Notes under the pieces: model-generated
Seen by the model: the letters and a program-made list of their open reading frames with translations, nothing else
The model's database searches: none
Told to the model about the DNA's origin: nothing
In this document: one piece after another, positions 1 through 64,000 of the stretch
Numbering within the stretch: position 1 is the first letter of the stretch
How the letters are laid out: the number at the start of each line of letters is the position of its first letter
Translations under genes and position numbers: made by a program
Source: Nitrospirales bacterium
GTDB lineage: Bacteria; Nitrospirota; Nitrospiria; Nitrospirales; UBA8639
DNA: 64,000 bases
Assembly (NCBI GenBank): GCA_021604145.1
Contig: BQIX01000001.1
Location: 296,343 to 360,342 of the forward strand
Direction of reading: 5' to 3'

Positions 1-273
1 GCAGCAGCGATCCGCCGTCAGGCCCCAGTATTAGTTGAGAATCTCTTGAGTGTCATTAAGCGGAAGGAGCCTCACGTCCATTACGACGGGTACACGTCGT
101 GTCCAATTGTCACTGACTATGGAAAGCTCATCTTAGCCGAGTTTGCTTACGACAAGAATCCCTGCGAGACTTTTCCGTTCGATCAGTCAAAAGAGCGGCT
201 GAGCATGTACCTGCTCAAGAAACATGTGCTACCGCCGTTATATTGGCATGGCATGCTCAAGGGCCGTGTCTGA
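1..273 (+). CDS. Sulfide:quinone oxidoreductase-like FAD-dependent oxidoreductase, C-terminal part (5' truncated by window)
   Basis: Frame is open from base 1; C-terminus ...[25 protein letters not shown]...[33 protein letters not shown] is typical of SQR family C-termini. Confidence 0.8.
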
Positions 274-307
274 GTTTACACACCGAGATGAAAAATCGAG
301 GTGACTG

Positions 308-1057
308 TTGTTTCTGGCTTTCACAGGAGCCCTAGCTATTGGTCTGAGCCTTGGACTGATGGGGTCGGGTGGGTCGATTTTGACTGTCCCCATCCTGGTC
401 TATCTCGTAGGCCAAGATGAGAAGATTGCGATAGCCGGCTCTCTTTTTATCGTTGGCTGTATCGCCGCGGTTGGTGGGCTCCAGAGCGCCGTTCAGAAGA
501 ATGTCCACTGGCACAGTGTCCTCTGGTTTGGGCTACCCGGAATGGTTGGTGCGTGGCTGGGAGCACAGCTATCCATCTTTGTCTCGGGTAGAGTGCAGCT
601 CTTATTGTTCGTGTTTGTGATGCTAGCGGCGGGTGTGTTCATGCTGAGGCCCACTCAGTTCAAGCCTGACACACATCAGCGTACCGTCTGGAAAGTTGCG
701 CTGGACGGTCTCCTTGTGGGCATGTTGACGGGGCTTGTTGGTGTTGGTGGCGGATTTCTGATTGTGCCGGCCCTGGTCCTTCTTGGTGGGTTGCCCATGC
801 ACCTTGCAATTGGCAGCAGCTTGATCATCATCGCGCTCAAGTCATTCAGCGGGTTTGCCAAATATCTCGAGGTGCTGAGTCATCACGAGCAAACGCTGGA
901 CTGGACGATCTTAGGAACGTTCGTCGGCCTCGGCATAGTCGGCACGGTGTTCGGTGGTGTGATCGCCAGCCGCTTGCCCCAGAATTTCTTACAGAAAATG
1001 TTTGCGGGGCTCCTGTTTCTCATGAGCGCAGCGATGCTCGGGGCCATGGTGCTGTAG
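308..1057 (+). CDS. TauE/SafE family sulfite exporter-like membrane protein
   Basis: Duplicated GLxxGxxxGLxGxGGG membrane motifs (GLSLGLMGSGGSILTVPIL; GLLVGMLTGLVGVGGGFLIVPALVLLGGLPMHLAIGSSL); directly downstream of SQR. Confidence 0.85.
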   Translation: MFLAFTGALAIGLSLGLMGSGGSILTVPILVYLVGQDEKIAIAGSLFIVGCIAAVGGLQSAVQKNVHWHSVLWFGLPGMVGAWLGAQLSIFVSGRVQLLLFVFVMLAAGVFMLRPTQFKPDTHQRTVWKVALDGLLVGMLTGLVGVGGGFLIVPALVLLGGLPMHLAIGSSLIIIALKSFSGFAKYLEVLSHHEQTLDWTILGTFVGLGIVGTVFGGVIASRLPQNFLQKMFAGLLFLMSAAMLGAMVL

Positions 1058-1403
1058 ATGAATCTAAACGACAAGAGTCTTAGTCTGTATATGAGCGTGT
1101 TATTCTGTTGATCAAGACATAACATGTGTGTGTGGGAGCGTACGTGGAAAACGCTATACTGTACAGTCGACGGCAATTTGGATTGACTGTTCTCAGACCA
1201 TTGGAGAATTGATGGTTTTCGAAGTTTAATCGGAAAGGATGGAGGTAAAGATGAGAACGATTCTTCAACCCCGTAATCATATGTTTTGGGTGTTGAGTGA
1301 AAACGGAGATTGAGCTAAGGAATTGTCAAAAACAGAATGGGCGTGTCCCTCCTTGATGGGCGCAGAGGCTTCCAGCAATGTGTTCGGCCTGTGATTCGAA
1401 TTG

Positions 1404-1835
1404 TTAGCATTTCCATTCCAATCCTAATCCAAGTTTGACCCAAGCCTGGAGCAGGTCATGTCTTGTAATACATCCAATCGTCACACCGCCCTTTTCAACC
1501 GGAAGGTTCAAGAATCGACTTTTCTCCATAATTTTCACGGCTTCACCGATGGTCGTGTAGGCTGTCACGGGTACACGGTCTTTGACCATCAGATCTGCAG
1601 CGGTAACCCGATTGAGGTCCTTCCCGTCTGCGAGGGCTTGCAGTATATTAAATTCACTGATAAACCCAACAAATTTTCCCTTCTGATCCACGACTGGCGC
1701 TCCAGGCGCGTGGTTCGAGAGTAATAACACGGCGATGGCCAAACCGTTTTGCTCATGTTGAAAACGCAGCCTATTGCTTCCGACGATTCCTTCTATGGTT
1801 GAGTTTTCAGCTGCAGAAATTTTTTCTGAATCCAT
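1404..1835 (-). CDS. CBS-domain protein
   Basis: Two CBS repeats (APGAPVVDQKGKFVGFISEFNIL; VTAYTTIGEAVKIMEKSRFLNLPVEKGGVTIGCITRHDLL); close paralog of 8695..9108. Confidence 0.85.
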   Translation of the reverse strand: MDSEKISAAENSTIEGIVGSNRLRFQHEQNGLAIAVLLLSNHAPGAPVVDQKGKFVGFISEFNILQALADGKDLNRVTAADLMVKDRVPVTAYTTIGEAVKIMEKSRFLNLPVEKGGVTIGCITRHDLLQAWVKLGLGLEWKC

Positions 1836-2020
1836 CGGACACTCCTTATGTATTGTTCGTTCTGTTTACGTCACCTACTAAATGCCATGGCATGACTGTG
1901 AATTTTCCAGACGTCGAAATATACCATGAAATTTTCACACATGCTTCCCCTTCCTCGGCTAACTACGGAAGACAGAACAGCCAGTCACAGGTGAGCCGAA
2001 TCGTTTTTTTTAATGTTAGT

Positions 2021-2061
2021 CGTCTCCATTCTTTACATCAACCATGAAAAGAATGGAGACG
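2021..2061. repeat. Perfect 14-bp inverted repeat CGTCTCCATTCTTT / AAAGAATGGAGACG with 13-nt loop
   Basis: Direct reading of both arms (2021-2034 and 2048-2061). Confidence 0.9.
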
Positions 2062-2075
2062 AAGAGCCCTTCAGA

Positions 2076-2687
2076 TTATTTTAAGTCTTGTATGCCCACT
2101 TGGCTCATGGCATACGTGAGCGTCCCAGTCACTGGCGAGCCGGTGTCGTTCTTTCCATGAGCTGCCACGAGCATGGCCGCGACCGTTCCTGCATGGGTGT
2201 GAGTCTGTCTGATGCCAGCGCCGGCGACCGATTCATTGGCTTGTTCAATGGCCTGCAGGGTATGCTTTAAGGCAAAGTCAATAGCTTGCTGAACTTTTCT
2301 AGGAGCTTGATTATCTTGCAAGACAATTTCAGCCTGCTCTAAATAAGGAATTAGACCAGTGCCGTCTCCAGGATTTCCCACCTTTTCTTGGAAAGGGTCT
2401 CGAAATCCCTCGAAATACGCCGGACTTTTTGAGCCCCCTAAAATGTTCACTGCGCGTTGCATATGCGTCCGAACCCAGGCACTGCCTTTTCGATGAGGTC
2501 CCAGTGCCTCCTCTGCTTCGGTGAGAGCAAGCTCCATTTGAGTATGCGCCTTTTCGATTAACGGCTTCACCTTGGCTTTCCAGTCGTCCGTTGCCAAAGA
2601 TGGCCCTGCCAGACTCAATGTGAATGCGACGACCATCATACCGATGCCCCATTTTGAACCCGTCCGTTCTTTGCCTGCGTGAGCCAT
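2076..2687 (-). CDS. Exported hypothetical protein
   Basis: ATG at 2687 preceded by AAGGAGAG; N-terminal signal-like segment MAHAGKERTGSKWGIGMMVVAFTLSLAGPSLA. Confidence 0.7.
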   Translation of the reverse strand: MAHAGKERTGSKWGIGMMVVAFTLSLAGPSLATDDWKAKVKPLIEKAHTQMELALTEAEEALGPHRKGSAWVRTHMQRAVNILGGSKSPAYFEGFRDPFQEKVGNPGDGTGLIPYLEQAEIVLQDNQAPRKVQQAIDFALKHTLQAIEQANESVAGAGIRQTHTHAGTVAAMLVAAHGKNDTGSPVTGTLTYAMSQVGIQDLK

Positions 2688-2727
2688 GTCACTCTCCTTG
2701 TTGTGGTAAATGAATACTGTTAATGAA

Positions 2728-2745
2728 TGTTCAAACATTTGAACA
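2728..2745. promoter_or_regulatory. Inverted repeat TGTTCAAA-CA-TTTGAACA, possible operator
   Basis: Perfect 8-2-8 palindrome about 40 bp upstream of the 2687 start codon. Confidence 0.45.
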
Positions 2746-2771
2746 GTGAACACGTTATTTTCGTCATTCTC

Positions 2772-3296
2772 TTATTGAGCAAGGTGCCTCAGATAATGAA
2801 TGAGCTGCCAGATTTGCTTATCCGGCATCCCCGGAAAGGCCATCATGCCTGTACCGGGTGAGCCATTCTTGATAATCCAGAACATCTGTCCATCAGAAAT
2901 ATCCTTCATGGTCTTTCCGCAAGTAAAGTTCCGAGGGTGTGGATTCAACGCCGCGCCCATGGGCCCTTGACCATCACCTTTTTCACCATGACATTGTTTG
3001 CAGGCCAACGGTTTCGCTGTTTCCTGATATAAGGTTTCCCCAGCTTTAATGGTCTCCGCTGAAGCAGGGATGGGGGTTGTCATCGTGAGAAATGTTTCTG
3101 GAGCCCGTTTGGTATTTCGTGGTTGTGGGCAGACCCCCTGATCCATGGCCAAGCTCACAGTGGACCAGCTGAACAAAAGCAACGTACATATCAATACGAA
3201 GAGCATGTTCTGTCTGTGTCGCTTTGCGAGACTGTGTGATCGGCCCATCATGAATCCTTTGTTAGTTGAGATGATGCTTTTCACCAACTCATGCAA
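2772..3296 (-). CDS. c-type cytochrome (monoheme)
   Basis: Signal-like N-terminus, CKQCHG heme motif, later PGTGMMAFPGM methionine region. Confidence 0.85.
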   Translation of the reverse strand: MHELVKSIISTNKGFMMGRSHSLAKRHRQNMLFVLICTLLLFSWSTVSLAMDQGVCPQPRNTKRAPETFLTMTTPIPASAETIKAGETLYQETAKPLACKQCHGEKGDGQGPMGAALNPHPRNFTCGKTMKDISDGQMFWIIKNGSPGTGMMAFPGMPDKQIWQLIHYLRHLAQ

Positions 3297-3334
3297 TGAA
3301 TAAAAACTCCCACTATGAGTAGTGATGAAATGTC

Positions 3335-3781
3335 TTACAAGCGACTGTTCTCTCGTTGTTCTAATCCCTTTGCAACTGCGGTTAGCAGTTTTTCCTTTTC
3401 TACAGGTTTGGCAAGATAATCCACTATTCCTTGTTTCATTAAATTCGTCGCAGTCTCTATGTCCGGATGCCCGGTGAGTACAACTATAGGTTTACGAGGA
3501 AATTCTTTTTGGAAAAACTGAATGGCATCCAGTCCGTTAAGCTTAGGCATGCGAATGTCGGTGATAATGAGATCAAGAACCAACGGGTTTTCGCCACTCT
3601 TGACTTGTTGAATAGCTTTTTCACCATCTTCTGCTTCGATCACCGTATATCCGGATTTTTCTAGGATCATACGCACGACCGTCCGCACATCTGGTTCATC
3701 ATCAACGATGAGCACGAGACCTTCAGACACTTTCCCACTAAACATTCCCGCAGATTTTGGTGGTGCAGAAACTTCTAACAT
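3335..3781 (-). CDS. Response regulator receiver-domain protein
   Basis: VLIVDDEPDVRTVVRMILE...DLIITDIRMPKLNGLD...VVLTGHPD...VDYLAKPVEKEKLL. Confidence 0.9.
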   Translation of the reverse strand: MLEVSAPPKSAGMFSGKVSEGLVLIVDDEPDVRTVVRMILEKSGYTVIEAEDGEKAIQQVKSGENPLVLDLIITDIRMPKLNGLDAIQFFQKEFPRKPIVVLTGHPDIETATNLMKQGIVDYLAKPVEKEKLLTAVAKGLEQRENSRL

Positions 3782-3835
3782 ATTGTCCCCCTGTGAAAAT
3801 TAAATGGTGGTAAACATATCATGTCTGGCAATTAC

Positions 3836-3849
3836 GCAATCACTATGCC
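3836..3849 (-). promoter_or_regulatory. Putative sigma-54 (-24/-12) promoter, minus strand TGGCATAGTGATTGC
   Basis: GGCA-N6-TTGC with GG and GC 12 bp apart; about 55 nt upstream of the response-regulator start. Confidence 0.6.
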
Positions 3850-4110
3850 ACTACGTTTAAGAGATCATGGGGATGATGTTTTCATAGATATCAACATTGT
3901 AGACAGCCATGCTCATAACAAGAGCAAGAAACGATGTTAAACTGTTAGCTTGGAATGTAAAGTGTTTACTTAACAGATATTCTCCCTCCTGGTGCTTGGC
4001 CGCCCCTTGCCTCTTTCTTTCACCCTGCCGCCCGGCACTAGGGGTTCTCAGTAGGGCTAAAAGCCATCCTATCAAAAACGTGTGAATCTCCCTTCTTGCG
4101 TATCGACCCG

Positions 4111-4656
4111 TTAGCGTTGATAGGTTCGATGACATACCACACATGCACGCAATGTTCGCTCCAAGTGCGGGAGAATTTCTTTCAGATCGTGTGAAGGCAT
4201 GGCTTGTGCTAGTTCTTCAGCTGCTTCATGATGAGCCATCGCCAGGTCATGGTACGCCAGAGGAAAATTTTCAGGCTGTTGCCGACGCATGGCTTCACGA
4301 TGTTTGGCGAAGCCTAGTTGGTTCCTTGTGATATCTTCTGCCTTGGAGAAATTACTCTGTGCCAACGCGCTCACAATTTCATGGATGGATTCTAAATGTT
4401 CAAGCATGACGGCCCGATGTGCCTTTTCAGCTGACGGGCTAAGATTGAATGCTGATCGATTATTTTGCAGGGATTCCCCAACGCTGGCATGTCCGTTACT
4501 CATGTGGGTGCCATCATGTGTTCCTGGTTGATGGGAACAACCAAGCATGACTATGCACCAGACGAGGAACGAACCTGACAGTCTCGTGAAGACTGTATAC
4601 TTATTTGTTTTTCGTTTGAGAAGTGAGGACATCATATGGTTGTTCAAGATCTTCAT
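4111..4656 (-). CDS. Cytochrome c'-like lipoprotein
   Basis: Lipobox-like VMLGCSH, helical body, C-terminal RACVVCHRTYQR heme motif as in cytochromes c'. Confidence 0.65.
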   Translation of the reverse strand: MKILNNHMMSSLLKRKTNKYTVFTRLSGSFLVWCIVMLGCSHQPGTHDGTHMSNGHASVGESLQNNRSAFNLSPSAEKAHRAVMLEHLESIHEIVSALAQSNFSKAEDITRNQLGFAKHREAMRRQQPENFPLAYHDLAMAHHEAAEELAQAMPSHDLKEILPHLERTLRACVVCHRTYQR

Positions 4657-4782
4657 TATTCATTCCAATCAGGTACAGATACATAAAGAAACCAGTGATG
4701 ACTTCTGTCCTCATCTGTCTCATACAATAGTTTTCGACAGATACTCGACAATGCCTAGAAGATGAAAGTTGAGTTTTAGAAA

Positions 4783-5247
4783 TTAATAATCGATAACCGT
4801 GGTTCCTCCCGCAAAAATTTTTGACATCTTTTCGGGATGGGAAAACTCTGCTCCAGGAAGAAGGTCGGACTCCTTCACACCCATCTTTTGTAAACAAGGG
4901 CGGCACACAATCACTCGACCGGCCGTGTCGATAAATTCTCGAACTTTAGCATTGGCTTCTTGCAAGTCAGCAGGTGGATTCTCCACACCAACCTTGACTC
5001 CCTTGACATCTAAGAAGACCAGGACGTTTTGGGTGTTTTTGCGAAGCTGCGAGGCTAACGACATCGCCATGCCTGCGGCGTCCGGATCTACTCTTGAGGG
5101 ATGAACGACGGTCATTTTCTCCTTCTTCATTTTCATGTGCTTCATATATTTCATTTCGCCTTCATCTGCCAAGGCCGACGAAAAACCCCCAGAGTAGTTA
5201 CCCAGAATGATGATCAGTAGAATAAAGTAATTTAGTTTACGCATCAT
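4783..5247 (-). CDS. DsrE-family protein with signal peptide
   Basis: DPDAAGMAMSLASQLRKNTQNVLVFLDVKGVKVG...VIVCRPCLQKMGV...LLPGAEF pattern; likely start MMRKLNYF. Confidence 0.65.
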   Translation of the reverse strand: MMRKLNYFILLIIILGNYSGGFSSALADEGEMKYMKHMKMKKEKMTVVHPSRVDPDAAGMAMSLASQLRKNTQNVLVFLDVKGVKVGVENPPADLQEANAKVREFIDTAGRVIVCRPCLQKMGVKESDLLPGAEFSHPEKMSKIFAGGTTVIDY

Positions 5248-5320
5248 GTCAGAATCTCCCTTTTGAAATCGTGTCACTGTCAATGGCTCTGAGTTGAACA
5301 CCAAGACTATGGACAATGTA

Positions 5321-5524
5321 TTAGGCCACTGTTAATTGACTGATTGGGCTCGGAGGCTCAGCACGTTGGCTTTTGACTCGATTCTGGAGAATTTTTGAAT
5401 TGATACTTTCCCCACAATTCACACAACGCCAAGTGCTTATCCATACCCCCGCGTCGTCTCCGCGCATATCCAAACAGACGTCAACAACCATCAACCCACC
5501 ACACCGCTCACAACACATCTTCAA
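5321..5524 (-). CDS. Small CxxC zinc-ribbon-like protein
   Basis: CCERCGGLM...WRCVNCGE paired CxxC motifs. Confidence 0.6.
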   Translation of the reverse strand: MKMCCERCGGLMVVDVCLDMRGDDAGVWISTWRCVNCGESINSKILQNRVKSQRAEPPSPISQLTVA

Positions 5525-5734
5525 ACTCCTTTCTTCGCATGCATGAGAGAACCCCTAAGCCGACAAATTGATTTTGAAGGTTCAAAAAGTTATACCGCCT
5601 ACTCGTAGGCTGAATATCAAATTGTATGCCATACCAAAAACAACGGAGTTTCAACTGCAAAAAGATGTAATTTCAATCCAACTCCATAAGGAATTCATAT
5701 AGAAAGGAACCCATCATCTTGCTTTCTTGGAATT

Positions 5735-5878
5735 ATGCAGCTTTACATGAATCGATTCGCCGTGCTCACCATCGAACAATTTTTATCACCTGAACAGGAT
5801 CTGCTGACGTTTGCCACAGTTTTCGACTGGCGTGTGATGCAAAATTCCGCATCATTATCGTTTGAGGTGCAGACTTGA
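5735..5878 (+). other. Possible 47-aa small ORF with a decayed relative near 45295
   Basis: Open frame MQLYMNRFAVLTIEQFLSPEQDLLTFATVFDWRVMQNSASLSFEVQT; nucleotide similarity to 45295-45330. Confidence 0.25.
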
Positions 5879-5959
5879 TCGTGAATATCGTTAAAAATAG
5901 CAAATTACAGTCAGGTTCAAAGACGAACATATGTCGGAGGAAAGACCAATTCGTTGTCT

Positions 5960-5973
5960 GGCGCCACTCTTGC
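5960..5973 (+). promoter_or_regulatory. Weaker -24/-12-like site (TGGCGCCACTCTTGC) upstream of sodC
   Basis: GGCG-N6-TTGC with correct 12-bp GG/GC spacing; near-identical context TTGTCTGGCGYCASTYTTGCTT at 45461. Confidence 0.4.
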
Positions 5974-6090
5974 TTTTCTACACAAGAAATGGAAGTAAGT
6001 GGAAACCGTTTCCACGAAAAATGTAGACAAATCATTCCCTGATTATAAGAATGAGGGGAAAAACGTACTCATAGCTAAAAGGAGGTTGCG

Positions 6091-6684
6091 ATGGCACAAT
6101 TGCTGTCAATCAAGGGAATGCTGTTCTTCTCAGTCATTCTAGGCACAGGAGTCAGTTTGGGATGTGCTCATCACGGGCATGGCCCGTATTCAAAAGTCGC
6201 CAAAGCCACGATTAAGGGTTGTACTGATTCAAACATTACTGGAACTGCCACCCTAAAAGAACGCGAGTCGTCAGAGGGGTTGAAGCTTGTCGATATTCGG
6301 ATGGAAGTGAAGGGGCTCAAGGACGGAAAACATGCTGTCCATATTCATGAAGTTGCCAACTGCGTGCCATGCGGTGAGGCCAAAGGGCATCACGATCCTG
6401 GACCAAACTCCAATTCTGACCCTGATGCTCCTTTATTTAATCATCCCTATCATATGGGAGACTTAGTCAACATCGAAGTGAAGGACGGAGTGGGTAAAGT
6501 CCACATGGCTACCAGTCGCGTGACACTCTCAAGTGGTCGGTTGAGTGTGTTTGATGAAAATGGCAGTGCCTTCATTATTCATACAAACCCGGATTTGTAC
6601 TGTGATCAAGAGGATGAACTGAACAAAGGATGTGCCGGTGGGCCACGAGATGCGTGTGGAATCATCGAGTCGATAGAAAGTTAA
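6091..6684 (+). CDS. sodC: Cu/Zn superoxide dismutase family protein
   Basis: KHAVHIHEVANC...HHDPGPN...HPYHMGDLVNI...GSAFIIHTNPD...CGII arrangement. Confidence 0.75.
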   Translation: MAQLLSIKGMLFFSVILGTGVSLGCAHHGHGPYSKVAKATIKGCTDSNITGTATLKERESSEGLKLVDIRMEVKGLKDGKHAVHIHEVANCVPCGEAKGHHDPGPNSNSDPDAPLFNHPYHMGDLVNIEVKDGVGKVHMATSRVTLSSGRLSVFDENGSAFIIHTNPDLYCDQEDELNKGCAGGPRDACGIIESIES

Positions 6685-7067
6685 GAGAGTTTCTGGCTGA
6701 CAATTTTGCCAAACGAAATTTTCCGTTCGATTTGTAATGTCAGTGTATCAAAGGGGGCTTCAGAAGCTTATCTTCTTCTCATCTCTCTTTGAGGGTGTGG
6801 AGAGGAATTCAAAAATGGGAAAGAACGAACGATTCAGGTCACAATAAAAGTTATGCGTCAGTGCTCGATAAGGTGTGGCATCTTCAGTATATATACTTGG
6901 CAAGTGAAGACCCTCACAATGAATGAGACGGAGTTCTGCTCTTTGAACCTCAATTAAAAATGAGGTATTGCGACAGCCACTAAGGAGGCGTGCCGAGTGT
7001 AGAGACAAAACATGCACAAAGAACTAAAAAAACATAAGAGTGGGGCTTGCGCTTGTTTTGATGGGAC

Positions 7068-7597
7068 GTGAGTATCGGTATTTCATTCGGAGTCAATGAA
7101 AATGCCTATAGGAGTTTTATTGCCGAAGGGGTGACCGCCAACCCCACCGTCCATGACGAAAACAGCCAGGACAAGATTTGGCGTTATGCTCAACGAGTTC
7201 ATTTTCATGCGACGGGTATTTCGGCATTCTCGCTAGGCTTGGTTATCCTTGTTATGTTTTCTGATCTGACATCGAGGTTAAAAAAACGCATCAGTGTTTC
7301 TCGGGTTCAGCAGCTTGTATCCGCTTTCATAGTTCACCATGTTTTTGTTAGCACCATCAATTGGTCGTGGACCATGAACATGTGGTCACAGAGATCTTTG
7401 CGTATGCCGGTGTAGGAGGCTTGTTGCTTGGCGGAGTTCTTCTCTGTGCGAATCTTTTTTGGGCTGTTTTGAGAAGAAACGACGACCTGACTACCGGCTT
7501 GAGGCGACACGAAACACCCCCAGCCCTGTGGGAGTCTCATTCATTCGCTGATTTTAAACCCAACATGTGTTCGAGCGAACCGTGTTGTAAGAGATAG
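7068..7597 (+). pseudogene. Probable frameshifted small membrane protein gene
   Basis: Membrane segment FHATGISAFSLGLVILVMFSDL in 7068..7415 continues as EIFAYAGVGGLLLGGVLLCANLFWAVLRRNDD in the overlapping +1 frame (7361..7597). Confidence 0.45.
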
Positions 7598-8221
7598 CTT
7601 GTTCACAACGAAGGTGTATGAACGTGGCACTCCACACGTACTTTCCAAGAAACTCTTTCGACTCGCTTTGCTTTTTGGGGTTGCTGGACAGCATGTCACG
7701 CAGGAGATCCTTCGACAATCATACTTCGCTACCACGTTGACCTTCCACGACCAAGATGCTGTACGCGATGAAATCTTTTCCCCATCACCTTTTGATGTCG
7801 AGCACTTGTAGAAATGCCCTGATCCTCGCTTTGAATGCTCCCTTTCCTCGGTCCTTATAAACGTTCGAATTCGTGAACAACTCAAAGTGTGTCACGCCAT
7901 TGTGGCAAGAACCCTTTCCAACTTCACTCCCCATCTGCCCCATTTTAAGTGACGACAATTTCCCTTCTGTCGATCAAATGACTGTGGCCAAATTCCTCAA
8001 ACAGTGTGTGTCTGGGTTCGCGCGGTTCAAAAAACCCTTGGAAATCAGTATTTCTCGAACTGGCACTGAACTTGATAGGACCATAACAAAGGGGAAGGAG
8101 CAGCAAAGAAAAGGACCGCTGTTGGTTTTGCTATTCAAATCCAAAATAGCTCAATAGTTGAGTCGTAGGATCAAACTCATAAATTTTCATTCTTCGGTGA
8201 AAAAGATTTAATGGAGGTCTC

Positions 8222-8521
8222 ATGATGCAAACGACTCGGCAGACTGTTGGCACTGAAGAACCGATTAACCCAGTTTCCACCTCTGAATCCGGAAAGAGCG
8301 TCCTGATCAAAAAGAGAGACTTCAAGTCCTCCAGGTTTGTACCCTCTGGCGACGACACCATCATCTCTGTTGATTCCTCTAATCACGGAGAATCGTCTTT
8401 TACGGAAAATCTCGATGCTCGGATTGCCAGGCGAGCGTATGAGCTCTACCAGCAGCGAGGGGGCTGTCATGGGGAAGATCAAGCAGACTGGTTTGAGGCG
8501 GAACGTCAGATACTGTCTTAA
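8222..8521 (+). CDS. DUF2934 domain protein
   Basis: C-terminal RIARRAYELYQQRGGCHGEDQADWFEAERQIL. Confidence 0.75.
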   Translation: MMQTTRQTVGTEEPINPVSTSESGKSVLIKKRDFKSSRFVPSGDDTIISVDSSNHGESSFTENLDARIARRAYELYQQRGGCHGEDQADWFEAERQILS

Positions 8522-8694
8522 CAATGAAAAGGCTTGTGTCGCTTCTTTTTGGAGACAGCAAAATGATGAAGGATAACGTTCGTAGAGCGGACGCAAGTCG
8601 GAATATTATGTAACGAGACAAGAAGGAGCTAGGAAATTGTAAGGAATCATCTGCTCACATCGAGAAATATGACTCACAAACACAGGAGGTCAGT

Positions 8695-9108
8695 ATGCCA
8701 GCGACTAATCAATTTGAGACCGTGGGACAGATTTCAGGCAGCAACACCATGCGCATTCAAAGAAAGTCTAATGGTCATTCCGTTGCCATTGCGCTGTTAT
8801 CCAGTCATACACCTGGCGCCCCAGTTGTAGATGACGCAGGCCGATTTGTCGGCTTCATCAGTGAATTTGATTTATTGAAAGCCCTAGAAGACGGAAAAGA
8901 CCTTGAAACGCTTTTGGCTGAAGATCTGATGAAAAAAGATCGAATAGCCATTTCCGCTTCCACTTCCTTACGAGAGGCTGCCCAACTCATGGAGAAGAAT
9001 CGCTTGCTCAATTTACCGGTAGAAGAAAATGGTGTAGTTTCTAAAACCATCACACGCCATGACCTACTTCGAACAATGTTAGGGATCGATGTTGGAATTG
9101 AGTTTTAA
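8695..9108 (+). CDS. CBS-domain protein (paralog of 1404..1835)
   Basis: Shares GSN[TR][ML]R, AVALLSSHTPGAPVVD, GFISEF, RHDLL with the minus-strand paralog. Confidence 0.85.
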   Translation: MPATNQFETVGQISGSNTMRIQRKSNGHSVAIALLSSHTPGAPVVDDAGRFVGFISEFDLLKALEDGKDLETLLAEDLMKKDRIAISASTSLREAAQLMEKNRLLNLPVEENGVVSKTITRHDLLRTMLGIDVGIEF

Positions 9109-9174
9109 GACAAAGAAGCAGAAAGTTTTTCGTTCTCGGAAGCTCGTGTTGGTCTATTATTCAAGGAGGTTGCT

Positions 9175-9693
9175 ATGTATGCATGTATTCGAAGTATTGG
9201 ACTCATCGGTGCCGTGTGCATTTTTACGATAGGATGTCTCTCGACCCAGGCCATGAGTGCAGGTGGAGGGCCGGCGGATGGCTATGATCTTCATGTGCAG
9301 GCCCCTCATCTCATGGCTAATGGAGAGATTGGTGGTCCGTTCCACCATTACTGTAAAGGAATTTCAGACACGATTTTTCAGTGCCTCTTGTTTGAAACCA
9401 CTGCGGCCAATGCGCCGTTGGTTGCCATAGAATATTTTGTGGCAAAGGATGTTGCACGGAAACTTCCCTTGATTCAATGGCATCGGCATTTCCATGATCA
9501 TCAACAAGAGATTGACACTGGGAGGCTTTTCATTCTTGATGTCGACGATGAGAACAAGAAAAAAGAAATCGCTGAGGCTGCTGGTAAGACCGATGGCGTG
9601 ATCTATCATTTATGGCAAAAGGGGAAAGAGTTTCCAGATGGGACTGTGACCTTTCCACAATCAATTGGTCATATTTTTAGTCAACCGAAGTAA
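9175..9693 (+). CDS. DUF1264 / OBAP-like exported protein
   Basis: HHYCKGISDTIFQCLLFE...GVEYF-type IEYFVAKDVARKLP...WHRHFHDHQQEIDTGRL...YHLWQKG. Confidence 0.65.
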   Translation: MYACIRSIGLIGAVCIFTIGCLSTQAMSAGGGPADGYDLHVQAPHLMANGEIGGPFHHYCKGISDTIFQCLLFETTAANAPLVAIEYFVAKDVARKLPLIQWHRHFHDHQQEIDTGRLFILDVDDENKKKEIAEAAGKTDGVIYHLWQKGKEFPDGTVTFPQSIGHIFSQPK

Positions 9694-9759
9694 GCGACAT
9701 CGTTGCGATGAGAAATTTATCAAGGGGCATCTATTTGTTCACCACGACGAATACCAAAT

Positions 9760-10356
9760 TTGAAGGAGAGGGTCATGCGTTTCACATATCTGACAGTGAG
9801 TATCATCATGTTTTCGATTACGACTAGTATCACAATGGCAGCCGGGCAACACGGGCAACACATGATGAGGGCCCGTGTACCAGCTGATAAAATTGAGGAA
9901 GCGCGTGCGCTCACGAGTCCTCTTCCGCAATCGCCAGATATTGTGGCAAAGGGAAAGGCTATATATGAAGGGAAGGGAACATGTGTGAACTGTCACGGGG
10001 TACAAGGTCGTGGTGACGGCCCAGGTGGAATTAACCTCAATCCTCCGCCGAGAATATTTCGTTCTCATGGGTTTTGGCGACACCGAACGGAGGGCGAGAT
10101 CTTTTGGGTCATTAAGCATGGTTCCCCGGGGACGGCCATGATTCCGTTTGGTGGACTGCTCACTGACGAGGATATCTGGACGGTGATGCAGTATGAACAG
10201 AGTTTCTCCGGGGGACATGGACGGCGAGGCATGGGGCGAGGTAGAGGAATGGGACCAGGAGGCAGACATGGTGGTAACAGAGGGCATGACATGATGAGGG
10301 AGATGGAGCATGAGAGAGGTGGAGAAGACCATGAATGTTGCCAACAATCTGAGTGA
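9760..10356 (+). CDS. c-type cytochrome with Gly/Arg/His-rich C-terminal tail
   Basis: CVNCHGVQGRGDGPGG heme motif; tail GGHGRRGMGRGRGMGPGGRHGGNRGHDMM...HERGGEDHE; ATG likely 9775. Confidence 0.8.
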   Translation: MKERVMRFTYLTVSIIMFSITTSITMAAGQHGQHMMRARVPADKIEEARALTSPLPQSPDIVAKGKAIYEGKGTCVNCHGVQGRGDGPGGINLNPPPRIFRSHGFWRHRTEGEIFWVIKHGSPGTAMIPFGGLLTDEDIWTVMQYEQSFSGGHGRRGMGRGRGMGPGGRHGGNRGHDMMREMEHERGGEDHECCQQSE

Positions 10357-11047
10357 TCACCATACACTATTTAGTAGACAGAGGCGAGGACGAATCCATC
10401 GTATGTGCGTGATCACCACATTTGTTGCATTGATTCTTGTTACATCTCTAGCTCACGCAAAAGAGGACAACCTCGGGAAAACGATTGTGATGAAAAGATG
10501 TACTGTATGCCACCGCCTCGAGGGAGACCCGATGCCACGACGGACCAAACAGGCTCCTGATCTCATCTGGGCTGGGAACAAGTACCAGGAAGAGTGGTTA
10601 GGGAAATGGCTACAAAACCCTGATGAGAAGCTGTATCCGCTTGGCTTCGATTACAAAGCTAAGCGTAAAGGGAGACATCTTTCGCTCTCGCCATCAAAAG
10701 CTGGTGAAGTTGTAGATTTCTTGCAGACGATCAAGGACCCTCGAGTGAAGAAAGGGGTGATGCGATCTGGCACAGCTCAGGAGTTAAAGCGCGGGAAACA
10801 ACTCTATCAGGAGCATGCGTGTCAAAACTGTCATTGGACACCGGCGAGCAATCGTCGGGGATATACGGGAGGTAAATCCAGTACATCATTAATCAAGATG
10901 GGGGCGCGCTTACAAGCTGATTGGGTGTATCGTTTTAATCAAAATCCCAACGATTTTGTCCCAGATAGTGGGGCGTATATTCCCAAGCCTCCACTCCCGG
11001 AAAAAGATATTTATGCGATTACAGCCTATATGATGACGTTTAAATAA
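10331..11047 (+). CDS. Diheme c-type cytochrome
   Basis: Two heme motifs CTVCHR and CQNCHW; ORF overlaps end of previous gene. Confidence 0.85.
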   Translation: MNVANNLSDHHTLFSRQRRGRIHRMCVITTFVALILVTSLAHAKEDNLGKTIVMKRCTVCHRLEGDPMPRRTKQAPDLIWAGNKYQEEWLGKWLQNPDEKLYPLGFDYKAKRKGRHLSLSPSKAGEVVDFLQTIKDPRVKKGVMRSGTAQELKRGKQLYQEHACQNCHWTPASNRRGYTGGKSSTSLIKMGARLQADWVYRFNQNPNDFVPDSGAYIPKPPLPEKDIYAITAYMMTFK

Positions 11048-11261
11048 GGAATATCTGACGGGATATTTAAACGATGTTTCATGAGCCGAACTTTACGAGC
11101 ATTCTTATTCAACTATCAGTATCTTGAAAGGTCAAACGGGTATGGCTGTGGCTGGATTCGAAGGTGCGTGAGAGGTGACTCAAATGGCAGACCTTCTCGC
11201 TTACCTTCCTTCGTTAAAGCCTTAGGTGTGTTAGCAGCATTATTCATGGGGAGGGCATAGT

Positions 11262-11579
11262 GTGAAAGCCACAGAAAAGAAGCACCTGACGGTCAGAGTG
11301 CCAGAGCAAAGGGATTGCTGGGATTGGGAAATCCTCACTGCTGATGGGAGCCCACTCGACGGATGGTATTCAGCGTCAGTTGGAATTGACCATTCAGGTC
11401 GATATTGTCTTCACGTTGTCTTTGATCAGTTCGATTGTGTGAATGCAGATGGCCAACCTATAAAGATTGAACTTCTGGGAGTGACACATAGGCCAGTCAA
11501 GAATGAACCGGCGATACCGAGTCCTCGAATGCATAAAGCGAAGAAGAAGGGACCTGATGTCGATTGGGAGTGGGAGTAA
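11262..11579 (+). CDS. Hypothetical protein
   Basis: GTG-initiated ORF, immediately followed by SpoIIAA-like ORF. Confidence 0.5.
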   Translation: MKATEKKHLTVRVPEQRDCWDWEILTADGSPLDGWYSASVGIDHSGRYCLHVVFDQFDCVNADGQPIKIELLGVTHRPVKNEPAIPSPRMHKAKKKGPDVDWEWE

Positions 11580-11584
11580 GGAAT

Positions 11585-11941
11585 ATGTATCGAGTGTTGG
11601 ATGAAAGCTCTGGTCGTACCGTCGGGATCAAAGTTGATGGCAAACTGACCAACAATGATTATGAGGTCTTGGTACCTTATTTTGAAAATCTTATCAACGA
11701 ATATGGATCGCTGAATTTGCTCTGTGATATGACTCAGTTTAGTGGGGTGGAAATTGGAGTCTTCTGGGAAGATTTCAAATTTAGCATTCGCCATGTACGT
11801 GACTTTACGCGAATGGCCATTGTGGGCGATGAGCAATGGCTGGATTGGTATACAACGATCTTCAACCCCATGGTCAAGACGGAATTAAAATGTTTTTCCT
11901 CGAAACACATTCATGACGCGTGGAATTGGGTGAAGGCCTGA
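11585..11941 (+). CDS. SpoIIAA/STAS-like domain protein
   Basis: VGIKVDGKLTNNDYEVLVPYFENLI...LLCDMTQFSG...WEDFKFSIRHVRDFTRMAIVGDEQW. Confidence 0.65.
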   Translation: MYRVLDESSGRTVGIKVDGKLTNNDYEVLVPYFENLINEYGSLNLLCDMTQFSGVEIGVFWEDFKFSIRHVRDFTRMAIVGDEQWLDWYTTIFNPMVKTELKCFSSKHIHDAWNWVKA

Positions 11942-12028
11942 CCGCCGTTATATGTGATGGGATCATCCGGAGAGATTATTTAAAACTCAGAGTAGCTCTA
12001 ACTATTAGAAGAGAGGAAAGGAGACGAG

Positions 12029-12358
12029 ATGATTAAAGAAGACAGCAATCACGATACACAGAATATGAACTGGCAAGAATTACGGGAATTCCCTGGACCG
12101 GCAGAGGTGAAAGTTCTTCGTGAAGAGAAAGATTTAGGAGCGAAAACGATGCTCCTTCGTGTCCCACCCCAAGGGAAGATTATTCCTCATTCACACCGAG
12201 GTGTGGTTCAGCACTATGTACTCGATGGGCACTACGAGACCGAAGGGAAATCGTTTGGTCCAGGGAGCTTTCGACTCATGCCAGAGCATGCGGAAGTTGC
12301 GCCGATTACTACTGAAAAAGGCGTCACGATTTTGATGATCTACGATGCTGTAAGGTAA
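12029..12358 (+). CDS. Cupin-domain protein
   Basis: RVPPQGKIIPHSHRGVVQHYVLDGHYETEGKSFGPGSFRLMPEHAEVAPITTEKGVTIL. Confidence 0.7.
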   Translation: MIKEDSNHDTQNMNWQELREFPGPAEVKVLREEKDLGAKTMLLRVPPQGKIIPHSHRGVVQHYVLDGHYETEGKSFGPGSFRLMPEHAEVAPITTEKGVTILMIYDAVR

Positions 12359-12419
12359 AAGAATACGACACGTTCCAATGTCTGCATCACTCAAAGATGC
12401 ATGAGTTCAGGTCATTCGG

Positions 12420-12983
12420 TTGTATCCGACGACCCTATTTTTTCCTGTGAAAGCAGGGATCGTATGTGCGTCTGCGCCACGAGACCATATCAGTTACGAA
12501 GCTATGAAAAACCCTATGAATGAAGGGCGAGAACAAGAGCGAATAATCTGGCAGGCCTTTCCTTCATGGGGGCAGTTTAGTTGGCTCTATTTTTTTACAT
12601 TCCTGACAGCACTTCGAGGAGTCTTGTTTCTTCGTTTTGGTCTACCAGGTTGGCCGCTGTGGTTGGCTGGTGCCGTGGTGTTACTTTTGGTCGTCGCTCT
12701 TATTCGTCGTTGGGCATATTATGTCGTGACTCCGACGCGCGTAATTATTAAGAATGGATATACCCAACGTGACATGAACTCTCTCAAGCTTGAGATGATC
12801 AAGAACATGTATCTGGTGCAAGGTCCAATTTCTCGATTTTGGGGTATTGGAACTCTGGTTATTCAGTCAACCGAAACCGGGAAAGAGCTTAAGCTGCGTG
12901 GAGTGAAAGATCCCGATATCGTCGAAGCGAAAGTAAAAGCGTTGTTGCCGGCGCGATATGCAGATTCTTTAGATTTGCCATGA
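12420..12983 (+). CDS. PH (bPH2-like) domain membrane protein
   Basis: Two TM segments then RRWAYYVVTPTRVIIKNGYTQRDMNSLKLEMIKNMYLVQGPISRFWGIGTLVIQSTE. Confidence 0.7.
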   Translation: MYPTTLFFPVKAGIVCASAPRDHISYEAMKNPMNEGREQERIIWQAFPSWGQFSWLYFFTFLTALRGVLFLRFGLPGWPLWLAGAVVLLLVVALIRRWAYYVVTPTRVIIKNGYTQRDMNSLKLEMIKNMYLVQGPISRFWGIGTLVIQSTETGKELKLRGVKDPDIVEAKVKALLPARYADSLDLP

Positions 12984-13564
12984 ATACGATTTCTCGCCGA
13001 CGCCAAATCATCATCTGGATGAGTATTGCATTAATTTCGATTGCTTTGGCAATTGAGTTCATGTTGAGTTCACAACCAGAACGGCCCTTCGGACATACTC
13101 AAGTGGCTCATGTCGTGGGGTGGCTGGGCTTCGGTATGATCGCGCTAACGTTTGTGTATCCTATCAAACGATGGTTGCATCCAAATCAAGTTTGGCCCAA
13201 AGACTGGTTTCAAATTCATCAGATCATGGGAATTGCTGGACCGTTGCTTATTGTGGTTCATTCAGGTGCTCACTTTCACGCCGCGGTCCCGGTGCTTGCG
13301 CTCGTTGCATTGCTACTCGTGGTCTTTAGTGGCATTACGGGACAAGCTCTCCATTACTTGGCGTTTCGGACGCTATACGAGCAACGTCATGAACTAGCCG
13401 CTCAAGGCCTGACTGAAGAAGCTGTAGAATCTCATCTTCACAATCTGGCTCTAGAGGAAGAAACCCTCCGGTCGTGGCGATGTGTGCATGGCCCCTTGAC
13501 GGTGACATGCGTCGTGCTCACGCTGATACATATTGGCGGCGCACTCTACTTTGGAGGCGTATAG
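12980..13564 (+). CDS. Membrane protein with b-type-cytochrome-like histidine pattern
   Basis: Multiple TM helices with FQIHQIMG, IVVHSGAHFH, RCVHGPLT, LIHIGG; start overlaps upstream stop. Confidence 0.6.
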   Translation: MNTISRRRQIIIWMSIALISIALAIEFMLSSQPERPFGHTQVAHVVGWLGFGMIALTFVYPIKRWLHPNQVWPKDWFQIHQIMGIAGPLLIVVHSGAHFHAAVPVLALVALLLVVFSGITGQALHYLAFRTLYEQRHELAAQGLTEEAVESHLHNLALEEETLRSWRCVHGPLTVTCVVLTLIHIGGALYFGGV

Positions 13565-13567
13565 CTT

Positions 13568-14143
13568 GTGTGGTGTTTACGTCGATGGGTGTTACCCGTC
13601 GTTTTGACGAGTACAGGTTTGATCATTGTCTACATCGCCTGGGGATCGGTGTATACGCCAGAAACGTTGTGGGCTCCTGGTCATCTCAGCCGATATCACG
13701 CAGACATTGCCACCTGCGGGACCTGTCATGAACCGTTTATTGGGGCAACGGATACACAGTGTCTTGTCTGCCACACGCTTCAGCAGTTCCAACTCAAATC
13801 CCAACCAGAAGTACATCGCATACATCAAGAAGTCATTGTTCGTAAGCAATCCTGCCTGACATGCCATACTGAGCACCGCGGGGTATTAGCTAGTATTACC
13901 ATGGGGACGGCGCGGAATCCGCATGGCGAGTTTATTTTTCGGGCCACTAGTACGTCCTCATGCTCAGACTGTCACACGATGGATACGGAAAAGGAAAAGA
14001 CAAAACCCGTTCTCTTAAACAATGCGACGGTCCGTCATCTCATTGAAGAAGGGGAGGGGGCTCATCGACCGGGACATTTTGCGCACTGCTTACATTGTCA
14101 TGTTGGAGGAAAGCGAGATGTTGAAGATGAAGATGAGGATTGA
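13568..14143 (+). CDS. Membrane-anchored pentaheme c-type cytochrome
   Basis: N-terminal TM; five CXXCH: CGTCH, CLVCH, CLTCH, CSDCH, CLHCH; acidic tail DVEDEDED. Confidence 0.85.
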   Translation: MWCLRRWVLPVVLTSTGLIIVYIAWGSVYTPETLWAPGHLSRYHADIATCGTCHEPFIGATDTQCLVCHTLQQFQLKSQPEVHRIHQEVIVRKQSCLTCHTEHRGVLASITMGTARNPHGEFIFRATSTSSCSDCHTMDTEKEKTKPVLLNNATVRHLIEEGEGAHRPGHFAHCLHCHVGGKRDVEDEDED

Positions 14144-14239
14144 ACCGTGCTTAGTGTTGGTTCTCTCAACAACAGGATTAGCGTGAGAAAAAGGGGGCCT
14201 GTCTCAGCGGTCGAAAGCCACGCAGCGTAGCGAGAGGCT

Positions 14240-16933
14240 ATGAGCATACGTCACTTACAATTTTTGTTTAAGCCTCGATCGATTGCAGTTATTGGGGCTT
14301 CGAACAAGCTGAATCGAGTTGGGAATGTGGTGATGGGCAATCTACTCAGAGCCGGATTTCTCGGACCCATTATGCCCGTGAATCCCAAGCATCAAGCTGT
14401 TGCGGGAGTTCTGGCCTATCCTAATGTGCATGCGCTGCCAATCGTTCCGGACCTTGCGATTCTTTGCACACCTCCACAAACGATCCCGTCAATCATTCAG
14501 GATCTTGGTGAGCGTGGGGTTCGGGCTGCTGTCATTATGACCGCCGGCCTTTCCAAAGAACCATCACAATCGGATGGAAAATGTGTACAATCCGTCATCC
14601 TGGAAATTGCTCAGAGGCATCGCATGCGGGTCTTAGGGCCGAATACGATCGGTCTTCTCGTTCCGCATCTTGCGTTGAATGCGAGTTTTGCGCATGTCGA
14701 AGCCATGACAGGAAACCTCGCGTTTGTCTCTCAGTCGGGAGCATTGTGCACAGTCGTACTTGATTGGGCTCGGTCCCGAGGCATTGGGTTTTCGTATTTT
14801 CTAGCCCTCGGTGATAGCGTTGATATCGATTTTGGTGACGTGCTTGATTATCTTGGAAGCGATCCCAGCACTGACGCCATTCTTCTATACATTGAATCTA
14901 TTACTGAGTCGAGAAAGTTCATGTCGGCGGCCAGAGCTGCGGCTCGCAATAAACCTGTCCTTGCGATAAAGGCTGGGCGCCGGCCCGAAGGCGCTGCAGC
15001 GGCAGTATCCCATACTGGTGCTCTCGCAGGATCTGACGATGTGTATGATGCATCGTTTCGTCGAGCCGGGATTCTTCGGGTCTTTGAAATCGATGAACTC
15101 TTCGACGCCGTCGAAACGTTGGGACGTGTTCGCTTTTTTTCAGGAAATCGATTCGCCATTCTGACGAATGGTGGGGGACCAGGTGTGTTGGCAGCGGACG
15201 CACTGGCGGATGCTGGTGGGACTTTGCTTCGGCTTTCTGAGACGACCATCCAGCAATTGGATACCGTGTTGCCCAACACCTGGTCTCGTGGAAACCCTAT
15301 CGACATTGTTGGAGATGCCTCAGCAAAGCGATACACCAACGCACTGAACATTGTCATGCAAGATCAAGACATCGATGCCTTGTTGGTGACACATGCGCCA
15401 ACGGCAATCGTCGCGAGTGAAGACGCGGCTCACTCCGTCATTACTGCGATACACGCGTCAGCCTTCAAAAAACATGTGCTAACCAGTTGGCTCGGGGCCG
15501 AAACAGCCGTGAAGGCACGACGTCTGTTTGCGGAGGCCAATATTCCTACCTACGAGACTCCGGAAAAAGCTGTTCGTGCGTTTCTTCATCTCGTTCGCTA
15601 TCGCCAAAGCCAAGACATGTTGATGGAAATTCCACCTTCCGTTCCACAAGAATTTCATCCGATCTCATCTTCTGCCCGATACGTAATCGAACAGGCGTTA
15701 GCCCAAGAACGGTTTCTCCTCAGCGAGCCAGAGGCCAAGGCGATTCTTGCCGCGTATGGTATTCCAACGGTTGAAACGCATATTGCCAATACCCCAGAGC
15801 AAGCTGTTCGATTTGCTGAGCAGATTGGATTTCCGGTTGCGATTAAAATCCTTTCCCCACACATTACCCACAAGGCTGATGTCGGTGGTGTCGCGCTTGA
15901 TATTGATTCTCCAGAAACAGTTCGAACGGCCATCGCTGGGATGAGGCAGCGTTTGCACGAAGTAGATCCCAAAGCCACGATGGACGGTGTGACGATCCAA
16001 CCTATGGCTCGACGCCCAGGAAGCTATGAGTTACTCGTGGGAGTGACAACGGATTCAGTCTTTGGGCCCATCATTCTGTTTGGACATGGAGGCGCGGCCG
16101 TGGAACTCGTGCGGGATCGAGCGGTAGCATTGCCGCCCCTCAATATGAAATTGGCGAACGAACTGATCAACCAAACCCGGATTGCCACGTTGCTTAAAGG
16201 GTTTAGAAATCAGCCACCGGTTGACCTCGAAGCACTCAGTCTGACACTCATTCAAATTTCTCACCTCATCATAGATTTTCCTGAAATTGTTGAACTGGAT
16301 ATTAATCCCTTGTTGGTCGATCCTCAGGGAGTCTTGGCATTGGATGCCCGTATGAAAATTATTCCTGCCAAGACTGCTGGATCAGATCGACTGGCCATTC
16401 GTCCATATCCCCAAGAGTTAGAGGAGTGGATGACACTTCGGTTTGGTCAACGCGTGCTTTGCCGGCCGATTCGTCCCGAAGATGAACGCGCGCATAATAA
16501 ATTTTTTAAACAATTGTCTCCAGAAGATATTCGATTTAGATTTTTTGGATTGATTCAAGAATTACCACATACACAAATGGCTCGTTTTACACAAATTGAC
16601 TACAACCGGGAGATGGCCTTTATTGCCACAATAGCGAATACGCATGATCACCCTGAAACGTTAGGGGTGGTCCGAACCATAAACGATGCCAACAACCACA
16701 CCGCCGAGTTTGCCATTATTGTCCGTTCAGATATGAAAGGACAAGGGTTGGGGCAGCTGCTACTGGAGAAAATGATTCGCTACTGTCAGGCAAGAGGAGT
16801 GGTGCAGTTAGTCGGACAAGTTCGAACAGACAATACCGCCATGCTGGGGCTCGCCAAACGACTTGGATTTACAGTCAGGCTGACTCTGGAAGGAGATGCT
16901 ATGGAAGTGAAACGTATTCTGAATACTGACTAG
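14240..16933 (+). CDS. ADP-forming acyl-CoA synthetase / GNAT acetyltransferase fusion (Pat-like)
   Basis: N-terminal CoA-binding domain (FKPRSIAVIGASNKLNRVGN), SHTGALAGSDD motif, ATP-grasp region (GFPVAIKILSPHITHKADVGGV), C-terminal GNAT (MKGQGLGQLLLEKMIRYCQARG). Confidence 0.9.
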   Translation: MSIRHLQFLFKPRSIAVIGASNKLNRVGNVVMGNLLRAGFLGPIMPVNPKHQAVAGVLAYPNVHALPIVPDLAILCTPPQTIPSIIQDLGERGVRAAVIMTAGLSKEPSQSDGKCVQSVILEIAQRHRMRVLGPNTIGLLVPHLALNASFAHVEAMTGNLAFVSQSGALCTVVLDWARSRGIGFSYFLALGDSVDIDFGDVLDYLGSDPSTDAILLYIESITESRKFMSAARAAARNKPVLAIKAGRRPEGAAAAVSHTGALAGSDDVYDASFRRAGILRVFEIDELFDAVETLGRVRFFSGNRFAILTNGGGPGVLAADALADAGGTLLRLSETTIQQLDTVLPNTWSRGNPIDIVGDASAKRYTNALNIVMQDQDIDALLVTHAPTAIVASEDAAHSVITAIHASAFKKHVLTSWLGAETAVKARRLFAEANIPTYETPEKAVRAFLHLVRYRQSQDMLMEIPPSVPQEFHPISSSARYVIEQALAQERFLLSEPEAKAILAAYGIPTVETHIANTPEQAVRFAEQIGFPVAIKILSPHITHKADVGGVALDIDSPETVRTAIAGMRQRLHEVDPKATMDGVTIQPMARRPGSYELLVGVTTDSVFGPIILFGHGGAAVELVRDRAVALPPLNMKLANELINQTRIATLLKGFRNQPPVDLEALSLTLIQISHLIIDFPEIVELDINPLLVDPQGVLALDARMKIIPAKTAGSDRLAIRPYPQELEEWMTLRFGQRVLCRPIRPEDERAHNKFFKQLSPEDIRFRFFGLIQELPHTQMARFTQIDYNREMAFIATIANTHDHPETLGVVRTINDANNHTAEFAIIVRSDMKGQGLGQLLLEKMIRYCQARGVVQLVGQVRTDNTAMLGLAKRLGFTVRLTLEGDAMEVKRILNTD

Positions 16934-16956
16934 AGCCTCTGGCTCAACTACAACCT

Positions 16957-17682
16957 ATGATGACTCACTTTTGGACAGCGTTTCTGGCAAGTGTACTTGC
17001 TGCCCTGGTCACGACTATCGGGATTTATGTCATTCGTCATTTTGAGACATGGGGTCGACAGAATACGACGTACTTTTCCTGCTTTGCCGCCGGCGTACTG
17101 ATATCAGTCTCATTTTTGCATATCATTCCTAAATCGTTTGAAATGAACGAACAAGCCCCTTTCTATCTACTCACCGGATATCTGTCTCTACATTTTTTTA
17201 ATCGGTTCATCACGGCGTATGTGTGTGATAAGAATCCAGAGACAGCGATTGGTCTTATTCCAATGCTTGGGATTGGGTTTCATTCATTTATCGATGGGGT
17301 AGTTTATTCCATTACCTTTAGTGTCAGTGTTTTCACTGGAATGCTGACAGCCATTGGGATGGTCTTGCACGAGTTTCCCGAAGGGATAGTCACTTATGTG
17401 CTGTTAATTCGAGGTGGATTTACAAAAAAGAAATCCTTTGTGCTTGCCTTTCTCGCCGCGGCACTGACGACACCTTTGGGGACGCTTACTTCCTATCCGA
17501 TGATTAGTCAAATCGATAAGCCGTTGCTCGGTGCGTTGCTATCTGTTTCGGCTGGTGCGTTGGTCTATGTCGGCGCGACTCATCTGCTCCCACACGCAGA
17601 GCACGAACCGAGGAAATACAGTGTGGTCGCGTTGCTTGGAGGGATTTTGGTTGCTGTCGGTATCATTATGAGCAAGGCCTGA
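16957..17682 (+). CDS. ZIP family metal transporter
   Basis: Multi-TM with GFHSFIDGVVYSI and VLHEFPEGIVTYVLL metal-binding motifs. Confidence 0.85.
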   Translation: MMTHFWTAFLASVLAALVTTIGIYVIRHFETWGRQNTTYFSCFAAGVLISVSFLHIIPKSFEMNEQAPFYLLTGYLSLHFFNRFITAYVCDKNPETAIGLIPMLGIGFHSFIDGVVYSITFSVSVFTGMLTAIGMVLHEFPEGIVTYVLLIRGGFTKKKSFVLAFLAAALTTPLGTLTSYPMISQIDKPLLGALLSVSAGALVYVGATHLLPHAEHEPRKYSVVALLGGILVAVGIIMSKA

Positions 17683-17732
17683 ATTTTACTCATGGAATAA
17701 AACGTCGTAAGGAAAGGTAGAAATAGAGAGAT

Positions 17733-18119
17733 GTGATGAAGATGTTCTTTTTGGGAACCCTACCCTTCGCGATGATTTTGGTATTTTCTATAACTGAGCT
17801 CGGCCACACGAAGACAGAAAAGGAAGGTGGCAGCCAGTCTCCTAAGTCTCCTAAGTCTCCTAGAGGCCATAAAGTACCCAAAGCCTCATCTCCCTCAATG
17901 GAACAGATTACACAGGGCAAAACCCTGTATGAGGGCCGAGCCAGGTGTGTCTATTGTCATGGGCATAAAGCAGTAAGACGTGAACTTACCGATCAAGAAC
18001 TGTTTTCCATTATCAAATTCGGGGTGCCAGGCACATCCCATATAGCGTTTAAATATCTGCTTTCAGATGAGGAAGTTTGGTCCATCGTCCATTATCAACT
18101 CCGCAACAACCTACGCTAA
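17733..18119 (+). CDS. c-type cytochrome
   Basis: CVYCHGH heme motif; PKSPKSPRG linker encoded by short direct repeats. Confidence 0.75.
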   Translation: MMKMFFLGTLPFAMILVFSITELGHTKTEKEGGSQSPKSPKSPRGHKVPKASSPSMEQITQGKTLYEGRARCVYCHGHKAVRRELTDQELFSIIKFGVPGTSHIAFKYLLSDEEVWSIVHYQLRNNLR

Positions 18120-18257
18120 TAGCTGTCGACACGAAGAGGGCCTCCGAGATAACCCTAAAAAGGAAATACGGATATCACGTCCCAACTTTTCAAGAGCTAA
18201 GACTATAGTGAGGTCGGAACCTTACTCTTCCATGCAACTGACATTCATTTTGATGAT

Positions 18258-18312
18258 CTATAGCGAATCCAATTAATTTCTATTTTATGAAGGTGCGTAG
18301 CCTAGGCGACGA
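18258..18312 (+). repeat. Dispersed repeat copy 1: CTATAGCGAATCCAATTAATT...CCTAGGCGACGATTGTT
   Basis: Two blocks shared with 32103-32159 and first block with 19135-19172. Confidence 0.65.
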
Positions 18313-19120
18313 TTGTTCCGTAACCCATACGCAACGGCCGCATCGCGCCATTCCAGGTCGTTGTCGATGGGACAGACTCGAATACCGCTGGGATCATCTT
18401 GGACTATGTCGGACGAATTGCCGCTCCGTTCAGCGAAAAAGTGCTGATGACCCGGTTGAGGAAGGCGGCTGGACGACAGATTAACCCAGGCCGAGTGGAA
18501 CTCGAAGCGCGTGCGTGGTTCAACGAGAATCTGGAAAACCGTTCCCGGTGTCATCGCACTCGTGGTGAAGCTGGTCACGTTGATGTTGGCGAGCATGGCC
18601 GTCGTTCGCGAAAAAGAAATCGGGACGTTGGAGCAGATTATGGTGACACCAATTTCACAGCTTGAATTTATCCTGGGTAAACCCCTGCCGTTTGTGCTCA
18701 TTGGTTTTGCTGATGTTATCCTCATCACGGGTGTGGGTCTACTGGTTTGAGGTACCCATTCGGGGTAGTCTGGTCCTCCTATTGGCTGCGACCGCATAGT
18801 ATTTATTAAGCACCCTCGGAATTGGTTTATTCATCTCGACAGTGAGCCGAACACAGCAACAGGCAATGATGAGCGCTTTTTTCTTCTACTTTCCAGCTGT
18901 GCTGCCCTCCGGTTTTATGTTTCCCATTTCGAACATGCCTGAAATGGTGCAGTGGATGACATATTTCAACCCGCTTAGGTATTTTCTTATCATCATTCGT
19001 GGGATATTCCTGAAAGGCGTTGGCCCGGAAGTCTTGTGGCCTCAAATGGCGGCATTGGCAGTATTGGGAGTGACGATGTTGTGGTTCGCTGCCCGCCGAT
19101 TTCAAAAAACCTTAACGTGA
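18290..19120 (+). pseudogene. Decayed ABC-2 type transporter permease
   Basis: Permease homology continues across three frames: ...VVDGTDSN...; ALVVKLVTLMLASMAVVREKEIGTLEQIMVTPISQLEFILGKPLPFVLIG; SRTQQQAMMSAFFFYFPAVLPSGFMFPISNMPEMVQWMTYFNPLRYFLIIIRGIFLKG. Confidence 0.85.
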
Positions 19121-19134
19121 GATTATGAGAATAC

Positions 19135-19174
19135 ACTATAGCGAACCCAAGTAAGTTCCATTGAAGGCCTAGGG
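19135..19174 (+). repeat. Dispersed repeat copy 2: CTATAGCGAACCCAAGTAAGTTCCATTGAAGGCCTAGGG
   Basis: Aligns to copy 1 left block; lies just past the permease remnant. Confidence 0.55.
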
Positions 19175-19272
19175 TGGCATGATTCAATTAAGCCATGACC
19201 CAATGGGTAACCATTCATTCATTATCTGAAACGCTGTACACTCTGAATCATGGAATTGAGGTGCCCTAGGCC
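19166..19272. repeat. 107-bp segment bounded by GGCCTAGGG ... CCCTAGGCC inverted termini
   Basis: Perfect 9-bp terminal inverted repeats; inner ends both carry ATGATTCA/CAATT words. Confidence 0.5.
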
Positions 19273-19333
19273 GCGTTTAGTTGAGTACGCCAATTGCATT
19301 TGAACAACCTGCTTGTACTTGTTTCTCTCTGTT

Positions 19334-19374
19334 GCTTTTTGCACCATCCCTGAAAACCCGTTCTGTAGAAAAAC
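19334..19374 (+). promoter_or_regulatory. Conserved 41-bp upstream element, copy A
   Basis: GCTTTTTGCACCATCCCTGAAAACCCGTTCTGTAGAAAAAC; 32/41 gapless identity to 47205-47245. Confidence 0.5.
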
Positions 19375-19463
19375 GACTCTTTTATCAATGCATCTCCTCA
19401 TTATCTAGGCTAAGAACCCCTATTTTCATTGATTTCCTGTTTCTTAGGAGTCTTCAATAAAAA

Positions 19464-19477
19464 GGCAAGGTCTTTGC
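19464..19477 (+). promoter_or_regulatory. Putative sigma-54 promoter GGCAAGGTCTTTGC
   Basis: GGCA-N6-TTGC, 12-bp GG/GC spacing; 14-bp site differs by one base from 47331-47344. Confidence 0.6.
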
Positions 19478-19720
19478 TGTGCAAGGACAAGAGGGTTCAT
19501 CTTGAGGATTGTGCTGAGAGCATTGGAGTAGAGACGAGGAGGACCTTCTGCGACCTGTTGAAAGCTTCAATATGAAATGGATTTTCAGTAACGTGCAAGG
19601 ACATAATCTATAAGACAATTTGTGATACAGTCTCAATTACGTAGAGAACAAAGATTTCACATTAGGCGAAACGTGTGAGGAATACGCCTTCAATTCAACT
19701 ACCTTGAAAGGAGTCTGTGG

Positions 19721-20659
19721 ATGAAAGTCCTGTTGGCATTGGAAAAAACTCGGGCCTCAGTCGGCGCTATTCGGATACTCAAGAAATTATTCCTTCCTAA
19801 AGGATCCAATCTTTTTCTTCTGCATGTGCACGCCATTCCTCAAAAGATCACGGGACTAGCGAAAGAACGGATTTTAAAACTATCAAAGCATGTGGAAAAT
19901 ATTCAAAAAGAAGAGCTTGAGCAGGCGCATCAGTTTCTGAGTAAGACCGAGAACACGTTAAGACATCAGGATGTGCGTGTTCAATCTCTTGTAAAAAAGG
20001 GCTTTCCGGGAGAGGAAATATTAAAGCTCATTCGAACGAAAGGTATTGATCTCGTGGTCCTTGGAACACGAAACTATTCCAAAGTGACCGGGTTTTTGAT
20101 CGGCAGCGTGAGTCAATGGGTGCTACAGGAATCGCCATGTTCTGTATTGATCGCCAGGAATCATCCACGAAAAAACTTGAATGATCGAAAAATAAAGCTG
20201 CTATTGGCTACGGATGGGTCACTGGACGCCCAGGCGGCCATCGACTTTGTGAACGCGGTGGAATTACCGTCTTCTTCGCAAATCACCGTACTTCATGTCA
20301 TGCAAAAACAGGTGTATGAGACGGAATTGGCGTTGCGAATGAGCAGAAAGGATGAAGAGGAATTTGCCAGATTAGCCGAAGAACTCTTTAAGGCACGAGG
20401 ACGAGAAGGGGCGAAATTGCTGAAAGAGACTCGAACGGCACTATCTTTACCTGATCTTCATATTGATGAACAGTTGGTCTATGGCAATGCAGCGGCTGAA
20501 ATTCTTAAATCCGCTCGAAATATGCAAGCAGATCTTATTGTGTTGGGTTCGCGTGGGTTATCGGGAGTCAAACAGATGTTCTTAGGCAGTGTGTCGAACA
20601 AGGTTGTGCACCGTGCCGGATGTTCGGTAGCCGTCATTCGTCACCAACACAAGAAGTGA
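19721..20659 (+). CDS. Tandem universal stress protein
   Basis: Two UspA domains; LVVLGTRNYSKVTGFLIGSVSQWVLQESPCSVLIAR and LIVLGSRGLSGVKQMFLGSVSNKVVHRAGCSVAVIR. Confidence 0.9.
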   Translation: MKVLLALEKTRASVGAIRILKKLFLPKGSNLFLLHVHAIPQKITGLAKERILKLSKHVENIQKEELEQAHQFLSKTENTLRHQDVRVQSLVKKGFPGEEILKLIRTKGIDLVVLGTRNYSKVTGFLIGSVSQWVLQESPCSVLIARNHPRKNLNDRKIKLLLATDGSLDAQAAIDFVNAVELPSSSQITVLHVMQKQVYETELALRMSRKDEEEFARLAEELFKARGREGAKLLKETRTALSLPDLHIDEQLVYGNAAAEILKSARNMQADLIVLGSRGLSGVKQMFLGSVSNKVVHRAGCSVAVIRHQHKK

Positions 20660-21016
20660 TTTTTGGAAATCATGGAACAAAAGATTGTTAGGTCATTTGA
20701 ATCAAGAAGTCGTGATGCCGTTCAGCTGTTACCAAAGGTAGGCTCTTCAGCATTGAAGGTTGTGACACGATCGACCGCATGACACGAGTTATGAAGAAAC
20801 TCGAAATTTTCTGTAAATCCGCAATCTCTCAGGTCATGAACAACTTGGGTCATATTGTATAATAGTGAAAGTTGGTGGTTCTCACCCTTACATCTACGTT
20901 AGAGCTACTGCTCTGTATTATCATAATGGTCATATAACTCTTTTATTGTTTTTCGAATCCATCTGCAAGCTCGGATTGGAATGAAAAGACGAGAGAACAC
21001 AAAGGGCCATATCTCG

Positions 21017-21376
21017 TTAGTCGAGCAAACGATTGACCGTATCCAACAGTTCCGACATGCGCACCGGTTTCCCAAGAAACGCATCCACTCCCTGTTGCAA
21101 GACTTTTACTCTGGTTGCCTCATCGTTTAAGGATGTGAGCACCACAATCCGGCAGGTTCAACACTTCTCGCGAAGTGCTCGAAGAAATTCGAGTCCCCCG
21201 GCAGGCATGCGAAAGTCAGAAACGACGTCATCCGGCTTGCTTTGATCGATTTGAGCTAATGCGTCATTGCCGTTTACGGCCTGTATCACCTGAAAGCCGA
21301 CCTCTTGGAGTTCAAGGAGCCGGAGCATTTCCTCGTCATCTTCCACCAATAGAATTTTGTACCCGAGATTCTCAGG
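21017..21376 (-). pseudogene. Frameshifted response regulator receiver domain
   Basis: ILLVEDDEEMLRLLELQEVGFQVIQAVNG...VVSDFRMPAGGLEFLRALREKC then, in another frame, RIVVLTSLNDEATRVKVLQQGVDAFLGKPVRMSELLDTVNRLLD*. Confidence 0.8.
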
Positions 21377-22514
21377 ATTATCGGATGAATCATTGGGGTC
21401 GTCCTTGCGTATTTGGGACGGTTACCAGATTTCAGATTTTTCCCACAAATCTAGAACAGAAAGATAGGCAACATGCATGCCTTAAAGCATAGGCTTGTTT
21501 CGTGAACAACTTGGAAAATTTATTGTAAATAAAAAAAGTTCGGTAGGATTATGAAGTATTTGTGCGTATCCGGCTCATTTGTCCACAACAATATTTTTTT
21601 AAGATGGGGAATTTCTCCCCTGTATTTTTCGTGATAACTTCCAACATAGAAAGCATGATCTCTCAACTTGCGTTCAGTTCAGCGTCTGAGACCAGTCACA
21701 TTTATTGGGATTTCACTCGTCTATGCGTGATTTATGCTGGGAATAGGAGAATATGTCCGAGTTCGTGAAGCGATGATGCAAAATTTAATAAACCATGACC
21801 ATCCACTGGAAATGCAAATTTCGAGCGAGAACGTCAAGCGCATAAAACATGTCAGCAATTCTTCCCTACATCACTCGTTAGAAAAAGCGCTCCTCTCTGA
21901 ATCGTGAGTGACAGGAATATATTTCCGTTCAGTCGGTGCCTTCGCGCATCGCTAATCATTCCACCATCATCCATGATGTGCTCTTCCACCATTCAAATTA
22001 AAGCGGTTTGATAGTTCGAGCATTGCTTTTCGTCATGATACTCTTTATCCCATAGTCGTTTGTCCTACAGGCACCAGTTTCATTCAAAAAACTAAAAGCC
22101 CTCATTTCCTTTGCCTTAATCTATTTGTAAAACAATTCTTTAGCTAACTCATTTTCGTAAAGAACATATCTTTTTTAAATTCGTTTTCTATTACAAAGAA
22201 TCGACGTTCAAAATCACCATATCTCGAAGAGTATGATGGCTTTGAAGAAACAATAATTTCATGGAATATGAGGCATTTCGCAACAATATCGTATGAGGCT
22301 ATTGGGGTCAAAAAACCACATTTAGAATTCTTTGAAAAGTTTCTATGTTCGGAAGCATTGAAAACTTCTCACATTTTTCGATGGCATTACTCTTGATAAA
22401 TGAAAATACAGAATGAAAAGAAAATAGGAAAACTAAGACATCGGTACAACAACCGATTTCTTCTGTTTCCATTGCATTCCACAACAGGAACCTTACTCAT
22501 AAACAGGAGATCAC

Positions 22515-23582
22515 GTGATGGCGAATACGATGAACACGTTTGTGATGAAACATATAGACGAAGTGGGCGTCATGGAGAAGCCGATACCTGATCCAGGTCC
22601 TAACGATGCCATCATAAAAACTACTGCCGCATTAATCTGTACTTCAGATGTCCATACAGTGGCCGGTGCCATCGGGGAACGAACGAATCTGACCATAGGC
22701 CATGAAGCGGTGGGAGTCGTGCACAAACTTGGTAACGCCGTTAGTGGATTTCGAGAAGGTGATCGCGTCGCGGTCAACGCTATTACCCCCTGCTACCTCT
22801 GTGAAAATTGTCAGCGAGGCTATACGTCCCAATGTACGACTATGCTTGGCGGTTGGAAATTTGCCAATGTCAAAGATGGTAACATGGCGGAATTTTTCCA
22901 TGTCAATAGTGCCCAAGCCAACCTGGCTCCGATTCCAGATAGCTTGACGGATGAGCAGGCTCTGTACTGCACCGATATGATGTCGACAGGCTTCATGGGA
23001 GCCGAACATGCCAGCATTCCCATAGGAGGAAGCGTCGCTATTTTTGCTCAAGGCCCCGTTGGATTAATGGCGACAGTTGGAGCGAGATTATTAGGAGCAG
23101 GGCTCATCATCGCCGTAGAGACGGTTCCGCATCGTCAAGAACTGGCCAAACGCTTTGGTGCTGATATCGTGGTTGATTTCAAAGCCCAAGATCCTGTTGA
23201 AGCCATCCTTGCTCTGACTGATGGTTTGGGTGTGGACTCTGCCATCGAGGCACTGGGACTACAAGCGAGTTTCGAGGGTTGTATCAAAGCGACGCGACCT
23301 GGAGGCACCATCTCCAATATTGGCTATCACGGCGACGGAGAGTCTGTGGAAATTCCAAGGGCTGCGTGGGGGGTCGGGATGAGTGATAAGGCTATTCGAA
23401 CTGGACTTTGCCCGGGTGGAGCTGAGCGGATGAAACGGCTCTTGCGACTCCTCGAAATGGGCCGCGTGGATCCCACTCCTCTCACAACTCATCGCTTCAA
23501 CTTCAGCGAGGTAGAAAAGGCGTTCCACATGATGAAAATCAAAGAGGATGGCATGCTCAAGCCTTTGATCCTTTTCGACTAA
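22515..23582 (+). CDS. Zinc-dependent alcohol dehydrogenase family protein
   Basis: GHEAVGVVHKLGNAVSGFREGDRVAV, CYLCENCQRGYTSQC structural-zinc region, GPVGLMATVGARLLGAGLII. Confidence 0.85.
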   Translation: MMANTMNTFVMKHIDEVGVMEKPIPDPGPNDAIIKTTAALICTSDVHTVAGAIGERTNLTIGHEAVGVVHKLGNAVSGFREGDRVAVNAITPCYLCENCQRGYTSQCTTMLGGWKFANVKDGNMAEFFHVNSAQANLAPIPDSLTDEQALYCTDMMSTGFMGAEHASIPIGGSVAIFAQGPVGLMATVGARLLGAGLIIAVETVPHRQELAKRFGADIVVDFKAQDPVEAILALTDGLGVDSAIEALGLQASFEGCIKATRPGGTISNIGYHGDGESVEIPRAAWGVGMSDKAIRTGLCPGGAERMKRLLRLLEMGRVDPTPLTTHRFNFSEVEKAFHMMKIKEDGMLKPLILFD

Positions 23583-23700
23583 ACATCGGCATAGAAGTTC
23601 TACAGTCAGCAAGGTTCCATGTAGTGGAGACCTCTAATTTCTTGGTCACGAGAATACCTGAAGCCGTGTCTATACGCAGAAACATTTTATAAACCAATAC

Positions 23701-23724
23701 CGTGTCTTCGGACACGAATTTTTT
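23701..23724 (+). terminator. Intrinsic-terminator-like hairpin CGTGTC-TTCG-GACACG followed by T7
   Basis: Perfect 6-bp stem with TTCG tetraloop, then AATTTTTTTC. Confidence 0.7.
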
Positions 23725-23743
23725 TCACAAAGGGAGGTATCTA

Positions 23744-24271
23744 ATGAATTTCAACAAGTTTGCCAAAACTATGGTTGCTATTTCAGGTTTTTGTGTATTG
23801 ATTTCTGGGTCGGCATTCGGTGCGACCGTTGAGGTCGGGAATGCCATAACTAGTTGGCTCGGGAAAGGAGAGATTCATGAAATAGGAAAGGATCGCGTCT
23901 TGTTTCATGGTGCGCTTGACGGCGTGATTTTTATCCATCAGCGAAAAGGAGGGATCAACGCCCCCCTACAAGCGGCAAAGATGCACTGTCTCGTTATGAT
24001 GAATTTAGATAAGAATACAAAGGAGAGAGCCTCAGAAGGATTCTGCATGATTACGCCAAATGAAGAAAGCGGCATGGTCTACACGGAATTTCAGTGTGCC
24101 AGTTCCGCGGACGAATGTCAGGGGGAGTGGACCCATATTGGCGGCACAGGGAAGTACGCTGGAATATCCGGTACGACAAAATTTCGCTCGAGGGTGGATA
24201 TCGGCCCAAAGGAAAAAGGGACGATCAGCGGGTACGCGGTGTGGCCAAGCCTGACTTATAACTTACCGTAA
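23744..24271 (+). CDS. Exported hypothetical protein (intact paralog of the 45527 pseudogene)
   Basis: ATG after GGGAGG; signal peptide MNFNKFAKTMVAISGFCVLISGSAFGA; AAKMHCLVMMNLD and EFQCASSADECQGEWTHIGGTGKYAGISGTTKFRSR. Confidence 0.75.
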   Translation: MNFNKFAKTMVAISGFCVLISGSAFGATVEVGNAITSWLGKGEIHEIGKDRVLFHGALDGVIFIHQRKGGINAPLQAAKMHCLVMMNLDKNTKERASEGFCMITPNEESGMVYTEFQCASSADECQGEWTHIGGTGKYAGISGTTKFRSRVDIGPKEKGTISGYAVWPSLTYNLP

Positions 24272-24408
24272 CATGAGAGAGGGGGGAGTTCGTGGAGTTT
24301 TCAAGAATCAGCAAATGTGATTATAGCTGCGACTCCCCCATCAGCTCTCGAACTGAAGATGATGACCAATGAACGTGATCGTAGGGTTCTTTTTGTCGTA
24401 GCGTTGGG

Positions 24409-25194
24409 ATGCATGCCATACAAAAGGAATACATGATGAATGGAGTACATACTAAGTATCCTGTTACCAAGGATAAGTACGACGCTGTACTTTTCGACTT
24501 GGATGGTGTGGTCACGAAAACGGCAAAGATACATGCTGCATGTTGGAAAACAACGTTTGACGAGTATCTGGAGAAGCGCTCGGTGAGAACCGATGAAACG
24601 TTTCGTCCTTTTGACATTGCCACGGACTATCTGTTGTACGTAGATGGCAAACCTCGGTACGACGGAGTACGAGATTTTCTAAAATCCCGCAATATCATTC
24701 TTCCTGAAGGCTCGCTCGATGATCCGTCTCAAACAGAAACCGTGTACGGGCTTGGCAATCGCAAGAATGAATTGGTTGAGGAGGCTATTGAAACGGATGG
24801 TGTCGACGTATACGAGGGGGCCCTGGCGTTTCTCGAATACGTCCGTGGTGAGGGAATCAGCACGGCTGTTGTGACTTCGAGCCAGAAGTGCCACGCGGTG
24901 CTCCAAGCTGCTGGAATCGAGGATTTTTTTGAGGTGGAAATAGATGCCAATACAATCGTCCAGCAACAATTGGCCGGCAAACCAGCCCCGGATTCCTTCT
25001 TGAAAGCTGCCCAATTACTCGATGTTCAGACAAAGCGTGCAGTCGTCATCGAGGATGCCATCTCTGGCGTTCAAGCTGGAGTCAGGGGATGCTTTGGGCT
25101 CGTGATCGGGGTTGCCCGGAAAGATAATGCCGAAGAACTCAAGATACATGGAGCTCATATCGTTGTCACGGACCTGAGAGAACTAGTCCCCTGA
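24409..25194 (+). CDS. Beta-phosphoglucomutase family HAD hydrolase
   Basis: AVLFDLDGVVTKTAKIHAACWK; VDGKPRYDGVRDFLKSR; VIEDAISGVQAGVRGCFGLVIGV. Confidence 0.9.
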   Translation: MHAIQKEYMMNGVHTKYPVTKDKYDAVLFDLDGVVTKTAKIHAACWKTTFDEYLEKRSVRTDETFRPFDIATDYLLYVDGKPRYDGVRDFLKSRNIILPEGSLDDPSQTETVYGLGNRKNELVEEAIETDGVDVYEGALAFLEYVRGEGISTAVVTSSQKCHAVLQAAGIEDFFEVEIDANTIVQQQLAGKPAPDSFLKAAQLLDVQTKRAVVIEDAISGVQAGVRGCFGLVIGVARKDNAEELKIHGAHIVVTDLRELVP

Positions 25195-25317
25195 ATGCAC
25201 TGGCGTGTGACGAACTATACAACGGTTTTGGTCCCTGGTCTTTTGAATTCCAGAAAGAAATTTGAATGACAGGATCTAAAGAAGCTTCGACAACATTCAT
25301 GGATGAGGTGAGTTAGG

Positions 25318-27705
25318 ATGATTCACCATGAACGCCTTGTGCCACCTCGGCACATTTATCCACCTGATGAATGGAACATGGTGGAAACACAGTACAATCC
25401 AGCTTTCCTGTCTCAAACCGAATCAATGTATTCAGTCGGCAATGGCTACTTCGGCATGCGTGGATGTCCTGAAGAAGGAGTGCCCGTGATTCAGAATGGC
25501 ACCTTCGTCAATGGCTTTTATGATTCATGGCCGATTATGTATGGTGAGGAAGCGTATGGCTTTGCCAAGACCGGCCAGACCATCGTGAATGTGACAGACA
25601 GCAAAAAAATCAAGCTCTATGTCGACGATGAGCCCTTTCATCTCACGAGCGCTACCCTGCTGAGTTTCGAACGTCGCCTGAATATGAAATCCGCAACGCT
25701 GGACCGAGAGGTTGTGTGGGAAACGCCATCAGGGAAACAGGTGTTAATCAAATCGCGACGTCTCGTGTCTTTTTCGCATCGACACCTTGCGGCCATGTCC
25801 TACGAGGTGACCGTATTGAATGCAGAGGCCCCGATCGTCATCTCCTCAGAAATGCTCTACATTCAAGATGATCATAAGAGAGATGGCGATCCGCGTCAGA
25901 CGAAGGGTTTTATCGAACGGGTACTCCACCCAAGAGAGCATTATGCTAAAGATCGTCGCGTGGTACTGTGTCATGGGACGATGAATAGTAACATGACGCT
26001 CGCCTGTGGCATAGCCCATGATCTCAAGACCGACTGTGCTCATTCTTATCAAAGCAAGTGTTCCGAGGATTTCGGTGCCATCGTGTTCTCTGTCGAGGCT
26101 CAACCTGGCATGAGAATCCACCTATTAAAGTATATCACCTATCACACCACGAACCTTGCCTCCCCCCGAGGTCTATGCGATAGGGCCGAACGGACATTGG
26201 ACAGAGCCATGGGCTATGGATTTGATGGCATTCTGGCTGAGCAGGAGCAATACATGGATGATTTCTGGCGAAGGAGTGATGTTCACATTAGCGATATTGA
26301 ATCCAAACAGGACAAGCGTTCTACCATTGAAATTCAGCAGGCCATTCGTTTCAATTTGTTTCATATTCTTCAGGCAGCGGGGAGAGCCGATACTGCCGGA
26401 GTGCCAGCCAAGGGGCTAACGGGCCATGCTTACGAAGGGCAGTATTTTTGGGATACGGAAATCTATCTCCTTCCATTCCTGATTTATACGTCACCGCGCA
26501 TTGCCAAAAACCTTCTGATGTTTCGGTATCGCATGTTGGACAAAGCCAGGGAACGAGCTCGAGAGTTGAACCAGAAAGGTGCAATGTTTCCATGGAGAAC
26601 GATTAACGGCAAAGAAGCATCGGCCTACTATGCGGCAGGAACAGCCCAGTACCACATCAATGCGGACATCATGTATGCGTTGCGAAAGTACGTGAACGCC
26701 ACAGGCGATAAAGCGTTTCTGTATAACTATGGAGCAGAAATGTTGCTTGAAACGGCACGATTATGGAGTGACCTTGGATTTTTTTCGGAACACAAGGGAG
26801 GAAAGTTTTGCATTCACGGTGTGACGGGTCCCGATGAATACAACACCGTTGTGAACAACAACACCTTTACGAATCTCATGGCGCGAGAGAATCTGCAGTA
26901 CGCAGCCTCGACGATAGAGTCGCTGCGCGAAAAGAGGCCAGAGGTGTTTGCCGCGTTAGTCAGTAAGACCGCGTTGACGATGGATGAGGTCAAGGAATGG
27001 CGGAGAGCTGCAGAGAACATGTACATCCCCTATGATGAGAAAATGGGAATTCACCCACAAGATGATGCCTTTTTAGAAAAAGAGATGTGGGACTTTAAGA
27101 ATACCCCACCGGAGAAATACCCGCTTCTGTTGTTTTACCACCCGCTCGTCATCTATCGATATCAGGTCATCAAGCAGGCCGATATTGTGTTGGCAATGTT
27201 TCTCGTGGGTCAGAACTTCTCCTCCGAACAAAAGAAACGCAACTTTGACTATTATGACCCCTTGACCACAGGGGATTCCTCACTCTCATCCTGTATCCAG
27301 AGTATCGTCGCGGTGGAGATTGGATATGTTGAAAAAGCATTTGAATACGCTCAAGCCGCCCTGCTGATGGATCTCGCAGATATCGGAGGAAACGTCAACG
27401 ATGGATGCCACATTGCCTCAATGGGGGGCACGTGGATGGCCCTGACATATGGGTTTGCCGGAATGAGGGACGATGATGGGGTGCTCACGTTCAAGCCCAG
27501 GCGCGCACCTGACCAACCAGCTCGGTTACGATTTCCGCTGACCTATCACGGTCAAATCCTGGAAGTGGAACTCGGGCCGGATGTCGCCACGTATACATTG
27601 CGGGAGGGTGATGGTCTGGTGATCCGACACGAAGATGAAGAAATTTACCTTTCACCCAAGACTTCCGTTGCCACCAGATCGATTATCAAACGGAAGCCAT
27701 TTTAA
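25318..27705 (+). CDS. Glycoside hydrolase family 65 disaccharide phosphorylase
   Basis: GNGYFGMRG, GLTGHAYEGQYFWDTEIYLLPFL, GVTGPDEYNTVVNNNTFTN, KQADIVLAMF; adjacent beta-PGM. Confidence 0.9.
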   Translation: MIHHERLVPPRHIYPPDEWNMVETQYNPAFLSQTESMYSVGNGYFGMRGCPEEGVPVIQNGTFVNGFYDSWPIMYGEEAYGFAKTGQTIVNVTDSKKIKLYVDDEPFHLTSATLLSFERRLNMKSATLDREVVWETPSGKQVLIKSRRLVSFSHRHLAAMSYEVTVLNAEAPIVISSEMLYIQDDHKRDGDPRQTKGFIERVLHPREHYAKDRRVVLCHGTMNSNMTLACGIAHDLKTDCAHSYQSKCSEDFGAIVFSVEAQPGMRIHLLKYITYHTTNLASPRGLCDRAERTLDRAMGYGFDGILAEQEQYMDDFWRRSDVHISDIESKQDKRSTIEIQQAIRFNLFHILQAAGRADTAGVPAKGLTGHAYEGQYFWDTEIYLLPFLIYTSPRIAKNLLMFRYRMLDKARERARELNQKGAMFPWRTINGKEASAYYAAGTAQYHINADIMYALRKYVNATGDKAFLYNYGAEMLLETARLWSDLGFFSEHKGGKFCIHGVTGPDEYNTVVNNNTFTNLMARENLQYAASTIESLREKRPEVFAALVSKTALTMDEVKEWRRAAENMYIPYDEKMGIHPQDDAFLEKEMWDFKNTPPEKYPLLLFYHPLVIYRYQVIKQADIVLAMFLVGQNFSSEQKKRNFDYYDPLTTGDSSLSSCIQSIVAVEIGYVEKAFEYAQAALLMDLADIGGNVNDGCHIASMGGTWMALTYGFAGMRDDDGVLTFKPRRAPDQPARLRFPLTYHGQILEVELGPDVATYTLREGDGLVIRHEDEEIYLSPKTSVATRSIIKRKPF

Positions 27706-27816
27706 GGACGAATATATCAAGGGAATCTGAGATACTCTAGGGAATTCAATAAATATCTGATTGATGCTTCGGACACGATCCAGTTTCCAAGTATCCCTAT
27801 TTGCGAGGAGATCTAC

Positions 27817-30225
27817 ATGTCAAATCCACTGTCAAAAAAAGAATTGGACCTCATCGATGCGTACTGGCGGGCTGCAAACTATCTGTCGATTGGACAAATC
27901 TATCTCTACGACAACCCATTACTCAAGAAAACATTGACAAAAGACCATATCAAACCGCGCTTGTTAGGCCACTGGGGCACTACGCCGGGCTTGAACTTTA
28001 TCTATGCTCACTTGAATCGGATCATCACGGCACATGACCTCAACATAATGTATATCACCGGCCCAGGACATGGCGGACCTGCTCTCGTCGCCAATGCCTA
28101 CCTTGAGGGAACGTACAGTGAGATTTATCAGAACATCTCCCAGGATGAAGAAGGCATGAAACGTTTCTTTACGCAGTTTTCGTTTCCCGGCGGCATTCCT
28201 AGTCACGTGGCTCCGGAAACTCCTGGGTCGATTCATGAGGGCGGAGAGCTTGGGTATGCTCTTTCGCATGCGTATGGAGCCGCCTTTGACAATCCAGATC
28301 TGATCGTTGCCTGCGTCGTTGGTGACGGTGAGGCAGAAACCGGTCCACTCGCCACAAGCTGGCATTCCAACAAGTTCTTGAATCCGGAGGCGGATGGAGT
28401 CGTTTTGCCCATTCTCCATCTCAACGGCTACAAGATCGCTAACCCCACTGTCCTGGCCAGAATCAGTCACGAAGAGCTGGATGACCTTTTCCGCGGCTAC
28501 GGGTATACGCCTTATGTCGTCGAGGGACATGAGCCGGCGAAGATGCATCAACTCATGGCCGAGACGCTCGATACAATTATCAAGGAAATTCAGACAATCA
28601 AAGCCGATGTGCATCGAAACGGCTTCAAGAAACGACCTCTCTGGCCTATGATTATTCTCCGCACCCCCAAGGGATGGACCGGTCCCAAGGAGGTCGACGG
28701 CAAGCGGACTGAAGACTACTGGCGTTCCCATCAGGTACCCATGGGTGAGATGCACGACAACCCTGCCCACGTGCGGTTACTTGAAAAATGGATGAAGAGC
28801 TACAAACCTAATGAACTCTTTGATAAGAATGGGCAGCTAAAAACGGAACTCGCCGACCTGTCTCCCAAAGGCGATCGGCGAATGAGTGCCAATCCGCATG
28901 CGAATGGTGGATTACTACTCAAAGACTTGCGCATGCCCGACTTCCGCGACTATGCCATCACGGTCTCGTCTCCCGGTGCCTCGGTGGTGGAATCTACCCG
29001 CATCATGGGCCAATTTTTACGGGACGTGATGAAGCGCAACATGGCAACCAAGAACTTCCGCCTCGTCAGTCCAGATGAGAATAACTCCAATCGTTGGCAG
29101 GACGTCTTGGAAGTGACCAACCGAGCTTGGGTCGCCGAGAGCTGTCCGTACGACGACCATCTGGCACCGGATGGTCGCGTGATGGAGATGCTTAGTGAGC
29201 ATCAGTGCCAGGGCTGGCTGGAAGGTTACTTGCTCACGGGCAGGCACGGTTTCTTCTCTTGCTACGAAGCGTTTATTCACATCATCGATTCCATGGTCAA
29301 CCAACATGCGAAGTGGATCAAGGTCTGCAATGACATTCCCTGGCGACGACCGATTGCCTCACTGAATTATCTGCTCTCCTCCCACGTGTGGCGGCAAGAC
29401 CACAATGGTTTCAGCCATCAGGATCCGGGCTTTATCGATCATGTGGTCAATAAAAAAGCAGAGGTCGTTCGTGTCTATCTCCCGCCCGATGCGAACTGTT
29501 TACTGTACGTGACCGACCAATGTTTGCGCAGCCGTAACTTCATCAATGTAGTCGTGGCGGGCAAGCAACCTGCCCGGCAGTGGTTGAACATGGATCAGGC
29601 GATTAAACATTGCACAGCCGGTATTGGCATCTGGGAATGGGCGAGTAATGATAAGGGTGGAGAACCCGATGTCGTGATGGCGTGTTGTGGTGATACCCCG
29701 ACGCTCGAAACACTCGCGGCGGTTGATCTCATTCGCCAATACTTACCGGCGTTGAAAATTCGAGTGGTCAATGTCGTGGATCTCATGACACTCCAACCAG
29801 AACGTGAGCACCCTCACGGTTTGAGCGATAAGGATTTTGATGTTTTGTTCACCACGGACAAGCCCATCATCTTTGTGTTCCACGGCTATCCCTGGCTTAT
29901 TCACCGGTTGACATACCGACGGACGAACCACAAAAACCTCCATGTGCGTGGGTACAAGGAGGAGGGCACGACCACCACGCCATTTGACATGTGTGTCCTG
30001 AACGATCTCGATCGTTTCCACCTCGTGGGCGACGTGATCGATCGCGTCCCACACTTAGGCTACAGTGCAGCTTATGCCAAACAGGCCATCCGCGACAAAC
30101 TCATTGAACACAAACAGTACATTGTTAAGCATGGCGAGGACATGCCTGACATTAGTGGGTGGCAATGGGGTCAGCAGGAGACGAAGTCTCGGAAGACGCG
30201 TTCGACAGAAGCAGACAATCTTTGA
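27817..30225 (+). CDS. xfp: Phosphoketolase (xylulose-5-P/fructose-6-P)
   Basis: [88 protein letters not shown]. Confidence 0.95.
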
Positions 30226-30408
30226 ACAGGCGAAGTGATACGTTGAGCTCGAAAGGTGTGATGCACAGCGTGCCAGGCCTGGACAAAGGACGGTTTAAAT
30301 CTCTACGACAAAAACTTCTTAGGGAGAAAGGACCCTTTCAAATGCGGTAGGAGACTTGTCGTACACTGGTGAAATAAATTCTATAGTTGACGAATGAAGG
30401 TGAACGTC

Positions 30409-30730
30409 ATGAGAGACAAACAGCATGAGAAGATAGACCAGCTCTGTATTCATACGATTCACACGTTATCGATGGATTCAGTTCAACAGGCTAACTCAGG
30501 TTATCCAGGTACGCCGATGGCAATGGCCCAAGCGGCATATTGTTTGTGGAATCGTTTTTTGCGGTTCGATCCCAATGATCCTATATATATGGTCGAACCG
30601 AGATCGTTTGGTGCTTTCCGTTGGGCATGCCTTAATGCTGTTGTACTCTTTGCTACATCTCTCTGGGTTCACGGTCGAGCACGTGGTGAGTGAAGCAAAA
30701 GAGCAACTCGTGAAAACAGCAAACACATAA
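30409..30730 (+). pseudogene. Transketolase N-terminal remnant (frameshifted, truncated)
   Basis: [44 protein letters not shown] then in the next frame [27 protein letters not shown]. Confidence 0.85.
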
Positions 30731-30758
30731 ACAAGATGACACCAGTGAGGAGTTCTCG

Positions 30759-32117
30759 ATGATCCGAGATTTGAACCGATATACCCGCATTCTCAGCATT
30801 GTGGGCGACATCATCAAAGTCCGGGCAGAGCGTGTTCCAGTCGGACACTTGGCCATGGTGGAAAATGTCAATGGCGACATGTCACTTGCCCGTGTCGTGG
30901 AGCTTGATCGCGATGTCGTGAGCCTGCAGGTGTTTCGAGGCAGCAAAGGGTTTTCCACGGGATCCTCCGTTCGCTTTCTTGGCCATCCCATGCAGGTCAC
31001 CTACTCGTCCAGTATTCTCGGACGCATCTTCCGGGGATCCGGTGAACTCATGGATGGCGGACCTGATCTCTCGACAGAGCCAAAAATCGGGATCGGTGGC
31101 CCGACCGTGAATCCTGTGATGCGAGTGCTTCCCGGCACTATGATTCATACCCATATCCCAATGATTGATCTCTTCAACTGCCTCGTCGAAAGCCAAAAAA
31201 TTCCCATTTTTACGGTAGCAGGAGAACCCTACAACCAATTGCTCGCACGTATTGGGTTTCAGGCTGATGCCGATGTCGTCGTGTTTGGCGGACTCGGCCT
31301 CATCTTTGATGATTACTACTTTTTCCGCCAGACGTTTGAAGACCACGGGGTATTTCATCGCACGGCGATGTTCGTCAATCTTGCTTCCGATCCCATTGTG
31401 GAACGATTGCTGGTTCCGGATCTCGCGTTAGCGGTGGCCGAACGATTTGCGGTTGAAGAAGGGAAGCGAGTGTTAGTCCTCATGACCGACATGACCGCCT
31501 ATGCGGATGCGATGAAAGAGGTCGGCATTGCCATGGAACGTATTCCGTCAAACCGGGGTTACCTTGGTGACCTCTATACGCAGTTGGCCATGCGCTATGA
31601 GAAGGCCTGTGACTTTAAAGGAGCCGGCTCAGTCACCATTCTTACGGTGACGACGATGCCTGGAAACGATGTGACACACCCTGTACCGGACAACACCGGT
31701 TATATTACGGAAGGTCAGCTGTACTTACATGACCGCATGATTGATCCGTTCGGTTCACTCTCCCGACTCAAACAACGAGTGATCGGAAAAGTGACACGGG
31801 AGGATCATGGACAGATCATGAATACTATGATCCGCCTTTATTCCAATGCAGGTGAGGCCATGCAAAAGCAGGCCATGGCATTCGAACTGTCTGTCTTTGA
31901 CGAGAAGCTCCTGAAATTCGGCAAACTTTTCCGGGAGCGCTTCATGGATATCGGCGTGTCCATGCCATTGGAGCAGGCGTTGGATGCCTGTTGGCAAACT
32001 TTAGCTGAATGCTTTTCGCCACAAGAAACCTTAATGAAACAATCCTTATTGGATAAGTATTGGCCGGAGAAGGAAACACACCATACGGATTCGGAGAATT
32101 ATCGCGAATCCAATTAA
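30759..32117 (+). CDS. A/V-type ATPase subunit B
   Basis: ATPase core GEPYNQLLARIGFQAD...VLVLMTDMTAYADAMKEVGIAMERIPSNRGYLGDLYTQLAMRYEKA. Confidence 0.95.
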   Translation: MIRDLNRYTRILSIVGDIIKVRAERVPVGHLAMVENVNGDMSLARVVELDRDVVSLQVFRGSKGFSTGSSVRFLGHPMQVTYSSSILGRIFRGSGELMDGGPDLSTEPKIGIGGPTVNPVMRVLPGTMIHTHIPMIDLFNCLVESQKIPIFTVAGEPYNQLLARIGFQADADVVVFGGLGLIFDDYYFFRQTFEDHGVFHRTAMFVNLASDPIVERLLVPDLALAVAERFAVEEGKRVLVLMTDMTAYADAMKEVGIAMERIPSNRGYLGDLYTQLAMRYEKACDFKGAGSVTILTVTTMPGNDVTHPVPDNTGYITEGQLYLHDRMIDPFGSLSRLKQRVIGKVTREDHGQIMNTMIRLYSNAGEAMQKQAMAFELSVFDEKLLKFGKLFRERFMDIGVSMPLEQALDACWQTLAECFSPQETLMKQSLLDKYWPEKETHHTDSENYRESN

Positions 32118-32159
32118 TTGCAAGTTTAGGAGGAAAGATCGCCCTAGGCGACGATTGTT
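32103..32159 (+). repeat. Dispersed repeat copy 3: TATCGCGAATCCAATTAATT...CCTAGGCGACGATTGTT
   Basis: Shared blocks with 18258-18312; overlaps subunit B stop codon and first tandem unit. Confidence 0.65.
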
Positions 32160-32388
32160 GTATGCCTCTCACAGCGATGCCGTGCGTACCGATGGTGAGA
32201 CTTGTTTGCTATTGGAGTGTTAATTATAGGTCGCCTAGGCGACGATTGCTGTATGCCTCTCACAGCGATGCCGTGCGTACCGATGGTGAGACTTGTTTGC
32301 TTTTGGAGTGTTAATTATAGGTCGCCTAGGCGACGATAGCTGTATGGCTCTCATAGCGATGCCGTGCGTACCGATGGTGAGACGGCTT
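32143..32388 (+). repeat. 91-bp tandem repeat, about 2.7 units, containing TCGCCTAGGCGA palindrome
   Basis: CCTAGGCGACGAT cores at 32143, 32234 and 32325; near-identical bodies CTCTCACAGCGATGCCGTGCGTACCGATGGTGAGAC. Confidence 0.95.
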
Positions 32389-32411
32389 TTGAAGCGGATA
32401 CAGAATAACGA

Positions 32412-33041
32412 ATGGCACAACTCGCCCTTAGCAAAAGCGCTCTTCAACAGGCACGACAGAGCCTTCACATGTACCATCGATTCTTGCCCTCGCTCGATCT
32501 CAAGCGTCGGCAACTTATGACGGAACAGGCACGGGCTCAGGACGCCTTGTCGCAAGAACAGACTCAGGAAGAGAATCTTCTGTCCGACGTGGCTCACAAT
32601 ATCCCAATGTTGGCAAATCCGAACATCGATCTGGAGGCCCTTGTGTCTATAGAGTCCTACCAACTCGTGGAAGAAAATGTCGTTGGAGTCAAGCTTCCGG
32701 TCTTAGAGAAGGTGAATACAAGAATACGCGATTACTCCATAATGGCCAAGCCTCAATGGGTTGATGCGGTTGCTGAAAGATTGGTCCGCATCCTTGAGCT
32801 GAAAATCAGAGTCCAGGTTTCTGTTGAACGCATTCAGCGACTTGACTATGCCATTCGGCGGACGACCCAACGGCTCAACCTCTTTGACAAAGTGTTGATC
32901 CCGAGAGCCAGAATGCATATCAAACGCATTCAAATCGTTCTGGCGGACAACGAACGGGCAGCGGTAGTCAGATCTAAAATTGCGAAAGGCAGACATGAGC
33001 AAAGAGCTGAACACGTCGGCGTTGTCGAGGGGGTAGTGTGA
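32412..33041 (+). CDS. A/V-type ATPase subunit D
   Basis: ALSKSALQQARQSLHMYHRFLPSLDLKRRQL; RRTTQRLNLFDKVLIPRARMHIKRIQIVLAD. Confidence 0.9.
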   Translation: MAQLALSKSALQQARQSLHMYHRFLPSLDLKRRQLMTEQARAQDALSQEQTQEENLLSDVAHNIPMLANPNIDLEALVSIESYQLVEENVVGVKLPVLEKVNTRIRDYSIMAKPQWVDAVAERLVRILELKIRVQVSVERIQRLDYAIRRTTQRLNLFDKVLIPRARMHIKRIQIVLADNERAAVVRSKIAKGRHEQRAEHVGVVEGVV

Positions 33042-34825
33042 GCATCGCGTTACTCAGCAAAGTCACGTTCTATGGTTTGATGAGTGACAAGGAGAAGGTG
33101 CTAGAGGACCTACAGGATATGGGGTGTATTCACGTTGTGCCCCTCGGGAAAAACTCAGGACATGCCGAGACGGCCGGACTTTCCCAAACTACCAGAAACG
33201 CGTTAACGTTCTTGCTTTCCTGCCCCGAAAAACGACATCAAATATTGAATCCAACTAACTTTCATGCAGCATCAGTCGAGGGTCGAGCGCTTGAAATCAA
33301 GGAGAGAATACAGCCTCTTCAGAATGAACGCGACTTCCTTCTTCGCCGAATTGGAGAATTATGCCCATGGGGTTATTTTACATCCCCACCACCTGAGGTC
33401 TTGGGCGAGCTCAAACTGTGGCTGTATATCGTACCGCACTACCAGATGAAAGAGCTTCAGGGAAGCGGTGTCGTCTGGAAAGAAATCAATCGGGACAATC
33501 GCTTTCGGTATGTGGTGATCGTCGCTTCACAAAAACCGACTTCTACACCGGGAGAGTATGTGCCTATGGAAGACGTCTCGCTTTCGGATCTGGAATCCCG
33601 TCTTGAGGAAGTTGAGGTGGAGCTCGAAGACCTCCAGGCAGCGAGAGTCGCACTCACACGTTGGCTCACCTTATTCATCCGTACTGTCAATCAGCTGGAA
33701 AACCAAGAGGCTCGTGTCAATGCTGCTCAACAAACATTCGACAGCGCCCCAATATTCGCCGTGCAGGGATGGACCAAACTGTCGAATGGCCAGAATCTTC
33801 AATCCTATGCGCAAAGAACAGGGTTGGCATTGACGGTTGAAGAGCCTGGTCCAGAAGACGAGCCTCCCACGTTGCTTGAGAACCCGGAACCAGTGGCTGG
33901 CGGACAGGATTTGGTGTCATTTTACATGATGCCGTCTTATCGATTGTGGGATCCGTCATCGATTGTCTTTTTTTCCTTCGCCGTGTTCTTCGCGATGATT
34001 CTGTCAGATGCAGGCTATGGAGCTCTGCTCGGGGTTATCCTGATTGGATATTGGGCGCGGATGGGCCACACTGAGACTGGGTGTCGGATGCGGAGACTCT
34101 TCGCTGTGCTCGTGGCAGCTTCCGTGGTATGGGGTGTTCTGACCGGTAGCTTTTTCGGCGTTTCTCCACCAAAAGGAAGCATCCTGGCTTCATTAAAACT
34201 TTTTGATATTCAAGACGCCACTACTATGATGATCTTCTCCATACTTATTGGAGCCGTTCATATTACGATAGCAACCCTGGGTACGGCATGGACCCATCGT
34301 GGGAAACGTCAAGCTGTGGCATCGATAGGCTGGACGGCCATCATTGTAGGCGGCTGTGCGTTGTGGCTGAGTTCTCAAGACCTGGTACCCGAGGTTTTTG
34401 CTGACGTGAGTCCCTGGATTATGGGAGTGGGCATGTTCTGTGTCCTCCTCTTCTCGGGTAGCAAATCCAATCTGCCATGGCGTCTGGTTGACGGGGTCCT
34501 GGCACTTGCCGGTGTGACCAGAGCCTTTGGGGATGTGCTCAGCTATCTTCGATTGTTTGCCCTTGGCCTGGCCAGCGCTTCACTCGCGTTGGCTTTTAAT
34601 GATCTGGCTCAACAAATATCTGAAAGCGTCGCGGGATTCGGGACGTTCCTGGCCTTGCTGATCCTGCTACTGGGTCATGGGATTAATTTGGTGCTAGGCA
34701 TCATGAGTGGCGTGGTGCACGGACTTCGCTTGAACTACATCGAGTTTTTCAACTGGGGGGTACCTGAAGAAGGAACGGTATTTCGGGCTTTTGCCAAGAA
34801 GGAGGGTACGACGTGGAGTCCTTAA
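33038..34825 (+). CDS. A/V-type ATPase subunit I
   Basis: N-terminal coiled region then MILSDAGYGALLGV...FGDVLSYLRLFALGLASASLALAFN...GHGINLVLGIMSGVVHGLRLNYIEFF. Confidence 0.95.
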   Translation: MSIALLSKVTFYGLMSDKEKVLEDLQDMGCIHVVPLGKNSGHAETAGLSQTTRNALTFLLSCPEKRHQILNPTNFHAASVEGRALEIKERIQPLQNERDFLLRRIGELCPWGYFTSPPPEVLGELKLWLYIVPHYQMKELQGSGVVWKEINRDNRFRYVVIVASQKPTSTPGEYVPMEDVSLSDLESRLEEVEVELEDLQAARVALTRWLTLFIRTVNQLENQEARVNAAQQTFDSAPIFAVQGWTKLSNGQNLQSYAQRTGLALTVEEPGPEDEPPTLLENPEPVAGGQDLVSFYMMPSYRLWDPSSIVFFSFAVFFAMILSDAGYGALLGVILIGYWARMGHTETGCRMRRLFAVLVAASVVWGVLTGSFFGVSPPKGSILASLKLFDIQDATTMMIFSILIGAVHITIATLGTAWTHRGKRQAVASIGWTAIIVGGCALWLSSQDLVPEVFADVSPWIMGVGMFCVLLFSGSKSNLPWRLVDGVLALAGVTRAFGDVLSYLRLFALGLASASLALAFNDLAQQISESVAGFGTFLALLILLLGHGINLVLGIMSGVVHGLRLNYIEFFNWGVPEEGTVFRAFAKKEGTTWSP

Positions 34826-35259
34826 TATTAATTCTCGGTTGGGTCGGGATCTATAGTCCGATGGCGTTGGGAGCCATCGGCAGCATGATCGGTTGCACGA
34901 GAGCGGGACAAGCTGCCATCGGTGCCCTCCTCGAAACGGAAAGTGGGCATGGCCGTTTCATCGGCGTGTCCGCCATGCCTTCGTCCCAGACCATCTATGG
35001 CATTGTCGTCATGTTGACATTGAATCGAGCGGTAACGGCCGAGAGCAGCCCTGGGCTGTTTGGAATCGGATTATTGGTTGGATTGGCACTGATGATTAGC
35101 GCGATGGCACAAGGAAATTGTGTCGCCGCTTCAATCAATGTGACGAAAAGCAAGGTCGAGGTATTTGGACTAACGCTGGCTCCTGCGGCGGTTGTCGAAG
35201 GTTTTGCAGTGTTTGCGTTCGTGTTTGCCTTATTACTCAGTGCGGCGATTCCAGCGTAG
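34813..35259 (+). CDS. A/V-type ATPase subunit K (membrane ring)
   Basis: Four TM segments; AMPSSQTIYGIVVML, SAMAQGNCVAASI, APAAVVEGFAVFAFVFALLL. Confidence 0.9.
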   Translation: MESLILILGWVGIYSPMALGAIGSMIGCTRAGQAAIGALLETESGHGRFIGVSAMPSSQTIYGIVVMLTLNRAVTAESSPGLFGIGLLVGLALMISAMAQGNCVAASINVTKSKVEVFGLTLAPAAVVEGFAVFAFVFALLLSAAIPA

Positions 35260-35269
35260 CAGGTGAACC

Positions 35270-35947
35270 ATGGCAGATATTCCCCAACAATCATCCGGTG
35301 TAGAAGAGCTTATCCAACAACTCAGAAATCAAGGCGTCGAGGCAGGACGGAATGAGGCGCAACATATTGTTAAAGAGGCCCATCGAAAGGCCGCTCAAAT
35401 TGTGGCCGATGCTAAGGCTGATGCGGAACAGATCCGGATTACAATGCGCATCGAAGCTGAGGCAGAGAAGAAGGCAGCTGAGGCAGCGCTTCAGTCTGCG
35501 TATCGAGATACGGTGCTTCGGCTTGTATCCGCAATCACCAATCTTTTTGAGGACCAAGTCAAAAGGCTTGTTTCGCGAAAGTTATCGGAGAAAGATGTTA
35601 TCAAGAAACTTATTCTTGAAGTTGCAAGACAAGCGACGCCTCACGATTTGGGTGCTCAACCAGCTGAGATCCTGTTGCCGACTGAGCTCATTGGGGTGGA
35701 TGAATTGCGGTCAAAACCTGCGGAGGTCCAGGAAGGAACCCTGACCAACTTTGTTATGGAAATGTCTGGAGAGGTGCTTAGAAAAGGCATCGAGCTAAAA
35801 CCCATGGGGGAGAACACGCCGGGCATTCGAATACGGCTTGTCGGGCAAGATATTGAAATAGATCTGACGGAACAGGCAGTGGCCGAATTGCTATTGAAAC
35901 ATTTGCTGCCACGGTACAGGGCCGTCCTGGAAGGCGTGATCCGATAG
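35270..35947 (+). CDS. A/V-type ATPase subunit E
   Basis: Ala/Glu-rich N-terminal helix EAQHIVKEAHRKAAQIVADAKADAEQIRITMRIEAEAEKKAAEAA, position in operon. Confidence 0.8.
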   Translation: MADIPQQSSGVEELIQQLRNQGVEAGRNEAQHIVKEAHRKAAQIVADAKADAEQIRITMRIEAEAEKKAAEAALQSAYRDTVLRLVSAITNLFEDQVKRLVSRKLSEKDVIKKLILEVARQATPHDLGAQPAEILLPTELIGVDELRSKPAEVQEGTLTNFVMEMSGEVLRKGIELKPMGENTPGIRIRLVGQDIEIDLTEQAVAELLLKHLLPRYRAVLEGVIR

Positions 35948-35955
35948 GAACCAAG

Positions 35956-36666
35956 ATGAGAATCTGGCAGAGGCGATACTATACCTTGTATGCGAGCTTG
36001 CCGGCATTACCCCATTTTCACAAGGCCAAAGTCCTGCCGATCAGCCGTGAGCGATTAGATGCGAGGTTGCGGATGCTGGCTGAGGAAGACTCCAACGTCG
36101 TTGAGCAGACCTGGAGTTACTTTGATTACGAACGGCAACCGATGAATCGGACCGATTCAGAAATGGTGACCTTTTATACACGATTTATGAATGAAGTTAC
36201 CCAGCCAACGCTACGGACCATTATTGAGTTCGACATGATCCAAAGAACCATAGTCGCTGCTTTACGCCGAAGGACTCGTGGACGAACAGCTCCTAGGAAA
36301 AGTCGTGTGTGGGGAGGAGGTCCCTACGTTCGGCAGATTGAACGTCATTGGAACAAGGCGGACTTCAACCTGACCTCAGTGTTTCCATGGATTCCGGAAA
36401 TTCGAGGATTTTTGGAATCAAACGAACCATTAGCCCTAGAACAAAAACTCAAAAATTTGACCTGGGGGTTTCTGGATCGTCTGTGTGAAGGCCACTACTT
36501 CACCTTCGATGCTGTGCTCATCTATTTGGTGAAATGGGGCATGCTTAATCAGTGGCTGCTACATAGCGAGGAAGCAGCAATCACACGCTTTCAATCCTTA
36601 GTGGAAGAGATGATGATTGAACATGAGCACCTCTTTGGTGAAAAGCAAGTTTATGGTAAAGCGTAA
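35956..36666 (+). CDS. DUF2764-like / subunit C-like protein of the ATPase operon
   Basis: YTLYASLPALPHFHKAKVLPISRERLDARL start; located between subunits E and A. Confidence 0.6.
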   Translation: MRIWQRRYYTLYASLPALPHFHKAKVLPISRERLDARLRMLAEEDSNVVEQTWSYFDYERQPMNRTDSEMVTFYTRFMNEVTQPTLRTIIEFDMIQRTIVAALRRRTRGRTAPRKSRVWGGGPYVRQIERHWNKADFNLTSVFPWIPEIRGFLESNEPLALEQKLKNLTWGFLDRLCEGHYFTFDAVLIYLVKWGMLNQWLLHSEEAAITRFQSLVEEMMIEHEHLFGEKQVYGKA

Positions 36667-38446
36667 CATCTCAGGGGTAGCTTCTGTCATCAGAGTGCGG
36701 GAGAGCCTTGTGGCGGTCGAAGTCACCGAGGGCAATATCATGAAAAACGAGGTGGCCTACATCTGCGTAGGCGATCTTCGTCTCAAGTCCGAAGTCCTTC
36801 GCGTACAGGGACGGACAGCGGATATGCAGGTGTATGAAGACACCTCCGGAGTCACAGTGGGTGACAGGGTCGAACTGACAGGAGAACTGCTATCCGCCAC
36901 CCTTGGGCCGGGATTGTTGGGTCAGGTGTATGACGGTCTTCAAAATCCCTTACACGTCCTCGCCCAGGACCAGGGATTTTTTCTTGCAAAAGGGGTCTAT
37001 GCCAACGCCCTGGATCAAAGCAGAAAATGGTCCTTCGTGCCGGCTGCAAAAATTGGCACGACTCTTCATGCCGGTGAGGTGATTGGCACTGTTCAGGAGG
37101 GACGCTTCGTCCATAAAATCATGGTTCCGTTTAATGAACCGGAAGGCGTGATAGTCAAGTGGCTTCAAGAGGGGACATTCACGTTGACGACACCCATCGC
37201 AAGAATCGCGGCATCGGATGGTCAGGAGAGGGACATCACCATGATGCAGCATTGGCCAATTCGTCGACCGATTCCCGAAGCCATGCTCAGTCGGAGGCAA
37301 GTTGAACGACTGTATCCAACCGAACCATTGACAACTACTATTCGCCTGATTGACAGTTTCTTCCCGGTAGCCCGGGGTGGAACGGCTTGCATTCCCGGTC
37401 CGTTTGGGGCAGGAAAGACCGTCTTGCAGGGTTTGATTGCGCGGTATTCGAATGCCGATATCGTGATTATTGTGGCCTGCGGAGAGCGGGCAGGGGAAGT
37501 CGTCGAGACCATCACTGAATTCCCGGGCATGAAAGATCCCCAGACGGGCGGTTCGCTCATGGATCGAACCATTATCATTTGCAATACTTCCTCCATGCCG
37601 GTGGCTGCAAGGGAAGCCTCTATTTATACGGGAGTCACTCTTGGAGAATATTATCGACAAATGGGATACCACGTGCTCGTCATCGCAGACTCCACATCAC
37701 GATGGGCACAAGCCCTCCGAGAAACATCAGGTCGTATGGAAGAAATTCCAGGTGAGGAGGCGTATCCAGCTTATCTGGATTCTTCAATCAGGATTCTCTA
37801 CGAAAGAGCTGGAATGATTCGGTGCGCTGATGGAGCGATAGGCACCTTGACACTGATCGGGACTGTCTCACCTTCAGGCGGAAATTTTGAGGAGCCTGTT
37901 ACTCAATCGACTTTGTCCACGGTTAAAACATTTTTAGGTTTATCGGCTGAACGAGCGTATAAGCGTTATTATCCGGCTGTCGACCCGCTCATGTCCTGGT
38001 CTCGTTATAGTGAGCAGTTGCGGATATGGTATGACACGAATTTGGAAGTGGGATGGACCGATCAGGCCAAAGCGATCTTGGCGCTGCTCAAGCGGGGTGA
38101 TGACGTCTATAAGATGATGCAAGTGACTGGGGAAGAAGGGATGACGCTGGAAGATTTTATTATTTGGCACAAAGCCACGTTGCTCGACATGGTTTTCCTT
38201 CAGCAGGATGCCTTCGACGAAGTGGATGTCTCCATGCCACTCGGTAGACAGGTAGAGAGTTTGCGCCTTCTTAAATCACTGATCGACCAGGATTATCGAT
38301 TTAAAGACCGAGACCAAACTCGAGAGTTTTTCACGCGACTCACTGGCCTATACAAAAACTGGAACTATAGCCGATCTAAGTCTTCCGAATATGCGAGATA
38401 CCGACAAGAAATCGAGGAGCTCGCAACGCAATATTCAGCGGGCTAA
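36653..38446 (+). CDS. A/V-type ATPase subunit A
   Basis: P-loop GPFGAGKTVLQGLIARYSNADIVIIVACGERAGEVVETITEFP; VLVIADSTSRWAQALRETSGRMEEIPGEEAYPAYL. Confidence 0.95.
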   Translation: MVKRNISGVASVIRVRESLVAVEVTEGNIMKNEVAYICVGDLRLKSEVLRVQGRTADMQVYEDTSGVTVGDRVELTGELLSATLGPGLLGQVYDGLQNPLHVLAQDQGFFLAKGVYANALDQSRKWSFVPAAKIGTTLHAGEVIGTVQEGRFVHKIMVPFNEPEGVIVKWLQEGTFTLTTPIARIAASDGQERDITMMQHWPIRRPIPEAMLSRRQVERLYPTEPLTTTIRLIDSFFPVARGGTACIPGPFGAGKTVLQGLIARYSNADIVIIVACGERAGEVVETITEFPGMKDPQTGGSLMDRTIIICNTSSMPVAAREASIYTGVTLGEYYRQMGYHVLVIADSTSRWAQALRETSGRMEEIPGEEAYPAYLDSSIRILYERAGMIRCADGAIGTLTLIGTVSPSGGNFEEPVTQSTLSTVKTFLGLSAERAYKRYYPAVDPLMSWSRYSEQLRIWYDTNLEVGWTDQAKAILALLKRGDDVYKMMQVTGEEGMTLEDFIIWHKATLLDMVFLQQDAFDEVDVSMPLGRQVESLRLLKSLIDQDYRFKDRDQTREFFTRLTGLYKNWNYSRSKSSEYARYRQEIEELATQYSAG

Positions 38447-38712
38447 GAATTTAGCCGGCAAGTATTAGCAGATTCCGCTATACACCAATTCTGTCAAAAG
38501 ATTCCTCTGCTCGGGTACTGCTATTTGCACAAATTCCCACAATACCGAGGAGAATGAGGGGGATCTGATCAAGTTCCGGCATAGCAAACCTGTTACTTCC
38601 AGACAATTGAGGCATCCACTGCACGACGTTAGCAGAGTCTGCACAGTGCAGCGCAATTTATTAGAAGCATCCAGAGCGCTGTTCACCTCAGAGTTTGATT
38701 AGTAACTCGAGT

Positions 38713-39297
38713 TTATTGAAAAAGAGGGGCATTCCATATTTGCACGGCTGGGACTCCTCGGTAATACCCAAGAATGTTCAACGTGCCGGTATCCAGAAGA
38801 AAATGACGTCCAGCCATAGCAGGAAGACCGAGCCAGCGAGCTCCTAGTACTCGCAGGATATGACCATGTGCAAACAGCGCAACATCTCCTTTGACAGCAC
38901 GAACTTTGGCGATAACGCGGTCAGCCCTTTGGCCAACCTCCTCAGGCTGTTCACCACCCGGGCAGCCGTTGACAAATACTGTCCACCCTGGGGTCTTTTT
39001 GTGAATCTGTGAGGAAGTCAATCCCTCGTATTCTCCATAATTCCATTCGACCAGATCTGGGACAATTTCAGCCAGTTCGCCAAGACCGGACAGTTTGCAG
39101 GTCTCTTTAGCACGTTGCAGTGGGCTTGTTAGGACCAGAGCGAAGGACTGCTTTGCCAGCATCGGTTGAAGTAGCTTCGCATTTTTCCTGCCGTTATCAG
39201 TCAGCGGAATGTCTGTAACACCTGTATGCTGCCCGCTTACACTCCATTCAGTCTCTCCATGTCGAATCACATAAACCTTCTGATTGTTATCAGTCAT
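38713..39297 (-). CDS. Histidine phosphatase (phosphoglycerate mutase-like) family protein
   Basis: YVIRHGETEWSVSGQHTGVTDIPLTDNGR...SPLQRAKETC...VALFAHGHILRVLGARWL. Confidence 0.9.
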   Translation of the reverse strand: MTDNNQKVYVIRHGETEWSVSGQHTGVTDIPLTDNGRKNAKLLQPMLAKQSFALVLTSPLQRAKETCKLSGLGELAEIVPDLVEWNYGEYEGLTSSQIHKKTPGWTVFVNGCPGGEQPEEVGQRADRVIAKVRAVKGDVALFAHGHILRVLGARWLGLPAMAGRHFLLDTGTLNILGYYRGVPAVQIWNAPLFQ

Positions 39298-39654
39298 AGC
39301 TCAATCCTTTTCATTTCGCGTCACCTAATCCAGAGAGAATTGGTGCAAATAGTCTTTCCCTGCGATATTAAAGGAATGAATATACTATCCAATTCCTCGA
39401 ATCACCTCAAAGGGCTCTACTTCGGTCAGAAAATTATCGTACTCCGTGTAAGGAGCCACAGTACTGCACTAAAAGATTCGAGATTCGCACAGCGAAGTGC
39501 TTGCTCAATCGAACCGAACGGGAACATCGATGGAACAAACAGCGGACTCGGGTGATACAGACATTTCAGGTCTTTGGAACGCACAGATGACTAGCGCAGG
39601 CGAGTCATTTAGCCCTGACTGCATCAGGAAACGCGGATTGAAGCGATCTCGAGC

Positions 39655-39930
39655 TCAACCTGGTCTTTCCCACACAACGACATCGCCAACCTTGTTACGG
39701 ATCAATGCGCGGGCGAGGGGCGAAAACGGTATACTAAGACCTCGTGCGGGGTCAGCATCATCTTCACCGACGATGCGATAGATGTGCGTTTCACCATTTT
39801 CGTCAAGCACTTCAATTATTGCGCCGGAGGCAATCATCATCGGTGGTTGGGTGCGCGGATCGACCAGAATAGCGCGCTTGATGCGCTTCTCTATAAAGCG
39901 TGTGTCCCGCTCAGCCGCGGCCAGGTAGGT
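39655..39930 (-). pseudogene. GreA/GreB C-terminal domain remnant (5' truncated)
   Basis: RDTRFIEKRIKRAILVDPRTQPPMMIASGAIIEVLDENGETHIYRIVGEDDADPARGLSIPFSPLARALIRNKVGDVVVWERPG; no N-terminal coiled-coil domain upstream. Confidence 0.8.
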
Positions 39931-40149
39931 TTTGTGTCGTCTTTGTGCGCGTGTAACTCAACTAACTTGGAGCAAACTTTTTACCATTACACGCGCAAGA
40001 GCGGCATTCAATTGTGAGAGGGTGATTGCCTACTACGGCGCGTCCAATCACCCTTTGCTCTATCCAATAAAAGTGTCATGCCTGCTCTTGACCATCTCGG
40101 CTGGCGGATGGATGGCGTCCCACCTTGAATCGGAATCGAAGTGAGTCAT

Positions 40150-41151
40150 CTAACCTAAATGGTTATTTCTTCGCGCCACTCGATGAACCGCGTACCGGGC
40201 TGCCCCTAACAGTCCAGTTTTATCATTGAGAATCACGTGCACTGGCATAGCCGCCAACAATGGTCTCATCCTTCCCTTTTGCGTAAAGGCAGACATAAAG
40301 ATGGGCTCCTTGAGTTTCTGGATAATCTTTGGAGCAATGCCTCCTCCAATAAATACTCCTCCACGAGCCATGACCTTTAATGCGAGGTTGCCTGCCTCTG
40401 CACCGTAAAGAGAGACGAAGAGGTTGAGTGCATTTGTGCACACTTCTGATCGATTTTCTAATGCGGCTTGGACTACGGAAGCGGGGTGGGCCTGTTGATA
40501 GAGGACTTCAGTCAATTCAGGTCGTTCCTCTCCACGATGGGTATGCTGATGAAATTTGTAGATTTCAAATAGGCCGGAGCCAGACAACAGTCTTTCGTAG
40601 CTGACTCGATCAAAGTCTGTTAACAAATAGGTCAATAATTCCATTTCTGTGGGATTCCGTGGCGCGAAATCGGCGTGTCCCCCTTCGGAGGCAAAAGGTT
40701 GATGTTCCTGTCCATCCCAAAAACAGGCCGCCTCACCCAGTCCTGTGCCGGCTGCAACAATCGCGATGTTTCCAACAGACGACGCGTTGCCGATGTTCAA
40801 TGTGGCAAGATCGCTGTTCGTCAATTCTGTCAACCCATAGCCGATCGCTTCTAAATCGTTGATGAGTCCGACTTGCTTCACGTTCAACAGATTGGCCAGT
40901 TTTTGAGCATCAACGAGCCACGCTAAATTCGTCGTTGCCACGCGTCCTTCATGAACGGGACCGGCAATGGCAAAACACGCATTCTTAATGGGCAATGATT
41001 GTTCTTTGATAAATTGGGCAACGATTTCATGAAGGCTGGTATAGTCTCGGCTTGGGTAGTTCTTGACCACCACTGGTTTGATTCGGTCATCAGCCAGCTC
41101 AAACAATCCCAACCGAGCATTAGTTCCTCCAATGTCGCCAGCAAGAATCAT
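40150..41151 (-). CDS. glk: Glucokinase
   Basis: MILAGDIGGTNARLGLFE; VAAGTGLGEA; SEGGHADFAPRN; GGVFIGGGIAPKI. Confidence 0.9.
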   Translation of the reverse strand: MILAGDIGGTNARLGLFELADDRIKPVVVKNYPSRDYTSLHEIVAQFIKEQSLPIKNACFAIAGPVHEGRVATTNLAWLVDAQKLANLLNVKQVGLINDLEAIGYGLTELTNSDLATLNIGNASSVGNIAIVAAGTGLGEAACFWDGQEHQPFASEGGHADFAPRNPTEMELLTYLLTDFDRVSYERLLSGSGLFEIYKFHQHTHRGEERPELTEVLYQQAHPASVVQAALENRSEVCTNALNLFVSLYGAEAGNLALKVMARGGVFIGGGIAPKIIQKLKEPIFMSAFTQKGRMRPLLAAMPVHVILNDKTGLLGAARYAVHRVARRNNHLG

Positions 41152-41435
41152 GGTGCCTTACTTTCTGTTAGTGCTATTTACTCGGTATCAAAGCATCTGG
41201 CTTTTCACAAAATTTTTACCGGCATCTCGTTTTAAATGAGTTCGAAACCGAAGACTGCTGCACTGACGTAAAACTCCTCGACTTCTTACAACACCATCTC
41301 TTTTTATAAATAGGTCTATCCGTGGGTATCTCACGACAGACAATCTTGCCGCTTTTTTATCTCACAATATGGATCTTTATCAAATTGGTGCCTGTGACTT
41401 TCTGTCCATGTATACCCGAGAAAGTGTATCAAGAT

Positions 41436-43736
41436 TCACATTCTTTCCGATCCCGTGGCACGCACACTGAGGTAGCCCTTGAGCGATGCGATGACCAACG
41501 GGACGACCCCGAATAGGATAAAGACCAGGTCCCCGGGCAGCCGAAGCCATTCGATCAGGTGTGACCGCTCACTTCCGATGTAATCAAGGCTGCGCGCATG
41601 CCAGTACCCGTGCTGGAGCACATCCCAGAGCTGCAGCAATCCCCCAGGAAATAAACTCATCGTGACCATCATCGCCAGGCCAACGTTGGTGCCCCAGAAG
41701 GCCACTTTGATATATTTCTCGATGTCCACCCAGCGCGTATCGTCGCTAGTCTGGCGGAGCACGAACACCATCATGGCAATCGCCAGCATGCCGAAAACGC
41801 CCATCAGCGCGGCGTGGCCATGGTTCGGGGTCAGTAATGTTCCAACTTCATAATAGCTGACGATCGGCAGGTTGATCAGAAACCCGAATATGCCAGCCCC
41901 CAGAAAGTTCCAGAAGCCCACGGCCATCAGGAAATAAAACGTCCACCTGTGCGGGATCGAAATGGCCTTGCCGCACATATCGCAGTCGCCACGTGTGGTA
42001 CGAACAAAGTCCCAGGCGTCCAGCGTCAGCAAAGTGAGCGGAACTACCTCGAGCGCCGAGAAAAGAGCCGAGAACGCCATGTTGACATTGGTCTGTCCCG
42101 TGAAATACCAATGATGACCGGTGCCGATCAGTCCACCAAGAAAGTACAGGATAGCGTCAAGGTAAATGATTCGTAGTGCGACATTGCGGCGGGTCAGGCC
42201 GAGTTGATAGAACGTCAGCGCCACCACCGTCGTGGCGAAAAACTCGAAGAAGCCTTCCACCCACAAGTGGATAATCCAGAAGCGCCAGGTATCGACCACT
42301 GTGTAGTTAGTCTTTGCGCCAAAAAACAGGGCCGGCACGTAGAACACCGGAATTGCGAGCGCGGCCACCAGAAACATCTTGACAATGGGCTTGGATGCCG
42401 GCTCCGCCAGCGTGGACGGCCGGACTAATAGCCATAGCAGCACAAACCATAGCAATAAGCCCACGATCAATAGGTATTGCCACACTCGTCCAAGCTCCAG
42501 ATACTCCCAACCCTGGTTGCCAAGCCAGAACCACCAGTTACCGAGAAGTTGCGAAATCCCTAGCCACTCACCCAGTAAACTGCCGCCGATCACTACCGCA
42601 AATGCAACAAACAGTACATGCACCCAGCCGGCAAACCAGCGAGGTTCATTGACGCGCAGCGAGCGACCAAGGAATAGCGCCGCGGCGACATAGGCGGTCG
42701 CAATCCAGAAGATCGCCAACTGTAAATGCCAGGTGCGCATCAGGTTGCTGGGGAAAATACGTTCAAGTTCGAAGCCGTAGAAACTGCTCGGATCGGCACG
42801 GTAGTGGGCTGTGGCGCCCCCCACCAATGTTTGCGCCAGCAACAGTAGCGCGACCACGACAAAGAATTTTACCAGTGCACGCTGACCGGGACTGGCTCCG
42901 CCGGGCAACAGGTGTGGGTGGATGTGTTGGCCACGACTGATCCATCCCAGGAAATCGAATTTCCCGAAGCTCAGCAGCACAGCCCCTATGCCAGCGAGTA
43001 GCATGATCAGGCTTAGCGCACTCCACAACAATGTGTCAGGCGTGGGCAGATTCCCAACAGTCGGGTCGTATGGGAAATTGTTAGTATAGGAGTAGTCTTC
43101 GCCGGGACGGGCAGCCACCGACGCCCATGCCGCCCAAGTGACGAAAGCGGTGAATTGCTGCAACTCGGTTGGATCAGTGATGAGGCCAGCCTTCAGGCCT
43201 CCGTTTCGCGACGGATGGCGAAAGTACTCGGTCCAGTAGTGAATTTGCTGACGATAGGCTGTCGTTTCCGGCACGGTCAAATGCAAAGTTTCGGTGGCCG
43301 CATTGTAGCGATTGGTTTTGAGCACAATCGTGGTTTCGGCACGGACTGCAGTCTGCTGCGAAGGTGTCAAGGCTGTTAAAGACTGCTGGTAGCGGTGTTG
43401 TGCGATGGCCTCGGCGGTGTCCTCCCCCATTCGGTGTAGGGCTTCGGCGGAGTAATCTGGACCAAGATAGGCGCCATGTCCCCAGATGCTGCCGTTGGCC
43501 ATCAGGCCGTATTTGAGAAATACCGCCTGACCTTCGCTGATATCATCACCACTGAATAGCGTGACACCTTGCGCATCAACCACATGTGCTGGAATCGGCG
43601 GCGCATTACTATAGGCAAGCATCGTGATCGCCAGCAGCCCGGTAAAGCCAAGCACCATCACGATCAGGACAGCGCGTAACCACCATGGCGAAAGCGGGCC
43701 GTCGTCTTCGGTCAACGGGTGAGCTGCGTCACTCAT
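41436..43736 (-). CDS. norZ: Quinol-dependent nitric oxide reductase (qNOR, single subunit)
   Basis: 766 aa; N-terminal extension SIWGHGAYLGPDYSAEALHRMG fused to NorB core HLWVEGFFEFFATTVVALTF, GTGHHWYFTG, LTPNHGHAALMGVFGML. Confidence 0.9.
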   Translation of the reverse strand: MSDAAHPLTEDDGPLSPWWLRAVLIVMVLGFTGLLAITMLAYSNAPPIPAHVVDAQGVTLFSGDDISEGQAVFLKYGLMANGSIWGHGAYLGPDYSAEALHRMGEDTAEAIAQHRYQQSLTALTPSQQTAVRAETTIVLKTNRYNAATETLHLTVPETTAYRQQIHYWTEYFRHPSRNGGLKAGLITDPTELQQFTAFVTWAAWASVAARPGEDYSYTNNFPYDPTVGNLPTPDTLLWSALSLIMLLAGIGAVLLSFGKFDFLGWISRGQHIHPHLLPGGASPGQRALVKFFVVVALLLLAQTLVGGATAHYRADPSSFYGFELERIFPSNLMRTWHLQLAIFWIATAYVAAALFLGRSLRVNEPRWFAGWVHVLFVAFAVVIGGSLLGEWLGISQLLGNWWFWLGNQGWEYLELGRVWQYLLIVGLLLWFVLLWLLVRPSTLAEPASKPIVKMFLVAALAIPVFYVPALFFGAKTNYTVVDTWRFWIIHLWVEGFFEFFATTVVALTFYQLGLTRRNVALRIIYLDAILYFLGGLIGTGHHWYFTGQTNVNMAFSALFSALEVVPLTLLTLDAWDFVRTTRGDCDMCGKAISIPHRWTFYFLMAVGFWNFLGAGIFGFLINLPIVSYYEVGTLLTPNHGHAALMGVFGMLAIAMMVFVLRQTSDDTRWVDIEKYIKVAFWGTNVGLAMMVTMSLFPGGLLQLWDVLQHGYWHARSLDYIGSERSHLIEWLRLPGDLVFILFGVVPLVIASLKGYLSVRATGSERM

Positions 43737-44417
43737 TGTTTCGTTCCCTTGTCTGTCGTTTGGTGAGCGATGGACATAATGGGATGCGGGAGGCTCACCG
43801 ACATCTCGTACGACTTGATTTTCACTAACATAGGCAATAAGCCGTTTCCAGAGACATCGATGCGCTACTGCTTACCACCAGGTCGGCACCAGATCATCAA
43901 CTTTTTCTGAAGAACGGGATTGGCTGATACGTGTTCCCATTTAACCAACAGGCGGTTCAGCAACTGAATTTCTACACTCATGTTTTTGGTGTCGGTTTCA
44001 TGTGGCTTTATCCGTCACGAACCATCTTTTTTGACAAAGAGCGTAGAATATGTTTTCCCATATTCATTAATAGATGATAGGTGGACGTTTTGCATTGATA
44101 ACCGGCACCAATCGTTGACGTTGAAGTGGTTGATCGGGATCGCATGGGTCGTGCGAGACGTCTTCTGTCGTTCGTAGGGCGGAAGATCTACCCTCTCCAC
44201 CAATCAATGAGGATGCCTTGTGTATTTGGGAATGACTGGGTCCCATGAATGAGGAGACCCAGCAAGACATTCCTCATTTCGCGAAATAACTACGATTAGC
44301 AGAATAGGTTCCCCTCTCGTTTCCACCATGATGAGTTGGTTCTTCACCAGGGGAGTCACTATATGACCTAAAAATCCTCTGATCTATGGGATACATCAAT
44401 ACGCGCGGGCTTCGCCT

Positions 44418-44714
44418 TTAGTCCTTTTCGATTTTTACGACATCCCCAGAATGCGCATCCACATAAATCTCTATCTTGTTGCCGGTCTCATCGATGATTT
44501 TGACTTCGAAAACAGTTTTCCCATCTTCTTTCTCAAGCTCTGCACTCACGGCTTTTCCCTGCGCATTGCTCAGGGCTTTATCCACGGCCTGAACGAGCGT
44601 GATATGTGAGTCTTTCAGGAGATCTGCTTTTTTTTCACCGAATAAAGCCCATGCGGGGCTTACCCAACATACGAAACTCACAATCGCTATCCCTAACATG
44701 AAATAATTCTTCAT
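44418..44714 (-). CDS. PepSY-domain exported protein
   Basis: Signal peptide; ITLVQAVDKALSNAQGKAVSAELEKEDGKTVFEVKIIDETGNKIEIYVDAHSGDVVKIEKD. Confidence 0.8.
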   Translation of the reverse strand: MKNYFMLGIAIVSFVCWVSPAWALFGEKKADLLKDSHITLVQAVDKALSNAQGKAVSAELEKEDGKTVFEVKIIDETGNKIEIYVDAHSGDVVKIEKD

Positions 44715-45460
44715 TTCGAACCCCCTTTGTAAAGTTTGAGTTTTTGAATATGCCATTTTCCTCTTACTTGCCTTGCCCGCATCACTCGTGGACTATAGCG
44801 GACGAATCAGTAGTGCTTGATCCTAAGATGACTTGAGCCGTTAATATATGTATTTAATGTTTTTCCAATTTGTGGCGCATCTTCATGCTACGAGTAGGGG
44901 AGAAGGCAGTTTTCGCTTGCTCTAACGAAAGTCATTATGCCGCATGGGTTCGAGTTTGATAATTCAACTTGACTGAGTGAGATCGAACTATATTGTTTAC
45001 TTTTCTTGCAACCAACGTACCGTTTTATCCAACCTTAGAAGTTCTCAAAGGAAAAAAAGCCACAATACCACAGCCCTTTCTTTTCACTATGAGAAAGAGC
45101 GTTTCGGATATTGTGCTTTGACCTTTACTGGAGAGAAATCGTATGCAATGTATGAAGCGAAAAGTACGCATGGGTTGGTCTCATTTCCCTTCAATTAGTG
45201 GGTGGATGGGTGCAAAGAATTCTAATGGCTAGATAGTGGAGTTTCACATCTCCCCGAGCGCACTGAATTCACATGTGAGCGTTGCGCCACGTACAAGATC
45301 TGGTGACTTTTGCAACAAAGCCATACTGAGCGGTGGTCTCATAATTCCACAGTTCGTTTGCGGATACATAGGGTTCAAGGTAAATGTGGTGTGATCAGGG
45401 ATGTCGTGGGGGAAGTGTTAAGAACAAACTTTAACGTTGGGGGGGCCTGAACTGTTGTCT

Positions 45461-45474
45461 GGCGTCAGTTTTGC
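45461..45474 (+). promoter_or_regulatory. Weaker -24/-12-like site (TGGCGTCAGTTTTGC)
   Basis: GGCG-N6-TTGC; same flanks as 5960-5973. Confidence 0.35.
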
Positions 45475-45526
45475 TTCGCTAGGATAAAGCGGTAGCTCAG
45501 GGATTCAACGTAGACGAAGGTATGAC

Positions 45527-46047
45527 ATGCGTTTCAAGACGTTTTTCAAAATCATGATTTCCACATCGATTACTTGTTTATTGATTTCTGGATGGCCTCC
45601 GGGGGAACCGTTGAGGCGGGCGATGCCATCACCAGTTAACTTGACTAAGGTGAAATTCATAAAAATGGAAACGAACGCGTCTTATTTCATGGCGCGATTG
45701 ACGGAATCATTTATCCAGAAGCGCGAGGGAACAGTCAGAGCTCTGATGCAAGCGGCCAAGATGCACTGTCTCGTTATGATGAATGTAGATTTGAAAACAA
45801 AGGAGTGAGCCTCGAATGGATTCTGTGTGATTAGGCCGCATAATGACAGCGACATGGTCTACAAGGAATTTCAGTGTGCCAGTTACTCGGAAGAATGTCA
45901 GGGGGAGTGGACCCATAATGGAGGCACAGGGAAGCACGCAGGAATATCCGGTACGACAAAATATCGCTCTCGGAAAGATATCGGTGTCCAAAGGAAAAAG
46001 GGACGATCAGCGGCTACATATCGCTCTCCCCATTCTATCTCAAATGA
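45527..46047 (+). pseudogene. Decayed paralog of the 23744..24271 exported protein
   Basis: Shared AAKMHCLVMMN and EFQCAS..ECQGEWTH.GGTGK.AGISGTTK.RSR...KEKGTISGY, but interrupted by a stop and frame changes. Confidence 0.85.
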
Positions 46048-46099
46048 GGTTTCATCATCTGCAGAGAAAGTAAAAGGTTTCGTATGAAAGGATTACGGA

Positions 46100-47056
46100 A
46101 TGAAAATTCTGGTCGCGGTTGACTCTTCAAAAGATGCCAGAGAGGCTATTCGGTATGTTGCGTCCGTGGAATGGCCAAAGAAATCCGAAATATACTTACT
46201 TCATGTTATCGAATTAAAAGATGCTCCTCCACTCATGCCGTCGGGTGGGCCATTTAATTGGCACCAAGTGATTGATCGGGCAAGAGGGAAACTCGTAGCC
46301 AAAGCGGAGATTTTTCTTAAGCGTACGAAAAAGGAGATTCTTAAACTGCAACCTTTGCACGTCCAATCTCTCGTGAGAGAAGGGCTTCCAGGAGCGGAAA
46401 TTTTACAGGCCGCGAAGGACTATCAGAGTGATCTGATTATCCTGGGAACTCGGGGACTTTCCAATATCAAACGCTTTTTATTAGGAAGTACCAGTGATTG
46501 GGTCATGAGGGACGCTTCGTGTTCTGTTCTGTTGGTTCGTGGAAAACTCAGTCGAGCGATGATGGGGAAAACTGCAGCGAAAATACTACTGGCAACTGAT
46601 GGTTCATCTGACGTGTCGCATCTGGTGCATATGCTTCGTCTTTTGACGTGTCGCACACCTCCCAAAGTGACCGTCGCGCATGTGATCGGTAGGCCTGCCT
46701 ACTTGGAAGGCTGGTATTTTGGGAACGGGAAAGCAGAATTTATGCGGTTGGCAGAACGGTTACTGAAAAAAATGGAAAAAGACGGAGCCAGTCATCTGGA
46801 AAATATGCGTCAAAGGGTCAAAAAATTCAATATGAAAGTCGATACGGTATTAACGAAAGGAGATCCTGCCGACGAAATTCTTAAAACCGCTGAGCGCTTG
46901 AAGGCTGCATTGATCATTGTCGGATCAAAAGGTTTCAAGGGTAGCAAGCCGATACCATTAGGAGGGGTCGTTAGGAAAATCGCCCGTTATGCCCCATGCT
47001 CGGTGTTGATAATTCGTCCTGGCAGACCTCAGGTGTCGCAAGCAATAACTGGGTGA
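46100..47056 (+). CDS. Tandem universal stress protein
   Basis: ILVAVDSSKDAREAIRYV; DLIILGTRGLSNIKRFLLGSTSDWVMRDASCSVLLVRGK; IIVGSKGFKGSK...APCSVLIIRPG. Confidence 0.9.
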   Translation: MKILVAVDSSKDAREAIRYVASVEWPKKSEIYLLHVIELKDAPPLMPSGGPFNWHQVIDRARGKLVAKAEIFLKRTKKEILKLQPLHVQSLVREGLPGAEILQAAKDYQSDLIILGTRGLSNIKRFLLGSTSDWVMRDASCSVLLVRGKLSRAMMGKTAAKILLATDGSSDVSHLVHMLRLLTCRTPPKVTVAHVIGRPAYLEGWYFGNGKAEFMRLAERLLKKMEKDGASHLENMRQRVKKFNMKVDTVLTKGDPADEILKTAERLKAALIIVGSKGFKGSKPIPLGGVVRKIARYAPCSVLIIRPGRPQVSQAITG

Positions 47057-47204
47057 CAAATTTTGAAACTCAATAACCTTAATTCCAAGTTCCGAAAATT
47101 TGAACGGTTGCTCAGTTCTTATGAATATTCTGTGCCAATCCTCTAGTTAAAATTTGATCTGTGAGTTGGACCTGTGTGCTGATGATATCCATCTATGATT
47201 TGAC

Positions 47205-47245
47205 GCTTTTTGCGCCACCGCTGAAAAACATCGCTGTAGAAAAAA
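47205..47245 (+). promoter_or_regulatory. Conserved 41-bp upstream element, copy B
   Basis: GCTTTTTGCGCCACCGCTGAAAAACATCGCTGTAGAAAAAA; 32/41 identity to 19334-19374. Confidence 0.5.
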
Positions 47246-47330
47246 TTCCCCTGAAGTTAGACCTCTTGTCTTTACCTCGAGATCTTCTGTTTTCAAGTTC
47301 TCTTTTTGTTTATAGTCACTCGTGAGGAAC

Positions 47331-47344
47331 GGCAAGGCCTTTGC
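47331..47344 (+). promoter_or_regulatory. Putative sigma-54 promoter GGCAAGGCCTTTGC
   Basis: GGCA-N6-TTGC; about 90 nt upstream of cytochrome gene. Confidence 0.6.
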
Positions 47345-47430
47345 TATCCATTGAATAAATGTCGGCCTTGGTGTTAGCTGTCTTCTTATTATACGATTTG
47401 CGAGTTATTCATCAGTGAATGAGGTACCAT

Positions 47431-47772
47431 ATGAAGATTGCTATGATATTGTTCATTGGATTCCTGCTTGTCATGTGTGTATTTCCGGCAAATACAATTG
47501 CAGAAGAGAGAGATTTCAACAAGGGGAAAAAACTCTATCTGAAATATTGTGAGAAGTGTCATGGGCAAGAAGGTAAGGGAGATGGGTATACGCTCTTTAA
47601 TCCGCCCGTTGCAGATCTCACTTCCCCAGAAATTCAAAAGAAAACTGATGCAGAATTGTGGCACGGCGTTCACGAGGGCATACCGAATACGGCAATGGGA
47701 ACGTGGAGGTTTGTGTTGTCGGATGAGGAAATCAACAGTGTCCTTGCCTTTCTGAGATCCTTTGGCCACTGA
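47431..47772 (+). CDS. c-type cytochrome
   Basis: Signal peptide MKIAMILFIGFLLVMCVFPANTIA; CEKCHGQEGKGDGYTLFNPPVADLTSPE. Confidence 0.85.
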   Translation: MKIAMILFIGFLLVMCVFPANTIAEERDFNKGKKLYLKYCEKCHGQEGKGDGYTLFNPPVADLTSPEIQKKTDAELWHGVHEGIPNTAMGTWRFVLSDEEINSVLAFLRSFGH

Positions 47773-47804
47773 ATTACGACGAGTGATAAAAAAGTGAGGG
47801 ATTT

Positions 47805-48809
47805 ATGCCCCATTTGACCATGGGAAAATGTAAGAGAAATAGGAAAAGATTGCAGACGTTTGGTTCAGGATTCGTTTTTGTTGTCATTGTTACCCTTATT
47901 CCGGGTGTTGGATGGGCGAAAGAAGGAGAGTGGTTCTCATCAACGTCTGCACGACACGTTGATTGTCGCTATGCTGACACGTCCGACGATGTGAGGACTT
48001 CAGAGAGCGATGAATTTCATAGCGTGGGCTTGCCGGATGACGACGTCTTCCGTCCTCTTCTGGCCGCTCCAAAGGAACCAAGGTTTTTCGGAGCTTATCA
48101 ACGTGTGCGATATAGGGAGGCCGGTGAGTCTTTGAATGTTGGCTTCATTACCGCCGGGGGTACATTTGGGTTATGGGGCCATCGACATAAAACAAACTGT
48201 GATGGACTGCAGTTTAATCTCTTTGGTGCCATATTTTCTCAGTTTAATCTGGATGGAGACTCAACCGATCTTATCAATTCTGATTTTCAGGTTGGCTTTC
48301 CTCTCACATGGCGTCGTGGACCATTTTCCACACGTGTGCGAGTGTATCATCAAAGCAGCCATGTCGGAGATGAGTTCCTACTGAGAAATCCTGACTTCAA
48401 GAGGGTGAACCTTGGTTTTGAAGCCGTGGATGCCATTGTCTCATTCGATTCACACTGGTGGAGGGTTTATGGAGGGGGAAGCTATCTCGTCCGTCGGTCT
48501 CCGGCGCTTGATCGAGGCCTAGTCCATTGGGGCCTGGAATTGCGAGATACTCCAGAACCTTCGCCCATTTTGGGCCAGCTTATGAGAGAGGTTTACTTTG
48601 CGCCAGTATTGGGAGCCGATTTCCAGTCAGTCGAAGAATTCGGCTGGAATGTGAATACGAGCATCTTGGGTGGTCTTGAGTGGTCGCGCATGGGCAGTAC
48701 CCGCCGGTATCGGCTTCTTCTGAGTTACTATCGCGGCCATAATCCTTTCGGACAATTCTTCGATCAGAAGATCGAGACCTATGGCATAGGTTTCTATATT
48801 GAGATTTGA
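47805..48809 (+). CDS. DUF1207-like outer-membrane/exported protein
   Basis: DDVFRPLLAAPKEPRFFGAYQRVRY; LINSDFQVGFPLTWRRGPFSTRVRVYHQSSHVGDEFLLR. Confidence 0.7.
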   Translation: MPHLTMGKCKRNRKRLQTFGSGFVFVVIVTLIPGVGWAKEGEWFSSTSARHVDCRYADTSDDVRTSESDEFHSVGLPDDDVFRPLLAAPKEPRFFGAYQRVRYREAGESLNVGFITAGGTFGLWGHRHKTNCDGLQFNLFGAIFSQFNLDGDSTDLINSDFQVGFPLTWRRGPFSTRVRVYHQSSHVGDEFLLRNPDFKRVNLGFEAVDAIVSFDSHWWRVYGGGSYLVRRSPALDRGLVHWGLELRDTPEPSPILGQLMREVYFAPVLGADFQSVEEFGWNVNTSILGGLEWSRMGSTRRYRLLLSYYRGHNPFGQFFDQKIETYGIGFYIEI

Positions 48810-49006
48810 CGAATTCCTGGAGCAGAAGTACAGAACGATCGAATGTTAAAACCACAATATACATTAACGTGATGGGGGAGTCTTGTATGAATGGATGTCC
48901 CAGATTATGTCTCAACATCGTTTTGTCGCATAGAAGTTTCTGAATCAAATGTCTAGCTCAACGTGAAGAAGACATATGAAATCTTAGCAAAACCAAGGAC
49001 ATTAAA

Positions 49007-49537
49007 ATGGAGGAAACTCGACTGACTAGTGAAAAGCCTATAAGACAACAGCTGACTCTACATGATTGTATGAATCGTATCGAGAAAGTCGAAAAGGAAA
49101 ATCAAAAATGAAAAAAAATACAATACTCTATTCTTGTAGTTCTCGTTCTCGAGATACTTCTTGGTGCGACACTTCAAGCCCCACGCACAATTGAAGCCGA
49201 GCGGTTTATCTTAAAGGACACAAAGGGTAAACAACGAGCCGTTTTGCATGTGACCGAAGAGGGAAGCCCCGCCATGCTCTTCTATGACGCAGACGAACGA
49301 GCACGCGTGTATTTGGGGCTCTCGTGTCCAAAGTGCGACAAGTTTTCGGGTTTGCTGTTTTACGATGACAAAGAGGGGGTTCGTGTTTCTCTTGTGACCG
49401 ATGTTGCAGGCACGTCCTACCTGACCTTTCGTGATACAGAGGGAAAGATCCATGCGCAACTCGGTGTCAACGCAGAAGGCTCTCCGTTTCAGGAATTCAC
49501 TAATAAGAATGGAAAAAGTGTATGGCGGAAACCTTAG
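49007..49537 (+). pseudogene. Coiled-coil/TM/C-terminal-domain protein interrupted by in-frame TGA at 49109
   Basis: Single frame reads MEETRLTSEK...MNRIEKVEKENQK*KKIQYSILVVLVLEILLGATLQAPRTIEAERFILKDTKGKQRAVLHVTEEG...; A8 tract follows the TGA. Confidence 0.6.
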
Positions 49538-49586
49538 AGGCATTAGAGCTGAATTAGCGTACATATTGGAGTGAGTACTGCAGGTT

Positions 49587-51134
49587 ATGAAAATGAAAAA
49601 ATTACTGAGCGCTATCGTTATGTGTCTACTATCCGGTGCCTGTGTCGCAGTTGGCCCAGACTATGCGCCGCCTGAACCAAAGGCACCGGAAGCATTTAGT
49701 AGTGAGCTAACAGGTGGGCTCAGTGCGGATCCGCTAGACAATGAAATGCTGAGTCAATGGTGGTCGACGTTGAACGATCCTGAACTCACGAGTCTCATCG
49801 ACCGTGCCATTGCTGGTAGTCTGGATCTTCGCAAGGCTGCCTCACGCATACTCGAAGCTCGCGCCGAGCGGGGCATCAGTGAAGCGGATCGCTTTCCAAC
49901 CATTGACGCGACTGGAGGAGTCTCGCAAAAACGTTTCCGATTTGGCACAAATCAGGACAACGTGTTGGCTGCCACGACGCCGCTTTATGAGGGAGGCTTT
50001 GATGCCACCTGGGAGCTTGATCTCTTTGGCCGTCTTCAACGCCAGGTAGAAGCCTCCGCGGCGGAACTCGAGGCGAGTGAAGAAGACTATCGGGATGTCT
50101 TGGTCACTCTCTTAGCGGAGGTCGCGCTCAACTATGTAGAAGTACGGTCGTTTCAAACACGGGTGGCCGTAGCCGAAGCGAACCGTGACGCACAAGCCAG
50201 GACACTTGAACTGGTACAGGCCAACTTCGAGGGAGGAGAAGTGTCTCGGCTCGATGTCGAGCAGGCCCGGTCCAATCTGGAATCTACACGTTCGCAAATT
50301 CCTACCTTAGAGACATCTCTTGCGCAGGCCAAGCATCGTTTGGCCGTCCTGCTTGGCCAACCTCCAGGTTCACTCGATGAAGAGCTTCACAAGCCTACGC
50401 AAGTACCTCTGGCCCCACCGAGTGTGGCGATTGGGGTGCCCGCTAACGTCATGCGGCGAAGACCTGATGTTCGCCGTGCCGAACGGGAACTTGCTGCCCA
50501 GACCGCTCAGATTGGTGTGGCGACAGCTGATCTCTATCCGAAGTTCACGCTGATCGGATCAATAGGATTAGAGTCGTTTAGTGCGAGCGACTTTTTTATG
50601 CCGACGAGCCGTGTGTTTAGCATCGGCCCCTCCGTGCAATGGAACATCTTTGATGCGGGTCGTATCCGTCTTAACATCGAGGTCCAAAACGCCAGGCAAG
50701 AACAAGCACTCATCGCCTATGAAGCCGCTGTGCTGAATGCCCTACAGGATGTCGAAGATTTGCTGGTCGCCTATGGGAAGGAGATGAACCGTCGCCAATC
50801 GTTGGTGGAGGCAGAACATGCTATACGACGGACCGTCGAGATATCACAAGACCAATATCGCGCGGGAGAGAGTGACTTTCTCACGGTCTTAGATGCACAG
50901 CGCTCCTTACTCAGCATCCAAGATCAATTGGCGGAAAGTGACAGTCAAGTCACGACAAACGTGATCAGCCTGTACAAGGCGCTCGGCGGGGGATGGGAGA
51001 ACTTGGACCCAGTATCAAGCCGCAAGCTACCCATCGCAGGGTCCGGTGACAACCAGATCGAGAATGGTCGGAGTGGACACACTACAAACGGGCGAAACGG
51101 AGTTGATCGAATACCCACACGAAGCGAAAAGTAG
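49587..51134 (+). CDS. RND/NodT-family outer membrane efflux lipoprotein
   Basis: Lipobox LLSGACVAVGPDYAPPEPKAPEAF; ASWELDLFGRLQRQVEAS-type motif; MRRRPDVRRAERELAAQTAQIGVATADLYPKFTLIGSIGL. Confidence 0.9.
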   Translation: MKMKKLLSAIVMCLLSGACVAVGPDYAPPEPKAPEAFSSELTGGLSADPLDNEMLSQWWSTLNDPELTSLIDRAIAGSLDLRKAASRILEARAERGISEADRFPTIDATGGVSQKRFRFGTNQDNVLAATTPLYEGGFDATWELDLFGRLQRQVEASAAELEASEEDYRDVLVTLLAEVALNYVEVRSFQTRVAVAEANRDAQARTLELVQANFEGGEVSRLDVEQARSNLESTRSQIPTLETSLAQAKHRLAVLLGQPPGSLDEELHKPTQVPLAPPSVAIGVPANVMRRRPDVRRAERELAAQTAQIGVATADLYPKFTLIGSIGLESFSASDFFMPTSRVFSIGPSVQWNIFDAGRIRLNIEVQNARQEQALIAYEAAVLNALQDVEDLLVAYGKEMNRRQSLVEAEHAIRRTVEISQDQYRAGESDFLTVLDAQRSLLSIQDQLAESDSQVTTNVISLYKALGGGWENLDPVSSRKLPIAGSGDNQIENGRSGHTTNGRNGVDRIPTRSEK

Positions 51135-51153
51135 ATTCGGAGGAGAACCTTCT

Positions 51154-52155
51154 ATGGGAGGAAACATCGTACGGCAAGTGATACTTGGAGCCATCATCGT
51201 GGCGGGACTCGCTGGCGGTTGGCAATGGTGGCAGAGTCAGCAGCAATCCCCACTGCCTGAGGGGATCGTGTTTGGCAACGGCAGGATTGAAGCTGATCAG
51301 GTCGACATTTCACCGAAATATGCTGGGCGTGTGCAGAAAATCCTGGTACATGAAGGTGACTTGGTTCAACCTAAGCAGGTGATAGCTAAAATGGATACAG
51401 CAGAGCTTGACGCGGAGATTGACCAAGCCAAGGCCCAACTAGCCGAAGCTGAAGCCGCGGTCAAGCAGGCTGAAGCTGAAATTGTGCAACGCCAAAGTGA
51501 ACTCACACTAGCAAAGCAGGAATTGACCAGAGCCCTGCCTCTTGTCCGGAGGGGCTCTCTTTCGAAGCGGACACTCGATCAACGCCAAAGCCGGCGGGAC
51601 ACGGCCGTAGCAGCGGTGAACGCGGCAAAAGCAAATCTTGTCACGCAACGCCGAACCGTTGATGCGGCACGTGCGGCGGTAAACAGAATTCAGACGCAGC
51701 TTGATGATGCTCTCCTGAAGACTCCGGTAGTGGGGCGTGTTCTCTACCGACTGGCTCAGGAGGGCGAAGTTCTGGCCGCAGGAGGTAAGGTCTTGACTAT
51801 TGTGGATCTGAGCGAGGTGTACATGGAAATCTTCTTGCCTTCACGGGCAGCGACCCGGGTCTCCATCGGTGCTGCTGGGCGGATCGTCCCCGACGCTGCA
51901 GCATCTCAATTTGCAATTCCGGCTACAGTCAGGTTTGTTGCGCCGGAAGCACAGTTTACACCTAAGCAGGTCGAGACTTTGAGCGAGCGAGAAAAACTCA
52001 TGTTTCGTGTCAAGGTCAAGATACCGCAAGAGCTGGTCATCAAGCACATTGAAAAAGTCAAAACCGGAATGCGGGGAGTAGCCTATGTGCGACTCGATGA
52101 CAAGGTAGCCTGGCCTGAATTTCTCGAGAAGCGTTATCCGGGCGATCCGAAATGA
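51154..52155 (+). CDS. HlyD-family periplasmic adaptor
   Basis: Single N-terminal TM; GNGRIEADQVDISPKYAGRVQKILVHEGDLV; coiled coil; GRVLYRLAQEGEVLAAGGKVLTIVDLSEVYMEIFLP. Confidence 0.9.
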   Translation: MGGNIVRQVILGAIIVAGLAGGWQWWQSQQQSPLPEGIVFGNGRIEADQVDISPKYAGRVQKILVHEGDLVQPKQVIAKMDTAELDAEIDQAKAQLAEAEAAVKQAEAEIVQRQSELTLAKQELTRALPLVRRGSLSKRTLDQRQSRRDTAVAAVNAAKANLVTQRRTVDAARAAVNRIQTQLDDALLKTPVVGRVLYRLAQEGEVLAAGGKVLTIVDLSEVYMEIFLPSRAATRVSIGAAGRIVPDAAASQFAIPATVRFVAPEAQFTPKQVETLSEREKLMFRVKVKIPQELVIKHIEKVKTGMRGVAYVRLDDKVAWPEFLEKRYPGDPK

Positions 52156-52156
52156 A

Positions 52157-54928
52157 GTGTGTGCCATGACCAACACGAGCGGCATTATCGCGAACGTCAC
52201 TGGCGTCACGCATCTCTATAGGAAGACGCGCGCGCTTGATGATGTGACGGCGGAGATTCCGTCGGGCCGTATGGTCGGACTCCTCGGTCCCGACGGGGTC
52301 GGCAAATCGACGTTGTTAGGCCTAATCGCGGGCGCACGCAAAATCCAAGTCGGAACCATCCATGTGCTTGGTGGTGATATGGCCAACGATCGACATCGCA
52401 ATGCCACCTGTCCGCGCATTGCCTATATGCCGCAAGGGCTCGGGAAAAATCTCTATGCAGAGCTGAGTGTCTTTGAGAATTTGGATTTTTTTGGTCGACT
52501 GTTCGGCCAATCGGCAGACGAACGTCACGAACGTATCGGCACGTTATTGAATGCAACCGGACTGGCCCCCTTTCCCGACCGACCGACCGGCAAGCTCTCA
52601 GGAGGGATGAAGCAAAAGGTTGGGCTGTGCTGCGCCCTCATCCATGACCCGGACTTCCTTATTCTGGATGAGCCGACTACTGGCGTCGATCCTCTCTCAC
52701 GCCGACAGTTCTGGACCCTGATCGACAGCATCCGAGCAGAGCGCACGGGTATGAGTGTCCTTGTGTCAACGGCCTATATGGACGAGGCTGAGCGATTTGA
52801 TTGGCTCATCGCCATGGATGCTGGAAAAGTCTTAGCGACAGGCTCACCGGACGTGCTGAAGGCACGGACCAATTCGAAAAGTCTGGAGGAGACGTTCGTC
52901 GCACTCTTGCCCAAGGACAAACGCGGAAGCCAGCACAAACTGACGATTCCGCCTCGAAAGGAAGCCGATGGTGAGCTAGCCATCCTCGCTAAAGGCCTCA
53001 CTCGGCGTTTTGGCAATTTCACGGCGGTCAACAATGTCAGCTTCTCGATTAAGCGTGGGGAAATCTTTGGCTTTCTGGGCTCAAACGGCTGTGGAAAAAC
53101 CACCACGATGAAGATGCTGACGGGGCTTCTTCCTGCCTCTGAAGGCGAGGCATCGTTGTTCGGGAAACCCGTTGAAGCGAGCAATCTCGAAACCCGGAAA
53201 CGTGTTGGCTACATGTCGCAGTCTTTTTCGCTCTATGGCGAGTTAACTGTACGACAAAATCTTGTTCTTCACGCACGCCTCTTTCATCTTCCGCGAGAGA
53301 AGATGGGAAGCAGGATCGACGAGCTCATTAACCGCTTCAGACTCGCTGAGCATATTGACCAACTAGCCGACCAATTGCCGCTCGGCGTGCGCCAGCGGCT
53401 CTCGCTAGCTGTCGCGCTCATCCACCAGCCAGAGATGCTGATCCTCGACGAGCCCACTTCTGGTGTCGACCCTGTGGCGCGAGATGAATTCTGGAAATAC
53501 TTGATCGATATTTCACGTAGCCAGAATGTCACAATCTTCATCTCTACCCATTTCATGAATGAGGCCATGCGCTGTGATCGTATCTCCCTTATGCATGCGG
53601 GTAGGGTGCTGGCCTGCGATACCCCGCAAGCCCTGCAGGTCGCTCGTGGTGTGGCAAGCCTCGAGGAAGCGTTCATTGGCCACATTGAGGAAGCAGTTGG
53701 CCGAACGATAGAAAGCGTGAAAGAGACTCCTAAAAGCCAAGTCGTAGAGCAACCCATTTCCAAAGACGTTGTCGCAGAAGTTTCTCGTGAGAGGACGCCT
53801 GTAAGTGTTTATCGCCTCCTAGCCTACAGCTATAACGAGTCGCTCCAGGTGATGAGAGATCCGATACGATTGGCCTTTGCGTTCATCGGCTCAGCGCTTC
53901 TTATGTTGATCTTTTGCTTCGGAATTACCACCGATACCGAACATGTGCGATATGCGGCTCTTGATCTTGACCAGACGCCGGAGAGCCGATCGTACTTGCG
54001 CACTCTTGCGGGCTCTCCCCGGTATTTCGTCGAGCAGACGCCGCTCCGCTCTCAAGCAGAGATACTTGAGCGACTGAAGGCAAACGACATCTCATTCGCG
54101 GTCGAGATTCCCCCGCACTTCGGTCGGGATCTCAAGCGGGGGAGCTCGCCGGAAGTGTCCGCCTGGATTGACGGAGCCATGCCGTTCCGGGGAGAGACCA
54201 TTCAAGGGTATGTGGAAGGGATGCACTCGACGTATCTCGAGGACCTCGCCCGAGAACAATCCAGTACGGAGCCGGAAACTCTCGCGGCTGATATCGAGAC
54301 CCGTTATCGCTACAATCCAAGCTTCGAGAGCATCTATGCCATGGGGCCGACCATTCCGACCATTCTTCTCATCATGATTCCGGCCATCCTCGTGGCGGTC
54401 AGCGTGGCTCGCGACAAGGAGCTTGGCTCCATCACCAATTTCTATGTGACCCCCACTACTCGGCTCGAGTTTCTGCTCGGTAAGCAACTTCCTTACATCG
54501 CGATTGCGATGCTGAACTTCGGGCTCCTGACCCTCATCGCGATCGTCGTATTTCATGTGCCTCTCAAAGGTAGCGCTCTTGCGCTGACGTTCGGAGCACT
54601 TCTTTATGTGACAGCGACAACAGGACTTGGCCTTCTGATGTCAACCTTTACGTCAAGCCAAGGCGCGGCTGTTTTCGCGACCATGATCGTGGCCATGATG
54701 ACGTCGATGCAATTCTCGGGCATGTTTCAACCGGTGTCCACGCTGAATGGGGGTGCCAAGTTCCTTGGCTCTTTGTGGCCGGCAACCTACTACATGCACA
54801 TCAGTGTCGGGGCATTCACGAAGGCCCTCGATGCAAGCGATTTGTGGCTTAATTTCCTAGCCCTCGCGGCGTTCATTCCGGTGTTCACGCTCTTAAGCGC
54901 TGTGGCCCTCAGGAAACAGGACCGTTAG
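52157..54928 (+). CDS. RbbA-like ABC transporter: two ATP-binding domains fused to ABC-2 permease
   Basis: Two Walker A motifs GPDGVGKST and GSNGCGKTT, two LILDEPT(T/S)GVDP motifs, C-terminal TM domain VARDKELGSITNFYVTPTTRLEFLLGKQLP. Confidence 0.9.
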   Translation: MCAMTNTSGIIANVTGVTHLYRKTRALDDVTAEIPSGRMVGLLGPDGVGKSTLLGLIAGARKIQVGTIHVLGGDMANDRHRNATCPRIAYMPQGLGKNLYAELSVFENLDFFGRLFGQSADERHERIGTLLNATGLAPFPDRPTGKLSGGMKQKVGLCCALIHDPDFLILDEPTTGVDPLSRRQFWTLIDSIRAERTGMSVLVSTAYMDEAERFDWLIAMDAGKVLATGSPDVLKARTNSKSLEETFVALLPKDKRGSQHKLTIPPRKEADGELAILAKGLTRRFGNFTAVNNVSFSIKRGEIFGFLGSNGCGKTTTMKMLTGLLPASEGEASLFGKPVEASNLETRKRVGYMSQSFSLYGELTVRQNLVLHARLFHLPREKMGSRIDELINRFRLAEHIDQLADQLPLGVRQRLSLAVALIHQPEMLILDEPTSGVDPVARDEFWKYLIDISRSQNVTIFISTHFMNEAMRCDRISLMHAGRVLACDTPQALQVARGVASLEEAFIGHIEEAVGRTIESVKETPKSQVVEQPISKDVVAEVSRERTPVSVYRLLAYSYNESLQVMRDPIRLAFAFIGSALLMLIFCFGITTDTEHVRYAALDLDQTPESRSYLRTLAGSPRYFVEQTPLRSQAEILERLKANDISFAVEIPPHFGRDLKRGSSPEVSAWIDGAMPFRGETIQGYVEGMHSTYLEDLAREQSSTEPETLAADIETRYRYNPSFESIYAMGPTIPTILLIMIPAILVAVSVARDKELGSITNFYVTPTTRLEFLLGKQLPYIAIAMLNFGLLTLIAIVVFHVPLKGSALALTFGALLYVTATTGLGLLMSTFTSSQGAAVFATMIVAMMTSMQFSGMFQPVSTLNGGAKFLGSLWPATYYMHISVGAFTKALDASDLWLNFLALAAFIPVFTLLSAVALRKQDR

Positions 54929-54930
54929 CC

Positions 54931-56055
54931 ATGAATCGACTCCAGAACATTTTTTGGCTCGGTATCAAGGAATTGCGCAGCTTTCAACGGGACCCAGTCA
55001 TCGTGGCGTTGCTCATTTTTGCCTTCACCTTCATGGTCTACACGCGAGCGACAGGATCGTCATCCGAGGTTCACCATGCCTCGATTGCTTTGGTGGACGA
55101 AGACCGATCGACTCTCTCTCGACAGATCTCTCAGGCCTTTCACCTGCCATATTTCCAGGAGCCTCAGCTGATCTCTGCCCAAGAGATTGATCCGGGCATG
55201 GACCAGGGCCAATTCATGTTTGTGCTCAACATCCCGCCACGCTTCGAGGCCGATGTGCTTGCGAATCGCCAGCCCGAGATCCAGGTGAATATTGACGCCA
55301 CTGCGCTGCTGCAGGCAGGCATTGGAGCGAGCTATATTCAGAATATTATCTCGAATGAAATCACACGTTTTAGGCAAGGTTCGGGCGAAGGGAGCAGGCG
55401 TGCGGTCGAACTGGTCACTCGGACTGCGTTTAATCCCAACAGAACGAGTTCCTGGTTCAACAGTATCCTCACCATCATCGACCAGATCACAATGTTGACG
55501 ATTATTTTGACAGGGGCGGCACTCATTCGCGAGCGTGAACATGGCACCATCGAGCATCTGTTGGTGATGCCGTTGACGTCTTTTGAGATTGCCATAGCCA
55601 AGGTTTGGTCAAACGGTCTGGTGATCCTTGTCGCTACGATTGCTTCTCTGCTGCTCGTGGTGGAGGGGGTTTTGTCGGTCCCGATCGTTGGCTCTAAGAT
55701 GCTCTTTCTTCTCGGGACGACACTCTACCTTTTTTTCGCCACGGCCCTGGGCATCTTTTTAGGGACGATTGCACGTTCCATGGCTCAATTCGCGCTGCTC
55801 ATCGTCCTCGTGATCATGACGTTGAATATGCTTTCAGGTGAGAACACCCCTGTGGAAAGTCAGCCTGATTGGCTGCAGAATATCACGTTGTTCCTTCCGT
55901 CGCGCCACTTTGTGAGCTTTGCCCAGGCCATCATCTATCGCGGCGCTGGACTAGACATCGTCTGGTCTGAATTTGTCGCTGTCACGGTATTAGGTCTCGT
56001 CTTCTTCATATTCAGTCTTGGACTCTTTCGCCGTTCGATTGCCCTGAGCAAATGA
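54931..56055 (+). CDS. ABC-2 type transporter permease (YhhJ-like)
   Basis: IKELRSFQRDPVIVALLIFAFTFMVYT; REREHGTIEHLLVMPLTSFEIAIAKVW. Confidence 0.9.
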   Translation: MNRLQNIFWLGIKELRSFQRDPVIVALLIFAFTFMVYTRATGSSSEVHHASIALVDEDRSTLSRQISQAFHLPYFQEPQLISAQEIDPGMDQGQFMFVLNIPPRFEADVLANRQPEIQVNIDATALLQAGIGASYIQNIISNEITRFRQGSGEGSRRAVELVTRTAFNPNRTSSWFNSILTIIDQITMLTIILTGAALIREREHGTIEHLLVMPLTSFEIAIAKVWSNGLVILVATIASLLLVVEGVLSVPIVGSKMLFLLGTTLYLFFATALGIFLGTIARSMAQFALLIVLVIMTLNMLSGENTPVESQPDWLQNITLFLPSRHFVSFAQAIIYRGAGLDIVWSEFVAVTVLGLVFFIFSLGLFRRSIALSK

Positions 56056-56097
56056 AGGAATTCATACATTCAATAATCTAGGAAAAGGGTATATCAG

Positions 56098-58641
56098 GTG
56101 AGAGATCAAATTGACGATTCAACTATTTCGACTTATTTCTCCAAACGTTCATTGCCAAAAGGGCTCGAAGGATTGAACGAACTTGCATTGGACCTGCGCT
56201 GGACGTGGAGCCATTTCAGTGACCAACTCTGGGAGCGGCTCGATCCAGAAGCATGGGAGCGAACGGCCAATCCCTACTTTATTCTCCAAAGTGTGCGGCA
56301 AGCTCGTCTTGAAGAAGCGGCGCGTGAGGAAAACCTCAAACAGGAACTGAAAGGCTGGTTGGAGCAACGACAGGAATATCTCAAGAATCCAGGATGGTTT
56401 GGGCGAACGTATACAGAGACTGAGGTGAAGGGTATTGCATATTTCAGCATGGAGTTTGGGCTGAGTGAGGCGCTTCCGATTTACTCCGGTGGTCTTGGCA
56501 TTTTGGCCGGTGATCACCTAAAAGCGGCAAGCGACCTCGGTGTTCCAATTGTGGGTATTGGTCTTCTATACCAACAAGGCTACTTTCGACAGATTCTCAA
56601 TGCAGACGCTTGGCAACTTGAAGCGTTCCCTTATAATGATCCTATCAACCTTCCCGTCACACCGGTTCCGGATCCGGATGGGGGATGGCTACGCATTACA
56701 CTTGAGTTGCCGGGGAGAACGTTATTAGTGCGAGTGTGGCAAGCTCAGATTGGAAAAGTCATGTTGTATCTATTGGATAGTAATGATCCACTCAACAGTC
56801 CACGTGACCGCGGAATCACGGCCAATCTCTACCCCGCAGGACCGGAACAGCGTCTGATGCAAGAAATCGTCCTTGGAGTGGGAGGTTGGCGTGTTTTAGA
56901 AGAACTCGATCTTGAAATTGATGTCTGCCATCTGAATGAAGGACATGCTGCCTTTGCCATCCTCGCACGGGTAAAAAGTTTTATGACCCAAACTGGACAG
57001 TCGTTCCCAGTGGCTCTTGGTGCCACTCGGGCCGGTAACGTCTTTACCACTCATACTCCAGTCGAAGCAGGTTTTGACAGGTTTGAACCCAATCTGATTC
57101 GTCCATATGCCCAATTCTTATCAACGATGATTAATGTGTCAAAGGATCAGCTGTTTGCATTGGGCCGCCGAGATCCTGCAAACAATCAGGAGCCTTTCAG
57201 CATGGCCTACCTCGCCATACGTGGAAGTGGCTATGTAAATGGGGTCAGTTGTCTGCATGGGCATGTTAGTCGAGAGATTTTTCAACCGTTGTTCCCCCAA
57301 TGGCCAACGGCTGAAGTGCCTGTTCGATCTATTACGAATGGTGTTCATGTCCCATCGTGGGACTCTTCAGAGGCCGACGCGTTGTGGACGCGCATTTGCG
57401 GAAAATCGCGATGGTTGGGCACGCTGGAAGAATTATGTCCCCTGATCTCAAACATTCCGAATCGGGAACTTTGGGCCTTTCGCGTGGCTCAACGGCAAGC
57501 GTTGATCAACTATGTCCGACGACGTCTCGTCCGACAGCACAAGGAGCATGGCGCATCAGCGGACCACATTCAGCGTACGAAACATGTCTTGGATCCCAAT
57601 GCGCTTACACTCGGATATGCCAGACGATTCACAGCCTATAAACGTCCCACACTTTTTTTACATGATCGGAGTCGTCTTGCGAGATTATTGTCCGACTCTA
57701 TGCGACCAGTGCAACTGATTATTGCCGGCAAGGCGCATCCGAAGGATGACGAAGGTAAGCGTCTTGTGCAGATGCTCGCACAGTTTGCTTCTGATCCGCA
57801 GTTCAGCAATTGTGTCGTGTTCTTGGAGGATTACGATATGGCGTTGGCTCAGGAACTGGTGGCCGGCGTCGATGTGTGGCTGAATACGCCGCGAAGGCCT
57901 CTGGAAGCGTCTGGAACCAGCGGCATGAAAGTACTGGTCAATGGCGGACTGAACTTGTCTGTGCTCGATGGGTGGTGGGATGAAGCCTATGCACCTGAAG
58001 TCGGGTGGGCAATCGGAGAGGGAAATACCCAACATAATCTCAATCGGGATACCCTTGAGGCCGAACAGTTTTACCAGATTCTAGAGCAACAGATCATTCC
58101 TGAATTTTATAACCGCAATCAGGATGGGATTCCTCATGCCTGGACGAATAGAGTACGAGCCAGTATGTCCAGGCTCACGGCGCACTTCAGTAGCAATCGC
58201 ATGGTACGCGAGTACGTGGAGCAGACGTACATTCCCGCTGCCAAACGGTATCGTGATCGGGTAGCCAATGAAACGCAAGTCGGGAAGGAATTACAGAAAT
58301 GGCAAAAGAACATGCAAGAAACCTGGGAGACTCTCCGATTTGGGGAATTGCATGTCACGCAATATGATGATCACTATGCGTTCGATGTCCAAGTGTACAT
58401 GGGAGATATGGATTCTAGCTGGATCAGCGTGGAATTGTACGCTGACGATGAACATGGTGAAGGTGTCGTTCGAGTTACCATGAAGCAAACAGAAACGATT
58501 CCTGGAATGGTGAATGCGTATCGGTTCAAAGCTGAAGTGCCAGCGTCTCGACCCGTTGAGCACTATACTCCCCGAATCGTCCCTTGCCATCCCTCTGTGT
58601 TCATCCCATTAGAAATTTCTGACATCCTCTGGTACCGATAG
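56098..58641 (+). CDS. glgP: Alpha-glucan (glycogen) phosphorylase
   Basis: GTG start; GLGILAGDHLKAASDLGVPIVGIGLLYQQGYF; CHLNEGHAAF; EASGTSGMKVLVNGGLNLSVLDGWWDE. Confidence 0.95.
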   Translation: MRDQIDDSTISTYFSKRSLPKGLEGLNELALDLRWTWSHFSDQLWERLDPEAWERTANPYFILQSVRQARLEEAAREENLKQELKGWLEQRQEYLKNPGWFGRTYTETEVKGIAYFSMEFGLSEALPIYSGGLGILAGDHLKAASDLGVPIVGIGLLYQQGYFRQILNADAWQLEAFPYNDPINLPVTPVPDPDGGWLRITLELPGRTLLVRVWQAQIGKVMLYLLDSNDPLNSPRDRGITANLYPAGPEQRLMQEIVLGVGGWRVLEELDLEIDVCHLNEGHAAFAILARVKSFMTQTGQSFPVALGATRAGNVFTTHTPVEAGFDRFEPNLIRPYAQFLSTMINVSKDQLFALGRRDPANNQEPFSMAYLAIRGSGYVNGVSCLHGHVSREIFQPLFPQWPTAEVPVRSITNGVHVPSWDSSEADALWTRICGKSRWLGTLEELCPLISNIPNRELWAFRVAQRQALINYVRRRLVRQHKEHGASADHIQRTKHVLDPNALTLGYARRFTAYKRPTLFLHDRSRLARLLSDSMRPVQLIIAGKAHPKDDEGKRLVQMLAQFASDPQFSNCVVFLEDYDMALAQELVAGVDVWLNTPRRPLEASGTSGMKVLVNGGLNLSVLDGWWDEAYAPEVGWAIGEGNTQHNLNRDTLEAEQFYQILEQQIIPEFYNRNQDGIPHAWTNRVRASMSRLTAHFSSNRMVREYVEQTYIPAAKRYRDRVANETQVGKELQKWQKNMQETWETLRFGELHVTQYDDHYAFDVQVYMGDMDSSWISVELYADDEHGEGVVRVTMKQTETIPGMVNAYRFKAEVPASRPVEHYTPRIVPCHPSVFIPLEISDILWYR

Positions 58642-58645
58642 CCCC

Positions 58646-60166
58646 ATGAATCCCTGTGCCTTCCGTCCCTCATGCCGTCCCCATCCTCATCTCTATGAAA
58701 TCAATACCTGGGTCTGGTTGAAGGAGCTCTCACGAAAAGAAAAAAGAATGATTCGTCTTGGTGATGTGCCAGATCAAGAATGGGATGACCTTCAGAGCAA
58801 AGGGTTTGATTACATTTGGTTGATGGGTATTTGGGAGCGAAGTCCTCACAGTCGATCAATTGCACGGAGTGACCCAGGATTACAGAAAGAGTATGAACAA
58901 GCCTTACCAGACTGGACAGCCAAGGATGTTGTCGGGTCACCATATGCCATTCGTGCGTATCGTCCAGATCCAGAACTTGGCACGTGGGATCAGCTCGATC
59001 GTGTCTTGGAGAAACTTCATCAACGAGGCATGCAGCTCATTCTCGATTTTGTGCCAAACCATACGGCTGTGGATCATGAGTGGATCCAATTGCATCCAGA
59101 ATACTACATTCAAGGAACCGCGAAAAACCTTGAGGCCCCTCCAGACGAATTCTTTACAATACATGTTAACGGGAGGGCTCTGAATCTCGCTCATGGAAAA
59201 GATCCCTACTTCCCGGCTTGGACGGATACGGCTCAGTTGAATTATTTTCAAGAAGCCACTCGTACGGCCTTAATTGAAGAACTGAAAACAATCGCTCAGC
59301 ACTGTGATGGAGTTCGATGTGACATGGCGATGCTGGTGCTGAATGAAGTGTTTCAGAAGACATGGGGTGATTTTCTAGGAATAGAAGGCACTCCTGCTAT
59401 CGAATTCTGGACAGAAGCCATCACCGCGGTGTCTGATTTGGTCTGGATGGCTGAAGTGTATTGGGATCTTGAATGGGATTTACAACAGCTGGGATTCCAT
59501 TTCACGTATGACAAGAGATTGTACGATCGACTGTGCCATTTGGCTTCCGATGAGATCCTTGCTCATCTCAACGCTGATGTGAACTATCAACAACACCTTG
59601 TTCGATTCTTAGAAAATCATGATGAACCAAGAAGTGCGTCGATGTTTGGCAATGTTCGTCTTCCTGCCGCTGCTACGCTCACGGCAACCTTACCTGGTAT
59701 GCGCTTTTATCATCAGGGCCAGCTTGAAGGGAAGAAAATTCGGTTGCCGGTTCAACTCGCACGAATGAAAGAAGAACTTCTCGATCATGAAATAATGGAC
59801 CTGTATGGTCATTTGCTTCAAATTACCAATGAGAGGATCTTTCACGAAGGTCAATGGCGACTCCTTACGATGCATTCGGCAAGTGATTCTTCCTATACAA
59901 ACCTCATTGGGTATCTGTGGGAACTTCACACGTCACAAAAGATTGTCGCCGTAAATTTTGGAGCAATTGAATCACAAGGCTTTCTTGATCTCTTTGACGG
60001 CAGAGAAGCTGAAGATGGTTTTCCCTCAATCTTTTCGTATCGTGACCAATTGACTGGACACGAATACGCATTCAATTATGAAGACGTCGTTGGCCGTGGA
60101 CTGTATATTCGCCTGAAGCCTTTTGATGCTCATATCTTCTCAGTCTCTGCTCAGGAGCCCCATTAG
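58646..60166 (+). CDS. GH13 alpha-amylase family protein
   Basis: LILDFVPNHTAVDH; DGVRCDMAMLV; VWMAEVYWD; LENHDEPR catalytic regions. Confidence 0.9.
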   Translation: MNPCAFRPSCRPHPHLYEINTWVWLKELSRKEKRMIRLGDVPDQEWDDLQSKGFDYIWLMGIWERSPHSRSIARSDPGLQKEYEQALPDWTAKDVVGSPYAIRAYRPDPELGTWDQLDRVLEKLHQRGMQLILDFVPNHTAVDHEWIQLHPEYYIQGTAKNLEAPPDEFFTIHVNGRALNLAHGKDPYFPAWTDTAQLNYFQEATRTALIEELKTIAQHCDGVRCDMAMLVLNEVFQKTWGDFLGIEGTPAIEFWTEAITAVSDLVWMAEVYWDLEWDLQQLGFHFTYDKRLYDRLCHLASDEILAHLNADVNYQQHLVRFLENHDEPRSASMFGNVRLPAAATLTATLPGMRFYHQGQLEGKKIRLPVQLARMKEELLDHEIMDLYGHLLQITNERIFHEGQWRLLTMHSASDSSYTNLIGYLWELHTSQKIVAVNFGAIESQGFLDLFDGREAEDGFPSIFSYRDQLTGHEYAFNYEDVVGRGLYIRLKPFDAHIFSVSAQEPH

Positions 60167-60322
60167 CTGTTGGGCTTTTAACCATGAAACGAAATATTAT
60201 GTTGCCTGTTGATCATGGACGCCTATGATTCTACTCCGTTGATGGGATCGTAGTGCGGCGATAAACTATCCTTTCGAAGGCAATCATTCATGTCGTAGGG
60301 CGGAAAAGAGGAAAGCAAGACT

Positions 60323-61270
60323 ATGAAAATTTTATTGGGTGTCGATTTTTCACGTGACTCGAAAACTGCTATTCGTTTTTTGTCAGGCATCCAGTTTCCA
60401 GCAAACTCTGAATTGTTTCTTGTGCATGTGAAAAGTGGCTATGAGGCACTACAGATTGGGCATTCGCGAGAAGTTGAAAAGAGTCTAAACACCCTTTATA
60501 AGAAAGCGATCGATCGGTCACGAAGAAATTTAGAACAAATTAAAGACAAGTTGGGCAACGCTCGATTGGACGTTCGAACCATGATGAAGGAAGGTAATGC
60601 TGGAAAAGAAATTCTTTCTGTACTTGATCAGGAACATATCGACCTTGCGGTCTTAGGAACTCGAGGTCTCTCAGGCATTCAACGTTTTCTCTTAGGAAGT
60701 GTGAGTGAGTGGATTCTTCAAGACGCTCCTTGCCCGGTTCTTGTTGTGCGTGGTTCCAGCCATTGGATACACCGAAGGATTCGAGTGTTATTCACGACGG
60801 ATGGTTCCACCGAAGCACAGGCTGCTCTTAAGTTTCTCAATGCGTTAAGATTTCCGGCTGAGTCTGAAATCATCGTTTTTCATGTGGTGGAGGGAACGGA
60901 CTATCGAATTGTACAGGATGATTTCAGAGAACTAAAAGTAGATTCTTTCGGTCAAGTGGATCTCGCGAAGGTTTCCCAAGACATTCAATCACGAAAGGAA
61001 ATAGCGGGTCGTGCACTCGTGAAGGAAGCGAAGCGAGGTCTCATAAACAGGCATAGCAACGCCGATCATATTTCGACTGGACATGCTGCTGAAGAAATTC
61101 TGAAAGCTGCACGTCGGTTCAAAACCAACCTGATCGTTATGGGCTCGCGTGGCCTGACTGGGATCAAACAAAAATTTCTTGAAAGTGTTTCTACCCGTGT
61201 TGCTCGTCACGCTCCATGTTCGGTTCTTGTGGCTCGGCAATTACCGAAAAATGCGAGGATTGGTTTATAA
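60323..61270 (+). CDS. Tandem universal stress protein
   Basis: ILLGVDFSRDSKTAIRFL; LAVLGTRGLSGIQRFLLGSVSEWILQDAPCPVLVVRG; LIVMGSRGLTGIKQKFLESVSTRVARHAPCSVLVAR. Confidence 0.9.
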   Translation: MKILLGVDFSRDSKTAIRFLSGIQFPANSELFLVHVKSGYEALQIGHSREVEKSLNTLYKKAIDRSRRNLEQIKDKLGNARLDVRTMMKEGNAGKEILSVLDQEHIDLAVLGTRGLSGIQRFLLGSVSEWILQDAPCPVLVVRGSSHWIHRRIRVLFTTDGSTEAQAALKFLNALRFPAESEIIVFHVVEGTDYRIVQDDFRELKVDSFGQVDLAKVSQDIQSRKEIAGRALVKEAKRGLINRHSNADHISTGHAAEEILKAARRFKTNLIVMGSRGLTGIKQKFLESVSTRVARHAPCSVLVARQLPKNARIGL

Positions 61271-61315
61271 GATACCCTGACTGGCGCTACATTCTTTTTT
61301 TTGAGATTACATCAG

Positions 61316-62167
61316 TCATCTATCTGGGGATATGACCGGAACCGCCAGGACGGGACATCGGACACCACGAACGATTCGTTCTGTCGTGCTGCCTTGAAAA
61401 ACATCAAACAGGCCACGATGACCTTCAGTCATCATGACGATCAAGTGAGGAGAAAATTCAGCTGCCATTTCAAGAAGCTGATCAACTGGATGACCGGGGC
61501 GGGCGAACTTCTTCCACTTCCACCCTTCACGTGAGGGTAGGTGTACAGCTGGGATATGCTCCTTTTTACCCACATGAAAAATTTTCCAGTCTATCCTGCG
61601 TGCATCGAGTAAGCTGGCGAGCTCGACAGCACGATCGATAGCCAGTTGAGGAGGAAGCAACCGGGTAATAGGGATTAATATACGTTCAAGGGTTACTGTT
61701 CCGTCTTTACATGAGACACCGCCTTCTGCCAATGGTGGAACGAACAATGTCGGGCATCGGGCCTCCCTTGCCAATGGTTCGGCTAGTGGCGTATAGAGCC
61801 ATCGATTCAATCCTTCGATTTGGTGAGTGGCGAGGACCATAACATCAGGATTTTTTTGATTCAAATGTTGAACGATTGAGGAGAATATATCCGGTCCTGT
61901 CGCAATAATGCCATCCACTCGCATCCCAAGCGCATGCATGTCATCTTTAGCACAGTCTCTTGCAAGAACGTTCCAATCCGACAAGGTTTCACGTACTTTA
62001 GGGAAATAATCCCAGCTTGTGACTAGCCCCTGTTCAGCATAATGAATCACAGTCAATTCAGCCTTCGCTGCCAAAGTCAATTTTAAGGCATGGGCATATG
62101 CCATTTCGCTCGCAAACGAAAAATCAGTCGGGTGAAAAATGGTTTGAAATATCTTGGAATTTTTCAT
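61316..62167 (-). CDS. Universal stress family protein
   Basis: ILHPTDFS-type IFHPTDFSFASEMAYAHALKLTLAAKAELTVIH; HLIVMMTEGHRGLFDVFQGSTTERIVRGVRCPVLAVP. Confidence 0.85.
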   Translation of the reverse strand: MKNSKIFQTIFHPTDFSFASEMAYAHALKLTLAAKAELTVIHYAEQGLVTSWDYFPKVRETLSDWNVLARDCAKDDMHALGMRVDGIIATGPDIFSSIVQHLNQKNPDVMVLATHQIEGLNRWLYTPLAEPLAREARCPTLFVPPLAEGGVSCKDGTVTLERILIPITRLLPPQLAIDRAVELASLLDARRIDWKIFHVGKKEHIPAVHLPSREGWKWKKFARPGHPVDQLLEMAAEFSPHLIVMMTEGHRGLFDVFQGSTTERIVRGVRCPVLAVPVISPDR

Positions 62168-62185
62168 GATACGAGAAAAGCTTTT

Positions 62186-62548
62186 TTAAGTAATCGGATT
62201 AAAGGGAGCCATCAGACGAATGTAACTGAGCACGTCCCAGCGCTCCTGTTCGTTTAATCGGTTTGCCCATCCATGCATCGGCGAAAAGGCAACCCCAAAA
62301 GTAATCGTCGTCATCAGTTCCCAATCAGTTTTAGATCGTGACTCATCGGAATGAAAATCCGCCGGTTTCACCGTAAGGAACTTGGTGTCCGGTCCTTGCC
62401 CATCTCCATTTTTCCCATGACAATTTACACAATGATGCATATAGATAGATTTTCCTTCTTGAGGATCTCCAAACAATTCTTGCCCTATTCCTAATGAAGC
62501 CATCCCAAGCACCAGGCACAGTATAAAGATTGTCGATAGGTGTTTCAT
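62186..62548 (-). CDS. c-type cytochrome
   Basis: Signal peptide; CVNCHGKNGDGQGPDTKFL. Confidence 0.85.
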   Translation of the reverse strand: MKHLSTIFILCLVLGMASLGIGQELFGDPQEGKSIYMHHCVNCHGKNGDGQGPDTKFLTVKPADFHSDESRSKTDWELMTTITFGVAFSPMHGWANRLNEQERWDVLSYIRLMAPFNPIT

Positions 62549-62617
62549 ATTATATTCCCTTTCTTTGCATTTGCATCGATGGGCTAGTGAGCTCTGATAT
62601 TTATTAATGTATATTCG

Positions 62618-62631
62618 GCAAAAGCTGTGCC
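62618..62631 (-). promoter_or_regulatory. Putative sigma-54 promoter, minus strand TGGCACAGCTTTTGCC
   Basis: Strong match to TGGCAC-N5-TTGC with correct spacing; about 70 nt upstream of the cytochrome/Usp operon. Confidence 0.75.
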
Positions 62632-62937
62632 ATTTATGTTTTTATAAATTTTTGGCGTGATATTTTTGTGTCTCAAGGCCGATTTATATCGTAAATAATA
62701 ATGTATCCCGATTTTTCCGGGATGAATCTTTGTTAAAGGAACTGTTGCTTCATGTCACAACAGGAAACGCTCTCTGTAGCCTTTTTCAACAGTGGAGTAG
62801 CTATAAAATACTGTAATCCAAGTATATTCATGTTTTCTTCCGCTGGCATTTGACTTGCTGTCATTAATGAGAGAAGGTCGGAAATCGAGTGATATCTGAC
62901 ACTCCGTGGCTAACTGTCGGAAAGATGGAGTAGTGAC

Positions 62938-63366
62938 TTGGAAGTGAGGATTTGTCAGTCAATTACCTGTACTATACTTGTTGTCGATGACGATCCAGCA
63001 ATGAGAAGCCTGCTCGTGGATGAATTAAGTGATAACGGATGCCAGGTTACCGAGTCTTGCGATGGTCATGACGCTCTTTCTCGACTGAAGACATACTCAC
63101 CCAACCTCATCATCACTGACTTGAAAATGCCTGGAGGAGGATTTACATATCTTAAAAACGTATGCCTGCTTGTTCAAAATTGCCCTATAATCTTGATCAC
63201 GGCCTTCGGGAATTCCCAAACGAGGAAACACGCACAAGCTTGTGGAGTTGCTGCCTATTTTGATAAACCTGTTCGCGTAAACGATCTCAAGGGGGCGCTT
63301 CAACAATTTTGTCCACTCGACAAGTCTCAGACTTGTCAAAATACCGTGTTATGGGACAAGATGTGA
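62938..63366 (+). CDS. Response regulator receiver protein
   Basis: ILVVDDDPAMRSLLVDELSDNG...LIITDLKMPGGGF...ILITAFGN...AYFDKPVRVNDLKGAL; related to the remnant at 21017-21376. Confidence 0.85.
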   Translation: MEVRICQSITCTILVVDDDPAMRSLLVDELSDNGCQVTESCDGHDALSRLKTYSPNLIITDLKMPGGGFTYLKNVCLLVQNCPIILITAFGNSQTRKHAQACGVAAYFDKPVRVNDLKGALQQFCPLDKSQTCQNTVLWDKM

Positions 63367-63387
63367 CAATGAAAGGAAGTGTGAACG

Positions 63388-64000
63388 ATGGCCGGATCGT
63401 TTCTGCAAATTCAGCCTGATGATGATTGTATTCTTTTCTCACGTCTAGAGGGGCTCACTCTTCTTGCGAATCACCTGCCCAAGCCAGTGGTCATCTTTGA
63501 TCCAACCTTGAAATTAGTGTATGCGAATGCGCATGCCCAGACATTAGCCTCATCCTGTCCACTTTTGAGTAATCTCTCCACCCCTGAATGCGACTCTGTA
63601 TCGAATTCAAAAGATTCCTGCACGACATGTGCAGCAAAAGAACTTTTTTTGTACGAGGAACCTCAATCTGCAACAGATGGAGAGACGGCCATTGTCGGGC
63701 AGAGTGATCCTTCTTGTCCCTTTCCCAATTCGTTCTCGGTACCAGGCGATGAAGGAAACACAGCCTGCGTGGTAATGATGGGAAAATGTCCTGAAGAGAG
63801 CACGGTGTGGAAAACACGACTGGAGGGTCTTTCAGCACTGAATGTCTCATCTATTCCAGACAAACAACTCAGTCACTCCTTGATTGGACGTAGTGCGTCA
63901 ATGCAGCGATTGGTCGAGATGATTGGGTTGATTTCAACCTCTGAGTCGACCGTATTAATAGAAGGCGAAAGTGGTACCGGAAAAGAATTAGTCGCGAAGA
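63388..64000 (+). CDS. Sigma-54-dependent transcriptional activator (3' truncated by window)
   Basis: Direct translation [23 protein letters not shown]...[40 protein letters not shown]; Walker A GESGTGKE of bEBPs. Confidence 0.9.

Follow-up and report, generated by a model that had tools for sequence, protein, structure and literature searches.

Two promoters in the 64,000-nucleotide stretch of DNA analysed here (the window) share a 41-bp element upstream of a sigma-54-like site, one before a universal stress protein (USP) gene and the other before a cytochrome c gene. What is this element, and which activator does it serve? The original prediction took it for an enhancer (UAS) of the bEBP encoded at 63388. 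The two copies lie where they were described, at 19334 and 47205, match without gaps at 32 of 41 positions, and their starts precede the GG of the -24 elements (19464 and 47331) by 130 and 126 bp. Pairs of 41-mers matching at 32 or more positions are expected 0.007 times across the whole window under a base-composition null, and 6e-7 times when both members must sit 100-160 bp upstream of a sigma-54-like site; the similarity is not a chance one. A pattern search of the window with 3 mismatches allowed gave 2 matches against 0 expected, and the genome-wide search proposed with the prediction recovered, in 4.77 Mb, only 19334 and 47205 at up to 3 mismatches (control 0). The outcome that would have spoken against an enhancer, a generic repeat without -24/-12 sites downstream, did not occur, as the two copies in this genome both precede such a site. 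A genome of the same genus (G004) contains a third copy, with 2 mismatches, whose distance to the GG of CGGCAAGACACTTGCT is about 131 bp; it is followed by cytochrome c and DUF1207 genes and stands 4.7 kb upstream of that genome's bEBP gene. Matches in the family outside the genus have three mismatches each. An Rfam search of the window gave no match, and thus no known RNA element there.

Each 41-mer consists of two 19-bp dyads in opposite orientation with starts 34 bp apart, their consensus being STGTRG-AAAAAAT-CCACAS (in general form STGTRG-N7-CYACAS, with an A-tract at the centre). The right half of the 41-mer (CTGTAGAAAAAATTCCCC at 47234) corresponds to a dyad, STGTRGAAAAAATCCACAS, conserved in another genus (g10, see below), and the left half is the same motif on the opposite strand (ATGGTGCAAAAAGCAACAG at 19329), hence two opposed dyads. 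At the USP promoter, dyad 1 occupies 19329-19347 on the minus strand (CTGTTGCTTTTTGCACCAT, -135 from the GG) and dyad 2 occupies 19363-19381 on the plus strand (CTGTAGAAAAACGACTCTT, -101), 34 bp after the start of dyad 1, with the sigma-54-like -24/-12 site at 19463-19478 (+, AGGCAAGGTCTTTGCT). At the cytochrome c promoter the corresponding features are dyad 1 at 47200-47218 (-, TTGACGCTTTTTGCGCCAC, -131), dyad 2 at 47234-47252 (+, CTGTAGAAAAAATTCCCCT, -97), again 34 bp on, and the -24/-12 site at 47330-47345 (+, CGGCAAGGCCTTTGCT). The enhancer reading of the 41-mer therefore stands, but not as a single unit, since each holds two sites; the element is real and its extent needs correction, the functional unit starting 4-5 bp upstream of the 41-mer (19329-19381 and 47200-47252). 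In both cases the arrangement is that of a sigma-54 UAS, with a downstream -24/-12 site of the form GG-N10-GC (AGGCAAGGTCTTTGCT and CGGCAAGGCCTTTGCT) and paired, helically phased dyads within about 70-200 bp upstream. Half-sites alone are uninformative, as the tandem CTGTWG pattern by itself gave 39 matches over five genomes, not above its reversed control.

The candidate activator is encoded at the far end of the window. A stand-alone response-regulator (RR) receiver gene (62938-63366, +, Pfam Response_reg) is the first of its operon and is followed by the 5' part of the bEBP gene (63388-63999, +), comprising a Cys4 sensory domain and the start of the sigma-54 AAA+ domain; the gene is cut because the window ends where its contig, C1, ends. 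In most of the g10 genomes examined, a sigma-54-like site is present about 1.13 kb before the P-loop codons, that is, before the RR-bEBP operon, and the conserved 19-bp dyad STGTRGAAAAAATCCACAS lies about 90 bp upstream of that site. From these promoters we built a matrix trained only on 17 promoters of bEBP operon orthologues of g10. Scanned over the roughly 128,000 positions of the window, it ranked dyad 2 of the cytochrome c promoter (47234) first, a site in the bEBP's own promoter (62774) third and dyad 2 of the USP promoter (19363) eighth. A matrix from another genus thus finds both 41-mers together with the promoter of bEBP 63388, in support of the original prediction.

The same matrix places a box of at least 9 bits 45-190 bp upstream of 6 of the 14 sigma-54-like sites in the window (one of the six pairs, the site at 6369 (-) with a box at 6488, lies inside a SOD gene and is probably spurious), while random placement gave a mean of 0.25 and a maximum of 4 in 5000 trials. 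As promoters are AT-rich and the motif contains an A-tract, the test was repeated with column-permuted matrices, some of which left the A-tract in place: the 6 observed compare with 0.45-0.68 (maximum 4-5 of 400) in the window, and 5 with 1.1 in the rest of contig C1 (9 with 1.13 for all of C1). A reversed matrix gave 0-1. Matrix scanning of the genome covered C1 together with some 100 kb from other contigs, and the sigma-54 score and its cut-off are home-made; a structure-free covariance model proved too insensitive for so short a motif. The permutations bear on a further explanation, namely that the dyads bind some other regulator, FNR/CRP-type or IHF- or Fis-like, which cooperates with the sigma-54 promoters. 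A-tract centres are also favoured by nucleoid proteins, which the motif would suit, and TGT-N11-ACA is a generic dyad. Permuting the outer columns while keeping the A-tract nevertheless abolishes the association with sigma-54-like sites, and a fixed tandem spacing 70-180 bp upstream, together with a site in the bEBP's own promoter, fits a bEBP best, so that we regard such a regulator as very unlikely.

The window contains further dyad sites, which the original prediction had not seen. Between the divergent promoters of the RR-bEBP operon and a cytochrome c-USP operon (62548-61316), a tandem UAS at 62742-62792 (-) is formed by dyads at 62742-62760 and 62774-62792, 32 bp apart, and is flanked by sigma-54-like sites for the former operon (62844-62859, +, TGGCATTTGACTTGCT) and for the latter (62617-62632, -, TGGCACAGCTTTTGCC). 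A second pair (45300-45318 and 45334-45352, 34 bp apart) lies upstream of a sigma-54-like site at 45460-45475, behind which are a small ORF at 45527 and a USP gene at 46100, and a third (5801-5819 and 5834-5852, 33 bp apart) lies upstream of a site at 5959-5974 and a Cu/Zn SOD gene at 6091-6684. A fourth, at 21570-21622 (-), has its dyads 34 bp apart and a sigma-54-like site at 21467-21482 (-). The gene behind this intact-looking promoter, a receiver-domain gene at 20900-21480 (-), is broken by stops. Elsewhere on C1, a site at 294665 separates a beta-lactamase-fold/rhodanese protein gene (followed by a di-haem peroxidase gene) from one for an SQR-like flavoprotein, and at 225611 a site lies between the gene for an Na+/H+ exchanger and that for a glutaredoxin-membrane protein, behind which a USP gene follows. 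The names persulfide dioxygenase and SQR reflect how we read the domain content. Behind the two 41-mers themselves, the likely targets are a USP gene with tandem Usp domains (19721-20659, +, Pfam Usp) and an operon at 47419-48809 (+) encoding a c-type cytochrome (47419-47772) and a DUF1207 protein (47805-48809).

When a second site was sought 20-60 bp from the main box with a leave-one-out matrix, the best one fell at 32-34 bp in 13 of 15 sigma-54 promoters of the genus (binomial p 1.6e-13, although some of the 15 are orthologous and so not independent) and at 22 bp in the other two, as compared with 6 of 107 strong boxes elsewhere in the window. Within the genus this tandem architecture precedes genes for USPs, c-type cytochromes, Cu/Zn SOD and sulfide detoxification as well as the RR-bEBP operon. 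A distance of about three helical turns would place both dimers on one face of the DNA, as expected for bEBPs. Judged from the sequence, this spacing and the positional linkage of box and sigma-54-like site lend further weight to the UAS reading.

Do the two 41-mers simply descend from one promoter? The DNA between element and -24/-12 site, described in the original prediction as not obviously similar, is in fact weakly but significantly alike in the two promoters (49 of 92 positions; alignment score 40 vs 20.7 +/- 6.5 in shuffles), though element and -24/-12 site are far better conserved. This residual similarity suggests that the USP and cytochrome c promoters may be old paralogues. That the 41-mers are nothing but remains of a duplicated promoter region, without special function, would account for the spacers and for the near-identical -24/-12 sites, but is contradicted by dyads at 32-34 bp before unrelated operons (SOD, SQR, RR-bEBP and other USPs), by their prediction from another genus, and by an element much better conserved than its spacer; we consider this explanation hardly credible.

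Bacterial genomes of this group hold about 30 bEBP-like candidates each at first look, and we assign the element to bEBP 63388 because its promoters carry the site. Of 50 family genomes, 30 have an orthologue of this bEBP. In the genus studied here, tandem sites at -101 to -103 and -68 to -71 of the RR-bEBP promoter are present in G000 (two copies), G003 and G004, and G001 has a weak site only, spaced differently. In g10, strong boxes hardly occur outside the bEBP promoter, lack the 34-bp partner there, and are absent from the SOD promoters, so that a wide regulon is apparent only for the genus studied here. Among the targets, a strong box of 18.5 bits precedes the SOD gene of G001, at -68 relative to a matching sigma-54-like site; glutaredoxin orthologues elsewhere have a box in one weak case only (G019). 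Might the UAS be bound by another bEBP, with bEBP 63388 as one target among others? The number of candidates leaves room for this, as does the location of the bEBP operon itself behind a sigma-54-like site, above which another activator could stand, and G019 (78% complete) has a box-like site and no match to the bEBP. Yet the site marks the promoter of this very bEBP across two genera, and it is simpler to suppose that the neighbouring activator activates its own operon. None of the 14 genomes of genus g2, all of them without the bEBP, has a close form of the box, a comparison that concerns other genera only, as the close form is unmatched in the own genus too. We therefore think a different bEBP unlikely, if worth keeping in mind.

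The protein itself has the features of a sigma-54 activator. A full-length homologue is encoded on another contig of the assembly (C172), and three further species of the genus have one as well, with a partial one in a fourth; in the full-length homologues the GAFTGA motif, the AAA+ domain and a Fis-type HTH are intact. The C172 copy is complete and 94% identical to the 63388 copy over the part present, with different flanks. As the assembly has an estimated contamination of 6.7%, C172 may derive from a close strain and not be a paralogue; the two versions may thus reflect either a strain mixture or paralogy. The closest named record to the C-terminal part, in a genome-collection search, is from the MAG Nitrospirales bacterium NPIRA01 (94%), and the best sequence match in the PDB is ZraR (1ojl). 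The N-terminal domain has no match in Pfam, neither GAF nor receiver, and a single-sequence AlphaFold prediction of this part has a pLDDT of 31.5, too low for interpretation. Of 21 aligned orthologues, 20 conserve cysteines 57, 78, 81 and 110, the 21st being truncated there, and one further conserved cysteine, at 222, lies inside the AAA+ domain.

Taken together, the 41-mers are probably tandem-dyad sigma-54 enhancers for bEBP 63388, which would activate its own operon and a stress and respiration regulon and is proposed to sense redox state. The enhancer is well supported and its activator is very likely bEBP 63388; the signal is less settled. We infer that two bEBP dimers would bind, through their Fis-type HTH, side by side on one DNA face to the two opposed dyads, 34 bp (about three helical turns) apart and 97-135 bp upstream of the -24 element. 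They would then assemble, through the GAFTGA-bearing AAA+ domain, into an active ring that remodels sigma-54 RNA polymerase at -24/-12 by DNA looping. Besides the RR-bEBP operon, the operons so activated would be those for USPs, c-type cytochromes, Cu/Zn SOD and persulfide dioxygenase/SQR-like proteins, and further those for di-haem peroxidase, glutaredoxin and an ion exchanger. The four conserved cysteines suggest that the N-terminal domain senses oxygen or redox state, by cysteine-based redox or metal sensing, with low oxygen or redox stress as the likeliest cue. An oxygen signal is suggested by the target gene content and by the proteome of Nitrospira marina (see below), tempered by the absence of the box from SOD promoters in g10.

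The closest functional analogue is NmpR of Myxococcus xanthus (NmpRSTU), an autoregulated sigma-54 activator that binds two dyads in each promoter, preferentially separated by 14-15 bp, and controls USP and other oxygen-related genes under hypoxia (PMC11841059). Here, too, there are two dyads per promoter (with a gap of 13-15 bp), the bEBP promoter carries its own site, and USPs are among the targets. The NmpR site is, however, GCGCA-N5-TGCGC (PMC11841059) in contrast to STGTRG-N7-CYACAS, the NmpR receiver is fused and fed by a phosphorelay whereas here the receiver is a separate gene, and the sensory domain here has four cysteines. Differing in site, receiver fusion and phosphorelay, this is not NmpR. 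NifA, likewise a sigma-54 activator with a TGT...ACA dyad upstream of -24/-12, recognises TGT-N10-ACA, and many of its members sense redox state through cysteines (PMC10590331). The g10 consensus has TGT-N11-ACA, no nif genes are among the targets seen, and whereas NifA has an N-terminal GAF domain and its cysteines at the AAA+ end and linker, the present bEBP has no GAF match and mainly N-terminal cysteines; with such dyad spacing and cysteine placement, identity with NifA is rejected. NtrC/ZraR-type activators share the AAA+ and Fis-type HTH architecture and paired enhancer dimer sites, but the bEBP here lacks a fused receiver, and site and regulon differ. Within the coverage of our literature search, which was incomplete, no paper described a sigma-54 enhancer-activator pair in Nitrospirales.

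At low oxygen, USPs and Cu/Zn SOD (27.9-fold) are among the proteins that rise most in N. marina, the USPs cluster with electron-transport and carbon-metabolism genes, and a regulatory role has been suggested for the UspA proteins themselves (PMC8115632). The likeness to the present regulon is at the level of the order, in USP and Cu/Zn SOD genes, and sigma-54 does not figure in the text of the paper; since the SOD promoters of g10 lack the box, we do not equate the two. As a tentative extension, which we regard as possible, the cysteine-sensing bEBP without a fused receiver could be the master activator, within its genus of marine Nitrospirales, of a low-oxygen/redox (and sulfide) survival regulon, acting through tandem dyads with a strict 32-34 bp spacing, each pair serving a single promoter or two divergent ones. 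With a defined cis-element, a proposed activator and its target operons listed, the regulon becomes testable in a relative of marine nitrite oxidisers, organisms in which universal stress proteins and the clusters associated with them increase at low oxygen (PMC8115632).

Some observations concern neighbouring genes. The window at 14240-38446 and 49587-60166 encodes ADP-forming acyl-CoA synthetase, phosphoketolase, GH65, V/A-type ATPase subunits, glycogen phosphorylase, alpha-amylase and a NorB-like oxidase, energy-salvage genes that together look like an island for survival of anoxia or starvation. In G004 (L014:5449-5597), a receiver gene and a SpoIIAA-like gene are preceded by a sigma-54-like site that itself has tandem sites 34 bp apart upstream. 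Downstream of the bEBP, genomes of the genus have a second sigma-54-like promoter, TGGCATTAAGGTTGCT-like (L028:4460(-), L029:1165, L026:18972(-), L030:10718 and L025:1031), followed by a conserved leader (TGTCGGTGAAGG...GTGATGGACCGG) and a multicopper oxidase of more than 1400 aa (Pfam Cu-oxidase_3, called on L028). At several of these loci a conserved palindrome, GTCTA-A/T-rich-TAGAC, lies about 180 bp upstream of the promoter and looks like a different enhancer. In G025, from another genus, a strong box (L175:1501) is followed after about 230 bp by a gene similar to that for this giant multicopper oxidase.
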